From contig JABAKD010000035.1 of NCBI GenBank assembly GCA_012845835.1, forward strand, positions 124,001 to 188,000: a stretch of 64,000 nt of DNA, written 5' to 3'. This document shows, piece by piece, positions 1 through 64,000 of this stretch; the stretch's first letter is position 1; each line of letters begins with the position of its first letter. The notes beneath the pieces were generated by a model. The model was given only the letters and a program-made list of their open reading frames with translations, searched no databases and was not told the DNA's origin. This stretch comes from Undaria pinnatifida. Taxonomy: Eukaryota; Sar; Phaeophyceae; Laminariales; Alariaceae. The translations under genes were made by a program, and so were the position numbers.

Positions 1-149
1 GGGGAGGAGGCGCAGGCGGGGCAGCTCAATCTGTGCGTGGAAACTATACATTATTTTAAGGGGATAAATGTGACGGTTTTGGAAAGAATGCACCAGTTTA
101 TCGTGCATATTCTGTAAGTCGTACAACCAGTGAGTAGAGGGCGGAGTGT

Positions 150-245
150 TCGAGGGGGTGGGGGTGGGGTGGGGGGGAGGGGTGAGGGGGGGAGGAGGTT
201 GGGGGTGGGGGAGGGGGCGGGGAGGTGGGGGGAGGGGGGGGGGCT
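150..245 (+). repeat. G-rich low-complexity tract (possible G-quadruplex)
   Basis: About 95 bp of nearly uninterrupted G runs separated by single T or A. Four or more G-runs of at least three occur many times, so a quadruplex is possible on the plus strand; the minus strand reads as a proline-rich frame that is most likely an artefact of the composition. Confidence 0.7.
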
Positions 246-539
246 TTAGGTCGCATAGATGTAGGGGTTTGCCATACGCTTATAATAGGACCTTTCCCAT
301 TAAGTGAAAAAAACACCTACATAGTATATTACAAATACCAACAGCGCGACATGCAAAGATTAATATTGACCCTAAATTCGTCGAACTCACAGCTGGCGTC
401 CTTAAAATAATTCTGTAAAATATAGCACCAAAAAGAAATATATATATAGAGAGAGAGGAGCACTTTCATTGTTCGCTTGTCAGAGTAGTGTCGCACGAAG
501 AGGGGGCACGGGGAGACAGTACCGTATGCTACACAAAAT

Positions 540-1500
540 AACACACGCCGGGTATAACATTTTTGCGATTGGAAAAAGTAACACCGAGGGTAATATCCTG
601 TTGGCGGGGGGTGTTATCTTATGTAGGCCGGGTGATAACAGGCAGGCCGCCACGGGATGATAAATTAAGGGGTGTGATAACGCTGCGGGCCGCCCGGTCC
701 TCTAAAGGGAGGTGGTAAACCAAGGGGTGTGATAACGCTGCAGGTCGCCCGGGGATGATCAACCAGGAGGTGGGATATCACTCCCGCACACTTGAAGGGG
801 GTGTGGTAATGAGGGTGTGTGATAAAAGGGGTGTGTGATAACCCTTGCTTGCGGATGATTGTTGCTGCCTGCAACAATTACCGGTACCTGCTGCTGCAGC
901 ACTTGCAGGGGTGTGATAACATCGCTTCACCATATAGCGCTCGTACCGGTATATGCTGCTGCCGGGCACTGGCAGGTGTGTGGTATTGCAGATATGTGAT
1001 GACCACGGGAGGTTGAGCAGGGGTGGTCGCAACCCCCCCGAAACAAAGAAATCGCAGTACCCTGCGGTGGAAGCAGCAGCAACAACACGCGTACCGGTAG
1101 AAGCTTCCTCGTTCCTCGAGCGTTGAAAAAACGAGGTTATCGGTCGAGCCTCTGCGGTGCTGCTGTCTCAGCAGCTGGCTCAGCAGCTGAGGCAATAGCT
1201 GTCGCACCAGCTGCCGAAGGAGATGTCGAAGGAGCGCAAGAAGGGGGAGGCGGGATTCTATCTCTTCGCATCATTTTGTTGGTCTCCATTCCGGGTGGTA
1301 TCCCTCTCACAGCAGAACAGCAGTCGAACAGCAGTGTGTTGATAGTAGAAGAAGCCTCGTGAATACAGGCGTTGCAACCTCGGGGGGGTGTTATCTAATG
1401 AAGCCTCGGTGATAGTTGACCTCCCGGTTGGAGAGCCAAAAAATGCACCACCGGGGGGGGTGTTGTCTTTCGTGGGTTTGTTATCTTTTGTTGCATACAG
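540..1500 (+). repeat. Decayed minisatellite with GGGGTGTGATAAC motif
   Basis: The motif GGGGTGTGATAAC or close variants recurs about ten times, e.g. near 611, 633, 671, 725, 830, 908, 1386 and 1457. Two neighbouring units (from about 665 and 719) share a longer block ending in a CGCCCGG tail and lie about 54 bp apart. Spacing elsewhere is irregular, so the array is old and diverged. Confidence 0.6.
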
Positions 1501-1808
1501 TATATCAAAAAGCTTCAGCCGTAAGCCGTGGTAGCTGCAGACTCAACGTGTCAGTCACAAAGCAGAGGCCTGGAGGAGCCCGTGGTTCAACGAATTAGAG
1601 ACAAAAGGATACCAAGCACGCTACTGGAAGAAAGAAAGTGTGTCAAAAGGCAAAAGGCAAAACAAAAAAAACTACGCGCAAAGAAAAACGGAAAAGTCCA
1701 AATGCAAAGCGATGCAAGGCCAAAACAGCTTGCCTTGGGGAGAGAAGAGCACCGGGGAGGAGCTCGCGCAAGCCCAAGATCGACATGAGTCGTGCCGTCG
1801 ACGCCAAT

Positions 1809-2185
1809 TGTCACAGTATTCCGTGTGGGGATTCATGGTTGGTCGGTGTTGGGAAGCGTGCCCCTCAACGGTTCCGGCGTCTATATTGGCTCTCGATGGG
1901 CTCGCTGGCTAGGCTCAAAGCTTACGCATTATTTCCCTAAATTGAAATGCTAAATGACAGGCATAATAACAGGGCTAGGCAGATTAGGGCAGGTAGTGCA
2001 GAGTAGTGCAGGGTAGTGAGATGAGGAAAGTCCTGGTTGTCCCATCATCGTCACCTACATTATCGCCCATCTATGATGGCCTTGGCGTGAGTGTGACATC
2101 TAATATCACGTGGTTTCACCTCAACCATTACATGGTTTCGCGTCGAATCTATAAACTACCCTTCTACGGAGAGCACTCCATTACA
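1809..2185 (-). mobile_element. 377-bp dispersed element, copy 1 (MITE or solo-LTR-like)
   Basis: The minus strand of this block matches 47859-48194 over its whole length with small indels. Read on the minus strand it begins TGTAATGGAGTGC and ends TGTGACA, so its ends are TG and CA, as in a solo LTR, but no target-site duplication is visible here (CCAAT and TTCAC flank it). There is no coding capacity. The second copy sits inside duplicate D2 and is missing from D1, which shows that the family moves. Confidence 0.6.
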
Positions 2186-2244
2186 TTCACCAGTGGCGGA
2201 ATCGAAGCCTGCCGATGATAGGTTTCCCGTTTTATATTCAAATG

Positions 2245-3700
2245 TGTGTGTTTTTTTTCTACTGTCTGTATTCGAGCCTTGATATGTATCCAATATTATT
2301 TTTTTTGTTTGAGGTTGTTCGTTGCTTCTCTTGTTTTGTTCTGCACGTACCGGGTACCGTCCCAAAGTGAACATATGTTGAAAAAAAATGTTCTAAAATG
2401 TCAGCCCTGTCGATGTACCCATCGTTGCAAGCTGCGTGCGAAGTGAACATATATTATTGTTTCAAAAAAAATATAAACACGTCAGCTGTGAGTTCGATAA
2501 ATTTAGTTTCGATACTCATCTTTGCAAGCTGCGTGATACACGCTCGTTCGTACAGATGTATTATTCTTTGAATATGTATATGACTCCTAATGCGGATATT
2601 GTCATGGTGAACATCGACAGCAAATTATTGTAGTGGCAGCTATTTAATACTACAACACGTACATCTCAGGGTATATAGTGAGTATTGATTATCCGTCAGG
2701 GTTAACAGCAACATGTTAAATGCATGAAGTATTAAAACGATACCAGCGACAATAATAACGGTATTAGCAAAACACGTATACCATCAAAAAAGGTTAACTT
2801 AAAACCTGCAATGAAAACTAATAATATGAAAACGGGCGGTCGGTGTATTGCACAGCTTGCAACGATGATCATCGACTCTAGACTATATTTGTCGAACTCG
2901 CAGCTGATCTTGTTGAATAATTTTACGAAAAACTTTAGCATTTAAAATAGACGTCATGGCAAGGAATAATTTTACGAAAAACATTAGCATTTAACATAGA
3001 TATGATGGCAAGCCAAATAACATTTTATAGAGGTATCATCTTTTAAATGTAAAGACTCCTACAAAAGCAACTGCTTAATACGTATTACATCCCAAGTAGT
3101 ATCTATGCATACTACACAAGGTACTGCTTGCTGTTTGTCGTGGTGCTGCCGCTGCTGCAGCTAGCTGTTGTTGAATTTACGCGCACGTAAGAGTTGTGCG
3201 CGTTGCAGCTGCTACTACCGTGTGTCGATGTTCTACTCTCCTACGGCCTTCCGTTTGTCGTTGGACTGCCGCTTCTGCTGTTTTTGCTCTATTTTAAGTG
3301 TGTGTGTTTTGTTCTCACGTTTGTGTTGGAGCCTCGATGTGTATCCGGTATTCTGTCGCTCCTTTTTTGTTTTTTTGTTTTGCCTTCTTTCGTTTCTTGT
3401 CTATACGTACTGGGTACCGCCCCAAAGTAAACATATTACTTCGTATGCATGTTACATTGGATGCTGCCTGCTGTTTGTCACACTGACAGTGCTGCCGCTG
3501 CCGCAACATGCTCTTTCCTCTTTTTTGTTGAATTTGCACGCTAATACGAGTTGTGCGGCGTTGCTGCTGTTACCAGTTACTATATGTATGTATGCTGTAT
3601 GTCTACGATTTGCCGTGTATTTGTCGTTGGACTGCCGCCACTGCTGCTTGCTGTTGTTGTAAATACATGTATAAATATGTTGACCATGTCGCCTCAGCGA
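2245..3700 (+). repeat. Dispersed repeat family, several partial units
   Basis: A T-rich block leading into a GGTACCG(C/T)CCCAAAGT core followed by AACATAT occurs at 2245-2385 and again at 3299-3440. A CTG-rich block with GTTGTTGAATTT and an (A)GAGTTGTGCG core occurs at 3125-3240 and again at 3464-3560, with TTTGTCGTTGGACTGCCGC following both. A third diverged copy of the combined unit lies at 4785-5060. Hydrophobic reading frames here are CTG/TTT-driven translations with no domain. The unit is unclassified. Confidence 0.5.
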
Positions 3701-4013
3701 TCGAGAGGCTCGATTTAGACCAGGTTTTTAGCCGTCTTCGAGATAACACGAGCTCAGGTTCACTTCTCGGCACGCTGTTTCCTGGGCATGCTCCACCTTG
3801 CTCGCCCCTCCCGACTCTGCCGAGGGTGGCCTCGGCCGTTCTCGCTTCGTGTCGTGACAGCCCCTGAAAATCGTGTATTTTGCCAAATTTATGTCGTGTA
3901 ATGTCCAGTGCGTATGTATGCATAGTTGTACGTGTAATGACACAAAATGGTGTCCCAGTAGTAAGAGTACAGCAGTAGATTGAAAGGTAGCCCCGTGCGA
4001 TTGTTAATCGTTA

Positions 4014-4733
4014 GGCCATTTCATACACAGTCGGATTCCGCCGGTCGAAAACGGCCGTTTTTGGCTGGACTTTTTTTCGACTGGGTTCTTCTGGTCATTC
4101 TTCTTATCGTCAGTCGAGTCGATTTTATAGGTATTGTGCTCTTCCCAGAAGCGGTTGGTGTGAGGGAGTACTGCCGTACAGCCGTATGGCAGTCGAAAAT
4201 TGGTCGGCAGCTCTGTGTTTCGCGCGTTCTGGGCGGGCAACGCGTGCTCGCGCTCGATGAACCCTCGTCCCAGCGAGTTGGTGGCTTTGGGTTGTAGCGG
4301 CAAGCTACGTTTGTGGAGTTGCACTCAGCCGAGAGCCGATAAAGTTACAGCAGGCGTAGCCGTTGTTGGCAAAACGCGATCGATACCGCGCGCTGCTGCC
4401 GTCGTTTGATACACGCTGCTGGCGAGCGGAGCTAGAAAGGCGCCACCCTGACTTGCGGCGAGTAGCAACCGCAGTGATAGTCCAGCCAGCGTCAGCGCCT
4501 TGTATGATACTGTGCTGTGTGGTACCTGGTGTGGGTGTGTAGTGTGTGGGCGTGTGGGTTTGTGTTTGGTGGTGGCATGAGGGATGCGATGGGTTCACAA
4601 AACACGTATAAAACTCAGTCGAAAACAGTGGAGCAGAAAAAGCTCGTTTTCGACTGTGTAAGAAACCCCGTTTTGGGCTTCAGTCGAAAAAGGCCGCTTT
4701 CGACTGACAAATTTGACTGTGAGAGAAATGGTC
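4014..4733 (+). mobile_element. PIF/Harbinger-like MITE, copy 1
   Basis: The element starts GGCCATTTCATACACAGTC and ends in an imperfect inverse of this (GACTGTGAGAGAAATGGTC). It is flanked on both sides by TTA (4011-4013 and 4734-4736), the 3-bp target preference typical of PIF/Harbinger transposons. Internally the motif AGTCGAAAA and its complement TTTTCGACT recur many times, especially near the ends, resembling subterminal transposase-binding repeats. No transposase is encoded, so it would need to be moved in trans. A second copy in the opposite orientation is at 29893-30697. Confidence 0.75.
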
Positions 4734-4784
4734 TTAGCCGCGAGTCGCGGTGAATTCACTTTATTTCAAAAGTTAGCTTATCTG

Positions 4785-5060
4785 TTTTCTTCCTTTTGGG
4801 TTCGAGATTCGGTGTGTACATTATCCGATCCTCTTTTGCCTTTTTTTTTATTTTCCCTGTTACTTATTTTCTAAAGAACAAAACTTGTTTTACCGGCTCA
4901 AGGCAAAGTGAAAATATCATCGTATGCATGTTGTCGTACTGGAAATGAAGCTTGCGTTGTCGAACTGCCACAGCTGCGCTCCTGCTGTTGTTGAAATTGG
5001 CACGTACATAATAGTTGTAGGGGGGCTGCTGCTACTGCTGCTGTTGTTGTTCGCCGTCGT
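4785..5060 (+). repeat. Third copy of the 2.2-3.7 kb dispersed repeat
   Basis: It shares the order of T-rich block, AAAGTGAAAATATCATCGTATGCATG-type junction (compare 3420-3455) and CTG-rich block with a TGTTGTTGAAATT core. It is more diverged than the first two copies. Nothing else is recognisable between it and the LTR at 5213. Confidence 0.45.
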
Positions 5061-5212
5061 GGGCCGGGTGACGCAATTGATTGCTGCGGTTTATTGCACC
5101 TGATTCCAGTGTATATTTTTCTTTGTTCTAACACGATTTATTGTCCTCCTTGGGATTGCTGTCGCATGTACAGCTTCGGTTTACCAAAATTCTATACTCG
5201 TAACAGATGTCA

Positions 5213-5490
5213 TGTTCGTTAGCTCCAAGCGGGGCAGGTTTCAAGTCATTGTATTACGTCTCCCAACCACAGGGTAGAGGCGAGTCAAGCAGAGAACTCC
5301 TGCGTGAGTCCTCTGAGAAGAGAACTCGTGCGTAAGACCTCCGAGGAGAGTGAGCTCCCGAGCGAGAGCGCACAGCAGTATACCATCAAGAACGCCAACC
5401 AGGTATTACTAGGCACCCAATAATAGTCTAGAAGCCCGAACCGGCACGAAACTGATACGAAACTGTCATACTGAAAATCCAAAATCAACA
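5213..5490. repeat. Left LTR of the non-autonomous element
   Basis: 278-bp repeat with TG..CA ends, preceded by the TSD copy TGTCA at 5208-5212. It includes a run of related sub-repeats around GAGAACTC(C/G)TGCGT(G/A)AG. Confidence 0.9.
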
Positions 5491-5674
5491 CCCTCCCGGA
5501 TTCTTTACAAGACAGTGACGAATCAACAGTTGACTCAATTCTATCACCTAAAACAACAAAACGTGGCAAGAGGAAACTCATCCCCATGAGCGAAAACCTC
5601 TCCCATACTTCCACTTGCAACCATTGTAATCATAAGAAGAGATTACAACAGTCGCGCCATCAGGGCAAAATCTA

Positions 5675-6112
5675 ATGCGAGAGATAAAATGCCAGAGATC
5701 GCAAGGTCACCCGGTGTCCCCTACTACCGCCATAGATACACATATCATATCGGTAAAACAATATAGCATAAATGCTTGTCCGCAAACACAGAAATTATCT
5801 GACGCGAAAAAGCCTACGCCCTCCCCGATACAAAGAGTATCTGACCATCTACAAGCCACCCCGTTTTTCATTGCAAAACAAATGCTAAACAACTTGCTTG
5901 TGAAAAAATCAAATTCTCAAAATATATCATCCTTCAAATTCCCAAACAAGATTGCAACCACTCATCAAGTTCGGAAAATCAACATCGGTAATCCAATGAC
6001 TAGTTGTGACTTTGCACCCTCTCTCTCATTTGACACCAGTATGTCCTGTACTGTACGGTCACAAGGACGCCCCATTCCATCTCATCAACACACGCAGGCA
6101 ACCACGAAGTAG
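5675..6112 (+). CDS. Hypothetical ORF inside the non-autonomous element
   Basis: A 145-codon open frame in the interior of the 5213-8298 element. The product would be basic, rich in Ser, Thr, Gln and Asn, with no motif of gag, zinc knuckle, protease or integrase and no signal peptide or membrane segment. It is the longest frame in the interior and could be a relic of a gag leader or a chance frame. There is no second copy in the window to test conservation. Confidence 0.2.
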   Translation: MREIKCQRSQGHPVSPTTAIDTHIISVKQYSINACPQTQKLSDAKKPTPSPIQRVSDHLQATPFFIAKQMLNNLLVKKSNSQNISSFKFPNKIATTHQVRKINIGNPMTSCDFAPSLSFDTSMSCTVRSQGRPIPSHQHTQATTK

Positions 6113-6577
6113 ATATACCAGCAAAACCTATTATTTATCAATGTAACCAATCCTCGCCAACAAGCGTAATTACCCAAAATATTGGTCATTCACAAACCAT
6201 CATAAAACCGAAAATACTTTCTATTTGGCTTTTGTTTGCCATATATCCAAATCATCGAAAAAAGAAACAATTAAAATGTCGCCACTGTCGATACGAACAG
6301 CTCAAGCTATCTCAGCTACGCAAAGTATTCGACCATCGCAAAAACATTTCGTGTTTCACTCCTCGTCTGCGAACAAGCGTTCGCAATGATACAGTTGGTA
6401 AAACAACCCATCAATCATGAATATGCCCACTTCTATTTTGCAATCAGTCAGACGACTACTGCCAAAACAAAAGATACCCGCAAAATTCAATACAATCAGC
6501 GCCACCATCAATACCATACACCAGCGGTACAGCTCTCAATTTGGTGCACCTACGTACCCTTTTCTCCACATCGTTAT

Positions 6578-6835
6578 TGTATGTATATCAGTTCCACCAG
6601 TTTCCTTCTGGTCTCGTCTACGCCAGAAAAACACTACGTACAAGTTTTTCGGATTTACAAAGACTGTTTGATTTGAACATAAAAAACACACTTTCAAATT
6701 TACCAGGCGTTATCGTAATGTACATCAGCTCCACCAGTTCCCTTCTGGTCCTGCCTATAAAAAAAAAACACTACAAGTTTTTCGGGTCTACAAAGGCTGT
6801 TTGATTTGAACATGAAAAACACTTCAAAACTACCT
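6578..6835 (+). repeat. 137-bp tandem duplication
   Basis: Two adjacent units start around ATATCAGTTCCACCAG and ACATCAGCTCCACCAG (offset 137 bp) and both run through a CTGTTTGATTTGAACAT core. The second unit has a longer A run. It is non-coding and lies in the interior of the LARD-like element. Confidence 0.75.
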
Positions 6836-6839
6836 GGCG

Positions 6840-8020
6840 AAAAGAGCTACGTGTACCATCCAGAACGAATCTTAGATGATACTATCTGCGGGTCTCCACT
6901 CTAACCGCGAACAAACCGCCTATTATTTAACGGGTCTTCACTCTTGCCGCAAATCGTCATATTCGACCAAAAACAATGCTTCGGTCGAAAAGTGAATCCA
7001 TCGTGAAAATAAATTCACCACTTTGACCAGACCTGTACCCCTCCCCCGCCCCGCGATGTTGCCGAACCATGAAGCTCCGGCTGGCGAAATAATGAACCGA
7101 TCTGCTCCCTCCACGACCTCTCCTGCTGCTGCTGCTGTTGCTGCTGCATATCATGGAGCGCGTGCGGCCATGCCGCTCGACTTTTTGCCAGGACGAAACC
7201 CCATCGTTATTTGGTACTGCTGCAGACAGCCGACGATTACCCCACGTCCTTTCCTACCACTGTTACCAGCAGCAGGAAGCACGCGGCTATTGTGCCGCGC
7301 GACTTCGCCCTACCAAATCACTCACCATGGTAGGGTGCACACGGCTGGCGGCCATGCGACTTCTCGCGGAAAAATGCAGATAACCCCATACCTGCTGCCT
7401 CCACAACCAACCTTCTGAAGTAGAGGGCGCACGGCAAATATAAAACAAAATAAATGCCGCGCGGCTAAAGTTCCCCCGCTCGCAACACACGGCGAGGGCA
7501 CCTACGGCTGTACTTCCGCCATAGGGCTTTTAGCTGCTGCTGTAAACCCCCCTGTCCGCTGTATACGGTGGGGGTGTCCTTGTTTACGCTATTACCATGG
7601 ACGTAAGCTGCTGCTACTCCCTGCCTACGGTCATGCTCCACCGTAGAGCTTTAGCTACTACTGCTGTACGTAGTCTACAGCAGCAGTGGCTTCTCCCTGA
7701 AAACGACGTCTCCACAAAAACATCACCTCCAGGTCCGAAGACAACTCGCCTATCAAGATGCCCTCCCTCTTCCACCATCGAAGAATTCCGACGATGGCAG
7801 TACAGCATCTCTCCCTGCCATACCAGCGGTGGCTCTCTCCTTCTTCCCACCGGACTCCTCCTTGCGCCTTGCTGCTCGTCTCCGCTGATCTCGAAAAAGG
7901 TTGGCTCCACAAACATGGCCCTTCCTTCCCCACCAAGCTTCGATGAAAGCACGGCCCTGTTCCGATACTGCTGACCGGTAGACCCCTCATGAGGCTAGAC
8001 CGAATTGGTTCGCTTTAGAG
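6840..8020. other. Interior of the non-autonomous element, no domain seen
   Basis: About 1.2 kb with overlapping short frames on both strands, rich in CTG/CAG-type trinucleotides near 7120-7150 and 7530-7690. None has a recognisable motif. The last bases before the right LTR (CGCTTTAGAG) are only weakly purine-rich. Confidence 0.5.
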
Positions 8021-8298
8021 TGTTCGTTAGCTCCAAGCGGGGCAGGTTTCAAGTCATTGTATTACGTCTCCCAACCACAGGGTAGAGGCAAGTCGAGCAG
8101 AGAACTCATGCGTGAGACCTCTGAGAAGAGAACTCGTGCGTAAGACCTCCGAGAAGAGTGAGCTCCCGAGCGAGAGCGCACAGCAGTATAACATCAAGAA
8201 CGCCAACCAAGTACTACTAGGCACCCAATAATAGCCCAGAAGCCTGAACCGGCACGAAACTGATACGTAACTGTCATACTGAAAATCCAAAATCAACA
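8021..8298. repeat. Right LTR of the non-autonomous element
   Basis: 278-bp copy of 5213-5490, ending AATCAACA and followed at once by the TSD copy TGTCA (8299-8303). Confidence 0.9.
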
Positions 8299-8332
8299 TG
8301 TCATGCATCCTCGAAAATTACGGGCATTCGCG

Positions 8333-8851
8333 TGTTCCTGATAGCGGCCGTGTGTATCGACTGAGTTGCGGTAGAACATCTGATTGGATTGTTTGAATAG
8401 CGGAACAGTCGATGTGAGGTTGCCGAGCTAGCACATAGGAGTACTCTTTGTGGTTCTGCGGTAGTTCGGTAGATTGTACACACCTAAGGGTTATACATTG
8501 GACCGTAGGAGTATGTATAGTGCATCGGACAACTGTCAGATAGAATACTCCCGTATTGTTGCTAGAGGTCGGACCTAAGGGTTATACATTGGACCATAGG
8601 AGTATGTATAGTACATCGGACAATTGTCAGGTAGAATACTCCTGTGTTGTTGCTAGAGGTCGGATTAGCGGCTTAGTGCCGTAATCGGTACGTTGCGTTG
8701 GTCCGATTATGTACATCTTTCCGAAGTGGCGTGGGAGCTCGTAGCCTTTGTTCTCGCCCCACTCGTTCACTCCACTTCCCGATCTGTCTCTCCAGACCAA
8801 GGTATCATTAATACAATATCTCTTTCTCCAGAAGTCATGGATTTACCAATA
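8333..8851 (+). repeat. 5' LTR of Copia-1, with 91-bp internal duplication
   Basis: It begins TGTTCCTGATAGCGG and ends in TTTACCAATA. It is 519 bp long, 91 bp longer than the 3' LTR, because the block starting ACCTAAGGGTTATACATTGG at 8482 is repeated at 8573. Without the duplication the two LTRs are both 428 bp. Confidence 0.85.
8482..8663 (+). repeat. 91-bp tandem duplication within one LTR
   Basis: Two copies (8482-8572, 8573-8663) each run from ACCTAAGGGTTATACATTGG to TTGCTAGAGGTCGGA with a few substitutions. The 3' LTR carries a single copy, so the duplication arose after insertion or was not propagated. Confidence 0.9.
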
Positions 8852-8939
8852 CGCTATAGTGCATCAGTCGGCTGCTGCTTCGCCCCACTGGACTTGCTCG
8901 ACTGGTCTGTCGAGGAAGGCTTGATCACCCTGCCTCATC

Positions 8940-10268
8940 ATGGCTGAACTGGGGAACGAGAATCCTGCGGGCAACCCATCTCAGGATGGATCGCAGGAGG
9001 TTGGTGAGAGGACGGGTTCCTTAGAGACACAGTTGTCCGAGCTTGCGACTCTATTGTCATCTCAACAAGATCTACTTAAGTCGCTCGTTGAGATGCAGCA
9101 AGGAAAGGATGTGGAGTCCTCTGGTTCTGAGCGTGTTGCACCTAGAGACACCGGACTAGAGGCTGGTGCGCACCAATCGGGTCCACCGCCGGGGCCGCGG
9201 GAGGTATGGGCGGCGATGCCCAAGGCTTTGGCGTGTCCAGCATGCGGGTTGGGAGCAGGAGTGTTAGCTCAGGCTTGAACCCCAATGTATCTGCTGAAAA
9301 TCGTTCCCCTGTTCCTGCAGTAAACGTTGGGTTGATTCACGGGATTGTCGGTAGGGCTGCTGTAGGTAGCCAGTCCGCTGTTCCGCCCGCTCCTTCTCTG
9401 TCGAGTGAGTGGTGGGAAAACGTCGCCAGCGTAAACACACTGATTCCTGGGGCTGACATTACTGACACAGGGGAGAAGTTGGGTAGGGGTCCTTTTAAAG
9501 TTCATAAAGCTCTTGGTTTTGACGGTAGCGACGTGTCGTACCCCTCATGGTCGCAGAACGTTTTGCTGAGTGCCCGACACAACAACCTGTATGAGGCGTT
9601 TGTTTCCGAGATTGAGATTCCGATTGCAGACATTGTTTTTGACTTGACCCCCTGGATAGAGAAGGGTTTCAATGTGGGTGTGATTCGCCAGGCGGAGATA
9701 GCTTGGTGGTTTCTGTTCGACTGCTCGCAAGAAGGATAGTTTGAAAACCATGGCTAGACACGCTGGTTAACCCAGCAAGGCGTTTCGTGTGCTAAAGAAT
9801 CATTTTCTGCCGTTGAGCCAGAGTCAGATTCGTGTGCAGGAGGAGAAACTGAAGTCACTGCGCATGCGTTCGAACGACAATTTCGCAACCTTCTTTGCAT
9901 CTATGAGAAAGACGCTTTGTGTTTTGCAAATGCTTGAAGTCAAGAAACATGACAGGAAGGTGTGCAATCTGATGCTTGAAGAGCTATCGAAAGAGTACAA
10001 GACTTTGCATGAGGCTTTTGTGGTGTTCTGTCCGAATGACCCATCGTTCATCAAGACTAAAGTGCGTGGTCATTACCTAGACTTGCAGGCACAGAGTGGT
10101 TCGAAGAAGCACGGTAGTGTTGCTTTAGTGTCTAGGGCTGAGAGGAAGAGTAGCAAGAAGCACAACAACAAGCCGACGTCTAACTCTGAGTCTGATTCGT
10201 CGAAGAAAATATTTTTCAGGTGAAGTGTCTCAAGTGTGGGGAGAAGGGTCATTTGAGGAAGAACTGCC
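8940..10268 (+). pseudogene. gag: Copia-1 gag (nucleocapsid) with zinc knuckle, frameshifted
   Basis: The ATG at 8940 opens 89 bp after the LTR. The first frame (8940-9278) is a Glu/Gln/Ser-rich leader predicted to be helical (SLETQLSELATLLSSQQDLL). The reading then continues in another frame (9206-9739) with a Copia gag motif around GFDGSDVSYPSWSQNVLLSA, in a third (9789-10223) with a basic, serine-rich tail, and in a fourth that carries a CCHC zinc knuckle CLKCGEKGHLRKNC at 10226-10267 (C-x2-C-x4-H-x4-C). Gag would package element RNA into virus-like particles. At least three frame changes make the copy a pseudogene. Confidence 0.88.
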
Positions 10269-11116
10269 TGGCCCGCATCATCGTTCTGCCCACACAGACT
10301 GGGAAATCCGAGGCCGACGAGGATGAGAGCGTCGAGAAGTCTGATGTTTCTCATTTGGAGTGTCTGCTAGCATGCCAGAATGATGTGATTGTGCAGGCAT
10401 GTGAAGAGTTGGGCACTATGATGTATGATGTTTCTTGTTTCAAGTGTCTGCTAACATCACTAGTTGATCTGATATTAAGCGCTGTCAACAAGGATATGAT
10501 TATGAACGCTGTTAACAAGTCTAAGTATTTCGAGGATTGGTATGCAGACACGGGCACTGCTTTTCACATGACAGATTATCTTGCTTGCATGACGGATTTG
10601 AAGCCTTGCCAGAAGAACGTTAACGGGATTGGTGGCGTGTCTTGTGAGGGTGGAATTCTCTGGAACACTGGAGTTGGTGTTTGTGACTGCTGACAGCAAA
10701 TTTCCAGTAGAGATGAAAAACGTGTTGTACTTCCCCAACTTGGGATACAACCTCTTTTCTTCGAGCGCAGAGTTTGATGGCGAGTCATGGAATGTTCTTG
10801 GTGGTCCTGATGGTGTTAGAGTGCTCTTCAAGGACAAGTCACTTTTCAGAACTTCGATGGCATGCTGATTGCGACTGCGTATCATCTAGGAGAAGACTCT
10901 TTTGGTACGGTGTTGGCTGCCCTCACTTCTTCAAACCCCAAGCATAAAACCACGATGGATGTGAACGAGTTCCACAACATTTATGCTCATTCGCTCGAGG
11001 GATTGCTTCGAACTACTGCAAAGCGACCAGGTACCGAGTTGGTTGGTGACATGCATGCTTGTACGGAATGTTCAATGTCAAAGGCTATTAGGAAAGGAAT
11101 TTCTCATGAAACTTAA
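10269..11116 (+). pseudogene. pol: Copia-1 protease and GAG-pre-integrase region
   Basis: An aspartic protease active-site motif reads WYADTGTAFHMT (Asp-Thr-Gly at 10547-10555); Copia proteases cleave the polyprotein. The frame shifts around 10630 and again at 10862. The 10862-11116 segment carries the H-x4-H (HNIYAH) and C-x2-C (CTEC) residues of the GAG-pre-integrase zinc domain. Order and spacing match Ty1/Copia Pol. Stops at 10691 and 10866 in the successive frames make it non-functional. Confidence 0.85.
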
Positions 11117-11124
11117 CGTAGATC

Positions 11125-11900
11125 AGATAAAAAGTTGGGCAGAGGTTTTGTTGACTTGGGAGGGAGGAAAGACGTTGCGTCTGTAGGGGGTTAACACTAC
11201 CCCATGATTGTGAAGGATGATTTCACAAGCCGTGCATGGATGTATTTCCTAAAAAATAAACCAGACGCTTGTAGTGTTTCCCGAAGTTGTCTTGCGCGTG
11301 CGCGTGCTGATGGGATCCTATCATTGCTTGAGATAGCTAGATCTGACAATGGAGGGCAGTTTTTGGGGGGGGGATTCGCATCTGTGTGCAATGAGCTTTT
11401 GATCAAACAAGAGTCCACTCCGGCTTATAGTCCGCCATATAATGGTGTTGCAGAGCGTGGGTTGGGATTGATTAAGGAGGCCGCGATGGCGGCTCGTATT
11501 CAGGCGAAAGTTCGTTTTGGGCATGAGCAGTTACCTAAGACTGACAAACTCTGGGCTGAAGCTATGCACTGGGCTTGCGAAGCATTGAACCACACCGCAT
11601 GTTCTGCTAACCCTGACTCTAAGTAACCGTATGATATGTGGTATGGAGAACCTCATCCTGCTAGACTGTATCCGTTTTTGAAACCGGCGTACTGCAGGTG
11701 GCAGCGACCGTCGAAGCTGTTACCGAAGGGTGAGAGTTGCTTTTATGTCGGTCCTTCGAGAGACCACCCGCGTGATTGTCATAGAGTACTTACAAGGGAT
11801 GGAACTACTCAGAAAACGAGAGATGTGACGTGGGAGGTGTTGCCGTCACAGCTCCCTCCACTGCAACCTTCCTTGCCGATGGAGGGCACAGAGGAAAGAG
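11125..11900 (+). pseudogene. pol: Copia-1 integrase core
   Basis: The DDE integrase is visible in pieces: the first Asp in VDLGGRKDVASVGG (about 11146), the second in RSDNGGQF (about 11345), and the Glu in NGVAERGLGL (about 11452), preceded by the family hallmark YSPPYNG. The C-terminal segment continues at 11636-11830 with the CFYVGPSRDHPRDCHRV motif typical of Copia integrase ends. The enzyme inserts element cDNA into chromosomes. Frame changes occur at about 11120 and 11200, and a stop at 11624. Confidence 0.87.
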
Positions 11901-12523
11901 GGGAGGAAAGTGACGACGATGTAGAAGCCGAGGTACGGCCGATTGTTGGGACAGGAGTTGCCCACATACTTTTAAGACGTGATGTAACGGCTTCTGGTGC
12001 AGGAATCGATGAGGTTGTCAGTGTTGATGCAGGCAGTGTAGGCCAATCCCCCTCTGTTCCATATTTTCCCTCTGAACCGTCTTCGCCCGTGAACAATTTA
12101 TCTGATAGAGCCGCTCCCTCTGTGTCTTCTCCAGCGCCTGAGACTGATGGGGAGAGGCAGGGAGGGCAGGAGGCAGGAGAGGTAGAGATGGGGAATCCGG
12201 GAGGGGATGATGAGGTAGAGTCGGTTGGGCCGGGAGGGCATGATGATGTAGAGTCGATTGGGTCGGGATGGCCGGTAGAGGCGGAGGCATCCCCTCCAGC
12301 CGCTCGTCGTCCGCGGCATGTCGCTGAGTTTGATTACTTTAATACTCTTGCGCGTGAGAATGATGAAATAAGAGACGGTAGAACTCGCGCGCAAACCCGT
12401 GCAGTTAACCAGCAGAGCGTACCCGGCCTTGTGGCCACCCTAGGACCCATCTCCGCATCAGAGATAGTATATGCACTTGTAGCGGAGCAGAGAGCAGGTG
12501 ATGAAATCGAATTACCGAAATAA
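11900..12523 (+). pseudogene. Copia-1 acidic linker between integrase and RT
   Basis: This is the rest of the 295-codon frame that begins at 11636. It is Glu/Gly/Ser/Pro-rich and contains an in-frame 39-bp repeat around 12200-12275 with the core G-G-D/H-D-E/D-V-E-S-V/I-G. Low-complexity acidic linkers are common between Copia integrase and reverse transcriptase. No catalytic motif is expected. The frame ends at a TAA at 12521. Confidence 0.7.
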
Positions 12524-12591
12524 CTGGTTCAGGATGTTAAGTCAGAGCCTGGTAGCTATCAGGAAGCCCAGCAATCAAAGTACGCCAAGAT

Positions 12592-14068
12592 TTGGGAGGT
12601 AGCCAGGCCTGCCGAATTGAAGGCTTGGTAAGAGCAGGAACATTCACGTTAGCAGTAAAGGTCCTTGTAGGCTGTCATGTGATTGATGCTAGATGGGTTT
12701 TCAAATGGAAAGCAGACGAAACAGGGAAGATAGTAAAGGCCAAGGCTAGGCTTAGAGCGAAGGGCTTCAAGCAGAAGTATGGTGTGGAGTATCTTGAGAC
12801 TTTCTCGCCTACCGCAAGTGATGCATCTCAGCGATTGTTAGTAGCGTTGGCGTGCAAGTACAACATGGAATTACCCCACTGGGATATTGAGCAAGCGTTG
12901 GTTCAGTCGGAATCAGATCACGAGGTGTTCATGAAGTTGCCTCCTGGCTGCGGTGCGATGTCAGGAAAGGTTGCCCGTTTGAACAAGAGTTTGTACTGAT
13001 TGAAGCAGACATCTAAAACATAAGAGGATTGGTTTCGAGAAGTCTATGTCTGACCCTTGTGTGCTGCGTTTCATGATGGGAGACGAGGTGGTGGGGGTGG
13101 TCGCGATTCACGTGGATAATATTCTGTATGCAGGAACTAAGAGTCTTGCTAAGGTGGTTGTGGAAGCACTAGGTGACTGTGTTCCTGCGAAGAATTTGGA
13201 TGAGATCAACTTCTTTCTTCGTTGCGAATTTGTTCGCGACCGCGAGGCTGGCACGATTGCGATTTCTCAAGAGAGTTACATCAGGAGTGTTCTCGAGAGA
13301 TTCAATATTTGTCGCACCAGCTCGATCCCTGCTTCCCTTGCCAACGATAACAGGTCCTTGAAGAAGGATGAGAAGGCAGGAGATGTGCCGTTCCGAGAGG
13401 TGGTGGGGAGCCTGATGTGGATCGACAGCCAGACAAGGCCCGACATCTCGAATGCTGTGCGGGCTGTGGCGAGGCACTCTCACGAGCCAAAGAGAAGCCG
13501 CTGGAAGGCAGTCCAGATGATCCTCAATTATCTTCTGGAAACGGCGCATCTAACTCGGAAGTTCAAGCAGGATAGTTCGGTAGACGTAGGCCCGTTGGTG
13601 CACATAGATGTCGACTTTGCGAGCAAGGCCACTGACCGTAGATCAGTTTCGGGAGCGATGGTGTTTGTGGCTGCGATGCTTGTGGTTTGGATTTCTAGGA
13701 CGCAGAAATGCGTCTCACAGTCGACTTCTGAAGCAGAGTATCTTCCGATGGGCGATGGTGCGAAGGAGGCTCTGTTTGTGAACGGAATGCTTCAGTTCCT
13801 GAGGCCTAGTAGAAAGCCTCGTAAGATCGACGTCCTCAAGGGCAACAAAGGAGCGATTGCGCTTGCAGAGAATCCGCTTAGCTCGAGTAGGAGTGAGCAC
13901 ATCGACGTGAGACACCACTCTCTTAGGAATTTGACCGAGGAGGGTATGGTCGAGGTCACGCATGTTCCCAGCGAAAAACAGCACGCGGACATCCTCACGA
14001 AGGCTCTGCCGAAAGATTTTTTTGAATCTCACCGCGACTTTGCACTTGGCTCGAAGGATGAGAAGTAG
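12592..14068 (+). pseudogene. pol: Copia-1 reverse transcriptase and RNase H
   Basis: The frame 12592-12999 has the Copia RT hallmarks WVFKWKADETG, KARLRAKGFKQ and HWDIEQALVQS. An internal TGA follows NKSLY, and reading resumes at 13046. The catalytic box, YVDD in most Copia elements, reads HVDN at 13110-13121, so the second aspartate is lost. RNase H follows: the first Asp is kept (VDFASKATDRRSVSG), the Glu is kept (STSEAEYLPMGDG), but the block that is normally D-N-x-G-A-I reads KGNKGAIALAE, so its aspartate is lost. The frame ends at 14068 shortly before the 3' LTR. Confidence 0.9.
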
Positions 14069-14144
14069 AAGTCTGAGTCGTTTTTTTTTTTTTTTTCTTT
14101 GATCATATTTTTGGTCTGGTAGATACAACAGCCCCTAGGGAGGG

Positions 14145-14572
14145 TTTTCGTGATAGCGGCCGAGTGTATCAACTGGGTTGCGGTAGAACATCTGATTGGA
14201 CGATTTGAATAGCGCAACTGTCGATCTGAGGTTGCCGAGCTAGTACATAGGAATACTCTTTGTGGTGCTGCGGTAGGTCGGTAGATTGTACACACCTAAG
14301 GGTTAAACATTGAACCGTAGGAGTATGGATGGTACATCGGACAATTGTCATGTAGAATACTCCCGTGTTGTTGCTAGAGGTCCGATTAACGGCTTATTGT
14401 CGTGATCAGTACGTTGCATTGGTCCGATTGTGTGCACCTTTCCGAACTGGTGTGGGAACTCGCAGCCTTTGTGCTCGCCCCACTCGTTCACTCCACTTCC
14501 CGACCTGTCTCTCCAGACCAAGGTCTCATTAATACAATATCTCTTTCTCCAGAAGTCGCGAATTTACCAACA
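14145..14572 (+). repeat. 3' LTR of Copia-1
   Basis: 428-bp repeat, aligned colinearly with the 5' LTR apart from the 91-bp duplication. The terminal TG of the 5' copy is TT here. The upstream AGGGAGGG (14137-14144) is the polypurine tract that primes plus-strand synthesis. Confidence 0.85.
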
Positions 14573-14771
14573 GCGCGGAGCCAAGGCGGGCGGAACCCCC
14601 CCAATGGCGAAGCCCCCTGGTATGTGCATATGATATATCCTCTAGCTCAAGTGTCTACATGCACCAATGAATGTGCAGATAAGCTGCCCTCTTGTTACCC
14701 AATCCGTGATAATATATGCAGCTTGTGTAGCTCGTGTGGCTTACCAGGGAACTGCTCTCGGAATTTGCTAG

Positions 14772-15040
14772 TGTAAGGGTATTGGACGGGGACATAAAGT
14801 GTCCGCTGCAGGTCTGTCAATTGAGCAGGTCTTCGGAGAGTACTCACTTTCTTAGCCTTCGTAGAGACGGAGGTTTATTCGATTCCACCAGAGCCCCGGA
14901 TGGCTTCTGAGATCAGAGACACGTGCCTCCGATCTATTTCCTGACTATCCCGAATATAAACCCCCGACCTTATCATACAAAAACCATCTATATTATCTCA
15001 TTACGGATAATTACAGGCCTTTCGAGACCGTACCTTGACA
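14772..15040 (-). repeat. LTR of the large gypsy-type family (3' LTR or solo LTR)
   Basis: A 269-bp block that on the minus strand starts TGTCAAGGTACGG and ends CCCTTACA. It matches the 5' LTR at 48851-49118 and the truncated LTR at 27752-27921. On the minus strand it is preceded by AGGGTGGGCTAG, a plausible polypurine tract, which would make it the 3' LTR of the minus-strand element whose integrase ends near 15.93 kb. However CTAG flanks both sides (14768-14771, 15041-15044), which would equally suit a solo LTR with a 4-bp duplication. Confidence 0.8.
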
Positions 15041-15924
15041 CTAGCCCACCCTGATGAGCCGCATGTGCAGAAATATGGTAGATTCAAGGAAACTCCGGTT
15101 CTACGAACTAGACCATGAGTCGAAGATGCGGCTCCTCAAAACCCACTCCCACACCTCTAACGGTCTGGCTATGGAGCCAGGAACACGCGAAGAAAGCAGT
15201 TGAAGGAAAGGCAGACCCTACAACATGGCAAAGGTACCCATCAAAAACCTGCCGCGTACAGCCGGTGTGGCGGGGGGGGGGGAGAAAAGCCTCTAAAAAC
15301 TGCCGCATACCGCCGGTGTGGTGGGAGGGGCGGCAGAAAATGCTCTACGGCAAACAAACCAGAGAAAAGGAACTATGGCGAGGCGAGACCTAGTCGATAG
15401 GAGGGGAACACAGGCGCTAACACAAGGGAGAGGTCATGCGAAAAACTTCCCGCGGGCCATCGGCATGGGGGGGGGTTAGACGAATAAACGACAAATACCC
15501 GGGATGGAAGGTGGCCGCACCAACAGCCCCACAAGGGTGGGGAGGAGTTTAGCCGAAAGAACAAAGTAGAACAAATACAACACACAAAATATAATATAAG
15601 ATGGCACACAGGCCCGTACATAGCCCTGTACCACGTTACGCGCGAACAGAGTACCCTGGTCGCCCTCCGGCTCTGGGCGGAGGAGTGCGTCGGCCGCGAA
15701 AAATTGAACAACGACGAAAACACAACAGTTCTGCACCTGATATTGCGGCGTTTTACCCGAACCCTGGCCCGGCACTGAGCAGGGGCTTCGGCAGGACCAG
15801 AATAAACAAAATGGAAAGAACCGCCCCAAAATCAGACGAAGATATTCAGAACATCACAAAAATAACCCAAACACAAAGACCCAAACCCCACAATCCCAAA
15901 CAATTATAGAACTATCGAGAAGCG
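15041..15924 (-). other. 3' untranslated region of gypsy copy L
   Basis: Sequence between the end of the integrase polyprotein and the LTR. It contains a 51-bp tandem repeat (about 15243-15345; GCCGCGTACAGCCGGTGTGG then GCCGCATACCGCCGGTGTGG) with long G runs. Short frames on both strands have no motif. If the LTR at 14772 is a solo LTR instead, part of this is unrelated flank. Confidence 0.45.
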
Positions 15925-18490
15925 GTGGCGGCTTGAACGTCAACTGGTCACCGCCGCGCCTCGAGATTCATCTACGTTGAGTTGGATCTCCCGAGGAAAC
16001 ACACTGGCGATGTGAACTTGCAGGCACCAAGAGCCTCGTACGGCTCCCGTTGAAGTCGTGTCGCGCATCGGGGGAAGAGGAAGTTTAATCGGTCCCGGGT
16101 CGTCCAGAAAGCGGACCAGGTATACCTAGTGCTCGCACTGATTTTTCCAAGCCATCATAACCCATCGTGTCCCATGTACCAAAAGTGGGCTGCCTTAGGA
16201 AGGAAAGTGTCGTGATAGCGACGGAGCCAATCGGCGCGGGGAACACAAGCGCAGCCCGGTGCTCGGAAGCGTTCTCCGTTGTTGCGGGAGAGCTCGAGCT
16301 GTGCCGCCCCGATCCGCATTCGGCGGTATAGGCGGTTGGTTTGGCGGTGCTGGTTCGGGGTTGAGGCCCAAAAACGCAAGATGTGAGAGCGGGAAAGGTG
16401 GAGGTCCATTTCCCGCTCCCGGGAAGGTTCAGCCCAATGCGTCTTGTATAGCACCGCGATGACGTCCCCTCGCCCCTGTATCAACTGATGACCGGTGTCT
16501 GCTCCACCTCCAGCCGTTGGAGGGGGGTCGAAACGTCGTCATGAGTGACGTGGTAAGGCGGGGACTTCCTGGAAAAGTTGCTGAGCACTTACTGCGTCAG
16601 CCCCGCCGGCAGGTTTGGGCATGTCCCCACTGTCGTGGGGGTTGGCGCAGAGTTTGCAGCGTTCAATGGCCACACGCCGACGAGCATCCAAACCGGGCAG
16701 GTCGGAAGGGAGATCGAAATAGAGGAGGTTGCTCCCGAGCGGCGAACCATCCGGGGTCTCGGCGGCAGAGCAGGGACCGACTACCAGGATCTTGTACGGG
16801 CCCGTCCAGTTAAGCGCGAGTTTGTCCTTGAGTACCTTGGTGTCGGTGCTCGCCTTCACACCCTGGTGGATGGTGGAGGCAGAATTGTACACCCATGCCT
16901 AACCACCCGTAGCGAAGTTAGGTGCTGCACGCAGCGCGTCGGCGAAGGCGGAGTTCCTGCGGTCAACACGAGAAACGGTGAGGGCGTGGTGTGCGCGGAC
17001 AATATCGTTCGCGCGCTTTTACCGGTCGGTGGCCAAGTCGCAATAGGCCAGGTGGTCACGGGCCAGACTCTGGTGTCCCACGACACCAGTGCCGTCGAAA
17101 GCCGTCAGGGGGTGGTGGATGGTGGAGGCAGAATTGTACACCCATTCCCAACCACCCACAGCGAAATTAAGTGCTGCACGCAGCGCGTCGGCGAGGGCGA
17201 ATTTTCTGCGGTTAACACGAGAAACGGTGAGGGCGTGGTGTGTGCGGACAATGTCGTTCGCGCGCTTTTTACCCGTCGGTGGCCATATCGCAATAGGCCA
17301 GGTGATCACGGGCCAGACTCTAGTTTCCTACGACACCAGTGCCGTCGAAAACCGTCAGGGGGAGCCGTGGGAGTCTGCCCATGTGGACTTCGTTTGGCGC
17401 CAGACCCGTTGCCGCGCTGACGGAATTGTTGTAAGCGAATTCGACGTGGGACAGATGCAAGTCCCAATCGTCTTGTCCCTCGTTGACGACCATAGCCAGC
17501 ATTTGAGCCCTAGTGTGGTTTACTCGCTCAACGCCCCCGTTACAGTTGGGATGATAGGGGTTGTAGCAAGCCTGTGCACACCCAACAGCTCATATAAATC
17601 TTGTGAAAGCTTGGAGCAGAACTGCAGGCCGTTGTCTGAGAGTATGGTGCGCGGGTACCCCCACAAGGGATGTATTGGTCTACCAGGATATTGGCTGTAC
17701 CCTCCGCGGTGAACTCAGCGGCAGTGACGGGGAACATGTCGGCCCGACGACTGAAGCGATCGGTGAACAGCAGGAGGTAGGTGTTGCCTCGTGGCGTGAC
17801 CGGGAGGGAGTCGAGGTAGTCAACACTGACGGTGAAACCTGGACCTTCCGGTAAAGGCATTGAAAGGATTGACAAGCGGACAGTCAGCCGTGGGGTTTTC
17901 CGTGCTTGACACTTCAAACAGTGGAAAAAACCACCACCTGGTGCACACATTTATGCCAATCCACCAATAAAGCCGCTCCAGCATGCGCAACATGCGCGTG
18001 GTTCCAAGGTGACAAGAAGCCGTCGAGTGACAAGCTTGCACGATCCAATGGCGAACGAGGAGGGGAACATAGAAGCGAATTGGCGCGTCGTTCAGCAGGC
18101 AAGCAGCTCGCCTCAAAGAGATGGGTCTGTCAGACCTTATAGGCGGAAGTATCGGGTTACGGACGAGTAGGACGATGTCGTTGTCGGTTGTATGTAGGCG
18201 ACCCTTGCCCGCCAGCTCCTGGATGTCTGAGAGGGAGTTGGCTTGTGCGAGAGGTAGCACGCCAAAACGACGGGCGGCAGGGCCGACGCCCGGCCGATAG
18301 AGATGTAACGCATCACGGCGTAGCACGTCGGCTCAGCTTGCTGCTGTCGCTTCCAATCGGCATGCGAATAACGCGCGACGGAAACAGCGAAACGCAATTC
18401 AGCAGCGTCGACGAGGGCGTCCGACCTTGTATGTGCAGTCAGCGTGTCACCAGGAGAAGGCGTGAGCCGTGCGAGAGGAGTTCCCATAGG
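15925..18490 (-). pseudogene. pol: Ty3/gypsy integrase and C-terminal polyprotein region
   Basis: Minus strand. The upstream part (18490-18330) carries the linker (RYSHADWKRQQ). Next is the H2C2 zinc domain (IVQACHSTASCHLG, then CLKCQARK, about 18080-17905). The catalytic core has the first Asp in VSVDYLDSLPVTPRGN (about 17820) with LLLFTDRFSRRADMF, the second in SDNGLQF (about 17635) and the Glu in a GGVERVNHT-type motif (about 17525), followed by HVEFAYNNSVSAATGLAPNEV. The C-terminal part runs through NWTGPYKILVVGP to LDDPGPI-like sequence near 16100. Several frameshifts and a stop separate these blocks. All three catalytic acidic residues are still encoded. No reverse transcriptase precedes it. 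Confidence 0.88.
16864..17361 (-). repeat. 249-bp in-frame tandem duplication in integrase C-terminus
   Basis: The block starting TGGTGGATGGTGG at 16864 recurs at 17113. The unit is 249 bp, exactly 83 codons, and encodes the segment from the HQSLARDHLAYCDL region to the WVYNSASTI region. Gypsy integrases have this segment once. Because the unit is divisible by three, the duplication alone would not break the frame. Confidence 0.88.
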
Positions 18491-18500
18491 CTCTGCGTGT

Positions 18501-19319
18501 TCACGGTCGAATGGAAGTGATACCGTGCGGACGGGCGAGTCGGCTAAAGCAGGGGTCGCGGCGGCGGTCGGAGATGGCCGCGGCTGTGGGACTCGCGCCG
18601 GAATTGTACCACGTCTGGAAGATGGCCGAGAGGCCCCGCCGGGCCCGAATCCATAATCTACAGCGGGGGTGCATTACCCGCTGCTGCCGCTGTTCGTCGG
18701 CACGTCGTCGACGACGGAAGGGCTGGAGGGCCAAGTAAGGCAGAGACAGACACAGTCGAACCGGCGGTTGCGTTGGAGTCCGTCTCCTGTATAGAACTCC
18801 TTGATGGAGGAATCGGCTGTGCGATGGACGTCGCTGCAGCCGGGCTGCTGCGGAGCCTGTGCCGCCCTTAATAGGTATGGCAGAAACCGAAGCGAAAACG
18901 GTGTCAGCGGCAGGCGAAATTGACCCGCGTCCGGTACAGCCTTGGGTGGTGGCGACGGAGCCAGAAACACGAGCGATGAATCTCCCCGGGGGAGCAGAAA
19001 GGACGCAAATCCTTATACGAGGCTCGTGTGTGCAAAAATCGTGAACTGCGGTAGAGGTGAAAGGGAGCCCACTCAAAGCATAATGTTCAGTGCGGGGCAC
19101 GAGCCCACCAAAGACAGTGCTATCGGCGAGGACCACGAATCCGTCCAAGGCAGTGCGTTCGGTGCGGGGCACGAGTCTACCCAAAGCAGTGCTTTCGATG
19201 CGGGGCACGAGTCCACGCAAACCGACCCCTGGGATCGGCGATGGGGGAGCGCGCAGCTTGCCGGTCCGTAGGAGGTAGATACCGATATTTCCAACGGGGT
19301 TGGGGCTTGTCAACCCCAC
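18501..19319 (-). pseudogene. Open frame of gypsy copy L with 12-aa repeats, function unknown
   Basis: A 272-codon minus-strand frame between the NADAR and integrase regions, where a Ty3 element would carry protease, reverse transcriptase and RNase H. I see none of their motifs: no DTG/DSG, no YxDD. The first 60 residues are a 12-residue repeat around GLVPRTE-x2-AL; the remainder is Arg/Pro/Ser-rich low complexity. It may be a degenerate hypervariable linker. The matching part of the second copy lies beyond the window. Confidence 0.35.
19091..19234 (-). repeat. 36-bp minisatellite, four units
   Basis: Units start at 19091, 19127, 19163 and 19199, each with a TGCGGGGCACGAG-type core (the second is diverged). 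The 36-bp period is 12 codons, so the array keeps frame and encodes repeats around VPRTEH/S-x-AL on the minus strand. Confidence 0.85.
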
Positions 19320-19939
19320 GGGGCTGAAGCTTGTCTGAAGCTTGCCAAGCCACTGTAGTCGTACTCCATAGCAGATTCTGGCAAGCGGGCCAGAAAAATC
19401 CGCGACGCCGTTGACGCTGCCTTTGCGGTACTCGAGTGTGCAATCGAACGCGGTGACGAACTCAAGCTACCGCTAGACCCATGCATTGAGGGTCCCCACT
19501 TTGTCAATGCTCTCCTATGCCTTGTGGCCGGAGGATATGCGGAACTTTGTTCCCCACAGTACCCTCGGAGGCGTTGAGGAGCCCACAAAATGCCGCCGGT
19601 CCCCAAATCTAGAGGATCTCAATGCCTCTCCGAGTCGAGCGTTGCTCGACTGATGTACGCGATTTTCATAGTGAACAAAACGTCATCCAGCGTCACAGTA
19701 CCCCCGACGAAACAGGGGCCGTGTTCTAACAATGCAAGGTCAGGACCGACGCCAGAAGCTATCTCCAAACCTTCACGGCCTTTGGTTGGCCAACGCGTCC
19801 GAGAAATATGTCGGAAACTCCGAAGAGGAAGCCTTGCGAGCGCTGGCCGCTGTTAACGGCCCGGCCGCGGCGCGGATGAGATTTCTCGGTTCTTTTAGTC
19901 GCAGTGCAGGTGCGGAACCCACTAGGGGAGGTGGGTTGC
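19235..19939 (-). other. Gypsy copy L, region downstream of NADAR
   Basis: About 700 bp homologous to 63531-64000 of copy R. On the minus strand it encodes broken frames containing DDVSFTMKIAYISRATLDSE and LTKWGPSMHGSSG-like segments that are recognisable in both copies, so they were coding in the ancestor. I cannot assign them to a family. Confidence 0.45.
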
Positions 19940-20420
19940 GCCGACCTGGTCTCACTGTCGCGAATAGCTTCGCGAACGGCAGAAAGTGCTTCGCCGAGCT
20001 AATGTTTGCTCTCCGCTGGCATGGGTTGTTGGCCCTGGGATCATCTGCCCGGAGACCAATGCCCCACACTGGGTCCAGAGGGCTGGATTCAGCCAGAAGC
20101 TCGTTGTCAGAGGTCAAAAGATGATTGTTTATGGCTGGATTCTGCGTGAATTTGTCGTAGGTGCCAGATAACACGGCGTTTTGCTTCTCCCTGTTCCCAA
20201 CACCGGAGTTCAAAGTTGCGCACGCTTCGACCGATGCGTTTGCGTGTGCTTCGACTAGGCGACGACATGATGAGCTCCACTGCTCGATAGTTTTGGAAAA
20301 CCCTGTCTTTTAGGCCATCATGTACTGCTCCGAGAAAGAATATGGCACGTCGCCCACGACAAACGACGAAGAGGACCAAGGTGAAAGATAGGATGGGGGC
20401 TGCCATAACAACACCACTTC
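19940..20420 (-). pseudogene. NADAR-domain (YbiA/PF08719-like) coding region in gypsy copy L
   Basis: Minus strand, about 160 codons. N-terminal block: SSFVVGDVPYSFSEQYMMA (SEQY at 20333-20322), matching the family's S-E-[QH]-Y-x2-A-x-K box. Middle: RAVELIMSSPSRSTRKRIGR and VRNF. C-terminal block, open from 20213: KFTQNPAINNHLLTSDNELL followed by AESSPLDPVWGIGLRADDPR (about 20100-20050), then LGEALSAVREAIRDSE in a shifted frame. These are the NADAR signatures F-x2-N, LL-x-T-x2-x-L-x-E-x-S-x2-D-x2-WG-x-G and G-x-N-x-LG-x2-L-x2-[LV]-R. Characterised NADAR proteins remove ADP-ribose from guanine or cleave N-glycosidic bonds. A stop follows SEQYMMA and there are about four frame changes, so this copy is inactive. 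Carriage by an LTR element is the unusual point. Confidence 0.85.
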
Positions 20421-20439
20421 GTCTGTCCATGGAATATTC

Positions 20440-21010
20440 GAGAGAAGAGTCAAAAGCCGTGTTGGAATTTGAGCGGCAATGTCCCCGTCTGGGAACACCA
20501 GGCTTCGGGAGCACGACGTGAATCCGAACCCGTGGTTTCTCGCCTCGGTTTTTTTCTCTCGTTGGCGGGGAAACGCGAGAATCCGCTCCAACTGCACCCG
20601 AAAAAAGGCACAAACCGACGGTGCCAACCCGTCAGTAGCCTCGTTGGATATTTGGGTCTGCAATGTCCCCTTCTGAAACACCAGTCCTCGGTTCATTGGG
20701 CCTGTAGTGACCCCTTGCGGGAACACCAGGCCTCGGGGGCATGGTGTGAGTCCTAACCCGCGGTTTCTCTCCTCAGGTCCTCCTCATTCGCTGGCGGAAA
20801 CTCGCCTTCACTGCACCCGAAAAAGAGTCCGACACCGACGGTGCCAAGCCGTTGGTAGCCTCGTTGGGCGTTTGGGTCTGCAATATCTCCCTGTGGGAAC
20901 ACCAGCCCTCGGCACTTTGGGCTTGCAGCATCCCCGTCTGGGAACTCGTGACCTCGGGAATACGGCGCGAGCGCAAACCCACGGGTGGTCGCGTCGTGGC
21001 CTTGTTGCTC
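20440..21010 (-). repeat. ~230-bp tandem repeats upstream of NADAR, copy L
   Basis: Two to three diverged units, each with cores such as GGGACATTGCAGACCCAAA, GCTACTGACGGGTTGGCACC and TTTTCGGGTGCAG (read on the minus strand), plus a shorter internal repeat around GGTGTTCC. Copy R has the same array at 62470-63020. The units are translatable but in different frames. Confidence 0.75.
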
Positions 21011-22379
21011 TCTGGCGTAAAATCGCAATAAAACTGCTTTAACTGCGCCCAAAGGGGCACGGGGCTCGAAGTTGTTAGTGCTTGACGAGAGGCGCGATTA
21101 TGTCGTATCTTCACGGGAATAGCGTCCAGCTGATCGGGCTGGAGGCCGTGGCGTCACCAATGGCCCCTGGCGCAGTGTCGGATCTCGATCCTGTGCCACT
21201 GGGGCAGACGTAGCCTGAAACACGTGGTTTAGCGTGGTAAAAGACAAAGCAGGGCCCGTAGACTCTGTGGGCGTCTTCTGTAGGTGGGCTCGGGGACGTG
21301 GCAATAATGATTTTACCCGAGAAGGCTCTTTTTCGTTAGGCCTCGTGGAGAAGGGAGACGAGGTAGCTAATCTTGTCGACTCCTCCTTGATGGAAAAAAA
21401 TATATGTAACGCTCGCTGCTATCGCGAGCAAACAACAGGTCGAACCTCGCAAAAGATCTCGGTGTTTTACTGTTGGCCTTCCCACACCTCAAACCGACCG
21501 TCATCTTGTGGTCAGGAAAAGTGTTTGAGGGTCGGCCGTCCCACACCTCAAACCGACCGCCACCTCCTGGTCAGGGAGAGGTGGGTATGAACACGTTCGC
21601 GTCAAAAGGCAACGCGCCGTCACCGCAGCTATAATGCTGCGCGACGCGTACCTGGGAGGAAGCGCGCAAAAAGCAGGCTCCCGTGCCATAGTTGATGGAG
21701 GCGGCGTTTGGAGCGCGTACCCCCATTGCCGAGTTTATGTCGCGGCTGAGGGGAATGAGAGGAAGGTCGCTGGAAGCGCGCGTTCTAACCGTTGGAACAA
21801 TATTAACTGGCTGGCGGGAACTACGTTCGAAGTGGTAGTGACCGCCGGCGGTACTACGCAGCGATAATCGCCCGCCGACGGCGTAGGAGCCCGTGAGCTC
21901 TTGACAGAGGCAATCTGTGCTGCGTTATTGGACAGGCTAGCAACAGAACACGAGCATCTTCTGAAACTAAAGAATAGTATCCCCGACAGTGTTTTCGACG
22001 GTGCCGTACCGCGGCCGAGCTGTCGATTGCCGGTACGGAATGTGCCAGTATGGCGCGTGAGTATTTCTGCCCGGGTTATTTGTGGCTCCAAAGCGCATTC
22101 GAGGAGCAGGAGCGGGGGCAGAAGAGGCGGCCGAGCGCGGGATACCACCATCGTGATCCGACGTGTATGTGGTATAGTTGTGACAGTTTACCTGGCCCTG
22201 GTCCTGGTGGTACCCTCGCGATTGACCTGAAAGGTGGCGATGATTTTTGTTGTGGTTGTTCGGTCGAGAAGATTTGCCGTCTTGGTGGTAGCAGACCATG
22301 CGTGTTTGCCATCGTCGGTGTGCGTCATCGTCGCCAAATTGGCCAAGTCCAGGGTTCAAGCAGCCACTCGCAGTAATGA
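21011..22379 (-). other. Gypsy copy L, gag-NADAR interval
   Basis: Homologous to 61035-62469 of copy R. It contains a roughly 62-bp tandem duplication (21475-21590, CACACCTCAAACCGACCG twice) that copy R also has (61895-62015). Reading frames are fragmented. Ser/Arg/Pro-rich translation suggests a gag tail or linker rather than an enzyme. Confidence 0.5.
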
Positions 22380-24471
22380 AAGGATGCCTAAATGCTTGAT
22401 GGAAAGGTTGTCTTTTTGCCAATTGAGGCAAAGCCCCGGTTTTCTCGGAGGGCATCAGCTCGAGGTGAACGGAGGCCGCTCCAAAGGGGAGGGTCGTCTG
22501 TCTTAAACGAGGCGTTAACGGCGAAACCTTCTTCAAAATGATGCTCTTCTAGTGGCCAGCAGTTCGACGTGTGGTCAAGCCAAGGCCCCGATGAATCATC
22601 GACGGACATGACAGTTGGATGATGGCTCGATCCCCTCTGCCTCGAACGCGACTGGGACGGCATTCGGCCCTGATTGCGCCCGTGATCGGCGGGCCGGGCC
22701 CCCGACGAGGCGGATGACCGCGCTCCCGTCGAAGAAACAGGCAGAGAAAAAATGCTTCGCCGTTGACGGCAGGTGTCTTATTATGCGCTTAGTCACTGAA
22801 AGCCCGCCATATAGCATCCAACGTAGCGTGTGGCCGCGGGTCCGTTGCCTTCAAACCAGGGTACAACGCAGGCATGAGAGCCGGAGATTTCTCATTCGTC
22901 GCCACCCGAACCACCTCCAACACCACATCCGGCGCCGGAAACGATGCACGCTCACTCCCCGTAGCGGTCGACACAAGTACGCGAAGCTCCCGACTGAAAT
23001 TAGAAAAAGGCGTGCCGTTACACATTCCAAAACTATGCAACTTAGTGTAGCTCTCCTCCGTGTCAACCCCGTCGAAGTGTATAATCAGCAGACGCAACAG
23101 GAGGGTGAAAGTCTCAGGCCCAGTTGCTCCTCCTGCAATAGCTCTCGACATTTCTTGCCTGCTACCACGGCCACCTCGCTGTGGTCCGTGCTCGAGAACG
23201 AAGACGAGCGGGAGGAGGTTGACGAGCCGTTCCACGCGGAACATCCTCTCGCACCGTTCCTCCGCCCTCCTTTGCCTCCGCCAGAGCTGCGGCCACTGCC
23301 CCGGTTGTTGGACCAAAGCTGCTCCCTCGGCGGCGCCCTGAGCCACACCAGCATCCGATGTGCCTCCCCCGCCTCCACCACCGCTGTCACCAACGCGGCG
23401 GCGGTGGTGGTCGCCACCCCCACCGTTTTTGTCGCCACCCCTACAGTTTCGGTCCCCGCAGTTGCGACTGTCGCTGCGTCGCTGTTTCCCCCGGTTGCGT
23501 TCCCCCAACTCTTCCTCCAGGATTCGGCCAAAAGACAGGGTCGGGAGCCTCGTCGTGGGCCATCAGCAGGGCCTTGACGAGGGCAAGCGTCGGGGCGGCT
23601 CTTGTCTGTCCGGCATAGGGCGTACAACCCATGCAAGTCCAGGCCGCCTCCACTGAAAGGGCGTCCACTTGCCGCGACGCCGGTCTCTCTGACGTGAGGA
23701 GGGCGCAGGCCGTTTCCACTACCGTGGTCGCCAACGCTGAGGAAAAAGTTTACCCTGGGTGCAGACGCCATGCACGCGATGCTGCCCTTGAAGAAAGCGT
23801 CGTTCCTGGGTCGTGGTTGCTGGGATGCGGCACCCTGCGGGCGCGTCGAAGGCGAGGGGTCCGCGGTAGCTCCCGCCGCAGCCGACGCAACTGATTGGGT
23901 GAGGGCTTGTTGGGCCCTCTCCGCTACCAGGAACGCCTCCCGCGCAGCGGTCTTCGTCTGCTCAATATCTTCGTCAAACCGACGTCGGCATGCTTCACGC
24001 CGGAGAATCGTCTGGTCGGCGTCGTCAAGCGCCCACTGGGCCCGCGCCGCCGCATATGCCAAATCCAAGTGGCCGGCATGGGCGCCCCGGCTTCGGGAGC
24101 TCTGGGGGTGCGCTCTGCTGAGCGCTGAGAGCCAAGGTGGCGCGGTGGTGCCCTATCGAGTGCGTGGGGGGCAGCTGGTGGCTCTCCCCCGGGGCTGGCG
24201 AGAGCTGGCGTCGAGACGCCCCCGAGTCCGGTGGAGGTTGGTTCGTCTTCGTCTCTGCGCGAGCCGGCGAGTCGACCCCCTTGGTTGGTGGGTCCGGTTG
24301 GTGGCATGGTGGTCCGTCTTCTCTCTCGTCACCGGAACCCGCCGCCAGTGGTTTCCCCCGTCTCGAGTCGCGGGTCTCGAGCGAGCTCTCCCTGTCTCGT
24401 GGGCATCCAGGTTGGGATGCGTGGAAGACCTCAGCCTCCCTCGAGTAGCCCGCTTCCTTACTGGTAGACAT
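22380..24471 (-). pseudogene. gag: Gag of gypsy copy L
   Basis: Minus strand. The ATG at 24471-24469 starts MSTSKEAGYS, matched by MSTRKEAGYS at 58988 in copy R, which supports this start. The first part is Pro/Ser/Arg-rich, then a helical Ala/Arg/Glu-rich segment (AYAAARAQWALDDADQTI), then a capsid-like block in another frame (22789-23508: LLLRLLIIHFDGVDTEESYT and SRELRVLVSTATGSERA). The zinc knuckle that copy R retains is destroyed here at about 22440-22395: of the C-x2-C-x4-H-x4-C ligands only the first Cys remains. Frame changes occur at about 24050 and 23100. Confidence 0.75.
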
Positions 24472-24659
24472 GTTGTGGCTTGTTGTCTGTACGGAGGGCA
24501 GCGAAAGGAGGGGGTGTGGGGGAAGGTGGCGGGATGGGAACGACGCGTAAAGAAGCTGTGGAAGCAGATATATTGTTGTGGTGTCCCTGCTGCAAGTAGC
24601 GATAATCTGTGTGCCAGCAAGCAGCAAGATATGGGCCTCGACTCCGTCCAGCATCAGTG

Positions 24660-27060
24660 ATGGTAGCAGCCACGCCAACTAGCAGTAGGACAGGAGGACA
24701 GCGGTAAGAAGGGTACCATCCACCAAAACCGCAACATAAGAGTAGCGCCCAGTCTGATCGTAGGGTGTACGGGTACCGCCCGCACGAACCGCAGTAAAAG
24801 GGGCTTAAAATGGGTAGCACTGACCCTAACCGCCGTGCAGGGGGTGCAACACAGTAAAGGTACGTCTGCATCCATCGCGCTAAAACAGGCAACGTTTCAC
24901 CTAGGCGGGGCGGAGGTAGCACAGAAAAGCGTCGCACAAAACGCCCACGTCCATCGCACCCAAACAGGCAGCATTTAACCTAGGTGCAGTGTAGGGGTGA
25001 GTAGCAAGGTAAAAGGTTGCACAAGAAGCCCACGCCCATCGCACCAAAACAGGCAGCATTTATCCCATGCACAGTGTAGGGGGGAAGCACAGTAAAGGGT
25101 CGCCTAACACGTCGACGCTCATCGCACCAAAACAGGCAGCATTTAACGTAGGTGCAGTGTAGGGGGGCAGCACAGTAAAGCGTACGCCGACGCTCATCGC
25201 ACCAAAACACGCAGCATATGCCATAGCACAGTAGAGGACCGCACAGCTAACCGTATAAAAACGGGCAGCATCGGCCCTACCAGTGGTGTAGGGGGGGTAG
25301 CGTAGTAGAGGATCGTGCTGCCAATCGTAAAAAAAACGGGCAGCATCTGCCTCAACAGTAGTGTAGGGGGAGGTAGCACGGTATAGGGTTGGACATACAC
25401 CTACAAGAGGACAAGGTCAGTACAACGCCTGCACAAAGTAATTTCCCCACCGACCTCACGATAGGGGAACGGTCGCGCCTACAGTAGTACTGCTCGCTGC
25501 GTTATCGCTGCTGTTCCCATAGGTACCGATAATACCAACCGCGCGAAGATGGGCAGTATAACCCCCGGACAAGGCAGTTTCCCCACCGTCCGCACTATAG
25601 CGAGACGATCGCGCCTACAGTAGTGCTGCTCGCTGTAGTATCGTTGCTGCGTTTACAGGTAACGGCAATTCCAACCGCACCAAGATGGGTAGTATATCGT
25701 CCGAACAATGCAGTTCCCCCACCGACCGCACTATAGAGGGACGGTCGAGCCTACAGTAGTGCTGATTGCTGCAAGATCGCTCCTGTGTCCACGGGTGGCA
25801 ACAACTACCACCGCCGAAAAGGGTAGTATAATACCACGATCAGTTGAAGAAAAGGTGAGTACGCCCGCAGCCGAATAGGAAGGCTAATTGCCCTCAAGTA
25901 CCGCATCAAACAGGCTGATCTCCACTTGCGCTAATGAAAGCTGTAAAAGCGCAGTATCTCCGCGAACTGTAGTAAACGCTCTGTAACGGGCAGTAGCTGT
26001 CCGAACATGTGCAGAGAAAAAAAAATGCCAGCATAGACCCTAGTAGCCTCGTGAAGGGCAGCACGTGTTCCAAACGTTAGTGGAGCGACAGCATTTGCGC
26101 CACAAGTATCACGCTCGGTGTCTCCGCCAACTGTAAACCTCATTGCAACGGACAGTATCCGTCGTGACAGCTGCAAAACAAAATGCAGCTCCTAGCAGCA
26201 TTGTGGAAGGGCACCACATGTACCGGCAGCAGTAGAAAGCCGGCCTAACGCCTGGACAGCTAAAAACTTTCCGTACCCACACCGACCGCACTATAAAGGG
26301 ACAGTTGCGTTGACAGCAGTGCAGAGTGCCGCACTAACGCAGCTGTGCCCATACAGGAAGTGTTATTAGCCTCCGCGTACCGATGAAGGGTGGAATATAG
26401 GGCATCGCACACGCCGACAGCCTTGCCCCAAAAAAAAGCCCGCACCGAGTTTCAGATTCCTAGTCACGGGAGAGTCAAAACGAAACATCTCTCGAATCTC
26501 ACTTGCAAGAAGTACTCGCACAGCAGCGGAGGGTGTCAGAGCTGCAGTGCTGTAACTGTGGGCGCTGGGACAGTGAAGGGTCGAGCTATGTGGTGAATGG
26601 GCAGGAGCAAAGTAGGCGGCTCGGCTGCTGTACAGTAACTTCTACAGCAGAGAATCCGGTGGTATACGGCATGTATTGACAGCGAGCCCATTATGCTGTA
26701 CTGCTCTAGTTGGTAGAGCTGCGAACATGATGGTGGTTGAAGCTACGTGACGCAGTGGAACACTGTTGATCGCGAAAGATCACGGTGGGGTCCGGGTTGC
26801 GTCAAATTAGTAGCTGTACTAATTTAGCAGAAAGGGAACACAGCAGTTTGTCCGACGCGCAAGACAGATCGGCGTATGTACCAAAACCCATACGATACGC
26901 ATGTACTGGAAAAGTGGCCATAGGAGAAAGCTCAAACATTCCATGAGCACCGCCTATTTCTCCCCAAGGAGCACCACAAGGCAGGAGCCCCAGCATGAGC
27001 TCCTAGACCGCGGTGCCCGTAGTTCAAGGGGGTCCCGCGAAGGTCGGTCTGGCTCCGTCA
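24660..27060 (-). repeat. 5' leader VNTR arrays of gypsy copy L
   Basis: Three array types, read here as the complement of copy R: about 76-82-bp units with ACGGGCAGCATC cores (about 25250-25400, two to three units), about 80-bp units with AAACAGGCAGCATTTAACC cores (about 24880-25210, four units), and about 125-bp units with CTACAGTAGTGCTG cores (25440-25850, three units). No open frame crosses them convincingly. They occupy the untranslated leader between PBS and gag. Copy R has far more units. Confidence 0.8.
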
Positions 27061-27741
27061 GCAAAGGTGTATACAGGCCTGTGGGCCCTCCAAGCAAGCG
27101 AAGTCCCCGTCGCTGGTCCCTCGAAGGGTTAATTCCAGTATTCTTGTCCGTGGCGCGTCGCTCATATGCCTCAGCCCCGAAGCGCAGAAAAAATAATAAA
27201 TACAGGTCGACGGGCGATCTTGGTGCTTGTGCTGGCAGCTTGCGAAGATGTGCAGTGCAACATGCTGGCTGAGCGCCGAGCGAACAAGTCTCATGCGTGG
27301 GGCATGGGTAGTTCCGCTGCGGAGTGGTCCATGTGACCATCTGGCAGGGAACTGATGCGACCAAAAGCCGAGACTAGGAGTGTGCTCCGGGTGGGTGGGG
27401 ATTGGGCAGTTCCGCTGCGGAGTGGTCCATGAGACACAGCTGGCGGGGAACTGATGCGAATAAACGCCGAGACGAGGAGTGTGTTCCGAAGGGCAGTGTC
27501 GTCCGTACGAGATCGGAAGGTGTCGTCCGTGTGGTACGTGCCCGGCGACCAACAGGAGGGCCCCCAGCCATCTCACTGCTGCTGTGGTCGCCGTTGGAGG
27601 AGGAAGGGCGCGCCCTCCATTGAGAAGCTACCCGTGAAGGAACAGGGGTTGTGGGCTCGATAGGAAGCAAAAGCAAATCGCTACGAAAACAACTATTAGA
27701 GAGATTGGAGGAACGCTGCCACAATAGCAAGCCAAGCCAAA
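27061..27741 (-). repeat. Leader segment of gypsy copy L with ~100-bp tandem repeats
   Basis: Matches 49131-49857 on the opposite strand. It contains GTTCCGCTGCGGAGTGGTCCATG at about 27310 and again at about 27411, a tandem repeat of about 100 bp; copy R has a third, partly diverged unit. Overlapping frames on both strands reflect the repeat. It lies directly downstream of the primer-binding site and is most likely untranslated leader or packaging sequence. Confidence 0.65.
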
Positions 27742-27751
27742 GACGACGCCA
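27742..27751 (-). promoter_or_regulatory. Primer-binding site of gypsy copy L
   Basis: On the minus strand TGGCGTCGTC follows the LTR directly. It starts with TGG, as expected for pairing with the CCA end of a tRNA, and is identical to the sequence directly after the LTR of copy R (49119-49128). Confidence 0.7.
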
Positions 27752-27921
27752 TATTGTAAAGGTTTTGAGCGGGGACACGGAGTGTCCCCTGCAGGTCTGC
27801 CAGTTGAGCAGGTCCTCGGAGAATACTCACTTTCTTAGCCATCGTAGAGACGTAGCTTTATTCGATTCCACCAGAGCCCCGGATGGCTCCTGAGATCAGA
27901 GGCACGTGCCTCCGACCTATT
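27752..27921 (-). repeat. Truncated 5' LTR of gypsy copy L
   Basis: About 170 bp of the 268-bp LTR, including the GCAGGTCTGCCAGTTGAGCAGG and GATTCCACCAGAGCCC blocks shared with 14772-15040 and 48851-49118. Homology stops at about 27921, so the promoter half is missing, and sequence D1 begins within about 30 bp. Confidence 0.8.
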
Positions 27922-28021
27922 TCAATCCCTAATACCAAACGACAAAACTGTTTGGAATGTTCTTTAGTTAGGCTCGAAAAACGTCGAAAAAGGGTATTAC
28001 GTTGCCGGCCTGGCTCTCAAC

Positions 28022-28291
28022 CTATATAGCGCCAGCCCTGAAAATACCATCATCAGCCAGTTCCGGGGGGTGTTGTTTTGGGTCCTTATCTTGCTCTGTA
28101 AACGCGGTCCATTTAACTCGTGTGTGTTTGAACTCGTATTGTGTGTCGATGTCGGCCTCGCCCGGTGTCGCCTGAGACCAATCATCAGAGTTTTGGCCTG
28201 CTGTGGTGTGCGATTCAAAGCCTCCAACATCGCTTTCGGTCGAAAAATTGTGCGTAATTGCACACTGCGCCTTGGTGGGACATCGCAACAT
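28022..28291 (-). CDS. Small acidic ORF conserved in D1 and D2
   Basis: 89 codons on the minus strand, with a frame of the same length at 46844-46572 in D2 and no internal stop in either. The shared core includes KHTRVKWTAFT followed by an Asp/Glu/Lys-rich stretch, and DDWSQ-x-TPGEADID upstream. Substitutions between copies are mostly conservative. The spacing R-V-K-W-T is vaguely Myb/SANT-like, but the domain is too short to assign. It is divergent from the RING gene, with about 60 bp between the starts. A chance frame opposite another gene is still possible. Confidence 0.4.
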   Translation of the reverse strand: MLRCPTKAQCAITHNFSTESDVGGFESHTTAGQNSDDWSQATPGEADIDTQYEFKHTRVKWTAFTEQDKDPKQHPPELADDGIFRAGAI

Positions 28292-28353
28292 CTCCTTGTC
28301 GCGCTTGATGCCAGTAGCAATTAACCTTTTCTCCCCGTTTCCCTCTTTGTTTG

Positions 28354-28902
28354 ATGTATCATTCTCCGTCCCACCGTGCTACCGCTAGGTTGCTATCCAT
28401 CCGAAACCTGCATTTGTCGACGTCTCGTCATCGCCAGGAACCATCCTCGACGTCATTTATGCGTGACAGTGGTGGCATCTGCAGCGAAACGTTGCGTGCC
28501 CACCTCACCGTTCTTCTTCCCTGTCACCACGTATTCCATCGCTCTTGCGTCGAAAAGGTGCTCCGGTACGCAAGATGCATTGCGTCATCTGGCCGTCTTG
28601 CGATCGACTGCATCATGTGTGGTGCACCAGCCACCGTCTCCCTCCTGCCGATGTTTCACCACGATAGCGACGACAGGCCACTTCCTCGTCAAGTACGGGC
28701 TGTGCGCGCCGAGGACGGCGCCGGCGGCGAAGATGTTGATGGTCCCGTGGAACCGTGGCACATGTTCGCGCGCCGCCAAGACGTGAGATTTGGTTCCGCC
28801 GTTGTGCTTGCTCTGCACCAGAAAACGTTGCCCAGCTTGCGTACCCCCCTTGTATTCCTCATCGCGGGTGGTGAGACTGGATTCGCCTACCCAGGCTCAT
28901 GA
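28354..28902 (+). pseudogene. RING-H2 finger protein, D1 copy (first zinc ligand lost)
   Basis: The ATG at 28354 fits the homologous start at 46910 in D2. The 182-residue product has a RING-H2 pattern: C-x2-C would start at residue 40, but the first Cys is Gly (codon 28471-28473, GGT; D2 has TGT), then ICSETL, 13 residues, CHHVFHRSC (C-x-H-x2-H-x2-C), 20 residues and CIMC (C-x2-C). RING-H2 proteins usually act as E3 ubiquitin ligases. The frame is open to 28902, past the position of the D2 stop. Loss of one zinc ligand probably weakens folding. No signal peptide or membrane segment. Confidence 0.6.
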
Positions 28903-29508
28903 AGGTGGCCTAACTGAGGCACAGCTTTTTCGATGATAGCCCCGGGACACGGACCGTCTTTGGGCGATGGGCCGCGCGCGTCAACGACGCCATAGAAGAA
29001 CAAGATCACTTCAGCGTCGTCGGCGACTTACCTCCGTTTCCTTCGCCGCCTGCGGCAAACGACCACGATGACAAAGCCGATCTAACGCGTAACCGCAAAA
29101 CATGTACCTGGTACCTGGTACTAAGCACCTAGTATATGCTAGGTAAACAGTGGCATCGCTGTGTTGTTCTAGCTGCTAGTTAGTGTCGTTGTCTATGAGG
29201 GCCAGTGTTGCAAGTATCACTCAGGGGCGGTTGTGCTTGTGATTATGGCCATGTCTCGGCAAGTATGGTTAAAAACAGCCAGTCCGTGCTGCTGTACTGA
29301 TGCTGTTGTTGTAGTGTATTTTCGCATTTTTATCTCCGAGGACGGGTGCTTAAATATAATAATCGCATCAACCGGTGCCTTCTTTGCTGCGTTATTCGGT
29401 TATAATTATGAAAGAAGACGCGATTCATCATCATCGTCGCCCGTCCAGCACCATCATACAAAACTACTGTGCATTAGCGAAATATAGATGTTCCACGTTG
29501 CTTGCAAA

Positions 29509-29770
29509 GTTGAGTTTCAATCATTCAATCGGTCGTACTCACAACTGACGTTTTTCAATTTCTATAATATACTAAGCTTCGATCTCACAGCGGGAGCGTT
29601 TTATAAAATGTACTCACAGCTGACGTTTTCAATTTTTATAAAAAAATGAAAATCTTCGATCCCACAGCTGGGGTGTATTATATTTATGAAACAGCCGACG
29701 TTTTCAATTTTTATAAAATTCAATCGGTCATACTCACAGCTGACGTTTTTCAATTTATGTCCAAAATGGT
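29509..29770 (+). repeat. Tandem array of the ACAGCTGACGTTTT motif
   Basis: Four units built on (T)ACTCACAGCTGACGTTTT(T)CAATTT(TT)ATAA, near 29540, 29615, 29685 (diverged) and 29730. D2 has only one unit (about 48766-48800), so the array expanded in D1 or contracted in D2. Single related copies occur at 381, 2486 (inverted) and 2893. Confidence 0.75.
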
Positions 29771-29892
29771 ACATAATACAAAAGCGTCACTGGGACGTGC
29801 GTGCAGAGCAACAACCCCTCTGCACACTTTTCAAGCAATTCCCAGTGAAGTTAGTCTCTGGGTGCTGTAGTAAAAAATTCCCAGTAATGTTA

Positions 29893-30697
29893 GGCCATTT
29901 CTTATACAGTCAGATTTGTCAGTCGAAAACGGCCGTTTTCGACTGAAGCCCAAATCGGGCTTTCTTACACAGTCGCAAAAGGGCTTTTTCGACTCAACGG
30001 TTCTCGACTGAGAATTCCGACTGGCGGAGACTCGAGTTTTTCGACTGGATCTGCCAGTCGAAAAACTCAGTCGAAAACGTTTACACCTGTTTTTTGAACC
30101 CATCGCATCGCTCATCCAATCGCAAGACACACACCCACACGCCCACACACTCATACCAGGTAGCACACAGCAGTATCATACAACACCGCCGACGGTGCCT
30201 TGGCTATCACTGCTGTTGCTTCTCGCCGCAAGTCAGGGTGGGGCACTCCTAGCTCCGCTTACCAGCAGCGTGGGGCACTTCTAGCTTCGCCTGCCAGCAG
30301 CGTGTGTCACACGACGGCAGCAGCGCGCGTTATTGATGGCATTTTGCCAACAACGGCTACGCCTGCTGTAGCTGTGGCGGCTCTCGGCTGAGTGCAACGC
30401 GTCAAACGCAGCTTTGGCGGCTTTCGGCTAAGCCCAAGGCCACCAGCCCGCTTGAACGAAGGTTCGTCGCGAGCGAAGCACGCATTGTTCGCGAATAACG
30501 CGCGAAGCACAGAGCTGTCAACCGATTTTCAATTGCCATACAGCAGTATCCCCTCACACCAACCGCCTCTAGGAAGAGCACAAAAAATATAAAATCGACC
30601 CTGACGATAAGAAGGACCAGAAGAATCCAGTCGAAAAAAAGTCCAGTCGAAAAGGGCCGTTTTCGACTGGCGGAATCCGACTGTGTAAGAAATGGCC
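29893..30697 (-). mobile_element. PIF/Harbinger-like MITE, copy 2
   Basis: An 805-bp element with ends GGCCATTTCTTATACAGTC and GACTGTGTAAGAAATGGCC flanked by TTA on both sides (29890-29892, 30698-30700). Its interior matches 4014-4733 in reverse orientation (for example 30480-30580 against 4140-4260). AGTCGAAAA and its complement occur more than ten times, often as palindromes such as GTCGAAAACGGCCGTTTTCGAC. No coding capacity. Confidence 0.85.
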
Positions 30698-30700
30698 TTA

Positions 30701-31345
30701 GTCTCTGTCTCAGTGCTGTAGTCAAGAAACCGAAACAATCCCGAAATTCCCCCCGGGTTTAAACTTCAAGTTCAGGTCTAACTCCATTTATTGTTTTCCA
30801 TCCCCTCCCCAACTAAATCCAAGTTTCAAAGCTATTTGGCCCTGTCGCTAATCCCTCATCAATTGGTCTGAGGTCTCAACCGGCACTTTTGAAAAAAATG
30901 AAAATCCGTCCGTTGTCGCTCGCGAATTTCGGTAATTGGTGTGCCTTCTTTTATTGGGCTCTGACCTGCTAACCGGCACTTTAATAGACCGGTCTGGTCG
31001 GGCACTTTGTGCTGTTGCATGTTGCTACGTACATATCACAGGCCGTCCGCGCTTGTCACAACGAAATCTGCTAGCTGTAGCAGCTGTCTTTTTCGTGTCA
31101 CGACCTAGGTAATAGGTACACAGCAGGATCGGGGTACACAGAAAGCCGGGAGCAAGAACGAAGGCCCCTAGCTGTCGTAGCTGTTTAGCTAGACTATACC
31201 TTCATCTCACGACCTAGGTACCACAGTAGTTAGGTACACAGGAAGCTCGACATCAGGTACGCAGCAGGCCGAGAGCAAGCTGCATGGCGGGGCTTGGGCG
31301 TTTGGTCGAGACGACGGTTGCTTGACTTTAGGGCGGGAGCTGCCC
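30701..31345. other. Non-coding interval
   Basis: About 640 bp without a convincing frame or repeat boundary. It contains two loosely related blocks with CACGACCTAGGTA (near 31100 and 31205) followed by TACACAG-type sequence, suggesting a decayed short duplication of about 100 bp. Confidence 0.5.
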
Positions 31346-31403
31346 CTAGGTTGAGCGTTCTCCGCCGGATAGGATGGATACAACACGCGCAGCGGCCAAT
31401 ATG

Positions 31404-31770
31404 CTTAAGGTTGGTACAAACAATGCGAGTTTTGGTGGGTCTTGGCTTCGATACGATTTTTTGACGGTATATACGAGTGCGAGCTCGCTACCGTATGTGC
31501 TGTTTTTTATGAGCAACATCGCGGTACGGTATCGCCGTACGCGTTCCCACGCGAGCTTGTGGAGGGTATCTCCGATTGACAATAGGCTAAGGTTGGCACA
31601 AATGAATGAGTTTTGGTGGGGTCTTGACGTCGATACGAAAGTTGGAACCGTTCGTACACACGAGTGCGAGCTCGCTACCGTGTGTGCTGTTTTTATGAGC
31701 AAGACCGCGGTACGGCATCGTCGTACGCGCTTGCACGCGAGCTTGTGGAGGGCATCTCCGATTGACAAGC
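31404..31770 (+). repeat. 182-bp tandem duplication
   Basis: Units at about 31404 and 31586 share AAGGTTGG, GAGTTTTGGTGGG, GAGTGCGAGCTCGCTACCGT and a closing GAGCTTGTGGAGGG-ATCTCCGATTGACAA block. The closing block recurs in diverged form at 45050-45080, next to the Helitron remains. Confidence 0.85.
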
Positions 31771-31894
31771 GATCAAAAGCATGAAGGGGTGTATGGTGGT
31801 TGCTGACGTTTGTGTGTTAGACTTCTTCTGTCGTGTCTATGGCAACGTTTTCACAACATCGAGAACTCAGCGCATTCGCAGCGGACAAAGCAGG

Positions 31895-32236
31895 CAGTAT
31901 TGACAAGAGAAAGGTACTCGTATGTACGAACAATTCGTACTTTCGTATCGACGTCAGGACCTCACTAACTCGCACTGTTCGCACGAACTTTGGCTACGAA
32001 CTGCGAAGCACCATCTAGCACCCCGAGAAAAAGACGGGCACTCGTCTCGAATTTACGTCCTCAAGTACCTCTGCTTTGTCAAAGCTGCCTGCCGTGTCCG
32101 ACGACACAGAATAAAACAAAACAGAGGTGCTCTGCATCACAGCGTCAACACGGGCCAACAATTAAAGCTGCCGCGCCGACTCTCATCGAAAGCGCACGTT
32201 TTTCGCCGCCGAAACAAAAAAGGCGGATATGCAACC
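31895..32236 (+). repeat. Left arm of an inverted repeat
   Basis: This arm is the reverse complement of 41345-41690 with substitutions and small indels. It continues past the LTR insertion into 41121-41150, which pairs with 41320-41342. The uninterrupted arm was therefore about 375 bp and the loop about 170 bp. Such a structure could belong to a foldback-type transposon or a Helitron-related repeat; no transposase is seen. Confidence 0.8.
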
Positions 32237-32523
32237 TGTTGATTGTATGCTTGGATATGATGCGGATAAGATGACGGTTGAGTATTGTAGGGGTTTCCAG
32301 TGATAAGTTGGCTACATGATAGCGGAATATCGGGATGGTGGAAATACTCCGCCTATTTATCCGCTTTTCTTCCTGGCGAGCGCACTCCACGCTGCGCCTT
32401 GGCTAGGAGCAACGTAATATATATTTGTACGTCTTATACTTGTCTTCATACCGGTGACTCCACTACCCCACTATTGTCAGCTCAACGGGTAAGCCCTCTA
32501 CGCTTCGTAGGGATCAACAAACA
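32237..32523 (+). repeat. 5' LTR of Copia-2
   Basis: 287 bp, TSD copy CAACC directly upstream. TATA-like GTAATATATATTTG lies at about 32413. By eye it differs from the 3' LTR at four positions, so the insertion is recent. Confidence 0.93.
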
Positions 32524-32671
32524 CGATAGTTATCGCGTACGCGGTATTATCCCTGTTCGAAGCAAAAGGTGTTGAGTGACGTGGGCTCTTCTGCGGAAGA
32601 GAGCTAGCTGAAGATATCACAAAAACAGCCCTCCCCGTGAAAGGGAGCGAGCTGGGTGCCTTATTTGAACC

Positions 32672-33559
32672 ATGCCTGAGGGCGAGGTAAAAGTGGGCGT
32701 TGTGGACGTGAAGGCGTTGGCAGCGAGAGCGAGGACCTCTCAGCTGGCCAAGATACGGGAGCTGGAAGAGCTGCTCGCAATACGGGACCAACTCGAGAAA
32801 GAAATCGAGGGTGGTTTCCGTTATGGTTTCCGAACCATCGACCAGATTTCGGCAGGATGGCGCGAGTTCTACAGAATCGAAGGTCGCATTGAGAAAGGCG
32901 AACTCATCATTCGCGAGTACTCGCAACTTCTCCCCGAGCTCTCAAGCCTCTCTCTACGACTGGAGCAAACGCGAGGCATTTCTCAGCCGTCTCAGGTACC
33001 AGAGAGGGAAGCGGGCGTGGCCAGATGTGAGTCACAGCTCGTAATCCCAGTACTTGAGACTGGGAATGAGAGCACTGCTCAGCAGCAGCCGCAGCAGCAG
33101 CAGCAGCTCAAGACGGAGAAAAGTTTTATGGTGGAATTAGAGACGAGGAGGAAAGAGCAGGAGAAGCTCTTGCAGCTGCCATTGAAGCAGCAGCAGCAGC
33201 TGTGAAGCAGCAGCAGCAGCAGCTGCAGCCTCCGGCGGCACCATCCCCTGTTTGGACGTCACAGCTCGTATACCCAATGCTTGAGACTGGGAGCGAGCGC
33301 ATTGCACAGCAGCAGCCGCAGGGGCAGCAGCAGCAGTTTGAGACGGGGGAGAAGGGATGGCTCGTAGACTCGGTTGTGAAACCAAACTACGAGCAGTATC
33401 CTCCGTGCTCCGTGGGAGCGCCGGCTGCTGAGCCCGTTGATACGTGGGCCAGGGTTGGGGTCGGCACGAGGTGTCTGGTTGCGGTGGAGGACGCTGGGTG
33501 TAGGAGGCACGGACACCCAGGTGGAGAACCCTTCCCACCGTTTGCACCAGACTGAGGCA
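32672..33559 (+). pseudogene. Gag-like coiled-coil / polyglutamine ORF of Copia-2
   Basis: The ATG at 32672 starts 149 bp after the LTR. The N-terminal 110 residues are charged and helical with heptad-like leucines (LAKIRELEELLAIRDQLEKE), consistent with a coiled coil. Then come two copies of a module S-Q-L-V-x-P-x-L-E-T-G-x-E followed by polyQ. The frame stops at 33203 within a CAG repeat, and the polyQ frame continues in -1 register (33202-33555); a change in CAG number is the simplest explanation. No zinc knuckle or known gag domain is seen. Its position suggests a gag-equivalent, but this is inference. Confidence 0.45.
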
Positions 33560-34735
33560 ACAACCACCGGTCATGCCATGAAAAGTTGTTGCTGTCCGGG
33601 CTTTGTCTTGATTCTAGAGTAATACAGCAGCGGTAGTTGACTTACGTAGCGATGCTCGAGCGATGACATGTTATTATTTGAGGCTGTGAGACGATCATTT
33701 TCTTTCGAATTCTTTGCGGTGAAGTCTTTGTTTTTCGCGTTAAATCATAGCAAAGGATAGAGTAGCTTGAGCAGAGGGACGGGCAGGATAAATGCTTGTG
33801 CCTGTCCCCCAGCCCCTCTGGCCCCAACGGCCGGCAAATGTGATTGCATGTGGTATGATAGCTCTGCTGATCAACAGGTTACTAGGCATAGGATGCAGGA
33901 TGCCTGACGGGTTTATAATAGATTATGTCAGCAGTAGCTGTTAATAGCGCTTGCTTGCGAAAAAAAGCGTATTTTCTGTCTGTCGTATGTAAAGCAGTTT
34001 AATACTTTGATTCATTTTCAATCAACCATTTTCCCTCACGCACCAAAGAGGGAAGGAATTGAGGAATTCGCCATCTCCGAAACATAGTATTTGAACTTGG
34101 TTGTGTGCCGTGAATTTTCTTAACATCCCTGGTACGATATCGTACGTCATTCGGTTTTACAGATAAACTGGTGACGGCTGGTGGCTGTAGGGGTATGGTC
34201 AGTACCAGTAGTATTATATTTCGGATACGCACGAGAGACGATGACAACATACGTGGTATTTCATGTGTCTTACACAATGCGGGTTACTTCCAGAATCGCT
34301 GATTGTCAACCTCACCAGCGATCTAGCATAGTGCGGTACACGAAATGAAGAAACCGGTAGCGAGGAAATATAGTGTTACTCACGTTTTATGATGCAATAT
34401 GTGGTGGAATACGAGTATGTGGTGGAAATATCAGGATGTGTTTTTCTCGTTAAACTGAAGATTCCACCCTCATCTTGTTCCAGTTATGCCTATTTTACTA
34501 TGAATACAAGGGCTCCGCATGGGCGCCGGCATTCGCCGGCGCCCATGCTTCGGGTAGGGCAGGGCAGCACTTCGACAACTTAAGGTGTAGCTGTCCGATT
34601 TGGCATGCATTGAACTTTAAAGTAATGCCAAGAGTTTAATACGAACATGGGATTATGAAAGTCAGGATTTGACAGAAGAAAAACGTAATAGTATACAACA
34701 AAGAAGGCAAGGATAGGCGAAACACACTATGTTAA
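33560..34735. other. Non-coding interior of Copia-2
   Basis: AT-richer sequence with short frames only and no domain. A perfect 14-bp hairpin at 34517-34548 is the one clear structure. Confidence 0.5.
34517..34548. other. Perfect GC-rich hairpin
   Basis: Arms GCATGGGCGCCGGC and GCCGGCGCCCATGC are exact reverse complements around an ATTC loop, within AT-rich surroundings. It could be a transcription-stalling or recombination structure. A Helitron 3'-end hairpin is not supported, since no CTRR follows within 12 bp. Confidence 0.8.
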
Positions 34736-35587
34736 ATGCGCCGTCAAGTAAAAGTTGGCGTCTATCAAACAAAAATACCGAAAAGAGTATTATTGAGAAC
34801 CTGCGTCGCCTCTAGGCGAAACGAAATAGGCCTTGGCGTTAATGAAGATACTGCACTGCTGTCCCCGTGGCAATGGGTGTTCGAAGTCGACAGGATGCAA
34901 AGCCGGTTTGCATCAAACGTCGACATGGGGCCATGTCAGCCGGCGAGGTTTTGGAAGAAGATTGCTTTGTTTGTTACGTGAAGGCTGTCGCATTGATTGG
35001 TCTGCGTGGTCGCGGGCGAGCAGAAAAACGAAAAAGAGGTGGGCGATCTCTCGTTGCGGCGGCGTTGTCTAAGATAGGTGCGGGGGTGGCTTTGCTCGTA
35101 CGGGAGGTTGGCGTTGCGCTTCTTCTTCTCTGTTTTTTCTCGAGAAGGCGAGATATGTGTGTCTGCTATCTTTGCTTCGTGGGTGCTTTAACGTTGTCGA
35201 AATCGGACGCGTCCCCTCAATACATATTATCCGGAGTGCCTCTACCATAACGACTGCTGATAGTGCCGTGCGTGTTTCCTAGAGACTGATATATTATTTA
35301 CTGGTAGCAATAATCATACACCTTTCATTGCAACAATTTTTTTTCTTCATCCCATTTATTATCCCCGCACCATTCTCGCGCTCCCTCCCAGTAGTAACTC
35401 AGATCCGGGGTCACATAGCGGGCCATCCTCCTCCCTCCCCACTTCGGCACGTGCCTTCATTTTTACCGCGAGGAGAATCGAGCATTTTCTTCCCTCGTCG
35501 ACTCGCGTCGAATTGTACCTAGCAGGCGCTCTCAGCAGTTGATGTCTTTCTTTTTTCTGGCATTTTTGCAAAAAAAGTCAAATTTCA
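34736..35587 (+). other. Interior of Copia-2, overlapping short frames
   Basis: The longest frame (34867-35250, 127 codons) encodes a Cys/Arg-rich then hydrophobic translation with no motif. A chance frame is the best explanation. Nothing else is recognised. Confidence 0.3.
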
Positions 35588-35662
35588 TCGCGGTGGGTGT
35601 CGAACTCAACGACAACCAAATGTTGGTAGTATTCGAGGGTAAAACCACTTGACCACCGGGGC
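35588..35662 (-). tRNA. tRNA-like sequence (pseudogene or retroposon relic)
   Basis: On the minus strand the sequence contains an A-box-like TGGTCAAGTGG and, about 40 bp later, a B-box-like AGTTCGACACC with spacing typical of a tRNA gene. An anticodon-arm-like CTACC-AACATTT-GGTTG would place CAT in the loop, but position 33 is not U and the T stem does not pair. It is probably a decayed tRNA copy or a tRNA-derived SINE head rather than a working gene. Confidence 0.3.
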
Positions 35663-36036
35663 GGCCGGCTGACACTTGATTAAACCAAAACAGGACCTTT
35701 GCATAGAGATTACATTCCCTCCCCCATATTGTATGATACTACGATGGTTGACGCGATGTAGAATAAAGCGCCAAATACACAAATATCAGCCTACGCGGAG
35801 TTTTAGATATCATGAACAACGAACGATCGCGACGGCAGAGCACGGCAAAGCATAGCGCTTCGCTCTGCTGAGCTAGCGCTGCGCTGCGGTGCGCTGCTGA
35901 GCTGAGCCGCAGGGCACTGCACGGCGCTTCGTTGCTGTGAGTTATAGCGCTGCGATGGGGCGCTGGGCGGTGTGGAGCTGATGAGCCAAGCCCAGATCTC
36001 AGCCGATGAAGCTTCGTCAACTACAAAACAAATGGT

Positions 36037-36173
36037 GGTAGTCAAAGAAAAGCAAAAGCTGGACCGTTCCGCAACTAATGCACAGGCGTATGAAAATACG
36101 TGGAAGTGTGGTGAGCTAAAGCTTTATTTTTCCCCATCCGCCGGAGGATAATATATATATATATATATATCGG
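36037..36173 (+). mobile_element. Short retroposon copy with (TA)n tail
   Basis: The 3' 66 bp (about 36084-36150, from GCGTATGAAAATACGT to CATCCGCCGGAGGATA) match the complement of 52247-52317 with one or two differences. An (AT)n tail follows. CAAATGGT flanks both sides (36029-36036, 36174-36181) as a likely 8-bp TSD. The upstream part is not shared with the 52-kb copy. This fits a SINE, or a truncated LINE 3' end, in a family with a conserved tail. Confidence 0.65.
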
Positions 36174-36181
36174 CAAATGGT

Positions 36182-37069
36182 AGGAAGTTCACCTTACTAG
36201 ACGAAAAAAAAGAAAAAATCGCGAAACGGTTCAAAAATCGTGTTGGCAGAAAAACCAAATTTGCAGGAAGCAGCTGAAAGGTCAAGAAACAGGCAATATT
36301 TCAGTTGTTGTTGTTGTTCTCACATTAACTCGCATGATCAAGTCCGTGGTCACAGGACTGGTTCCAGTCACTCTGGAGCAGAGGAATACCCTAGGGAAAA
36401 AACACAAACAACCCAAGGGTGGTACACGCATAAATCACAGCTGACGCAATTCATGCCTCCACCAGAAACATATAAAAGTGAGATCGGGAGTCAGTCTACG
36501 ATGTGCCAGGTCCATACCGGTGCATACGTCTCATTACTCGCGCCCGGGAAAACCGACTATACCGCTTGCCACCCAAGAAAGACTACCACGTATATATCAC
36601 ACGTAGTATCTATCACTACGCATACGCACAACAGACGCAAGTCAATTGGAAATAAGAAACAAAGAACAAAGAAGAGAAAGGAAAGGAAATGGGTGCATGG
36701 GGCCAAGAAAAAGAAAAGAAACATAATTTTAGGGGGGTCTACTGGCGAGGCTGCCACCAGAACGGGATGTCACATGTCACGTGGTCTTTCGACGGTCTAC
36801 AGCAGAAGTACTACGAACGACTTCCGATACGCCCACCGAAGCACGGACTACCGGCCAATTACGCGATCGACAGCTGGCCGTGGTTGTCACGTGTCTCTGT
36901 GTTGGAGGCCCCTGCCCTGCCTCTTGTTGGCCCTTGTTTGGGTAAAGCATGCGGTGTGCTCCATGGTCTCCCGGCAGCAGCACACCAGAACGTCCGCTCG
37001 TACGACGTATCATTCTTACAGGAAATGTAATATTTTTTTCTTCATCAATATGGACATAAACGGTTGTCA
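36182..37069 (+). CDS. Long hypothetical ORF region in Copia-2 interior
   Basis: An open frame of 371 codons (36240-37355) starts here with a TTG/GTG-type first codon in the only open register. It is Thr/Ser/Arg/Lys/Cys-rich without a recognisable domain and runs into the 463-bp tandem duplication, where the homologous second unit does not keep an equivalent frame. Length is notable, but composition and lack of conservation argue for a chance frame. Confidence 0.2.
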
Positions 37070-37991
37070 TATATTGGACAGAGTGATGCGTGTACGACTA
37101 AACTTGCCAACGGCACTCGCACTGCACTTTGAGCTATCTGCTGTAGTTCTGGTTGCTACTAGTTGCTGCATTGTGTGCTTGAAGTTTCGCCCTTCGGCTA
37201 CTGCTGCTACACCTGCTGTTGTGTGTTTGCCAATGTCGTCAGTTGGCGTTCATGCTCGTCGTACATACTGCTGTTCTTACCGAGTAAGTACGGGTTTCCT
37301 CGTACCTCAATCAACCGTACGACGACGAGCTCAAAACAGAAGGGAGGTGACATGAAATGGCTTGGACAATGGCCACATAGAAGCGAGCACAGCGGGATAG
37401 TTCGCTGCGATTCAACCGCACTCGTTCATGCCTACAGCAGAGGCTGGCTGGAGTGTCAGCGGCCGTGCTAAGCCAGGGCCAAAGGCCGAAGAGACGGCTC
37501 TACCTCCTGGGTTTTGTCTCGAAATTCTGTTATATATTGGACAGAGTGATGCGTGTACGACTAAACTTGCCAACGGCACTCGCACTGCACTTTGAGCTAT
37601 CTGCTGTAGTTCTGGTTGCTACTAGTTGCTGCAGTATGAGCTAGAAGTTTCGCCCTTCGGTTACTGCTGCTACACCTGCTGTTGTGTGCTTGCCAATGTC
37701 GTCAGTTGGCGTTCACGCTCGTCGTACATACTGCTGTTCTCACCGAGTACGTACGGGTTTCTTCGTATCTCAACCGTACGACGACGAGCTCAAAACAGAA
37801 GGGAGGTGACATGAAAAAGCATGGACAATGGCCACATAGGAGCGAGCACAGCGGGATAGTTCGCTGCGGATCAACCGCATCCGTTCATGCCTACAGCAGA
37901 GGCTGCCTGAAGTGTCAGCGGCCGTGCTAAAGCCAGGGCCAAAGGCCGAAGAGATGGCTCTACCTGCTTGGTTTTGTCTCGAAATATTTAA
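37070..37991 (+). repeat. 463-bp tandem duplication
   Basis: Unit 1 (37070-37532) and unit 2 (37533-37991) both begin TATATTGGACAGAGTGATGC and end around GGTTTTGTCTCGAAAT, with roughly 95% identity by eye. Neither has TG..CA ends, so this is a segmental tandem duplication and not an LTR pair. Short frames recur in both units. Confidence 0.9.
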
Positions 37992-39346
37992 TTATGTTAC
38001 GTCAAAGTATCATGATTTGGGAGTTATTTTGTCCCGAAACGTCTTGCCGTCGGTAATTTGTGTCACGAAGTTGTTGGATATCGTCGGTAAGTTGTGTCAC
38101 GTTTTAGGTGAATCCACACTAAAAAATTGAATTTCCAGCTGGCAAAAGGAGCAGATACAAAAGCAATAAAAATGTCGGGCAAGAAACCAAACAAACTAGT
38201 AAAAAAGTACAGCAAAGAAACTAACGCTCGAGAGTATGCCACCGCAAAATTCCAAACATTATCACGTACCGTTTGGAAATGATGCCAATTTTGTAAAACA
38301 TTCAGGCGTTGCAGCCATTAGGATTCAACAATTTTTCCAAAATTCCTCCTGGACATGCGGTATTTTTGCAACTTCTCGCTCGTCTCGCTCGGCACCCGTC
38401 CGCGTTCACGTCGATGTGCGGAACGGACACGGCAGGGCGAGGGGCGTTGGAGCCGCCCCCCGAAGGCGGCGCTCGAACCAAGCTATATTCGACCGAGAAT
38501 TCCAGTTCCGCGAATCGCATACTTAGGCCGAGACAAAAAACTCCTGACCAAAGTCCATGACACCGAGGAATGATTTGATATATATTTATGGTATTGTAGT
38601 CTGACATGCTTTGCTTGACAATGATTTATAATAGGATTTTGATTGTGTTGAAGCCTCCTTTGGTTTGATCGCCCCCTCAACTCCCCCCGCTCTTATCGTG
38701 CGCGTGTGTAGAGTGTTATGATAAGAGGTATCCGATGTATGCCGGACGACAAAAATATTGATCAGGGGGAATGGGGTAGATTATAAGGTTCTTATAGTCC
38801 ACAGTTAGGTGCTCAAACATTTTATGTACGTAGTATACGAACATTTTGAGTACAGACGAAGATAGTCAACATTCCTGCGTTTGTTATGGAGTTCGTACCT
38901 GATACCGTATCTTATATACCAGGTACGCGTTTAAATCAAGGTTGCCAAACAGTTTAAAGGGTCGTTATTTCTTCATCGCGGTAGCTTATCAAGTAGCAGC
39001 ATGGACGAAGACTCTTGCAGCACTGTGATACTACGTGTCGCTCTTCCGGGAAGGAACGTGCGGAATTACTTGACCTTAGATATAACAACCTCGTCACGTG
39101 TAGCGAGGCGTTTGCGCTCTGATCTATCGGTACTCTGAAACAGAAATAAACACGCAGTTGAAGTCGTGCTATACCGGCATCAAACAGTTGTCGAGTCAAC
39201 TCTGCAATGTAGTGACATATTGCGAGATTTAATATGTTTTTGCGGGGTTTGCGGTTAATGGTGATACATGCGTTAGTTCGGGTAGGACAAACCCGCTCGA
39301 GGAAGGTCTCAAACAGACTGGCCTTTTTTGCGAGCTGATCGGATGC
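37992..39346. other. Copia-2 interior, no gene recognised
   Basis: About 1.35 kb with short overlapping frames on both strands. The stretch 39240-39346 leads into the RNase H remnant and may be decayed Pol. Nothing else can be supported. Confidence 0.4.
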
Positions 39347-39670
39347 TTGAGAGCTGTTTCCAGGTACACCAAGTCGCCCAGGGAGATACACTGGAAGACG
39401 GTGGTTGGTATTTTAGATTATGTCTTTTTCATGAGTGATTTTGGCATTACTTTTCAGAGAAGCAGTGGACTGGAGCTGGTTGCGTATGCGAATGCAGACT
39501 ACGCCGGCAAGGCCACTGATAGGCGGTCGGTTTCCGGTGGGGCTGTCATGTGCGCAGGGGCATGCGTGTGCTGGTTTTCGAGAGTGCGTGACATTTTCGA
39601 TCACAGAAGCCGAGTACGTAGCACTGGCAGACACCATAAGTTTGAGATTTTCGGGGCTCGGGGACGGTGA
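39347..39670 (+). pseudogene. pol: Copia RNase H fragment in Copia-2
   Basis: The first frame carries ILDYVFFMSD and AYANADYAGKATDRRSVSGG, the Copia RNase H block with its first catalytic Asp. After CVCWFSRVR the reading shifts to a frame (39435-39683) with SITEAEYVALADTI, which supplies the catalytic Glu. The remaining C-terminal part is absent. This is all that is left of the polymerase, 1.15 kb before the 3' LTR, where RNase H belongs in a plus-strand Copia element. Confidence 0.85.
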
Positions 39671-40028
39671 CGATGTTTGGTAAAATACCCGGGGTCATCC
39701 CCGCGTAATCAGTCTATGGTTTTCTCAACTAGCCCCGTAATGAGACCTAGCTGAGCCAAGTCGTTCAGTTTATATTTTTTGGGGATTTGGGGACGGTGAC
39801 GATTTTTGGTAAAATGCCCGGGGTCATCCCCGCGTAATCAGTCTATGGTTTCTCAACTAGCCCCGTAATGAGACCCAGCTGAGCCAAATCGTTCAGTCTA
39901 CATTTTTTGGGACTTGGGGACGGCAACGGTTTTTTCGTAAACTACCGGGGGCCATCCCTGCGTAATCAGTCTATGGTTTTCTCAACTAGCCCCGTAATGA
40001 GACCCAGCTGAGCCAAACCGTTTAGTTT
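39660..40028 (+). repeat. Three tandem units of 127-129 bp
   Basis: Units start at 39660, 39789 and 39916 with GGGGACGGTGACG (GGGGACGGCAACG in the third) and share CGCGTAATCAGTCTATGG, CTCAACTAGCCCCGTAATGA and GACCCAGCTGAGCCAAA. They lie between the RNase H remnant and the 3' LTR, in the element's 3' untranslated region. Confidence 0.92.
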
Positions 40029-40828
40029 TCATCCTGCAAGGAGGGGTCACGCCCACCTGTTACTGCTTGTGCGGGGAAGGATTCGCTTGACCACTTGAGA
40101 GGATTATGGCTCGTTAAGTAGGAAAAAGGTCTCAAACTCGACGAGTTCGATACGTCTGAACCCGAGGGCGACTAACTTTTTCGCGAGCTGATTTGAATTG
40201 TTCCTTGACGGATAATTCTGCATGTATTAGCTGGATTTTAGTGCTTTTAAGAGTGCATGGTAGTTAGGGAGGCAAGTAACTGTTTCTTGACTTTTGAAGT
40301 AATACTGTTTTCACGATTGCGTTGTCTAGTATGGCATTATTTTGCTCTGGGTTTGAGCGTTTGGAATCTGAATGGATTTTTAGTATGTGACCAGCCGGGA
40401 GGCGTTTGCCTCATTCGAAAGTGAGTTTTGAGACTGCTGCCCAATCACACTTGTTGGCACCCCTGTTCTATGGAGCTGACAACCGTTTTGTAGGGAAAGC
40501 TGAATGCTGATTTTAAGGCCGATGTTCGAGTTTTCGGATTTGAGTTTTCGGTCTATGAATTTCGGATTTGAGTTTTTGTATTTAGGACTTAGAATTTTAC
40601 GACTTACCAGGTAGATCTTAGGTTCGTGAAGATTGATGTTGAATACCTTCCTTGAATTGTATCTCTAGATTTATGGAGTGCTTTTTAAGGACTATGGTGT
40701 TGCAATATTTCTTTCTTGTCACGGAGGTACTGGGAGGATATTGATTGACCGTAATTTTCATTGAATCGTTTTACCCTGATGATGTTACAATATAGCATTA
40801 TACCGTATCATTTACGAAGCAGGGAGGC
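40029..40828 (+). other. 3' untranslated region of Copia-2
   Basis: No open frame of note. Short TTCGGATTTGAGTTTT-type repeats occur at about 40530-40590. Ends in the purine tract CAGGGAGGC that abuts the 3' LTR. Confidence 0.6.
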
Positions 40829-41115
40829 TGTTGATTGTATGCTTGGATATGATGCGGATATGATGACGGTTGAGTATTGTAGGGGTTTCCAGTGATAAGT
40901 TGGCTACGTGATAGCGGGATATCGGGATGGTGGAAATACTCCGCCTATTTATCCGCTTTTCTTCCTGGCGAGCGCACTCCACGCTGCGCCTTGGCTAGGA
41001 GCAACGTAATATATATTTGTACGTCTTATACTTGTCTTCATACCGGTGACTCCACTACCCCACTATTGTCAGCTCACCGGGTAAGCCCTCTACGCTTCGT
41101 AGGGATCAACAAACA
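40829..41115 (+). repeat. 3' LTR of Copia-2
   Basis: 287 bp, four differences from the 5' LTR, followed by the TSD copy CAACC (41116-41120). Confidence 0.93.
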
Positions 41116-41319
41116 CAACCCGAACACAACCACCGCACGACGACTACCGCTGCAGATTCATGTCATCTCTGCCGAATAGACGACACTTCAACACATCTGC
41201 TTGAACAACAACACCCAACGCCCGCTACTCTAAAGCATCGCTCCTCGCCGCTAATAAACAAACGCGCGCATGAACCCGAACAGCACCGCACTACGCTGCA
41301 GATTCATCTCACCTTTGCC

Positions 41320-41690
41320 AGCGGTAGTCGTCGTGCGGTGGTGTTCGAGTTGCATGTCCGCCTTTTGGGGGGGGGCGACGAGAGACGTTCGCTTTCAATG
41401 CGAGGCGGCGCGGCAGCTTCAATTGCCGGCCCGCGTTGACGCTGTGATGCAGAGCACCTCTGTTTTGTTGTATTATGTGTCGGCAGACAAGGCAGGCAGC
41501 TTTTACAAGGCAGAGGTACTTGAGGAAGTAAATTCGAGACGAGTACCCGTTTTTTTTTCTCGGGGTGCTAGCTGGTGCTTTGTAGTTCGTAGCCAAGGTT
41601 CGTACGAACAGTGCGAGTTAGTGAGGTCCTGACGCCGATACGGAAGTTCGGACCGTTCGTATACAAGAGTACCTTTCTCTTGTCACGAGT
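41320..41690 (-). repeat. Right arm of the inverted repeat
   Basis: Reverse complement of 41121-41150 plus 31895-32236. It reads ATGCAACTCGAACACCACC at the point corresponding to the Copia-2 insertion, so it preserves an uninterrupted version of the target. A near-direct repeat of the loop flank (GCTGCAGATTCAT at 41150 and 41293) lies between the arms. Confidence 0.8.
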
Positions 41691-42250
41691 GCCCTAATTT
41701 GTTGTTCTCCGTGTTTTACCACCTGCCTTGTGTTTTTGCAGCGGCAACAGCAGTAGTCTATACTACTAACAATTGCCGTTGCTGTTAGTACTGCTTCTAC
41801 GTACGCGGTGGGCACGCGGCTTGACAAATTGGTAGTCGCTCCGCATAACTAACGACACTGGCTGTGACTGCTGTTGCGGCTTTTTAATAGTTCCAGCATA
41901 TAACCAATTTGTGCTTTTTCAGCAGCAGTACACTATTACACTGCACAATTGCCGTTGCGGTTGACACTGATTCTACGTACGCAGTAGGCGCGCAGCTTGA
42001 CAACATGGTAATTGTCCCCACATATCTAGTTATACTGGCGGTGACTGTGTTGCGGCTTCTCCGTTCCAGAATATAACTAATTTGGTTATCGTCGTCGTGT
42101 GCTTCGTCCGTTATCGTATCGAATTTTTGTGGGCAACGTTCGGTTAAGCGCTAAACGCAGGCGTGCGTCTGCCGAGCCCCGCACGGTCTTCCTCGAAACT
42201 CGTCCAACTGCAGCTATCGACACTCCGCTAGGTCAATTCCAATGTAGGGA
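41691..42250. other. Intergenic sequence with a ~230-bp duplication
   Basis: Two related stretches, about 41745-41880 and 41925-42070, share CAATTGCCGTTGC(T/G)GTT, CTACGTACGC(G/A)GT and GTGACTG(C/T)TGTTGCGGC cores, indicating a tandem duplication. No gene. Confidence 0.5.
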
Positions 42251-42254
42251 CAGC

Positions 42255-42835
42255 AGCGTGGACTTGGTCGAAGGCCTTCGTCCCGAGGTCCTTCTGCGCG
42301 GCATTGACGGCTATCAGCAGCGTATGTTCGTCGGCAGTATCAGGTGAGTGTCCCGTGAAACACATTAGGTGCGCAGTTAAATAAAATGGGATATCACCAT
42401 CTTGGTATGTCGATTCGTGCAGACACAACAACACCACCATCTGGTCAACGATTTACGATACTCTTGTCTGAGTTGAGATTCTTCTGTAACGTCCGTTCAG
42501 TATTGCCGGCTGCCCGCTGCTCGTAGGCCTTCGGCCCGAGATCTTTCTGCGCACCATCGCCGATTGTCAACAGGGTCCGTTCGTCAGCAGTACTTAGGCG
42601 AATGTCTCGTCTATAAAATTTGGTCCGCAAGGAAATAAAGGGATGGTTCCGATCTTAGTGGGCCGATTTGCAGCGTTTTCTCTTGCAGACACATACTTCG
42701 ATCGGCGATCTACGATACGTTAAGATATTAGGTTCGCACGGAAATAAAATAGATGATTCCGATCCTATGAGCCGATTTGCAGCATTTCCTCTTGCAGACA
42801 CACACTTCGATCGGCGATCTAAGATATGTTTGTCT
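42255..42835 (+). repeat. Tandem repeats upstream of the Helitron
   Basis: GAAGGCCTTCGTCCCGAG(G)TC at about 42265 recurs as TAGGCCTTCGGCCCGAGATC at about 42525. A 109-bp unit with GCCGATTTGCAGC and ACTTCGATCGGCGATCTA cores occurs at about 42612-42720 and 42721-42830. Confidence 0.7.
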
Positions 42836-43036
42836 GGTATATGTACCTGTAGCTCCTCTAAAGCGCCGGTTGATGAGTGAAGGCTGCCCGCTGCCCTCGT
42901 AGTACCTGTGAAATCGCTTGGCGCAAATGGGAACAACGAATTTGTGCATGTTCGCCCAACCACGTCAACTTGCACGTTGTTCAGGTCTTCTTGTGCGCTA
43001 TGCTACGTCATGTCTCCTGTTTGAGACCACCATGTT

Positions 43037-46030
43037 GTGTCTCCTCGCGATCGTCCGCATAGAGAGCATCTCCGAGCGGTCGACAATCTGCGTAAGAATA
43101 AACGAGTGATGTCGAAGTTTCGTGATTACCCGAACGGTCCCGGCGGTTTGCTCGATGGGTTGGTCCTGCGTGTTCATGGATTTTGCAAAGAAGACTGGCG
43201 GCACGGCGGCAAGCTGCATGTGTGCAAGGACTGCTACAACTCTTTATCGAAAAATAATATTCCTGGGACAGCTTTGGCGAATGGTGTTTGGGTCGGTGAC
43301 ATGCCACGCAAATCCAACGGAGCTACGGTGGTCGAGCGTGCAGCTGCCTACGCAGTCCGTATGAAAGGCCACGTGATTGCCCTCGAGTCGAGAACAGTTC
43401 GCAACATCCCGGGCTCGGCTAAGTGTTCACTCCTGGGCACTTCTGTGTTTCACACAAACGATTCGTATTATTTTGGGCAAGAGTTGCCACTAGCTCCCAC
43501 TGGTTTGTTGGACATGTTCACCATCGTGCTGGCTGGGAACAACAAGCCAACATCGTCACAACTGAAACGGTTATTAAGGGCCCGCGAGCATATGGTGAGA
43601 GACCTCATCGAGTATATGCAGGAGAAGGACGGTAGATTAGTGACTGGTTTTTTTATCGCGCGACAAGCGTCGGTCAGCGAGACCAATCTCGACACGTGCC
43701 TCTGACGGGAATGTCCCACAGGAGTTATTGGACACGGTGTTCAATCCGTAGAACCCAAATAATCTCCGGGGAAGAGCCTCATCGTCATATACGAACGACC
43801 GAAGAGAAAGCGAGGCGATGGACGAACATGAGGTTGGCAACGACGAGGGGAGTTCAGGGGACAGCGATTTGGAACATGATGCAGGCGAAGACGGCAAGGC
43901 ATATATAATTGATGCGTACGCGGTCGTTGATACGGTTGAAGACACCGCAACTTCGTCACTACCATGCTCAAGTGCCCTTCGAAAATTGGGCGACGACCTT
44001 GACATGAATGCTGTCGCGGAGGCACAGACAACGTTCTCGTTGTACCCCATGGCAACATATTGAGTGACTTTCACGACGACGACGCTGGAGCCGAAGGGTT
44101 GGTGCATTTTTTTCCAGAAGGCTGTGGCGGGCCTGAGGATCCTCCAAGAAAAAGGCCTGCTTTGTTCAACCGATGGGCCAGGACTGTGCTCAACCGGCGT
44201 GACGACAGGTGGCGCAAGGACCGTTACTTCCTTTTCTGCGTGGCCGCAATCATCTTCAGGAGCGAAGCCCTGTCCAATGTGCAATTCAAGCTCCGCGGGT
44301 GGATGTCGGATTCGGCAGCGGAAACGCTTTGGAGAAAACCACAAAATATGTTCTGGGATCCTTTACAGCAGAGTTTCAGCTCGGGAAACGGGTGAGCGCC
44401 GTGTTAGACGCCCATCCTGATATTCGCCTGCTGTTAAGGACGTTGCAGGTGGTGTCACGGGGTGCCAGTTGGACAGACCATGAGAGCATGACGCACGTAT
44501 GCTAGCCATTTCAATGATGATGATATTCGGTCAGCCCAGGTTTGGGTTGACGATGAACCCGTTTGACGTGAACAGCCCTTTAGTTATGCATTACGGAGGC
44601 CACAGCATCGACCTTGCGTCTACATGTAACACACAGATGCCTAATTATATTACCAGGCTGAAAACGGTCGCGACTGACCCTGCTGCATCTGCGACTTTCT
44701 TTCATGAGACTCTGCAGGCGATTTTTGACTCTCTCTTAAGAGTTGGGGCGGCTAATGGTGACGGCGGTGCATTGGGGAAAATGCAGGCGTATATCAGCAT
44801 GACCGAGGAGCGATTTCGGCTTGCATTGCATACTCCTCTTTTTGTGTGGGTATACGGCTACAACAGCCGCGAGCAGCTGAGAGACGACCTGGGGACAAAC
44901 CTGAAGAAGCATGTCAACCTCGCGAGGTGTGTTGTCTGTTACATCGCGCCGCTTCGTCCCCCGTTTAACCGATGCATCTGTTCCTACGCACGGGTACTGT
45001 AGTCTGAAAGCAAACGTAATGGGACTCGCTGCGCGCGTGTCGGCCGCGACACTCGTGGAGGATATATCCGATTGAAAAGCAACTAGCGAGAGCACGAACG
45101 GTTGAGTGGTGGTTGCCGGGGTGTGTTCGTGTTCTACTAAATTTTCGTCTCGTTTTTCGCAGGTGTCTTGTATTCCGATAAAACATCAAGTAGTCCGTTC
45201 GTACGTGTCCGGTGGGTCTCGAAACATTTATTTATCGTCTGGCCTCTGGCCCACCGTATATAGGTAGTGCTTCGGTTTTGGCATGTTCCTCCTAAGTGAA
45301 TTTTTATATTCTCTTCATTTTCGTGGCCTTGTGTCGTCCTCCTCGCTCGCTGTTTCCTTTGTTTGTTACGCGCGAACCAAGTACGTCAGGTGAATCAAAG
45401 GTAATCTGTCAATGTAAAAAAACGAGGTCGAGTTTTGTCTCTTATAGGGAACTAAACCCACGTATTTCGAGCCGGATCTCTCCATGCAAGTTGAAGATAC
45501 GATCAACGATCCTTGGCCGGCGTCTCAAGAGACACGGACCGCAGGGTGCGACAAAAATGGTTTAAGCTTCTGTCCACCTGTAGCAGTAGCCAACATACAG
45601 CGTATGCTCGGCCATATCACCGAGGACATGTCACGTTGTCAGATGTAGCGAACAGCCATAAGTGCACGCACACTTGTGTCAAGTATGCGAAGAAGGGCAA
45701 GGACGGCAAGTTTTGCCAGGGGCTGAGTGTCGGTTTGGATATGGGGATGTTGGTAAGCCTATACTGCCTAGAGGTCACACTACTAATTGGAAAGTCCGTG
45801 GCATGACTTGTACAAGCACATGGACGAGCACAACTGGGAATCGCGGGCGAAGCCTGTGCGTGCAAACATCGCGAGCAAACAAACCGCAAAGCGGGCTGCT
45901 AAAAAATTGCGCGGTACGTCTATGTCGAAAGAAGGCAGCGTCGATTATTTTTCAACACACCAATTTTTCCACACCGACAGCGTGGATTCGGGTTTTAGTA
46001 GCGGTAGCGTTGTAGATGCCGATGAATAGG
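43037..46030 (+). pseudogene. Degenerate Helitron (DUF6570 and Helitron_like_N)
   Basis: First frame (43037-43705): CKDCYNSL and ALANGVWVGDMP, the signature of the DUF6570 module found upstream of many Helitron replicases. Next (44060-44505, mixed frames): RWRKDRYFLF, SEALSNVQFKLRG and LLRTLQVVSRGASWTD. Next (44499-45002): Helitron_like_N with MNPFDVNSPLVMHYGGHSID, FFHETLQAIFDSLLR and the metal-binding HUH box, which should read L-H-x-H but reads LALHTPLFVW, so the second His is Pro (44835-44837). The 45640-45720 stretch has HKCTHTCVKYAKKGKDGKFC, the Cys/His block that follows in Helitron Rep proteins. The helicase domain is missing. Helitrons move by rolling-circle replication; this one is dead. 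Confidence 0.85.
45003..45512. other. Interruption within the Helitron remnant
   Basis: Between the Rep core and the HKCTHTC block the coding pattern fades. One frame still shows coding-like translation to about 45075. The stretch then resembles 31720-31830 (TGGAGG-ATATCCGATTGA-AAGC, GAGTGGTGGTTGC). A small insertion or rearranged repeat is likely. Confidence 0.4.
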
Positions 46031-46044
46031 AAAACTCAATTTCA

Positions 46045-46490
46045 TTGTCGGCATCAGACAAGCGGGCTGATGCGCACGGTGTTGAGGCACTCCAACACTG
46101 TTTGACAACGAGTATGATAGCCACCGACATCGTTGGTGAGGGTCGACAGCAATGCCAAAGCTCTTCCGACGTGGTCGTTTCTTCTAGCAGGCAAACTGCT
46201 TCGTCTTATATTACCGCTGCAACGCGAGCGTTGAAGAAGACGAACGCCGCGAATCACCTACACGATAAAGGTGGCGACGACTGCGGACACCAGGCCACTC
46301 CAAGTTATCATCTAAAACTGCCACTCCAAGCGCCGCTAAAGCGTACATACTTTCGCCTCGGTCGGGCATCAACGATACATCCGGCATCGACGCCGCCCGT
46401 CGTGATACCAACGAACGAGTCAAACAAGGGCCCTAGTCGTGGTCGCCCACACGACCCAACTGCGAGATTTTTTTTTCCGAGTCCGCTGTT
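46045..46490 (+). other. Interval between Helitron and D2
   Basis: A frame of 183 codons (46045-46596) crosses from here into D2. It is Ser/Thr/Arg-rich with no domain, and since it runs across a duplication boundary it is unlikely to be a real gene. It may include degraded Helitron C-terminal sequence. Confidence 0.3.
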
Positions 46491-46571
46491 TGTGTTCGAG
46501 ATTGTTTTGGGGCGTTCTTTAGTCAGGCTCGAAAAACGTCGAAAAAAGGTATTACGTTGCCGGCTCGGCTC

Positions 46572-46844
46572 TCAACCAATATATCGCCAGCCCTGAAAAT
46601 ACCCATCATCAACCACTTCCGGGGGGCGTTGTTTTGGATCCTCATCTTGCGCTGTAAACGCGGTCCATTTAACTCGTGTGTGTTTGAACTCGTGTTGTGC
46701 GTCGATGTCGGCCTCGCCCGGTGTCATCTGAGACCAATCATCAGAGTTTCGACCTGCTGTGGTGTTCGATTCAAAGCTTTCAACATCGCTTTCGGTCGGA
46801 AAATTGTGCGTTATTGCACATTGCGCCCTGGTGGGACCTCGCAA
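46572..46844 (-). CDS. Small acidic ORF, D2 copy
   Basis: 90 codons, homologous to 28291-28022 through the shared blocks NSDDWSQMTPGEADID and KHTRVKWTAFTAQDEDPKQ. The N-terminal start differs slightly. No stop is gained in either copy. Function unknown. Confidence 0.35.
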   Translation of the reverse strand: MRGPTRAQCAITHNFPTESDVESFESNTTAGRNSDDWSQMTPGEADIDAQHEFKHTRVKWTAFTAQDEDPKQRPPEVVDDGYFQGWRYIG

Positions 46845-46909
46845 TACCTCCTTGTCCCGCTTGTTGCTATTAGCATTTGACCTTTACTCCCCGTCTCCCT
46901 CTTTGTTTG

Positions 46910-47311
46910 ATGCATCATTCTCCGTCCCACCGTGCTACCGCTAGGTTGCTATCCATCCGAAACCTGCATTTGTCGGCGTCTCGTCATCGCCAGGAACCAT
47001 CCTCGTCATTTGTGCGTGACAGTTGTGGCATCTGCAGCGAAACGTTGCGTGCCCACCTCACCGTCGTCTTTCCCTGTCACCACGTATTCTATCGCTCTTG
47101 CGTCGAAGACGTGCTCCGGTACGCAAGATACATTGCGTCATCTGGCCGTCTTGCGATCGACTGCATCATGTGTGGTGCACCAGCCACCATCTCCCTCTTG
47201 CCGACGTTTCACCACGATAGCGACGACAGGCCACTTCCTCGTCAAGTACGGGCTGTGCGCGCCGAGAACGGCGCCGGCGGCGAAGATGTTGATGGTCTCG
47301 TGAAACCATAG
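46910..47311 (+). pseudogene. RING-H2 finger protein, D2 copy (premature stop)
   Basis: Homologous to 28354-28902. Here the first zinc ligand is intact (SCGICSETL, Cys codon 47024-47026), as are CHHVFYRSC, except that the second RING His is Tyr (F-Y-R-S-C), and CIMCGAP. The frame ends at a TAG (47309-47311) where D1 has a Trp codon, removing about 50 residues. Downstream sequence still aligns with D1, so the stop is a nonsense mutation. The two copies carry different lesions. Confidence 0.6.
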
Positions 47312-47858
47312 CACGTGTTCGCGCGCCGCCAAGACGTGAGATTTGGTTCCGTCGTTGTGCTTGCTCTGCACCAGAAGACGTTGCCCAGCTTGCGCATCCC
47401 CCCTTTATTCCTCATCGCGGGTGGTGAGACTGGGTTCGCCTACTCAGGCTCATGACGGTGGCCCAACTGAGGCACAGATTTTTCGATTTTAGCCCCGGGA
47501 CACGGAGAGTCTTTGGGCGATGGGCCGCGCGCGTCAACGACGCTATTGAAGAACAAGATCACGTCAGCGTCGTCCGCGACTTACCTCCGTTTTCTTTGCC
47601 GCCTGCGGGAAACGACCACGATGACTAAGCCGAACCAAAGCGTAACCGCAAAACGTGCACTTGGTACTGAGCACCTGGTACTGAGCACCTGGTACTAAGC
47701 ATCTGGTATATGCTAGCTTAACAGTGGTATTGATGTGTGGTTCGAGCTGCTAGTTAGTGTCGTTGTTTATGGCGGCCAGTGTTGCAAGTATCACTCAGCG
47801 GTGCGGTTGCGGTTGTGATTATGGCCGTGTCTCGGCAAGTATGGTTAAAACCAGCTAG

Positions 47859-48194
47859 TGTAATGGAGTGCCCGCCATAGAAGGATAGTTTAAAGATTCG
47901 ACGTGAAACCACGTGAAATTAGATTCACATTTACGTCAAGGCCATCATAGATGGGCGATAATGTAGGTGACGATGACGGGACAAGCAGGACGCTCCACAT
48001 CTCACTACCCTGCTCTACCCTGCGGCCCTGTTATGTCTGTCTTGTAGTATTCTATGTATGGAAATAATGCATAAAAGCTAATGAGTCTATCCAGCGAGCC
48101 ATGAGGAGAGACCAACCAAAGACACCGGAACCCATGAGGAGCACGCTTCTCAACACCGACCAACCACGCATCCCCCACTCGGAGTACCACCACA
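47859..48194 (+). mobile_element. Dispersed element, copy 2 (inserted in D2)
   Basis: It starts TGTAATGGAGTGC and ends GGAGTACCACCACA, and matches the complement of 1809-2185. Homology to D1 breaks exactly at its ends: D1 reads AACAGCCAGTCCGT, here AACCAGCTAG then the element then CCAGTCCGT, suggesting a 4-bp duplication (CTAG/CCAG). No coding capacity. Confidence 0.75.
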
Positions 48195-48394
48195 CCAGTC
48201 CGTACTGCTGCACTGCCGCTGTTGTTGTTGCAGTGTTTTTTTGCATTCTTATCTCCGAGGGCGGGTGCTCAAAATAATAATTGCATCAACCCGTGCCTTT
48301 TTTGCTGCGTAGTTTCAGTAATAATTATGCAAGAAGACGCAATTCATCATCATCATCATCGCCCGTCCAACACCACCATATACTAACCCACCTG

Positions 48395-48725
48395 TAGATC
48401 CTATCCTGTAGATCATATCGTGTACTAACACTCCGCCTTCTATGCGGGTTCTGCTGACCACATGTCATATAATAATACCATGTTTAATTTTATAACACCT
48501 ACCGTCTATGCGGGGTTTTTAGTATCAGTGCACAGAATAGTTATGGAAAATCGTCCTGCTGACCCTGACAACATCCGGGGGGGGTCACCGACCTATATTC
48601 TTCATGGGGACCAACTATAGAACACACGCGAACGACCTTCCGTGAAAATTGTGAATCTGTGTATTAACAACCAGGTTTAATTCACAAACACCATATCATA
48701 AATGAAACACAGATCTAATGTACAA
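48395..48725. other. D2-specific non-coding block
   Basis: Sequence absent from D1 between the CATCATCATCGCCCG region and the CAGCTGACG motif. It has AT-rich composition, an internal near-repeat (CTATGCGGGTT at 48440, 48512) and no frame. Likely a deletion in D1 or another insertion in D2; its ends are unclear. Confidence 0.4.
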
Positions 48726-48850
48726 CGCAGCTGGCAAAGTTGACTTTCAACCATTCAATCGGTCGTACTAACAGCTGACGTTTTCGATTTTGATAGAATG
48801 GTACCTGGTACATAGTACAAAGGCGTCACTGGGACCCCCGTGCAGAGCAA

Positions 48851-49118
48851 TGTTAATATACGGCCTCGAAAGGCCTATAATTATCCACATTCGAAATAAT
48901 TTGATGGGTTTCGTATGATAATGTGGGCGTTATATATTCAGAATAATCAGGAAATAGATTGGAGGCACGTACCTCCGATCTCAAAAGCCATCCCGGGCTC
49001 TGGTGGAATCGAATAAAGCTACGACTAAGAAGGCTAAGAAAGTGAGTGCTCTCCGAGGACCTGCTCAATTGGAAGACCTGCAGGGGGCACTCTGTGTTCC
49101 CACCAATAACCTCACACA
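48851..49118 (+). repeat. 5' LTR of gypsy copy R
   Basis: 268 bp, TGTTAATATACGG to CTCACACA. A TATATA box (48931-48936) precedes an AATAAA (49012-49017) by about 80 bp, a plausible promoter and polyadenylation signal defining U3 and R. It abuts PBS TGGCGTCGTC. Confidence 0.9.
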
Positions 49119-49128
49119 TGGCGTCGTC
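49119..49128 (+). promoter_or_regulatory. Primer-binding site of gypsy copy R
   Basis: TGGCGTCGTC directly after the LTR end CACACA; identical in copy L. It would pair with the last ten bases, ending in CCA, of a tRNA whose 3' end is GACGACGCCA. Confidence 0.75.
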
Positions 49129-49857
49129 TTAGGCCAGACTTGCTAATGTGGCAACGTTCCTCCAACCTCTCCGATAGCTGTTTTCGTAGCGATTTCGCTT
49201 TTGCTTTCCATCGAGCCCACAATCCTTGTTCCTTCACGCGTAGCTTCTCAATGGAGGGAGCGCTCTTCCTCCTCCAACGGCGACCACAACAGCAGTGAGA
49301 TGGCAGGGGCCCTTCCTGTTGGTCACCGGGCACGTACCACGCGGACGACACCTCCCAACTACATGCGGGCGACACTGCTCTTCGGAGCAAACTCCTCGTC
49401 TCGGCTTTTGGTCGCATCAGTTCCCCGCCAGCTGTGTCATATCGACCACTCCGCAGCGGAACTGCCCAATCCCCACCCACCCGGAGCACACTCCTCGTCT
49501 CGGATTTGGTCGCATCATTTCCCCGCCAGCTGGTCACATGGACCACTCCGCAGCGGAACTGCCCAGGCTCCACCCATCAGACTTGTTCGCTCCGGGCTCA
49601 GCCAGCATGTTGCACTGCACATCTCCGCGAGCTGCCAGCACAAGCTCCAAGATCGCCCGTCGACCTGTGCTTTTTTACTGCACTTCGGGGCTAAGGCATA
49701 TGAGCGACGCGCCACGGACATACTGGAATCAACTCTTCGAGGGACCATCGACGGGGACTTCGCTTGCTAAGAGAGCCCATCGGCCTGTATACACCTTTGC
49801 TGATGGAGCCAGACCGACCTACGCGGGACCCTCTTGGACTACAAGCACCGTGCTCTA
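49129..49857 (+). repeat. Leader of gypsy copy R with ~100-bp tandem repeats
   Basis: Homologous to 27741-27005. Units around CCACTCCGCAGCGGAACTGC recur near 49447, 49547 (and a diverged unit upstream). A 214-codon frame (49295-49939) runs through it and into the inserted Copia LTR, so it is not a real gene. Ends at CTCTA, the target site of Copia-3. Confidence 0.65.
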
Positions 49858-50026
49858 TGTTAAAAGTATGAACCTTGGATTCAAATCTAAGTTAATGCGC
49901 AGTCTATTTGCGCGAATAAGATATGCAGTTGAATCTTAAGTTGAATCTTACGTTGAATCTTCGATGTAACCTAGATATAAACGTAGATTTGAGTATGTTA
50001 AGGTTGTCCCGTTGTCCCGAAGCGAC
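49858..50026 (+). repeat. 5' LTR of Copia-3 (truncated)
   Basis: It matches 54648-54806 from TGTTAAAAG through GTTGTCCCGTTGTCCCG. The 3' LTR continues another 290 bp to its CA end at 55099, but here the homology stops, so this LTR has lost its 3' part or the other has gained sequence. Confidence 0.85.
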
Positions 50027-50084
50027 TTCTCATTGAAGTTTGTCACATCTTACCGGCAAGTTTGAGAGAAACCTCCATTGAGCG

Positions 50085-50190
50085 GGCTACAGCATCAGCT
50101 ACAGCATCAGCATCAGCATCAGCTACAGCATCAGCATCAGCGGTCAGCATCAGCATCAGCATCAGCATCAGCGATCAGCATCAGCATCAC
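50085..50190 (+). repeat. CAGCAT/CAGCTA hexanucleotide microsatellite
   Basis: About 100 bp of CAGCATCAGCATCAGCTA-type repeats directly upstream of the likely gag ATG; when translated it extends the gag frame N-terminally with His/Gln/Ser repeats. Confidence 0.9.
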
Positions 50191-50191
50191 C

Positions 50192-51310
50192 ATGGGAGAG
50201 TCCACGAAAGCAGGTGATGCGGTAGACAAGCTCGTTAGAGCTCTCAACGGCAACTTTAATGGGCTTAAGTTCGACGTATGGAAACGCACGGCTCAGTCCG
50301 TGATAAGTATGCGTCATGCCGGAATCTCTGATATCCTGGAAGGGCGACCTTGCCCCGAGCCCGAACTAGTTAGTCCTCGTCCATCTTCTAGAAGAAGTAG
50401 GCCTTCACGAGCTGTAACTCGCAGCCAGGCCGCTGACGAAACGGACATTCAGTCCGGGGAAACACCCCCGGCTGATACGGCAGAAAATGTACAGCCGGAC
50501 GCAGGGAGTACTCCCGTGGTCACGGCGCATCTGCCACCATCACCTTCAGGATATTCTACACTCCCAGCCGCAACATCAGTTTTATGGGCCACGGATGGCA
50601 ACATCTCGAATTTGGAAGACATCAAGCAATGGCACCGCGACAATCGTCTTCTGTTCGACTTCTTGTTCCTGAGTACATCGGGAGCGGCGGCCAGCTTTCT
50701 TCTACAATTCAAGCCCAAACGAGGTGAACTTGCGAATGGAAAAGCTGCTTGGGATGGTATGGTAAGAAAATATCAAAATTCCACCCGCCAACGTAGACGT
50801 ATACACAAACAACAACTATCGCATATGGTCATGACGGATCGGCAAGACCCAGACGTGTTTATAAATGAAGTATACTATTTACGGGATGAATTGGTGGACA
50901 TGGGAGAGGTATTCAACGATGCCAGCATATTGGACATAGTGCTGGAAGGACTCACGGATGAACATCTGCTAATAAAATATAGCGCCGAAGCAGATGATGA
51001 CTTCACACTCGACCGAGCTGTGATAACAAGGCGTAATATGTACGCGAATAGAGCTATGCGAAACGGGCCGTTGCGAAAAGCGAAGGGGCGTGAATCTGCT
51101 ATGGTAGTCACGTCAACACCCTCTGCAGTAGTGACCTGTTCACACTGCATAAAGCCAGGCCATCGATTCCAAAATTGCTTTAAACGCAAGGGAAAGATGT
51201 CGGGGAAGAAACCTCCCCCGACACCTCGAAAAATTCGTGGTGTGGCCTGCATAATACCGATCGCCACGATAATAGCGACTGTCGGTCTCGAATGCGGGAC
51301 GACAATATAA
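50192..51310 (+). CDS. gag: Copia-3 gag
   Basis: The likely start is ATG 50192 (MGESTKAGDAVDKL); an upstream in-frame ATG at 50078 would add only microsatellite-coded residues. The 372-residue frame is intact. It contains a Pro/Ser/Thr-rich insert (residues about 60-130), a Copia gag core (WHRDNRLLFDFLFLS; KAAWDGMVRKY; FINEVYYLRDELVDMGEVF; ILEGL-like VLEGLTDEHLL) and a C-terminal zinc knuckle CSHCIKPGHRFQNC (51137-51178; C-x2-C-x4-H-x4-C). Gag forms particles and binds element RNA. The protease frame overlaps its end by 19 bp in the -1 register. Confidence 0.85.
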   Translation: MGESTKAGDAVDKLVRALNGNFNGLKFDVWKRTAQSVISMRHAGISDILEGRPCPEPELVSPRPSSRRSRPSRAVTRSQAADETDIQSGETPPADTAENVQPDAGSTPVVTAHLPPSPSGYSTLPAATSVLWATDGNISNLEDIKQWHRDNRLLFDFLFLSTSGAAASFLLQFKPKRGELANGKAAWDGMVRKYQNSTRQRRRIHKQQLSHMVMTDRQDPDVFINEVYYLRDELVDMGEVFNDASILDIVLEGLTDEHLLIKYSAEADDDFTLDRAVITRRNMYANRAMRNGPLRKAKGRESAMVVTSTPSAVVTCSHCIKPGHRFQNCFKRKGKMSGKKPPPTPRKIRGVACIIPIATIIATVGLECGTTI

Positions 51311-52243
51311 CCCGTCGCCCTCGTCCTGGTCAACAAAATGGCCGGCATAATAACAACCGCAGCGCTCACGCCAATACCGCCACAACTCCAGCTTCAACAA
51401 CGCAAATGGAAGCTTACGTCCCAGAGATACATGCTCCATCCACTACTACTGCGGCTGCGACTACAGCAGCTACTTCTACGTCCTTCGCGACTCCTTCCTG
51501 TCCATCCTCACTTCCAGTTGGTATAGGTTATTCTTTCATCGCCGCACCTCCGATCGAGATCGCCGCGCAGCCCGTCGACTTCTCCATGACTGCGGACAGC
51601 GGAGCGTCTAGCCACTTCATCGACAATCAGCTTCTACCGGGCATTGAACACAAAATGAACCACTACGTGCAGCTGGACCCTCCCGTAATAATCAACGTAG
51701 CGGGAAACCATCGCCTTTATGGCGTTGGTCAAGGGGTTTTGGTCGTACAAGTGTTGGACCACATAGGCTCTAAGCACTCGGTACAGCTTCCTGTCACGAT
51801 CGTACCTACGCTAGGCAGGCACTTATTTTCGGGGGGATCAGCTGCTGCGAGAGGGGTCGCAATGATCATCGCCACGCAGTCGAATCTTGACATGGGTGCT
51901 TTTGCTATACCCTTACGTAAGGACAGCCACTGCCCTTCTTTGTATCAGCTCGACCTCACCACTGGTGCAACCAGCCGAACGCCTGAGACAGCGTTCCCGA
52001 CCATCTCCGGCAAAAACTTTAAACCGGAAACCGTCCTCGCTGTTCATGCTTCGACGACTCCTAAAGCGACGACTTCCCTGCCTGAAACCATTCCAGCTAA
52101 CATCGGGCACAGGAAGCTGCTGGGTCATCCCAAGCAGGTGATAGCCGAGGTGAGAAATATCCCAGAATGTGGGGCAAATTTTTCAGACACTTTATCGGCG
52201 TGTGATACGTGCAAGATCATTAAGAGCACTCAACAGGAACACC
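51292..52243 (+). pseudogene. pol: Copia-3 protease and GAG-pre-integrase
   Basis: Frame in -1 register to gag. It has the aspartic protease site MTADSGASSHFID (Asp-Ser-Gly at 51595-51603), a second hallmark PTLGRHLFSGG, and the start of the pre-integrase zinc domain: HRKLLGH (H-x5-H) and CDTC (C-x2-C) near 52205. A poly-T run and the retroposon at 52244 interrupt the frame right after KSTQQEH. The -1 overlap with gag could be translational frameshifting, but most Copia elements have one frame, so a mutation is more likely. Confidence 0.85.
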
Positions 52244-52436
52244 TTTTTTTTTTATCCTCCGGCGGATGGGGAAAAATAAAGCTTTAGCTCACCACACTTC
52301 GACGTATTTTCATACGCGTCGTGTGCCGATTTAACTCAGTTGCTTTCGCAGCCCAACGCTAGCTGGCGCACCCTTCGGGTCCCATTGTAGGTATAGCGTA
52401 AGCTGTCCCTGTCAGTGGTCTTCGTTACAACCCCGG
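52244..52436 (-). mobile_element. A-tailed short retroposon (SINE-like) inside Copia-3
   Basis: It is flanked by perfect 10-bp duplications CAGGAACACC (52234-52243, 52437-52446). Its left end on the plus strand is ten T, so on the minus strand it ends GGAGGATA(A)10. The 3' 66 bp match the (TA)n-tailed copy at 36084-36150. The 193-bp body has no coding capacity. Length, tail and long TSD fit a SINE or truncated LINE; no clear A and B boxes are seen in the head. Confidence 0.85.
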
Positions 52437-52950
52437 CAGGAACACCGTAAGATATTGCGGCCTAACCTTTCCAGCGAACATACAAGACTGGTGAGTACTG
52501 ACCTGCTAGGATACGCCGACATGGCAAAATGTACCGACGATCACAGCAGGGTAAAAAGTGGCTCCTTCATCGAAGAGGTGCCTTCCGTTCAACCAACAGC
52601 AGACTCGGCCACTTCTCAAGTAAGAGCGCGTCAGCTGGTCCTACAACGCCAAGGATCGCCAAAACAGCAGTTCGATAACGTTTCGCAGTGCACCAGCAGG
52701 GCTCTCAGAATGGACAAAACAAACCGTCCGGTATCTACTTCGGTACCCAACACCTACGCGCAATCTATGGCCTCACCACAAGCGGGAGAATGCAAACCTT
52801 CAGCGACCTCTGCTGGAAGGTCAACGACTTCAGCACGGAGAACTCCTTCTAAGCTCCAACACCTTGAAGTCGCAACTACAGCTCCGGCTCGCAAGACCGC
52901 CTTTGACCATAGCGACGGCCTTGTAAAATATCTCAGGCAACCTCCATGAT
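52437..52950 (+). pseudogene. pol: Copia-3 integrase remnant
   Basis: The reading continues from before the retroposon: HTRLVSTDLLGYADMAKCTD and DHSRVK give the first integrase Asp in STDLLG (about 52500). Further on the frame loses similarity; YGLTTSGRMQTFSDLC in another frame may be the decayed region of the catalytic Glu. The second Asp block is not recognised. No functional product. Confidence 0.7.
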
Positions 52951-53557
52951 CACAAAAAAAATCTTTGTTTCATGGAGTTCCATACGAAACTGCGGCGTTC
53001 CATAAGTGGGAAAAAATCAACCCTTTTTCTGATTCAGGTCTGAGCAGGAATAATTTTCAGATACAAATATGATTCCAGTCAAGCTTTGACACGTCGAGGC
53101 CGCGTCGTCGCTGTCTGTGCATGCGCGCAAAGCAAACGATACCTACAGGGGGCAATGCCTAAGGTAGAAAGGCGAAGTGTGTATAGTATGTCTTGAGGAG
53201 CGTACACAGGCAGCTAATCCACGCTGCGGTATAAGCCAGTGCAAGCCTCGCACATACATGCGTATTCGTACGTGCGTTTTATGGGCCCATGTCTCGTCTC
53301 AGTGGTGTGGCCCACGAAAGGCCGCATGCACACGTACGGAGCGCAACTGAAGATTATTACTCTCGGTACTATACTGCACCTGCTACACACCAGGCTATAT
53401 GGTAGGACAATATGTACTCTCCGTCCGGAATTCAGCACGCTGCTGTATTTATTCGTGAACCTTCCGCATGCTGTACGTCTCCAGTCCCGAGGTGCCACAT
53501 CTTCCGCGTATCCTACCAAACGGTAAAAAAGATATAGCCAGAATATAGCACTCTACA
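52951..53557. other. Copia-3 interior, unassigned
   Basis: The position where reverse transcriptase would start. Short frames on both strands only. Sequence around 52970-53160 may be decayed integrase C-terminus. Nothing supports RT. Confidence 0.4.
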
Positions 53558-53893
53558 GCAGCATTGCACTCGTTGCCTAGACAACTACCACGGCCGTGCG
53601 TGACATTCTGATGGACAGGCAACCTAGCCAACACCCGTTCCACGCTCGTAGTCAACACAATAAGGGACATGGCGGCACAGAGCGGCTGTAATCCCTTGCG
53701 GCATCGCACCCAAAACTCTGTTTTTTGCAGCATTGCACTCGTTGCCTAGACAACTACCACGGCCGTGCGTGACATTCTGATGGACAGGCAACCTAGTCAA
53801 CACCCGTTCCACGCTCGTAGTCAACACAATAAGGGACATGGCGGCACAGAGCGGCTGTAATCCCTTGCGGCATCGCACCCAAAACTCTGTTTT
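53558..53893. repeat. 169-bp tandem duplication
   Basis: Two units, almost identical, start at about 53558 and 53727 with GCAGCATTGCACTCGTTGCC and end CCCAAAACTCTGTTTTTT. Only a few differences are visible, so the duplication is recent. No TG..CA ends and no frame with a known domain. Confidence 0.92.
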
Positions 53894-54647
53894 TTTTCCC
53901 TTTAGACTAGTCTACATACGATAGGGGTTTCCACAAAAATTCCACGGGCTTCGCCCGCGGAATTAAATTATAAAAAGCTGGCCCGGTACATCCCAAATTT
54001 GCCGCGTGCTATCGGACTTTTCAATCATCGACGAACCGCGATGTACCGAGGACGGAGAAGCGTGTTACGCACAAACCGAATAGGCAAGCGTGGTTAATTT
54101 ACAGCTGCGACCTTTGTTCGTTCAATTGTTTATTTGTTTCTTCTTATTGGGATATAGCTCGTTGATGGACTATGACTACACCCACCATAGTTTGTTACAG
54201 TACTATCAGTAGTACTCGTTCTACCTGCTTCCTAATGTTTTGTTTTTTGCGGGAGTACGTAAGTATATTAAACAAACAACTGAATAGTGAGAATGTTTTA
54301 TTTTGTCGTGATGGACACTTGTCCACAATTCTCTTTATTTGTCTAGTATTGTTTATTTATTTGGTACAATTCAGAAAGCGTGTTTAAAACCCAGTACACG
54401 AATCTTTGCGTTTTATCCACTAGGTAAGGTATTTATCGCTGATAATTACACCAAGCGTAATTTTCATACTTATCTTTCCTTGTAACGTTTTATTTTTTGT
54501 AAAATGTGTGGATAACATGGATACATCCATATTGACGCGGTTTATACACCGGACCGGACATGAGACTCATTTGATTTTGATTTTTTTACGAATTTGTTTT
54601 CTAAGTATGAGGTTTCTCTAGCAATCTGACTTCGCATTATGGGGGGG
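53894..54647. other. Copia-3 3' region
   Basis: AT-rich, no convincing gene. A hairpin lies at 53943-53969 (AATTCCACGGGC, loop TTC, GCCCGCGGAATT; one mismatch). Ends in the G7 polypurine tract. Confidence 0.55.
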
Positions 54648-55099
54648 TGTTAAAAAGTTAAACCTTGGATTCAAATCTAAGTTAATGCGCAGTCTATTCG
54701 CACGAATAAGATATGCAGTTGAATCTTAAGTTGAATCTTACGTTGAATCTTCGGTTTAACCTAGATATAAACGTAGATTTGAGTATGTTAAGGTTGTCCC
54801 GTTGTCCCGGTATTCTACCGTACTACGGGCATTGTTCCGTGATGATCAGGTCAGGTGGTGATGCAACCCACCATGATCGCTCTCCCAACTCTCCCAACTC
54901 TCCCAACTCTCCCAACTCTCCTTCTCTTCCTTCTTTCTCTGCTTTCTTCTCCTCTTTTTGGCCTCAAGCGCCCTCTCCAAACTATCCTTTTTCTTTCTTA
55001 TCACAAGTGATCTTAACAGACACTTCGGTGCCACCTCCGCATCTCTTCGCATAGAAGACAGAGCCTTCACACAACCATTGTGTTCACTGGCTATTCACA
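54648..55099 (+). repeat. 3' LTR of Copia-3
   Basis: 452 bp, TGTTAAAAAG to GGCTATTCACA, followed by the TSD copy CTCTA. It contains a CTCTCCCAA tetramer-like array (about 54878-54920; four units of CTCTCCCAA). Confidence 0.85.
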
Positions 55100-55104
55100 C
55101 TCTA

Positions 55105-58100
55105 GGAGGTCATGTCGAGGCTCCTTCCATGTTGTCCTCCCTGGGAAGGAACAGACGGTGCTCGTGGAATATTTGGTCTTTCTCGTTTGGCGATTTTTTC
55201 CAGTACACGCGTTATCGTATGGGTTTCAGTATATATATACGTCGATCCGTCTTGCGCGTCGAACAAACTGCTGTGCTCCCTTTCTGCTGAAATTAGTACA
55301 GCTACTAATTTGACGCAACCCGGACCCCTCTCCGATCTTTCGCGATCAACAGCGTTCCACTGCGTCACGTAGCTTCAACCACCATCATGTTCTCAGCGCT
55401 ACAAACTACAGTGCATTATAATGGGCTCGCTTTCAATACATGCCATATACCGCCAAATTATCTGCTGTAGAAGTCGCTGTACAGCAGCCGAGCCGCCTAC
55501 TTTGCTCTTGCCCATCTACCACATAGCTCGACTCTTCACTGCCCCAGCGTCCACAGTTACAGCACTGCAGCTCTGACACCCTCCGCTGCTGTGCGAATGC
55601 TCCTTCCAAGTTCGATTCGAGAGGTTTTTTCGTCTTGGCCCCCCCGTGACTAGAACTCGAATTTAGTGAACGCTGAAACTCTGTGCTGGCTTTTTTGGGC
55701 AAGGCTGTCGGCGTGTGCGATGCCCTATATTCCACCATTCATGGGTACGCGGGGGATACCACGTTCTGTGTGGGCACGGCTGCGCTTGGGCGGCACTCTG
55801 CACTGCTGTCAACGCAACTGTCCCTTTATAGTGCGGTCGGTGTGGGTACGGAATTTGTTTTCAGCTGTCCAGGCGTTAGGCCGTCTTCCTACCGGTACAT
55901 GGGCTGCCCTTCCACCATGTTGCTAGGATAAATGCTGCAGTATTTTTTTGCAGCTGTCACGAAGGATACTGTCCGTTGCAATGCGGTTTACAGTTGCCGG
56001 AGACGCTGAGCACTATACGTTTGGCGCAAACGCTGCCTTTCTGCTGCTGTTGGTACATAGGCTGCCCTTCACGATGCTGCTAGGGTCTATGCTGGCATTT
56101 TTTTTTTCTCTGCACATGTTCCGACAGCTACTGCCCGTTACAAAGCAAGCCATCCCACGGTAGGGTTGCAGCAGAAAGTCCATGAGCTCCTCACATGAGC
56201 AACTCAATATTTCACCCCAAAAATGACTTCGAAGGCATTCGTTTGCACAACCCGATCAAGCTTCTATGCCTTAGGCCTAAAAAACATGCACTCGTGAAAT
56301 TACTTTATTGACCGGCAGTTCCTCAAATGAGGAGCTCAATCGCTCAGGGACATTTTGGCGCATAAAGTGCAACCCCTACCTTGGGATGCCTCGAGCGTTT
56401 ACTACAGTTCGCGGAGATACTGAGCTTTACAGCTTTTAATCGTGCAAGTGGGGATCAGCTCGTTGGAAGCGGTACTTGGGAGCAAACAGCCTTTTTATTC
56501 GGCTGCGGGCGTACACACCTTTTCTACAGCTCGTCAAGGTATTATACTACCCTTTTTAAGGCGGTTGGTGCTGTCGTCAGCCGTGGTCACAGGAGCAATC
56601 TTGCAGCAATCAGCACTACTGTAGGCTTGACCGTCCCTCTATAGGCGGTCGGTGGGGGAACTGCGTTATTTGGACGCTATACTACCCATCTTGGTGCGGT
56701 TGGAATTGCCGTTACCTGTTAACACAGCAGCGATACTACAGCGAGCAGCACTACTGTGGGCGCGACCGCCCCCCTATACTGCGGTCGGTGGGGGAACTGC
56801 CTGTTCAGGGGTTATACTGCCCATTTTTGTGCGGTTGGTATTGTCGGTACCTATGGGCACAGCAACGATAATGCAGCGAGCAGCACTACTGTAGGCGTGA
56901 CCGTCCCCCTATAGTGCGGTCGGCGGGGAAACTGCTTTGTTCAAGCGTTGTACTGACCTTGTCCTCTGATTGGCACATGTACAACCCTCTACTGTGCTAC
57001 CCTCCCCTACACTACTGTTTGAGCGGATGCTGCCCGTTTTTTTTTATACGGTTGGCGACGCGATCCTCTACTGTTCCTCCCCCTACACTACCGTTGGGGC
57101 ATGCTGCCCGTTTTTAATACGTAGGCGGCGCGATCCTCTACTGTGCTACCCCCCCCTACACTACTGTTGGGGCAGATGCTGCCCGTTTTATATCCGCTTG
57201 GCGGCGCAATCCTCTACTGTGCTACCCCCCCCTACACTACTGTTGGGGCAGACGCTGCCCGTTTTATATGCGCTTGGCGGCGCAATCCTCTACTGTGCTA
57301 CCCTCCCCTATACTACTGTTGGGGCGGATTCTGCCCGTTTATTTTCATGTACGGTTGACGGCGCGATCCTCTACTGTGCTACCCCCTTCCTACACTACTG
57401 TTGTGGCGGATGCTGCCCGTTTTTGTTTTATACAGTTGGCGGCGCGATCCTCTACTGTGCTACCCCCCCCCTACACTACTGTTGGGGCAGATGCTGCCCA
57501 TTTTTTAAACGCTTGGCGGCGCGATCCTCTACTGTGCTACCCTCCCCTATACTACTGTTGGGGCGGATGCTGACCGTTTTTCATACGCTTGGCGGCGCGA
57601 TCCTCTACTGTGCTACCCCCCCCTACACTACAGTTGGGGCGAATGCTGCCCGTTTTGTTTTGTTGTACGGCTGGCGGCGCGATTCTCTACTCCCTACACT
57701 ACTGTTGGGGCAGATGCTGCCCGGTTTTTGTACGGCTGGCGGCGCGATCCTCAACTACTGTGCTACCCCCCCCTAATGTACTGTTAGGCAGATGCTGCCC
57801 GGTTTTCTTAATACGGTTGGCGGCGCGATCCTCTTCTGTGCTACCTCCCCCTACACTACTATTAGGGCAGATGCTGCCCGGTTATTTATATACGGTTGGC
57901 GGCGCGATCCCCTAATGTGCTACCCCCCCTACACTCCCGTTGGGCGACCCTTTACTGTGATACCCCCCTATACAAACCTGGGATAAATGCTGCCTGTTTT
58001 GGTGCGATGGGCGTCGGCGTGTCGGGCGACCCTTTACTGTGCTGCCCCCCTACACTACACCTACGTCAAATGCTGCCTGTTTTGGTGCGATGAACGTTTA

Positions 58101-58800
58101 CGTGTTAGGCGACCCTTTACTGTGCTGCCCCCCTACACTACACCTACGTTAAATGCTGCCTGTTTTGGTGCGATGAGCGTCGACGTGTTAGGCGACCCTT
58201 TACTGTGCTACCCGACTACACTGCACCTGGGTTAAATGCTGCCTGTCTTGGTGCGATGGGCGTCGGCGTCTTGGGTGACCCTTTACTGTGCTGCCCCCCT
58301 ACACTACACCTACGTTAAATGCTGCCTGTCTTGGTGCGATGAGCGTCGACGTGTTAGGCGACCCTTTACTGTGCTGCCCCCTACTCTGTGCATGGGATAA
58401 ATTCAGCCTGTTTTGGTGCGATGGGCGTGGGCTTCTTGTGCAACCCTTTACTGTGTTACCCCCCCTACACTGCACCTAGGTCAAATGCTGCCTGTCTTGG
58501 TGCGATGGGCGTCGGCGTTCTGGGCGACGCTTTCCTGTGCTACCCCCCCCCGCGCCTAGGTTAAACGCTGCCTGTTAAGTGCGATAGGTGCAGACGTACC
58601 TTTACTGTGTTGCACCCCCTGCTCTGCGGTTAGGGTCAGTGCTGCCCATTTTAAGCCCCTTTTACTGCGGTTCGTGCGGGCGTTAGCCGTATACCCTGCG
58701 GTCAAACTGGGCGCTGCTCTTGTGTTTCAGTTTCGGTTGATGGTACCCTTCTTACCGCTGTCCTCCTTTATACGGCTAGCTGGCGTGGCTGCTACCATCA
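55105..58800 (+). repeat. 5' leader with expanded VNTR arrays, gypsy copy R
   Basis: Unique leader (55105-55930) is homologous to 27003-26160. Then come about 125-bp units (CTACAGTAGTGCTG-type cores as complement; 56590-56940), about 12 units of 70-82 bp with GGCGGCGCGATCCTCTACTG and ACTACTGTTGGGGC cores (56990-57960), and about eight units of about 80 bp with GGCGACCCTTTACTGTG and AAATGCTGCCTGTTTTGG cores (57940-58560). Long reading frames across the arrays (e.g. 268 codons at 56970) result from the repeat period and have no domain. Confidence 0.88.
56147..56390. mobile_element. 244-bp MITE in the leader of copy R
   Basis: Copy L is uninterrupted at this point (complement of about 25955-25990). 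The insert begins GCCATCCCACGGTAGGG and ends CCCCTACCTTGGGATGCC, an imperfect inverted repeat of about 17-25 bp. Inner repeats GAGCTCCTCACATGAG and CTCAAATGAGGAGCTC are also inverted. The target duplication is not clear (possibly AAGC/GAGC). Confidence 0.7.
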
Positions 58801-58987
58801 CTGATGCTGGACGGAGTCGAGGCCCATATCTTGCTGTTTGCTGAAGCACAGATGTACCACTACTTGCAGCAGCGACACGACAACAATATGTCTGCCTCTA
58901 TAGCTTCTCTACGCGTCGTTCCCATCCCGCCACCTTCCCCCACACCCCCTCCTTCCGCTGCCCTCCGTACAGACAACAAGCAATAAC

Positions 58988-61034
58988 ATGTCTACCAGAA
59001 AGGAAGCGGGCTACTCAGGGCAGGCTGAGGTCTCCCACGCACCCCAATCTGGATGCCCACGACAAAGAGCTCGCTCGAGATCCCGCGACTCAAGACGGGG
59101 GGGGCCACCGGAGGCGGGTTCCAGTGACGAGACAGAATACGGAGCACCATACCTCCACCCGGACCCACCAACCAAGAGGGTCGACTCGCCGGCTCGCGCA
59201 GAGAAGAAGACGGACCAACCTCTACCGAACTCGGGGGCGTCTCGACGCCAGCTCTCGCCAGCTCCAGGGGAGCCACCAGCTGCCCCCCCTCTGCGCTCGA
59301 CAGGGCACCACCGCCGCCACCTGGGCTCTCCGCGCTCGACAGAGCGCCACCCCCAGAGCTCCCGGGACCGGGGCGCCCATGCTCGCCCCTTGGACTTGGC
59401 ATATGCGGCGGCGCGGGCCCAGCGGGCGCTCGAACACGCCAACCAGACGATAGCACGCCGACGTCTGTTTGACGAAGATATCGAACAGGCGAAGACCAAT
59501 GCACGGGAGGCATCCCTGGTAGCGAAGAGGGCACCACGAGCCTTCGCCCAATCAGTTGCGCCGGCTGCGGCGGAAGCAACCGCGGCCCCCTCGCCTTCGT
59601 CGCGCCCGCAGGGTGTCGCATCCCAGCGACCATGACGCGGGAACGACGCCTTCTCCAAGGGCAGCGTCGCGTGCATGGCGTCTGCACCGAGGGTAGACTT
59701 CTCTGCGTTGGTGACCGCAGTGGCGGAAACGGCCTGCGCCCTCCTCACGTCAAAGAGGCCGGCGTCGCGGTGAGCAGACGCCCTTTCAGTGGAAGCGGCC
59801 TGGACTCGCATGGGTTGTACGCCCTATGCCGGACAGACGAGAGCCGGCCCGATCCTTGCCCTCGTCAAGGCCCTGCTAATGGCCCACGACGAGAACCCCG
59901 ACCCTGTCTTTTAGTCGAACCCACAAGGAAGAGTTGGCGGAACGAAACCGGGAGAAGCAGCGACAGTCGCGACAGTGGAGATCACAACTGTGGGGGTGGC
60001 GGCAAAAATGGTGTGGGTGGCGACCACCACCACCGCCGCGGGGGTGACAGCGGTGGTGGAGACGGGGGAGGCGCATCGGGTGCTGGTGTGACTTGGGTCG
60101 CCGCCGAGGGGGAAATTTTGGTCCAACAACCGGGGCAGTTCGCCGCAGCCATGGCGGAGGAAGGGCGCGAGATGAGGTTCAGCGTGGGACGGCTCGTCAA
60201 CCTCCCCCCGCTCGTCTTTGTTCTCGAGTACGGACGACCACAGCGAGGTTGCCGTGGTAGCAGGCAAGAAATGTCAAGAGCTATGGCAGGAGGAGCATCT
60301 GGGCCTAAGGCTTTGACCCTCCTGTTGCGTCTGCTGATGACGCACTCCGACGGGGTTGACACGGAAGAAGGCTACACTAAGTTGCATACTCTTGGAATGT
60401 GTAACAGCACGCCATCTTGTGGTTTCAGTCGGGAGTTTCGCGTACTTGTGTCGACCGCTACGGGGAGTGAGCGTGCTTTGTTCCTGGGGCCGGATGTGGT
60501 GTTGGAGGTGGTTCGGGTGGCGGCGAATTAGCAATTTCCGGCTATCATGCTTGCGTTGTACCCTGGTTGTAAGGCAACGGACCCGCGGTCATACGCTTCG
60601 TTGGATGTTACATGGCGGACTTTTAGTGACTAAGCGCATAATAAGAAACCTGCCGTCAACGGCGAAATAGTTTTTTTCTGCCTGTTTGTTCGACGGAAGT
60701 GCGGTCATCCGCCCCGTCGGGGCCCCGGCCCGCCGATCATGGGCGCGGCCAGGGCCGAGTGCCGTCCCAGTCGTGTTCGTGGCAGGCGGGATCGAGCCAT
60801 CAATAAACTGTCATGTCCATCGATGATTCATCTGACCCTTGAATTGATCACACATCGAACTGCTGGCCACTAGAATAGCATCATTTTGAAGAAGGTTTCG
60901 CCGTTAACGCCTCGTTTAAGACAGACGGCCCTCCCCTTTGGAGCGGCCTCCTTTCACCTCGCGCTGATGCCCTCCGAGAAAACCGGACGCTTTGCCCCAA
61001 CTGTCACGAAGAAAACCATTCGTTCAAGCATTGT
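58988..61034 (+). pseudogene. gag: Gag of gypsy copy R, intact zinc knuckle
   Basis: ATG 58988 (MSTRKEAGYS) is matched in copy L. The first frame (58988-59635, 215 residues) is Pro/Ser/Arg-rich and then helical (AYAAARAQRALEHANQTIA). It continues in another frame (59632-60531) with a Gly-rich stretch and a capsid-like block (ALTLLLRLLMTHSDGVDTEE; SREFRVLVSTATGSERAL). After stops at about 60531 and 60630 the CCHC zinc knuckle CPNCHEENHSFKHC is intact at 60993-61034. Gag would assemble particles and bind RNA. Several frame changes inactivate it. Confidence 0.78.
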
Positions 61035-62469
61035 AGGCATCTTTTCATCACTGCGAGTGGCTGCTTGAACCCTGAACTTGGACAGCTTGGCAAGGATGAC
61101 GCACACCGACGTTGACAAATACGCATGGTCTGCTCTACCGCTGAGGCGATACCTCTTCTCGCCCGAACAAGAAAAAATGTCGCCATCTTTCCGGTCAATC
61201 GCGAGGGTACCACCAGGATCGGGGCCAGGTAAACTGTCACAACGATACCACATACACGTTGGATCACGACGGTAGTATCCCGCGCTCGGCCGCCTCTTCT
61301 GCCCCCGCTCCTGGTTCTCAATTGCGCTATGGAGCCACCCACAACCCGGGCAGAAATACGCTCGCGCGCCAGCCTGGCACATTCCGTAACGGCAATTGAC
61401 AGCTCAAGGGCGGTACGGTACAGCACCATCGACAACACTGTCGGGGGGCAACCCTTTACGCTTTAGAAGATGCCCGTGTTCTGTTGCTAGCCTGTCCAAT
61501 AACGCAGCACAGAGAGCCTCTGTCAAGAGTCCACGGGCTCCTACGCCGTCTGCGGACGATTCTCACGGCGTGGTACCGGCGGTGAGAACTAGCGCTTCGA
61601 GCGTGGTTCCCTCCAGCCAGGTTTTATTTTTTCCGACGGCGAGAACGCGCGCTTCCAGCGACGTTCCCCTCGGTCATGGTCTGAGTTCGGCAACGGGAAC
61701 CGTGCTTCCAGCGCCGTTTCCGTCAGCCGCGGCATAAACTCGGCAATGGAGGTACGCGCTCCAAACGCCGCCCCCATTAACCATGGCACGGGAGCCTGCC
61801 CTTTGCGCGCTCCCCCCCAGGCACGCGTCGCGAAACAATATAGCTGCGGTGACGGCGCGTCGCCTTTTTACGCGAATGTGTTCATGCCCCCCCCTCCCTG
61901 ACCAGGCGGTGGCGGTCGGATTGAGGTTTGGGACGGTCGACCCTCAAAACACATTTTCTGACCGCGAAGTGGCGGTCGGTTTGAGTTATGGGAAGGCCAA
62001 CACCAAAACACCGAGACCTTTTGCGAGGCTCGATCCGGTGTTTGCGCACGACAACAGCGGGCGCTCTGTCCTTTGTGCCATCAAGGAGGAGTCGACAAGA
62101 TTACTTATCTCGTCTCCCTTCTCCAAGAGGCCTAACAAGAAAGGACCTCCACGGGAAAGACCATTATTACCACCTGCCCGAGCCCCGCTTCAGAAGATGC
62201 CCACAGGGTCTACGGACCCTGCTTGGTTTTTTAGCACGCTAACCCACATGTTTTCAGGCTACGTCTGCCCCTGTGGCACAGGAAGAATATCCGACACTGC
62301 GCGACGGGCCAGTGGTGACGCCACGGCCTCCAGCCTAGTCAGCTGGATGCTATTCCCGTAATTTTGCGGATCAATCGCGCCTCTCGTCAAGCAGAAACAG
62401 CTCCGAGCCCCTGCCCCTTCTGGCGCAGTTGGAGCCGTTATCTTGCGATTGTACGCTAAAGAGCGAAGA
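61035..62469 (+). other. Gypsy copy R, gag-NADAR interval
   Basis: Homologous to 22379-21011. It includes a 62-bp tandem duplication (61895-62015, GTGGCGGTCGGATTGAGG then GTGGCGGTCGGTTTGAG). A 192-codon frame (61783-62361) and others are Pro/Ser/Arg-rich with a CPLCHQGGVDK-type Cys pair in one frame. No enzyme motif was found. Confidence 0.5.
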
Positions 62470-63020
62470 GGCCAAGACGCGAGAAAACGTGGGCTCGGAC
62501 CCGCGTCGTACTCCCGAGGTCTGGTGTTCCTAAGGGGGACAATACAGGCCCAAAGTGCCGAGGACTGGTGTTCCGAGAGGGGGACATTGCAGACCCACCT
62601 GTCCAACGAGGCTACTGACGGGTTGGCACCGTCGGTGTTGGACTCTTTTCGGGTGCAGCGAGGGCGGCTTCTTACGAGTTTCCGCCAGCGAGTAAGGAGC
62701 ACCCGAGGCGAGAAACCCCGGGTTCGAACTCGCATCTTGCTCCCGAAGCCTGGTACTCCCGGAAGGGGACACTACAGGCCCAAAGAGCCGAGGTGTCGTG
62801 GTCCCAGAAGGGAACATTGCAGACCCACAAATGTCCAACGAGGCTACCGACGGATTGGCACCATCGGTTTTTGCCATTTTTCGGGTGCAGTTAGAGCGGG
62901 TTCTCGCGTTTTTCCGCCAACGAGCAAAGAAGACCCGAGGCGAGAAACCACAGGTTCGGATTTGCGTCGTGCTCCCGAGGCCTGTTGTTCCGGACGGGGA
63001 CATTGCAGGCCCAAATTCAA
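62470..63020 (+). repeat. ~230-bp tandem repeats upstream of NADAR, copy R
   Basis: GGGACATTGCAGACCCAC at 62581 recurs at 62811 (GGAACATTGCAGACCCAC), with GCTAC(T/C)GACGG(G/A)TTGGCACC and GCGAGAAACC(C/A)C(G/A)GGTTCG blocks in each unit; a partial unit precedes. The array is translatable across most of its length (62443-63033). Confidence 0.85.
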
Positions 63021-63057
63021 ACACGGCGTTTGACCCTTTTCTCGAATACTCCTTAAA

Positions 63058-63530
63058 GTGGTGTTGCTCTGGCAGCCCCCATCCTATTTCCCACTGTGGT
63101 CCCCTTCGTCGTTTGTCGTGGGCGACGTGCCATATTATTGCTCGGAGCAGTACTCGATGGCTGAAAAGACCAGGTTTTCCAAGACCATCGAGCAGTGGAG
63201 CTCATCATGTCGTCGCCTAGTCCAAGCACACGCAAACGCATCGGTCGAGGCGTGCGCAACTTTGACTCCGGTGTTGGGGACAGGGAGAAGAAAGCACCTT
63301 GTATCCGACACCTACGCCATATCCACGCAGAATCCAGCCACAAAAAAAACACCTTGTAAGCTCTGACAACAAGCTTCTGGCTGAATCCAGCCCTCTGGAT
63401 CCAGTGTGGGGCATTGGTTTCCGGGCGGGTGATCCCAGGGTCAACAACCCATGCCAGTGGAAAGCAAAAATTAGCTTGGCGAGGCACTTTCTGCCGTTCG
63501 CGAAGCTGTTCGCGACAGTGAGACCGGGTC
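63058..63530 (+). pseudogene. NADAR-domain (YbiA/PF08719-like) coding region in gypsy copy R
   Basis: Homologous to the copy L domain. N-terminal block SSFVVGDVPYYCSEQYSMAEK (SEQY at 63142-63153) is in the first frame. HRAVELIMSSPSPSTRKRIG and VRNFDSGVGDREK follow in a second frame. AESSPLDPVWGIGFRAGDPR (about 63380-63430) is in a third, and LGEALSAVREAVRDSE (about 63478-63525) in a fourth register. The break just after SEQYxMAEK-T/A-R and the one between CQW and LGEAL are at the same place in copy L; others are private. The family acts on ADP-ribosylated or N-glycosidic substrates; this copy is not translatable as one protein. Confidence 0.85.
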
Positions 63531-64000
63531 GGCACACCCGGCCTCCCCTAGTCGGTCCCGCACCTGCACTGCGACTGCAAGAACCGAGAAAGATCGTCCG
63601 CGCCGCGGCCGGGCCTTTCACAGCGGCCAGCGTTGCTTCCCTTTCGGAGTTTCCGACCTATTTCTCGGGCGCGCTGGCCAACTAAAACCCGTGAAGTTTT
63701 GTAGACAACTTCTGGCGTCGGTCCTGACCTTGCGCTGTCCGAACACGGCCTGTTTCGTCAAGGGTACTGTGACACTAGACCACGTTTCGTTCACTATGAA
63801 AATCGCGTACATCAGTCGAGCAACGCTCGACTCGGAGAAGGCAATGGTCTCCCCACGGTTTGGGGACCGGCAGCATTGTTTGGGCTCCTGAACTCCTCCG
63901 TGTGTACTGTGGGGAACAAAGTTCCGCCTATCCTCCGGCCGCAAGACACAGGAGAGCATTGGCAAAGTGGGGACCCTCAATGCACGAGTCCAGCGGCACC
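63531..64000 (+). other. Gypsy copy R downstream of NADAR, cut by window end
   Basis: Homologous to 19939-19480. Broken frames include VSFTMKIAYISRATLDSEKA (63790-63850), also recognisable in copy L. Continues past the window, where the integrase should lie. Confidence 0.5.

What the first reader, a model, noticed from the sequence alone, without database searches (positions are those of the whole stretch)
63058..63530. NADAR (ADP-ribose / N-glycosidase family) domain carried by an LTR retrotransposon
Seen: SEQYxMAEK, RAVELIMSSPSPSTRKRIG, AESSPLDPVWGIG and LGEALSAVRE in order within 160 codons, on the same strand as gag and inside an element with LTR and PBS. Known: PF08719 (NADAR/YbiA) proteins include guanine ADP-ribosyl glycohydrolases that pair with DarT-type toxins, and a riboflavin-intermediate N-glycosidase. 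Inference: the element captured a NADAR gene that could strip ADP-ribose from its cDNA or RNA, counteract a host NAD-dependent or ADP-ribosylating defence, or protect the particle. Accessory NADAR cargo in a Ty3-type element would be a distinct retroelement class.
Basis: partly seen in the sequence, partly recalled or inferred. Interest (0 to 1): 0.93.

Follow-up and report, generated by a model that had tools for sequence, protein, structure and literature searches.

The report
NADAR enzyme inside a kelp retrotransposon
A family of jumping genes in a kelp genome carries, inside its polymerase protein, an enzyme that in other organisms removes ADP-ribose from nucleic acids; the copies in this window are dead relics, but sister copies keep the enzyme apparently intact, and a related alga was already reported to have the same kind of element.

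The parts
48851..49116 (+). copy B, 5' LTR (starts TGTTAA)
   Evidence: 83% identical over 270 columns to the 267-bp LTR of the C30 copy
49119..49128 (+). copy B, primer-binding site TGGCGTCGTC just after the LTR
   Evidence: same 10 letters as in the C30 and C18 copies; position read from the printed sequence
49858..54809 (+). Copia-like element nested in copy B (not part of it)
   Evidence: end repeats 49858-50019 and 54648-54809, 95% identical; copia-type gag PF14223 at 50066-51307
56604..58576 (+). copy B, leader with tandem arrays of 135-, 76- and 83-bp units
   Evidence: the C30 copy has an 84-bp x 20.3 array in its leader
58845..61396 (+). copy B, gag remains in several frames
   Evidence: tblastn with the 1019-aa gag of the C18 copy in two halves, E 1e-47 and 1e-120
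61397..61399 (+). copy B, TGA between gag and the NADAR/Pol frame
   Evidence: same stop in 7 of 8 family-1 loci and in one family-2 locus
61405..62643 (+). copy B, linker between stop and NADAR; a 232-bp unit is repeated at 62535-63015
63055..63537 (+). copy B, NADAR remains (the finding); four 1-base deletions, one 1-base insertion and in-frame stops against family 1
63797..63801 (+). copy B, junction of the internal deletion that removes protease and RT
   Evidence: L010 2630 jumps to 4718; same junction letters in copy A; 431 occurrences in the genome
63802..63996 (+). copy B, RNase H remains; the copy continues past the window to about C43:192079
27771..27923 (-). copy A, 5' LTR fragment (LTR positions 102-251)
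22054..24596 (-). copy A, gag remains
22023..22025 (-). copy A, codon at the gag/Pol stop position, here CGA
20827..21989 (-). copy A, linker remains
19942..20426 (-). copy A, NADAR remains, split over frames; one piece passes the Pfam cut-off
19664..19668 (-). copy A, same protease-RT deletion junction
15949..19663 (-). copy A, RNase H, integrase and C-terminal remains (internal 250-bp duplication 16864-17362)
14769..15040 (-). copy A, 3' LTR
   Evidence: 19 differences in 172 columns to the 5' LTR fragment

Best explanation
A Ty3/Gypsy lineage of brown algae carries a YbiA-type NADAR glycosyl hydrolase as the first recognisable domain of Pol, just before the protease. It is made only when ribosomes read past the TGA after gag, so it would enter the particle with RT and integrase. 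There it most likely cleaves ADP-ribose from guanines, or a like N-glycosidic ADP-ribose adduct, on the element's RNA or single-stranded cDNA, so that reverse transcription or integration is not blocked. The window copies are dead members of a high-copy, RT-less subfamily that was presumably mobilised by the complete elements, and their NADAR is no longer functional. Shown here: anatomy, conservation of active site, predicted fold, purifying selection, the RT-less subfamily and its NADAR decay. Inferred: TGA readthrough, packaging, substrate and benefit.
Against: No activity was tested. E. coli YbiA acts on riboflavin intermediates (PMC11543638, passage), so the substrate cannot be read from sequence. 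No DarT match in this genome; one PARP exon is there, but no guanine ADP-ribosyl transferase is shown. NADAR changes faster than RT between families 1 and 2 (dN 0.517 against 0.182). Of 60 NADARs, 3 lack E43, 3 lack K50 and 2 lack E125; the family-3 copy has R for W133. The protease rests on a motif alone; Pfam gave no match to that piece. The second family-2 locus looked at (C61) has other stops upstream and no such TGA.
Confidence: 0.42

Rival explanations
1. NADAR cleaves small ADP-ribose or NAD derivatives (cyclic ADP-ribose, ADP-ribose phosphates) made by a host alarm system, sparing the element a host response.
For: Proposed for phage and other DNA-virus NADARs in PMC9503650 (passages). 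The viral folds nearest to the model include many phage and giant-virus NADARs.
Against: As a Pol domain behind a TGA it would be made in small amounts and packaged, which suits a particle-bound substrate better than a diffusible one (inference). No host alarm enzyme was looked for beyond DarT and PARP.
Confidence: 0.2
2. NADAR processes the RNA intermediate itself (for instance an NAD-derived cap or end), as suggested in general terms for the Ectocarpus elements.
For: Processing of RNA intermediates is the hypothesis stated in PMC12477816 (passage). NADARs also sit in nidovirus replicase polyproteins.
Against: No cap or end substrate is given for NADAR in the passages read.
Confidence: 0.18
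3. NADAR is a structural or passenger domain whose chemistry no longer matters.
For: Eight of 60 NADARs have lost E43, K50 or E125. The domain changes faster than RT.
Against: These residues are kept in the representatives of four NADAR lineages that are 42-69% identical; dN/dS is 0.15-0.37 in the 14 pairs printed with bootstraps, upper limits 0.26-0.58.
Confidence: 0.1
4. NADAR cleans damaged nucleotides or riboflavin-like intermediates, as a house-cleaning enzyme placed like the dUTPase of betaretroviruses (that comparison is recalled, not from a call).
For: The best NCBIfam match is TIGR02464, riboflavin biosynthesis intermediates N-glycosidase, E 1.6e-44. It lies just before the protease motif.
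Against: No reason is known to me why an algal retroelement would need riboflavin-intermediate clearance.
Confidence: 0.08

Closest known systems
NADAR-carrying Gypsy lineage of Ectocarpus (e.g. Gypsy-12_Ec32), PMC12477816
   Same: [quoted passage not shown] reported there with a C-terminal chromodomain, of which a weak trace is seen here (Chromo, 14.3 bits against a cut-off of 25.1)
   Different: Another order of brown algae, a kelp (orders recalled). Seen here and not in the passages read: TGA between gag and Pol, selection test, active-site check, RT-less subfamily. Direct kinship by RT was not tested
Phytophthora nicotianae NADAR (PDB 8bau), PMC11543638
   Different: Not described as part of a retroelement in the passages read; 30% identity; position 93 is K in the family-1 representative, R in those of families 2, 3 and 4
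E. coli YbiA (PDB 2b3w)
   Different: Bacterial, 26% identity in the structural alignment
DarT1-associated NADAR antitoxins
   Different: Those have aspartate where this has glutamate (PMC11543638, passage); no DarT found in this genome
NADAR in nidovirus replicase polyproteins
   Same: NADAR embedded beside a viral polymerase
   Different: Positive-strand RNA viruses, 17-21% identity in the named nidovirus rows
P0238, a Gypsy-type polyprotein from an unnamed source
   Same: NADAR directly before an aspartic protease match, then RT, RNase H, integrase
   Different: RT only 36% identical to family 1; one NADAR clade with it is only marginally not rejected (p 0.067)

Membership tests
NADAR (PF08719), YbiA subfamily | Profile score over the curated cut-off | tested here: met
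   175.7 bits against 35.1 for the C30 copy; all 150 scored of 1454 candidates over it
NADAR (PF08719), YbiA subfamily | E43, K50 and the YbiA-type E125 (D in BC4488, H in phage NADARs; PMC11543638) | tested here: met
   57, 57 and 58 of 60 NADARs; the 60 were picked for open frames
NADAR (PF08719), YbiA subfamily | YbiA fold | tested here: met
   [not shown]
NADAR (PF08719), YbiA subfamily | N-glycosidase or ADP-ribosyl hydrolase activity | not testable with these tools
   needs an assay
NADAR (PF08719): the window copy at 63058-63530 itself | Profile score over the cut-off | tested here: inconclusive
   two of four pieces match, at 15.1 and 22.9 bits, because frames are split
Ty3/Gypsy LTR retrotransposon | LTRs TG...CA, short target duplication, PBS, polypurine-like tract | tested here: met
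   LTRs 100% and 99.6% alike in the two copies examined; TATA and CTAC flanks; TGGCGTCGTCG; AGGGTGGGCTAG (flanks, PBS and tract read by eye)
Ty3/Gypsy LTR retrotransposon | Gag knuckle, then protease-RT-RNase H-integrase in that order | tested here: met
   RT, RNase H and integrase by Pfam; knuckle and protease by motif only, no Pfam match to gag or to the protease piece
[quoted passage not shown]
   407 aa after the TGA, 113 aa before LLDTGS
Ectocarpus NADAR-Gypsy lineage (Gypsy-12_Ec32) | C-terminal chromodomain | tested here: inconclusive
   Chromo E 0.038, 14.3 bits, under the cut-off of 25.1
Ectocarpus NADAR-Gypsy lineage (Gypsy-12_Ec32) | Same RT clade | not tested
   no Ectocarpus Gypsy RT was at hand; the Ectocarpus NADAR P0130 groups with the Gypsy-type Pol P0235 (99/93)
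DarTG1 toxin-antitoxin | Partner DarT and aspartate at position 125 | tested here: not met
   no DarT match in the genome; E at 125 in 58 of 60, G and K in the others

The most novel reading that the evidence does not exclude
Brown algae mark retroelement nucleic acid with ADP-ribose on guanines as a defence, and this Ty3 lineage carries a packaged eraser in Pol. The eraser works in trans, so RT-less copies that ride on the full elements lose it. P0238, a distant Gypsy-type element with NADAR in the same slot, would be an independent capture for the same purpose.
Probability: 0.2. Interest if true: 0.88.

Novelty: new member of a known kind. Interest (0 to 1): 0.5.

Why it matters
It extends the NADAR-Gypsy element from Ectocarpus to a kelp. 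It shows that the enzyme is kept under selection with an intact active site in RT-bearing elements and decays in copies that have lost RT. That makes a question testable: do eukaryotic retroelements have to remove ADP-ribose from their own nucleic acid? If so, it would point to an unknown ADP-ribosylating defence in brown algae.

Tried and rejected
Chance match: rejected. A DarT partner in the genome: none found. A stand-alone host NADAR like the Ectocarpales proteins (P0110 and kin): a search of the own genome with P0110 scored 150 of 1679 candidates, and the best-scoring rows were family-1 elements at about 52% identity (up to 57% over shorter stretches). No clear counterpart was seen, but an intron-split gene could be missed, so this is open. 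Origin: the published suggestion of bacterial transfer was not settled. In a 40-row tree the family-1 NADAR groups with family 3, other Gypsy-type and Ectocarpus NADARs (92/90), and families 2 and 4 sit apart with weak support (91/41). One clade of ten rows (families 1-4, P0234-P0236 and three NADARs that had grouped with them in the tree, so the group was partly named after seeing it) is not rejected (p 0.415), nor is one together with the five Ectocarpales stand-alone proteins (p 0.369); adding P0238 gives p 0.067. An earlier 70-row quick tree was also poorly resolved. Scans of viral contigs with P0238 and with an RT piece found no relative, so no RT tree was made. In one search the protease slice was out of frame and is discarded. 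Foldseek 'pdb' was busy; VIA, which re-aligns Foldseek's matches, was used instead. A Nup85 match under its cut-off to one frame was dismissed as chance.

Full report
Observation. The stretch 63058-63530 holds the four reported motifs in order, spread over three frames. An open NADAR from elsewhere in the genome matches it at 92 bits; 200 letter shuffles reached at most 20.4. A second copy lies on the - strand; one piece of it (19776-20309) passes the PF08719 cut-off with 46 bits. Copies A and B are about 85% identical over 5.8 kb.

Host. The genome has 511,146,479 bases, and contig C34 has 16,510,065 bases. The published Undaria pinnatifida assembly has 511,280,173 bases and a scaffold N50 of exactly 16,510,065 (PMC7058681, passages). 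I take the window to be from that assembly.

RT-bearing elements. A six-frame search of the own genome with PF08719 scored 150 of 1454 candidates; all 150 are over the cut-off, the best at E 1.4e-49. Nine rows lie in open frames of 2473 codons, one of 2451 and five of 2371. Two copies of family 1 were examined from end to end. On C30 the LTRs (267 bp) are identical and the element spans 15.46 kb; on C18 they are 99.6% alike over 274 columns. Flanks give 4-bp duplications (TATA in an AT-rich stretch, CTAC). The PBS begins TGGCGTCGTCG, and the 3' LTR is preceded by AGGGTGGGCTAG (read by eye). An 84-bp unit repeated 20 times fills part of the leader. An LTR search had 1762 candidates, of which 40 were scored, giving 42 matches at 97-100% identity. 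Identical LTRs and near-identical copies suggest recent activity.

Domain order. Gag of the C18 copy is an open frame of 1019 codons with one CCHC knuckle and no Pfam match; in the C30 copy gag is split over two frames. One TGA follows, then 407 residues without a Pfam match, then NADAR, and 113 residues later the protease motif LLDTGS, to which Pfam gives no match. Then RVT_1, RNase H, Integrase_H2C2 and rve, and a weak Chromo trace. The TGA stands at the motif PGTFRTGN*Q in 7 of 8 family-1 loci; the eighth (L001) has another upstream sequence. It stands at PGTFRTN*R in the family-2 copy on C22, not in the family-2 copy on C61, which is broken upstream. Window copy B keeps it; copy A has CGA there. 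A stop kept between families whose RTs are about 80% identical suggests readthrough; this is inferred.

Selection. Of 1770 possible pairs among the 60, 120 have 130 or more codons and dS between 0.35 and 1.6 (not independent of each other). Their dN/dS has median 0.195, range 0.13-0.54, with 118 of 120 under 0.5; in the 14 printed pairs the bootstrap upper limits are 0.26-0.58. Between families 1 and 2 NADAR is 49% and RT 80% identical, integrase 64%, protease region 53%; dN is 0.517 for NADAR and 0.182 for RT. So NADAR is constrained but changes faster than RT, about like the protease region.

The window copies. Both jump from L010 position 2630 to 4718 with the same junction letters, which deletes protease and RT. 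That junction (32 bases, up to 3 mismatches) occurs 431 times in the genome (197 + 234) and 0 times in the backward control. The window elements thus belong to an abundant RT-less subfamily, presumably moved in trans. In contrast, all 40 long stretches of families 1 and 2 have RT (chosen for open NADAR frames). L165 (the family-3 copy) lacks RT by another deletion.

NADAR in RT-less copies. I compared ten further RT-less copies with A and B; six of the ten were chosen because one search lists a NADAR match beside the junction, four were not. A 1-base deletion at NADAR position 402, which puts the last helix out of frame, is shared by 9 of 12. The tryptophan equivalent to W89 is glycine in all 8 fetched copies whose frame can be read that far, and in both window copies by eye. 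One copy (L174) keeps the frame to the end of the domain, but lacks W89 and has V for E125. Departures within the set are even over codon positions (116/119/110, p 0.86); majority differences from family 1 favour third positions (23/14/40, p 0.001), while differences fixed in all are too few to tell (8/3/12, p 0.07). A against B alone gives 17/15/15 (p 0.87), and changes shared by A and B against family 1 give 17/13/36 (p 0.0013); gag and integrase pieces behave alike, but in the C-terminal piece A against B is uneven (27/40/53, p 0.016). So NADAR was constrained in the ancestral lineage (some of these changes may lie on the family-1 side) and decays without visible constraint in these copies. 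LTR divergence is 11.0% for A (19 of 172) and 16.7% for B (41 of 246).

Relatives. The protein search found 1567 relatives of the NADAR piece (120 listed). With a longer Pol piece, 9 proteins carry NADAR in a long chain, among them P0235 and P0238 with RT; P0239-P0241 carry it with PF03747, an ADP-ribosylglycohydrolase family by recall. Ectocarpus, Pylaiella, Scytosiphon and Hapterophycus have short NADAR proteins with a Cys/His-rich start. P0116, 77% identical to a Nannocystis NADAR, is 61% identical to family 1. Whether the element took the domain from bacteria or from an algal gene is not resolved.

Print. PMC12477816 (passages) reports the NADAR-Gypsy lineage in Ectocarpus, a suggestion of bacterial origin, NADAR in oyster Tx1 LINE ORF1, and processing of RNA intermediates as hypothesis. 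The terms Undaria, kelp, Saccharina, Laminariales and catalytic do not occur in its main text, and its one 'purifying' passage concerns something else. Its supplements and figures were not seen. Other searches: NADAR with retrotransposon (104 papers, 20 listed), YbiA with Gypsy (1 paper, this one), NADAR domain with transpos (4 papers), and two or more of brown alga, Gypsy, NADAR (128 papers, 10 listed). Judged by titles and abstracts, no other listed paper is on this; in PMC7290008, which holds all three last terms, 'nadar' is an author's name. The library lacks most subscription journals.

Mechanism. Placed in Pol behind a stop, NADAR would be made and packaged at RT levels. It is kept with RT and decays without it, like a trans-acting replication enzyme. 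Known NADARs, one of this subfamily among them, cleave ADP-ribose from guanine bases (PMC11543638, passages). Hence the preferred reading: it clears ADP-ribose adducts from the element's own RNA or cDNA. The adduct and the host transferase are unknown; one PARP exon over the cut-off exists in the genome, and no DarT was found.

Noticed in passing
window 49858-54809: Copia-like element with 162-bp end repeats (95% identical) nested in copy B; copia-type gag PF14223 at 50066-51307.
   Followed up: partly
window 9146-14570: Degenerate Copia-type element with rve and RVT_2 pieces (RVT_2 over its cut-off in one of two pieces) and repeats 8332-8849 / 14144-14570 on either side.
   Followed up: no
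G000 C30:8698339-8699434, C2:9237268-9239177, C25:7095617-7099620: Pairs of family-1 LTRs only 0.8-4 kb apart, as in very short LTR-flanked derivatives.
   Followed up: no
window 43025-43702: ORF with DUF6570, E 1.5e-13.
   Followed up: no
proteins P0239-P0241: NADAR in one chain with PF03747 (ADP-ribosylglycohydrolase by recall), in two of the three also PF10021: perhaps two ADP-ribose erasers in one protein.
   Followed up: no
proteins P0110, P0120, P0121, P0101, P0133: Short Ectocarpales NADAR proteins with a conserved Cys/His-rich N-terminus, perhaps host genes; no clear counterpart found in this genome.
   Followed up: partly
protein P0242: 1501-residue protein with NADAR at 942-1091 and no other Pfam family over its cut-off.
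   Followed up: no
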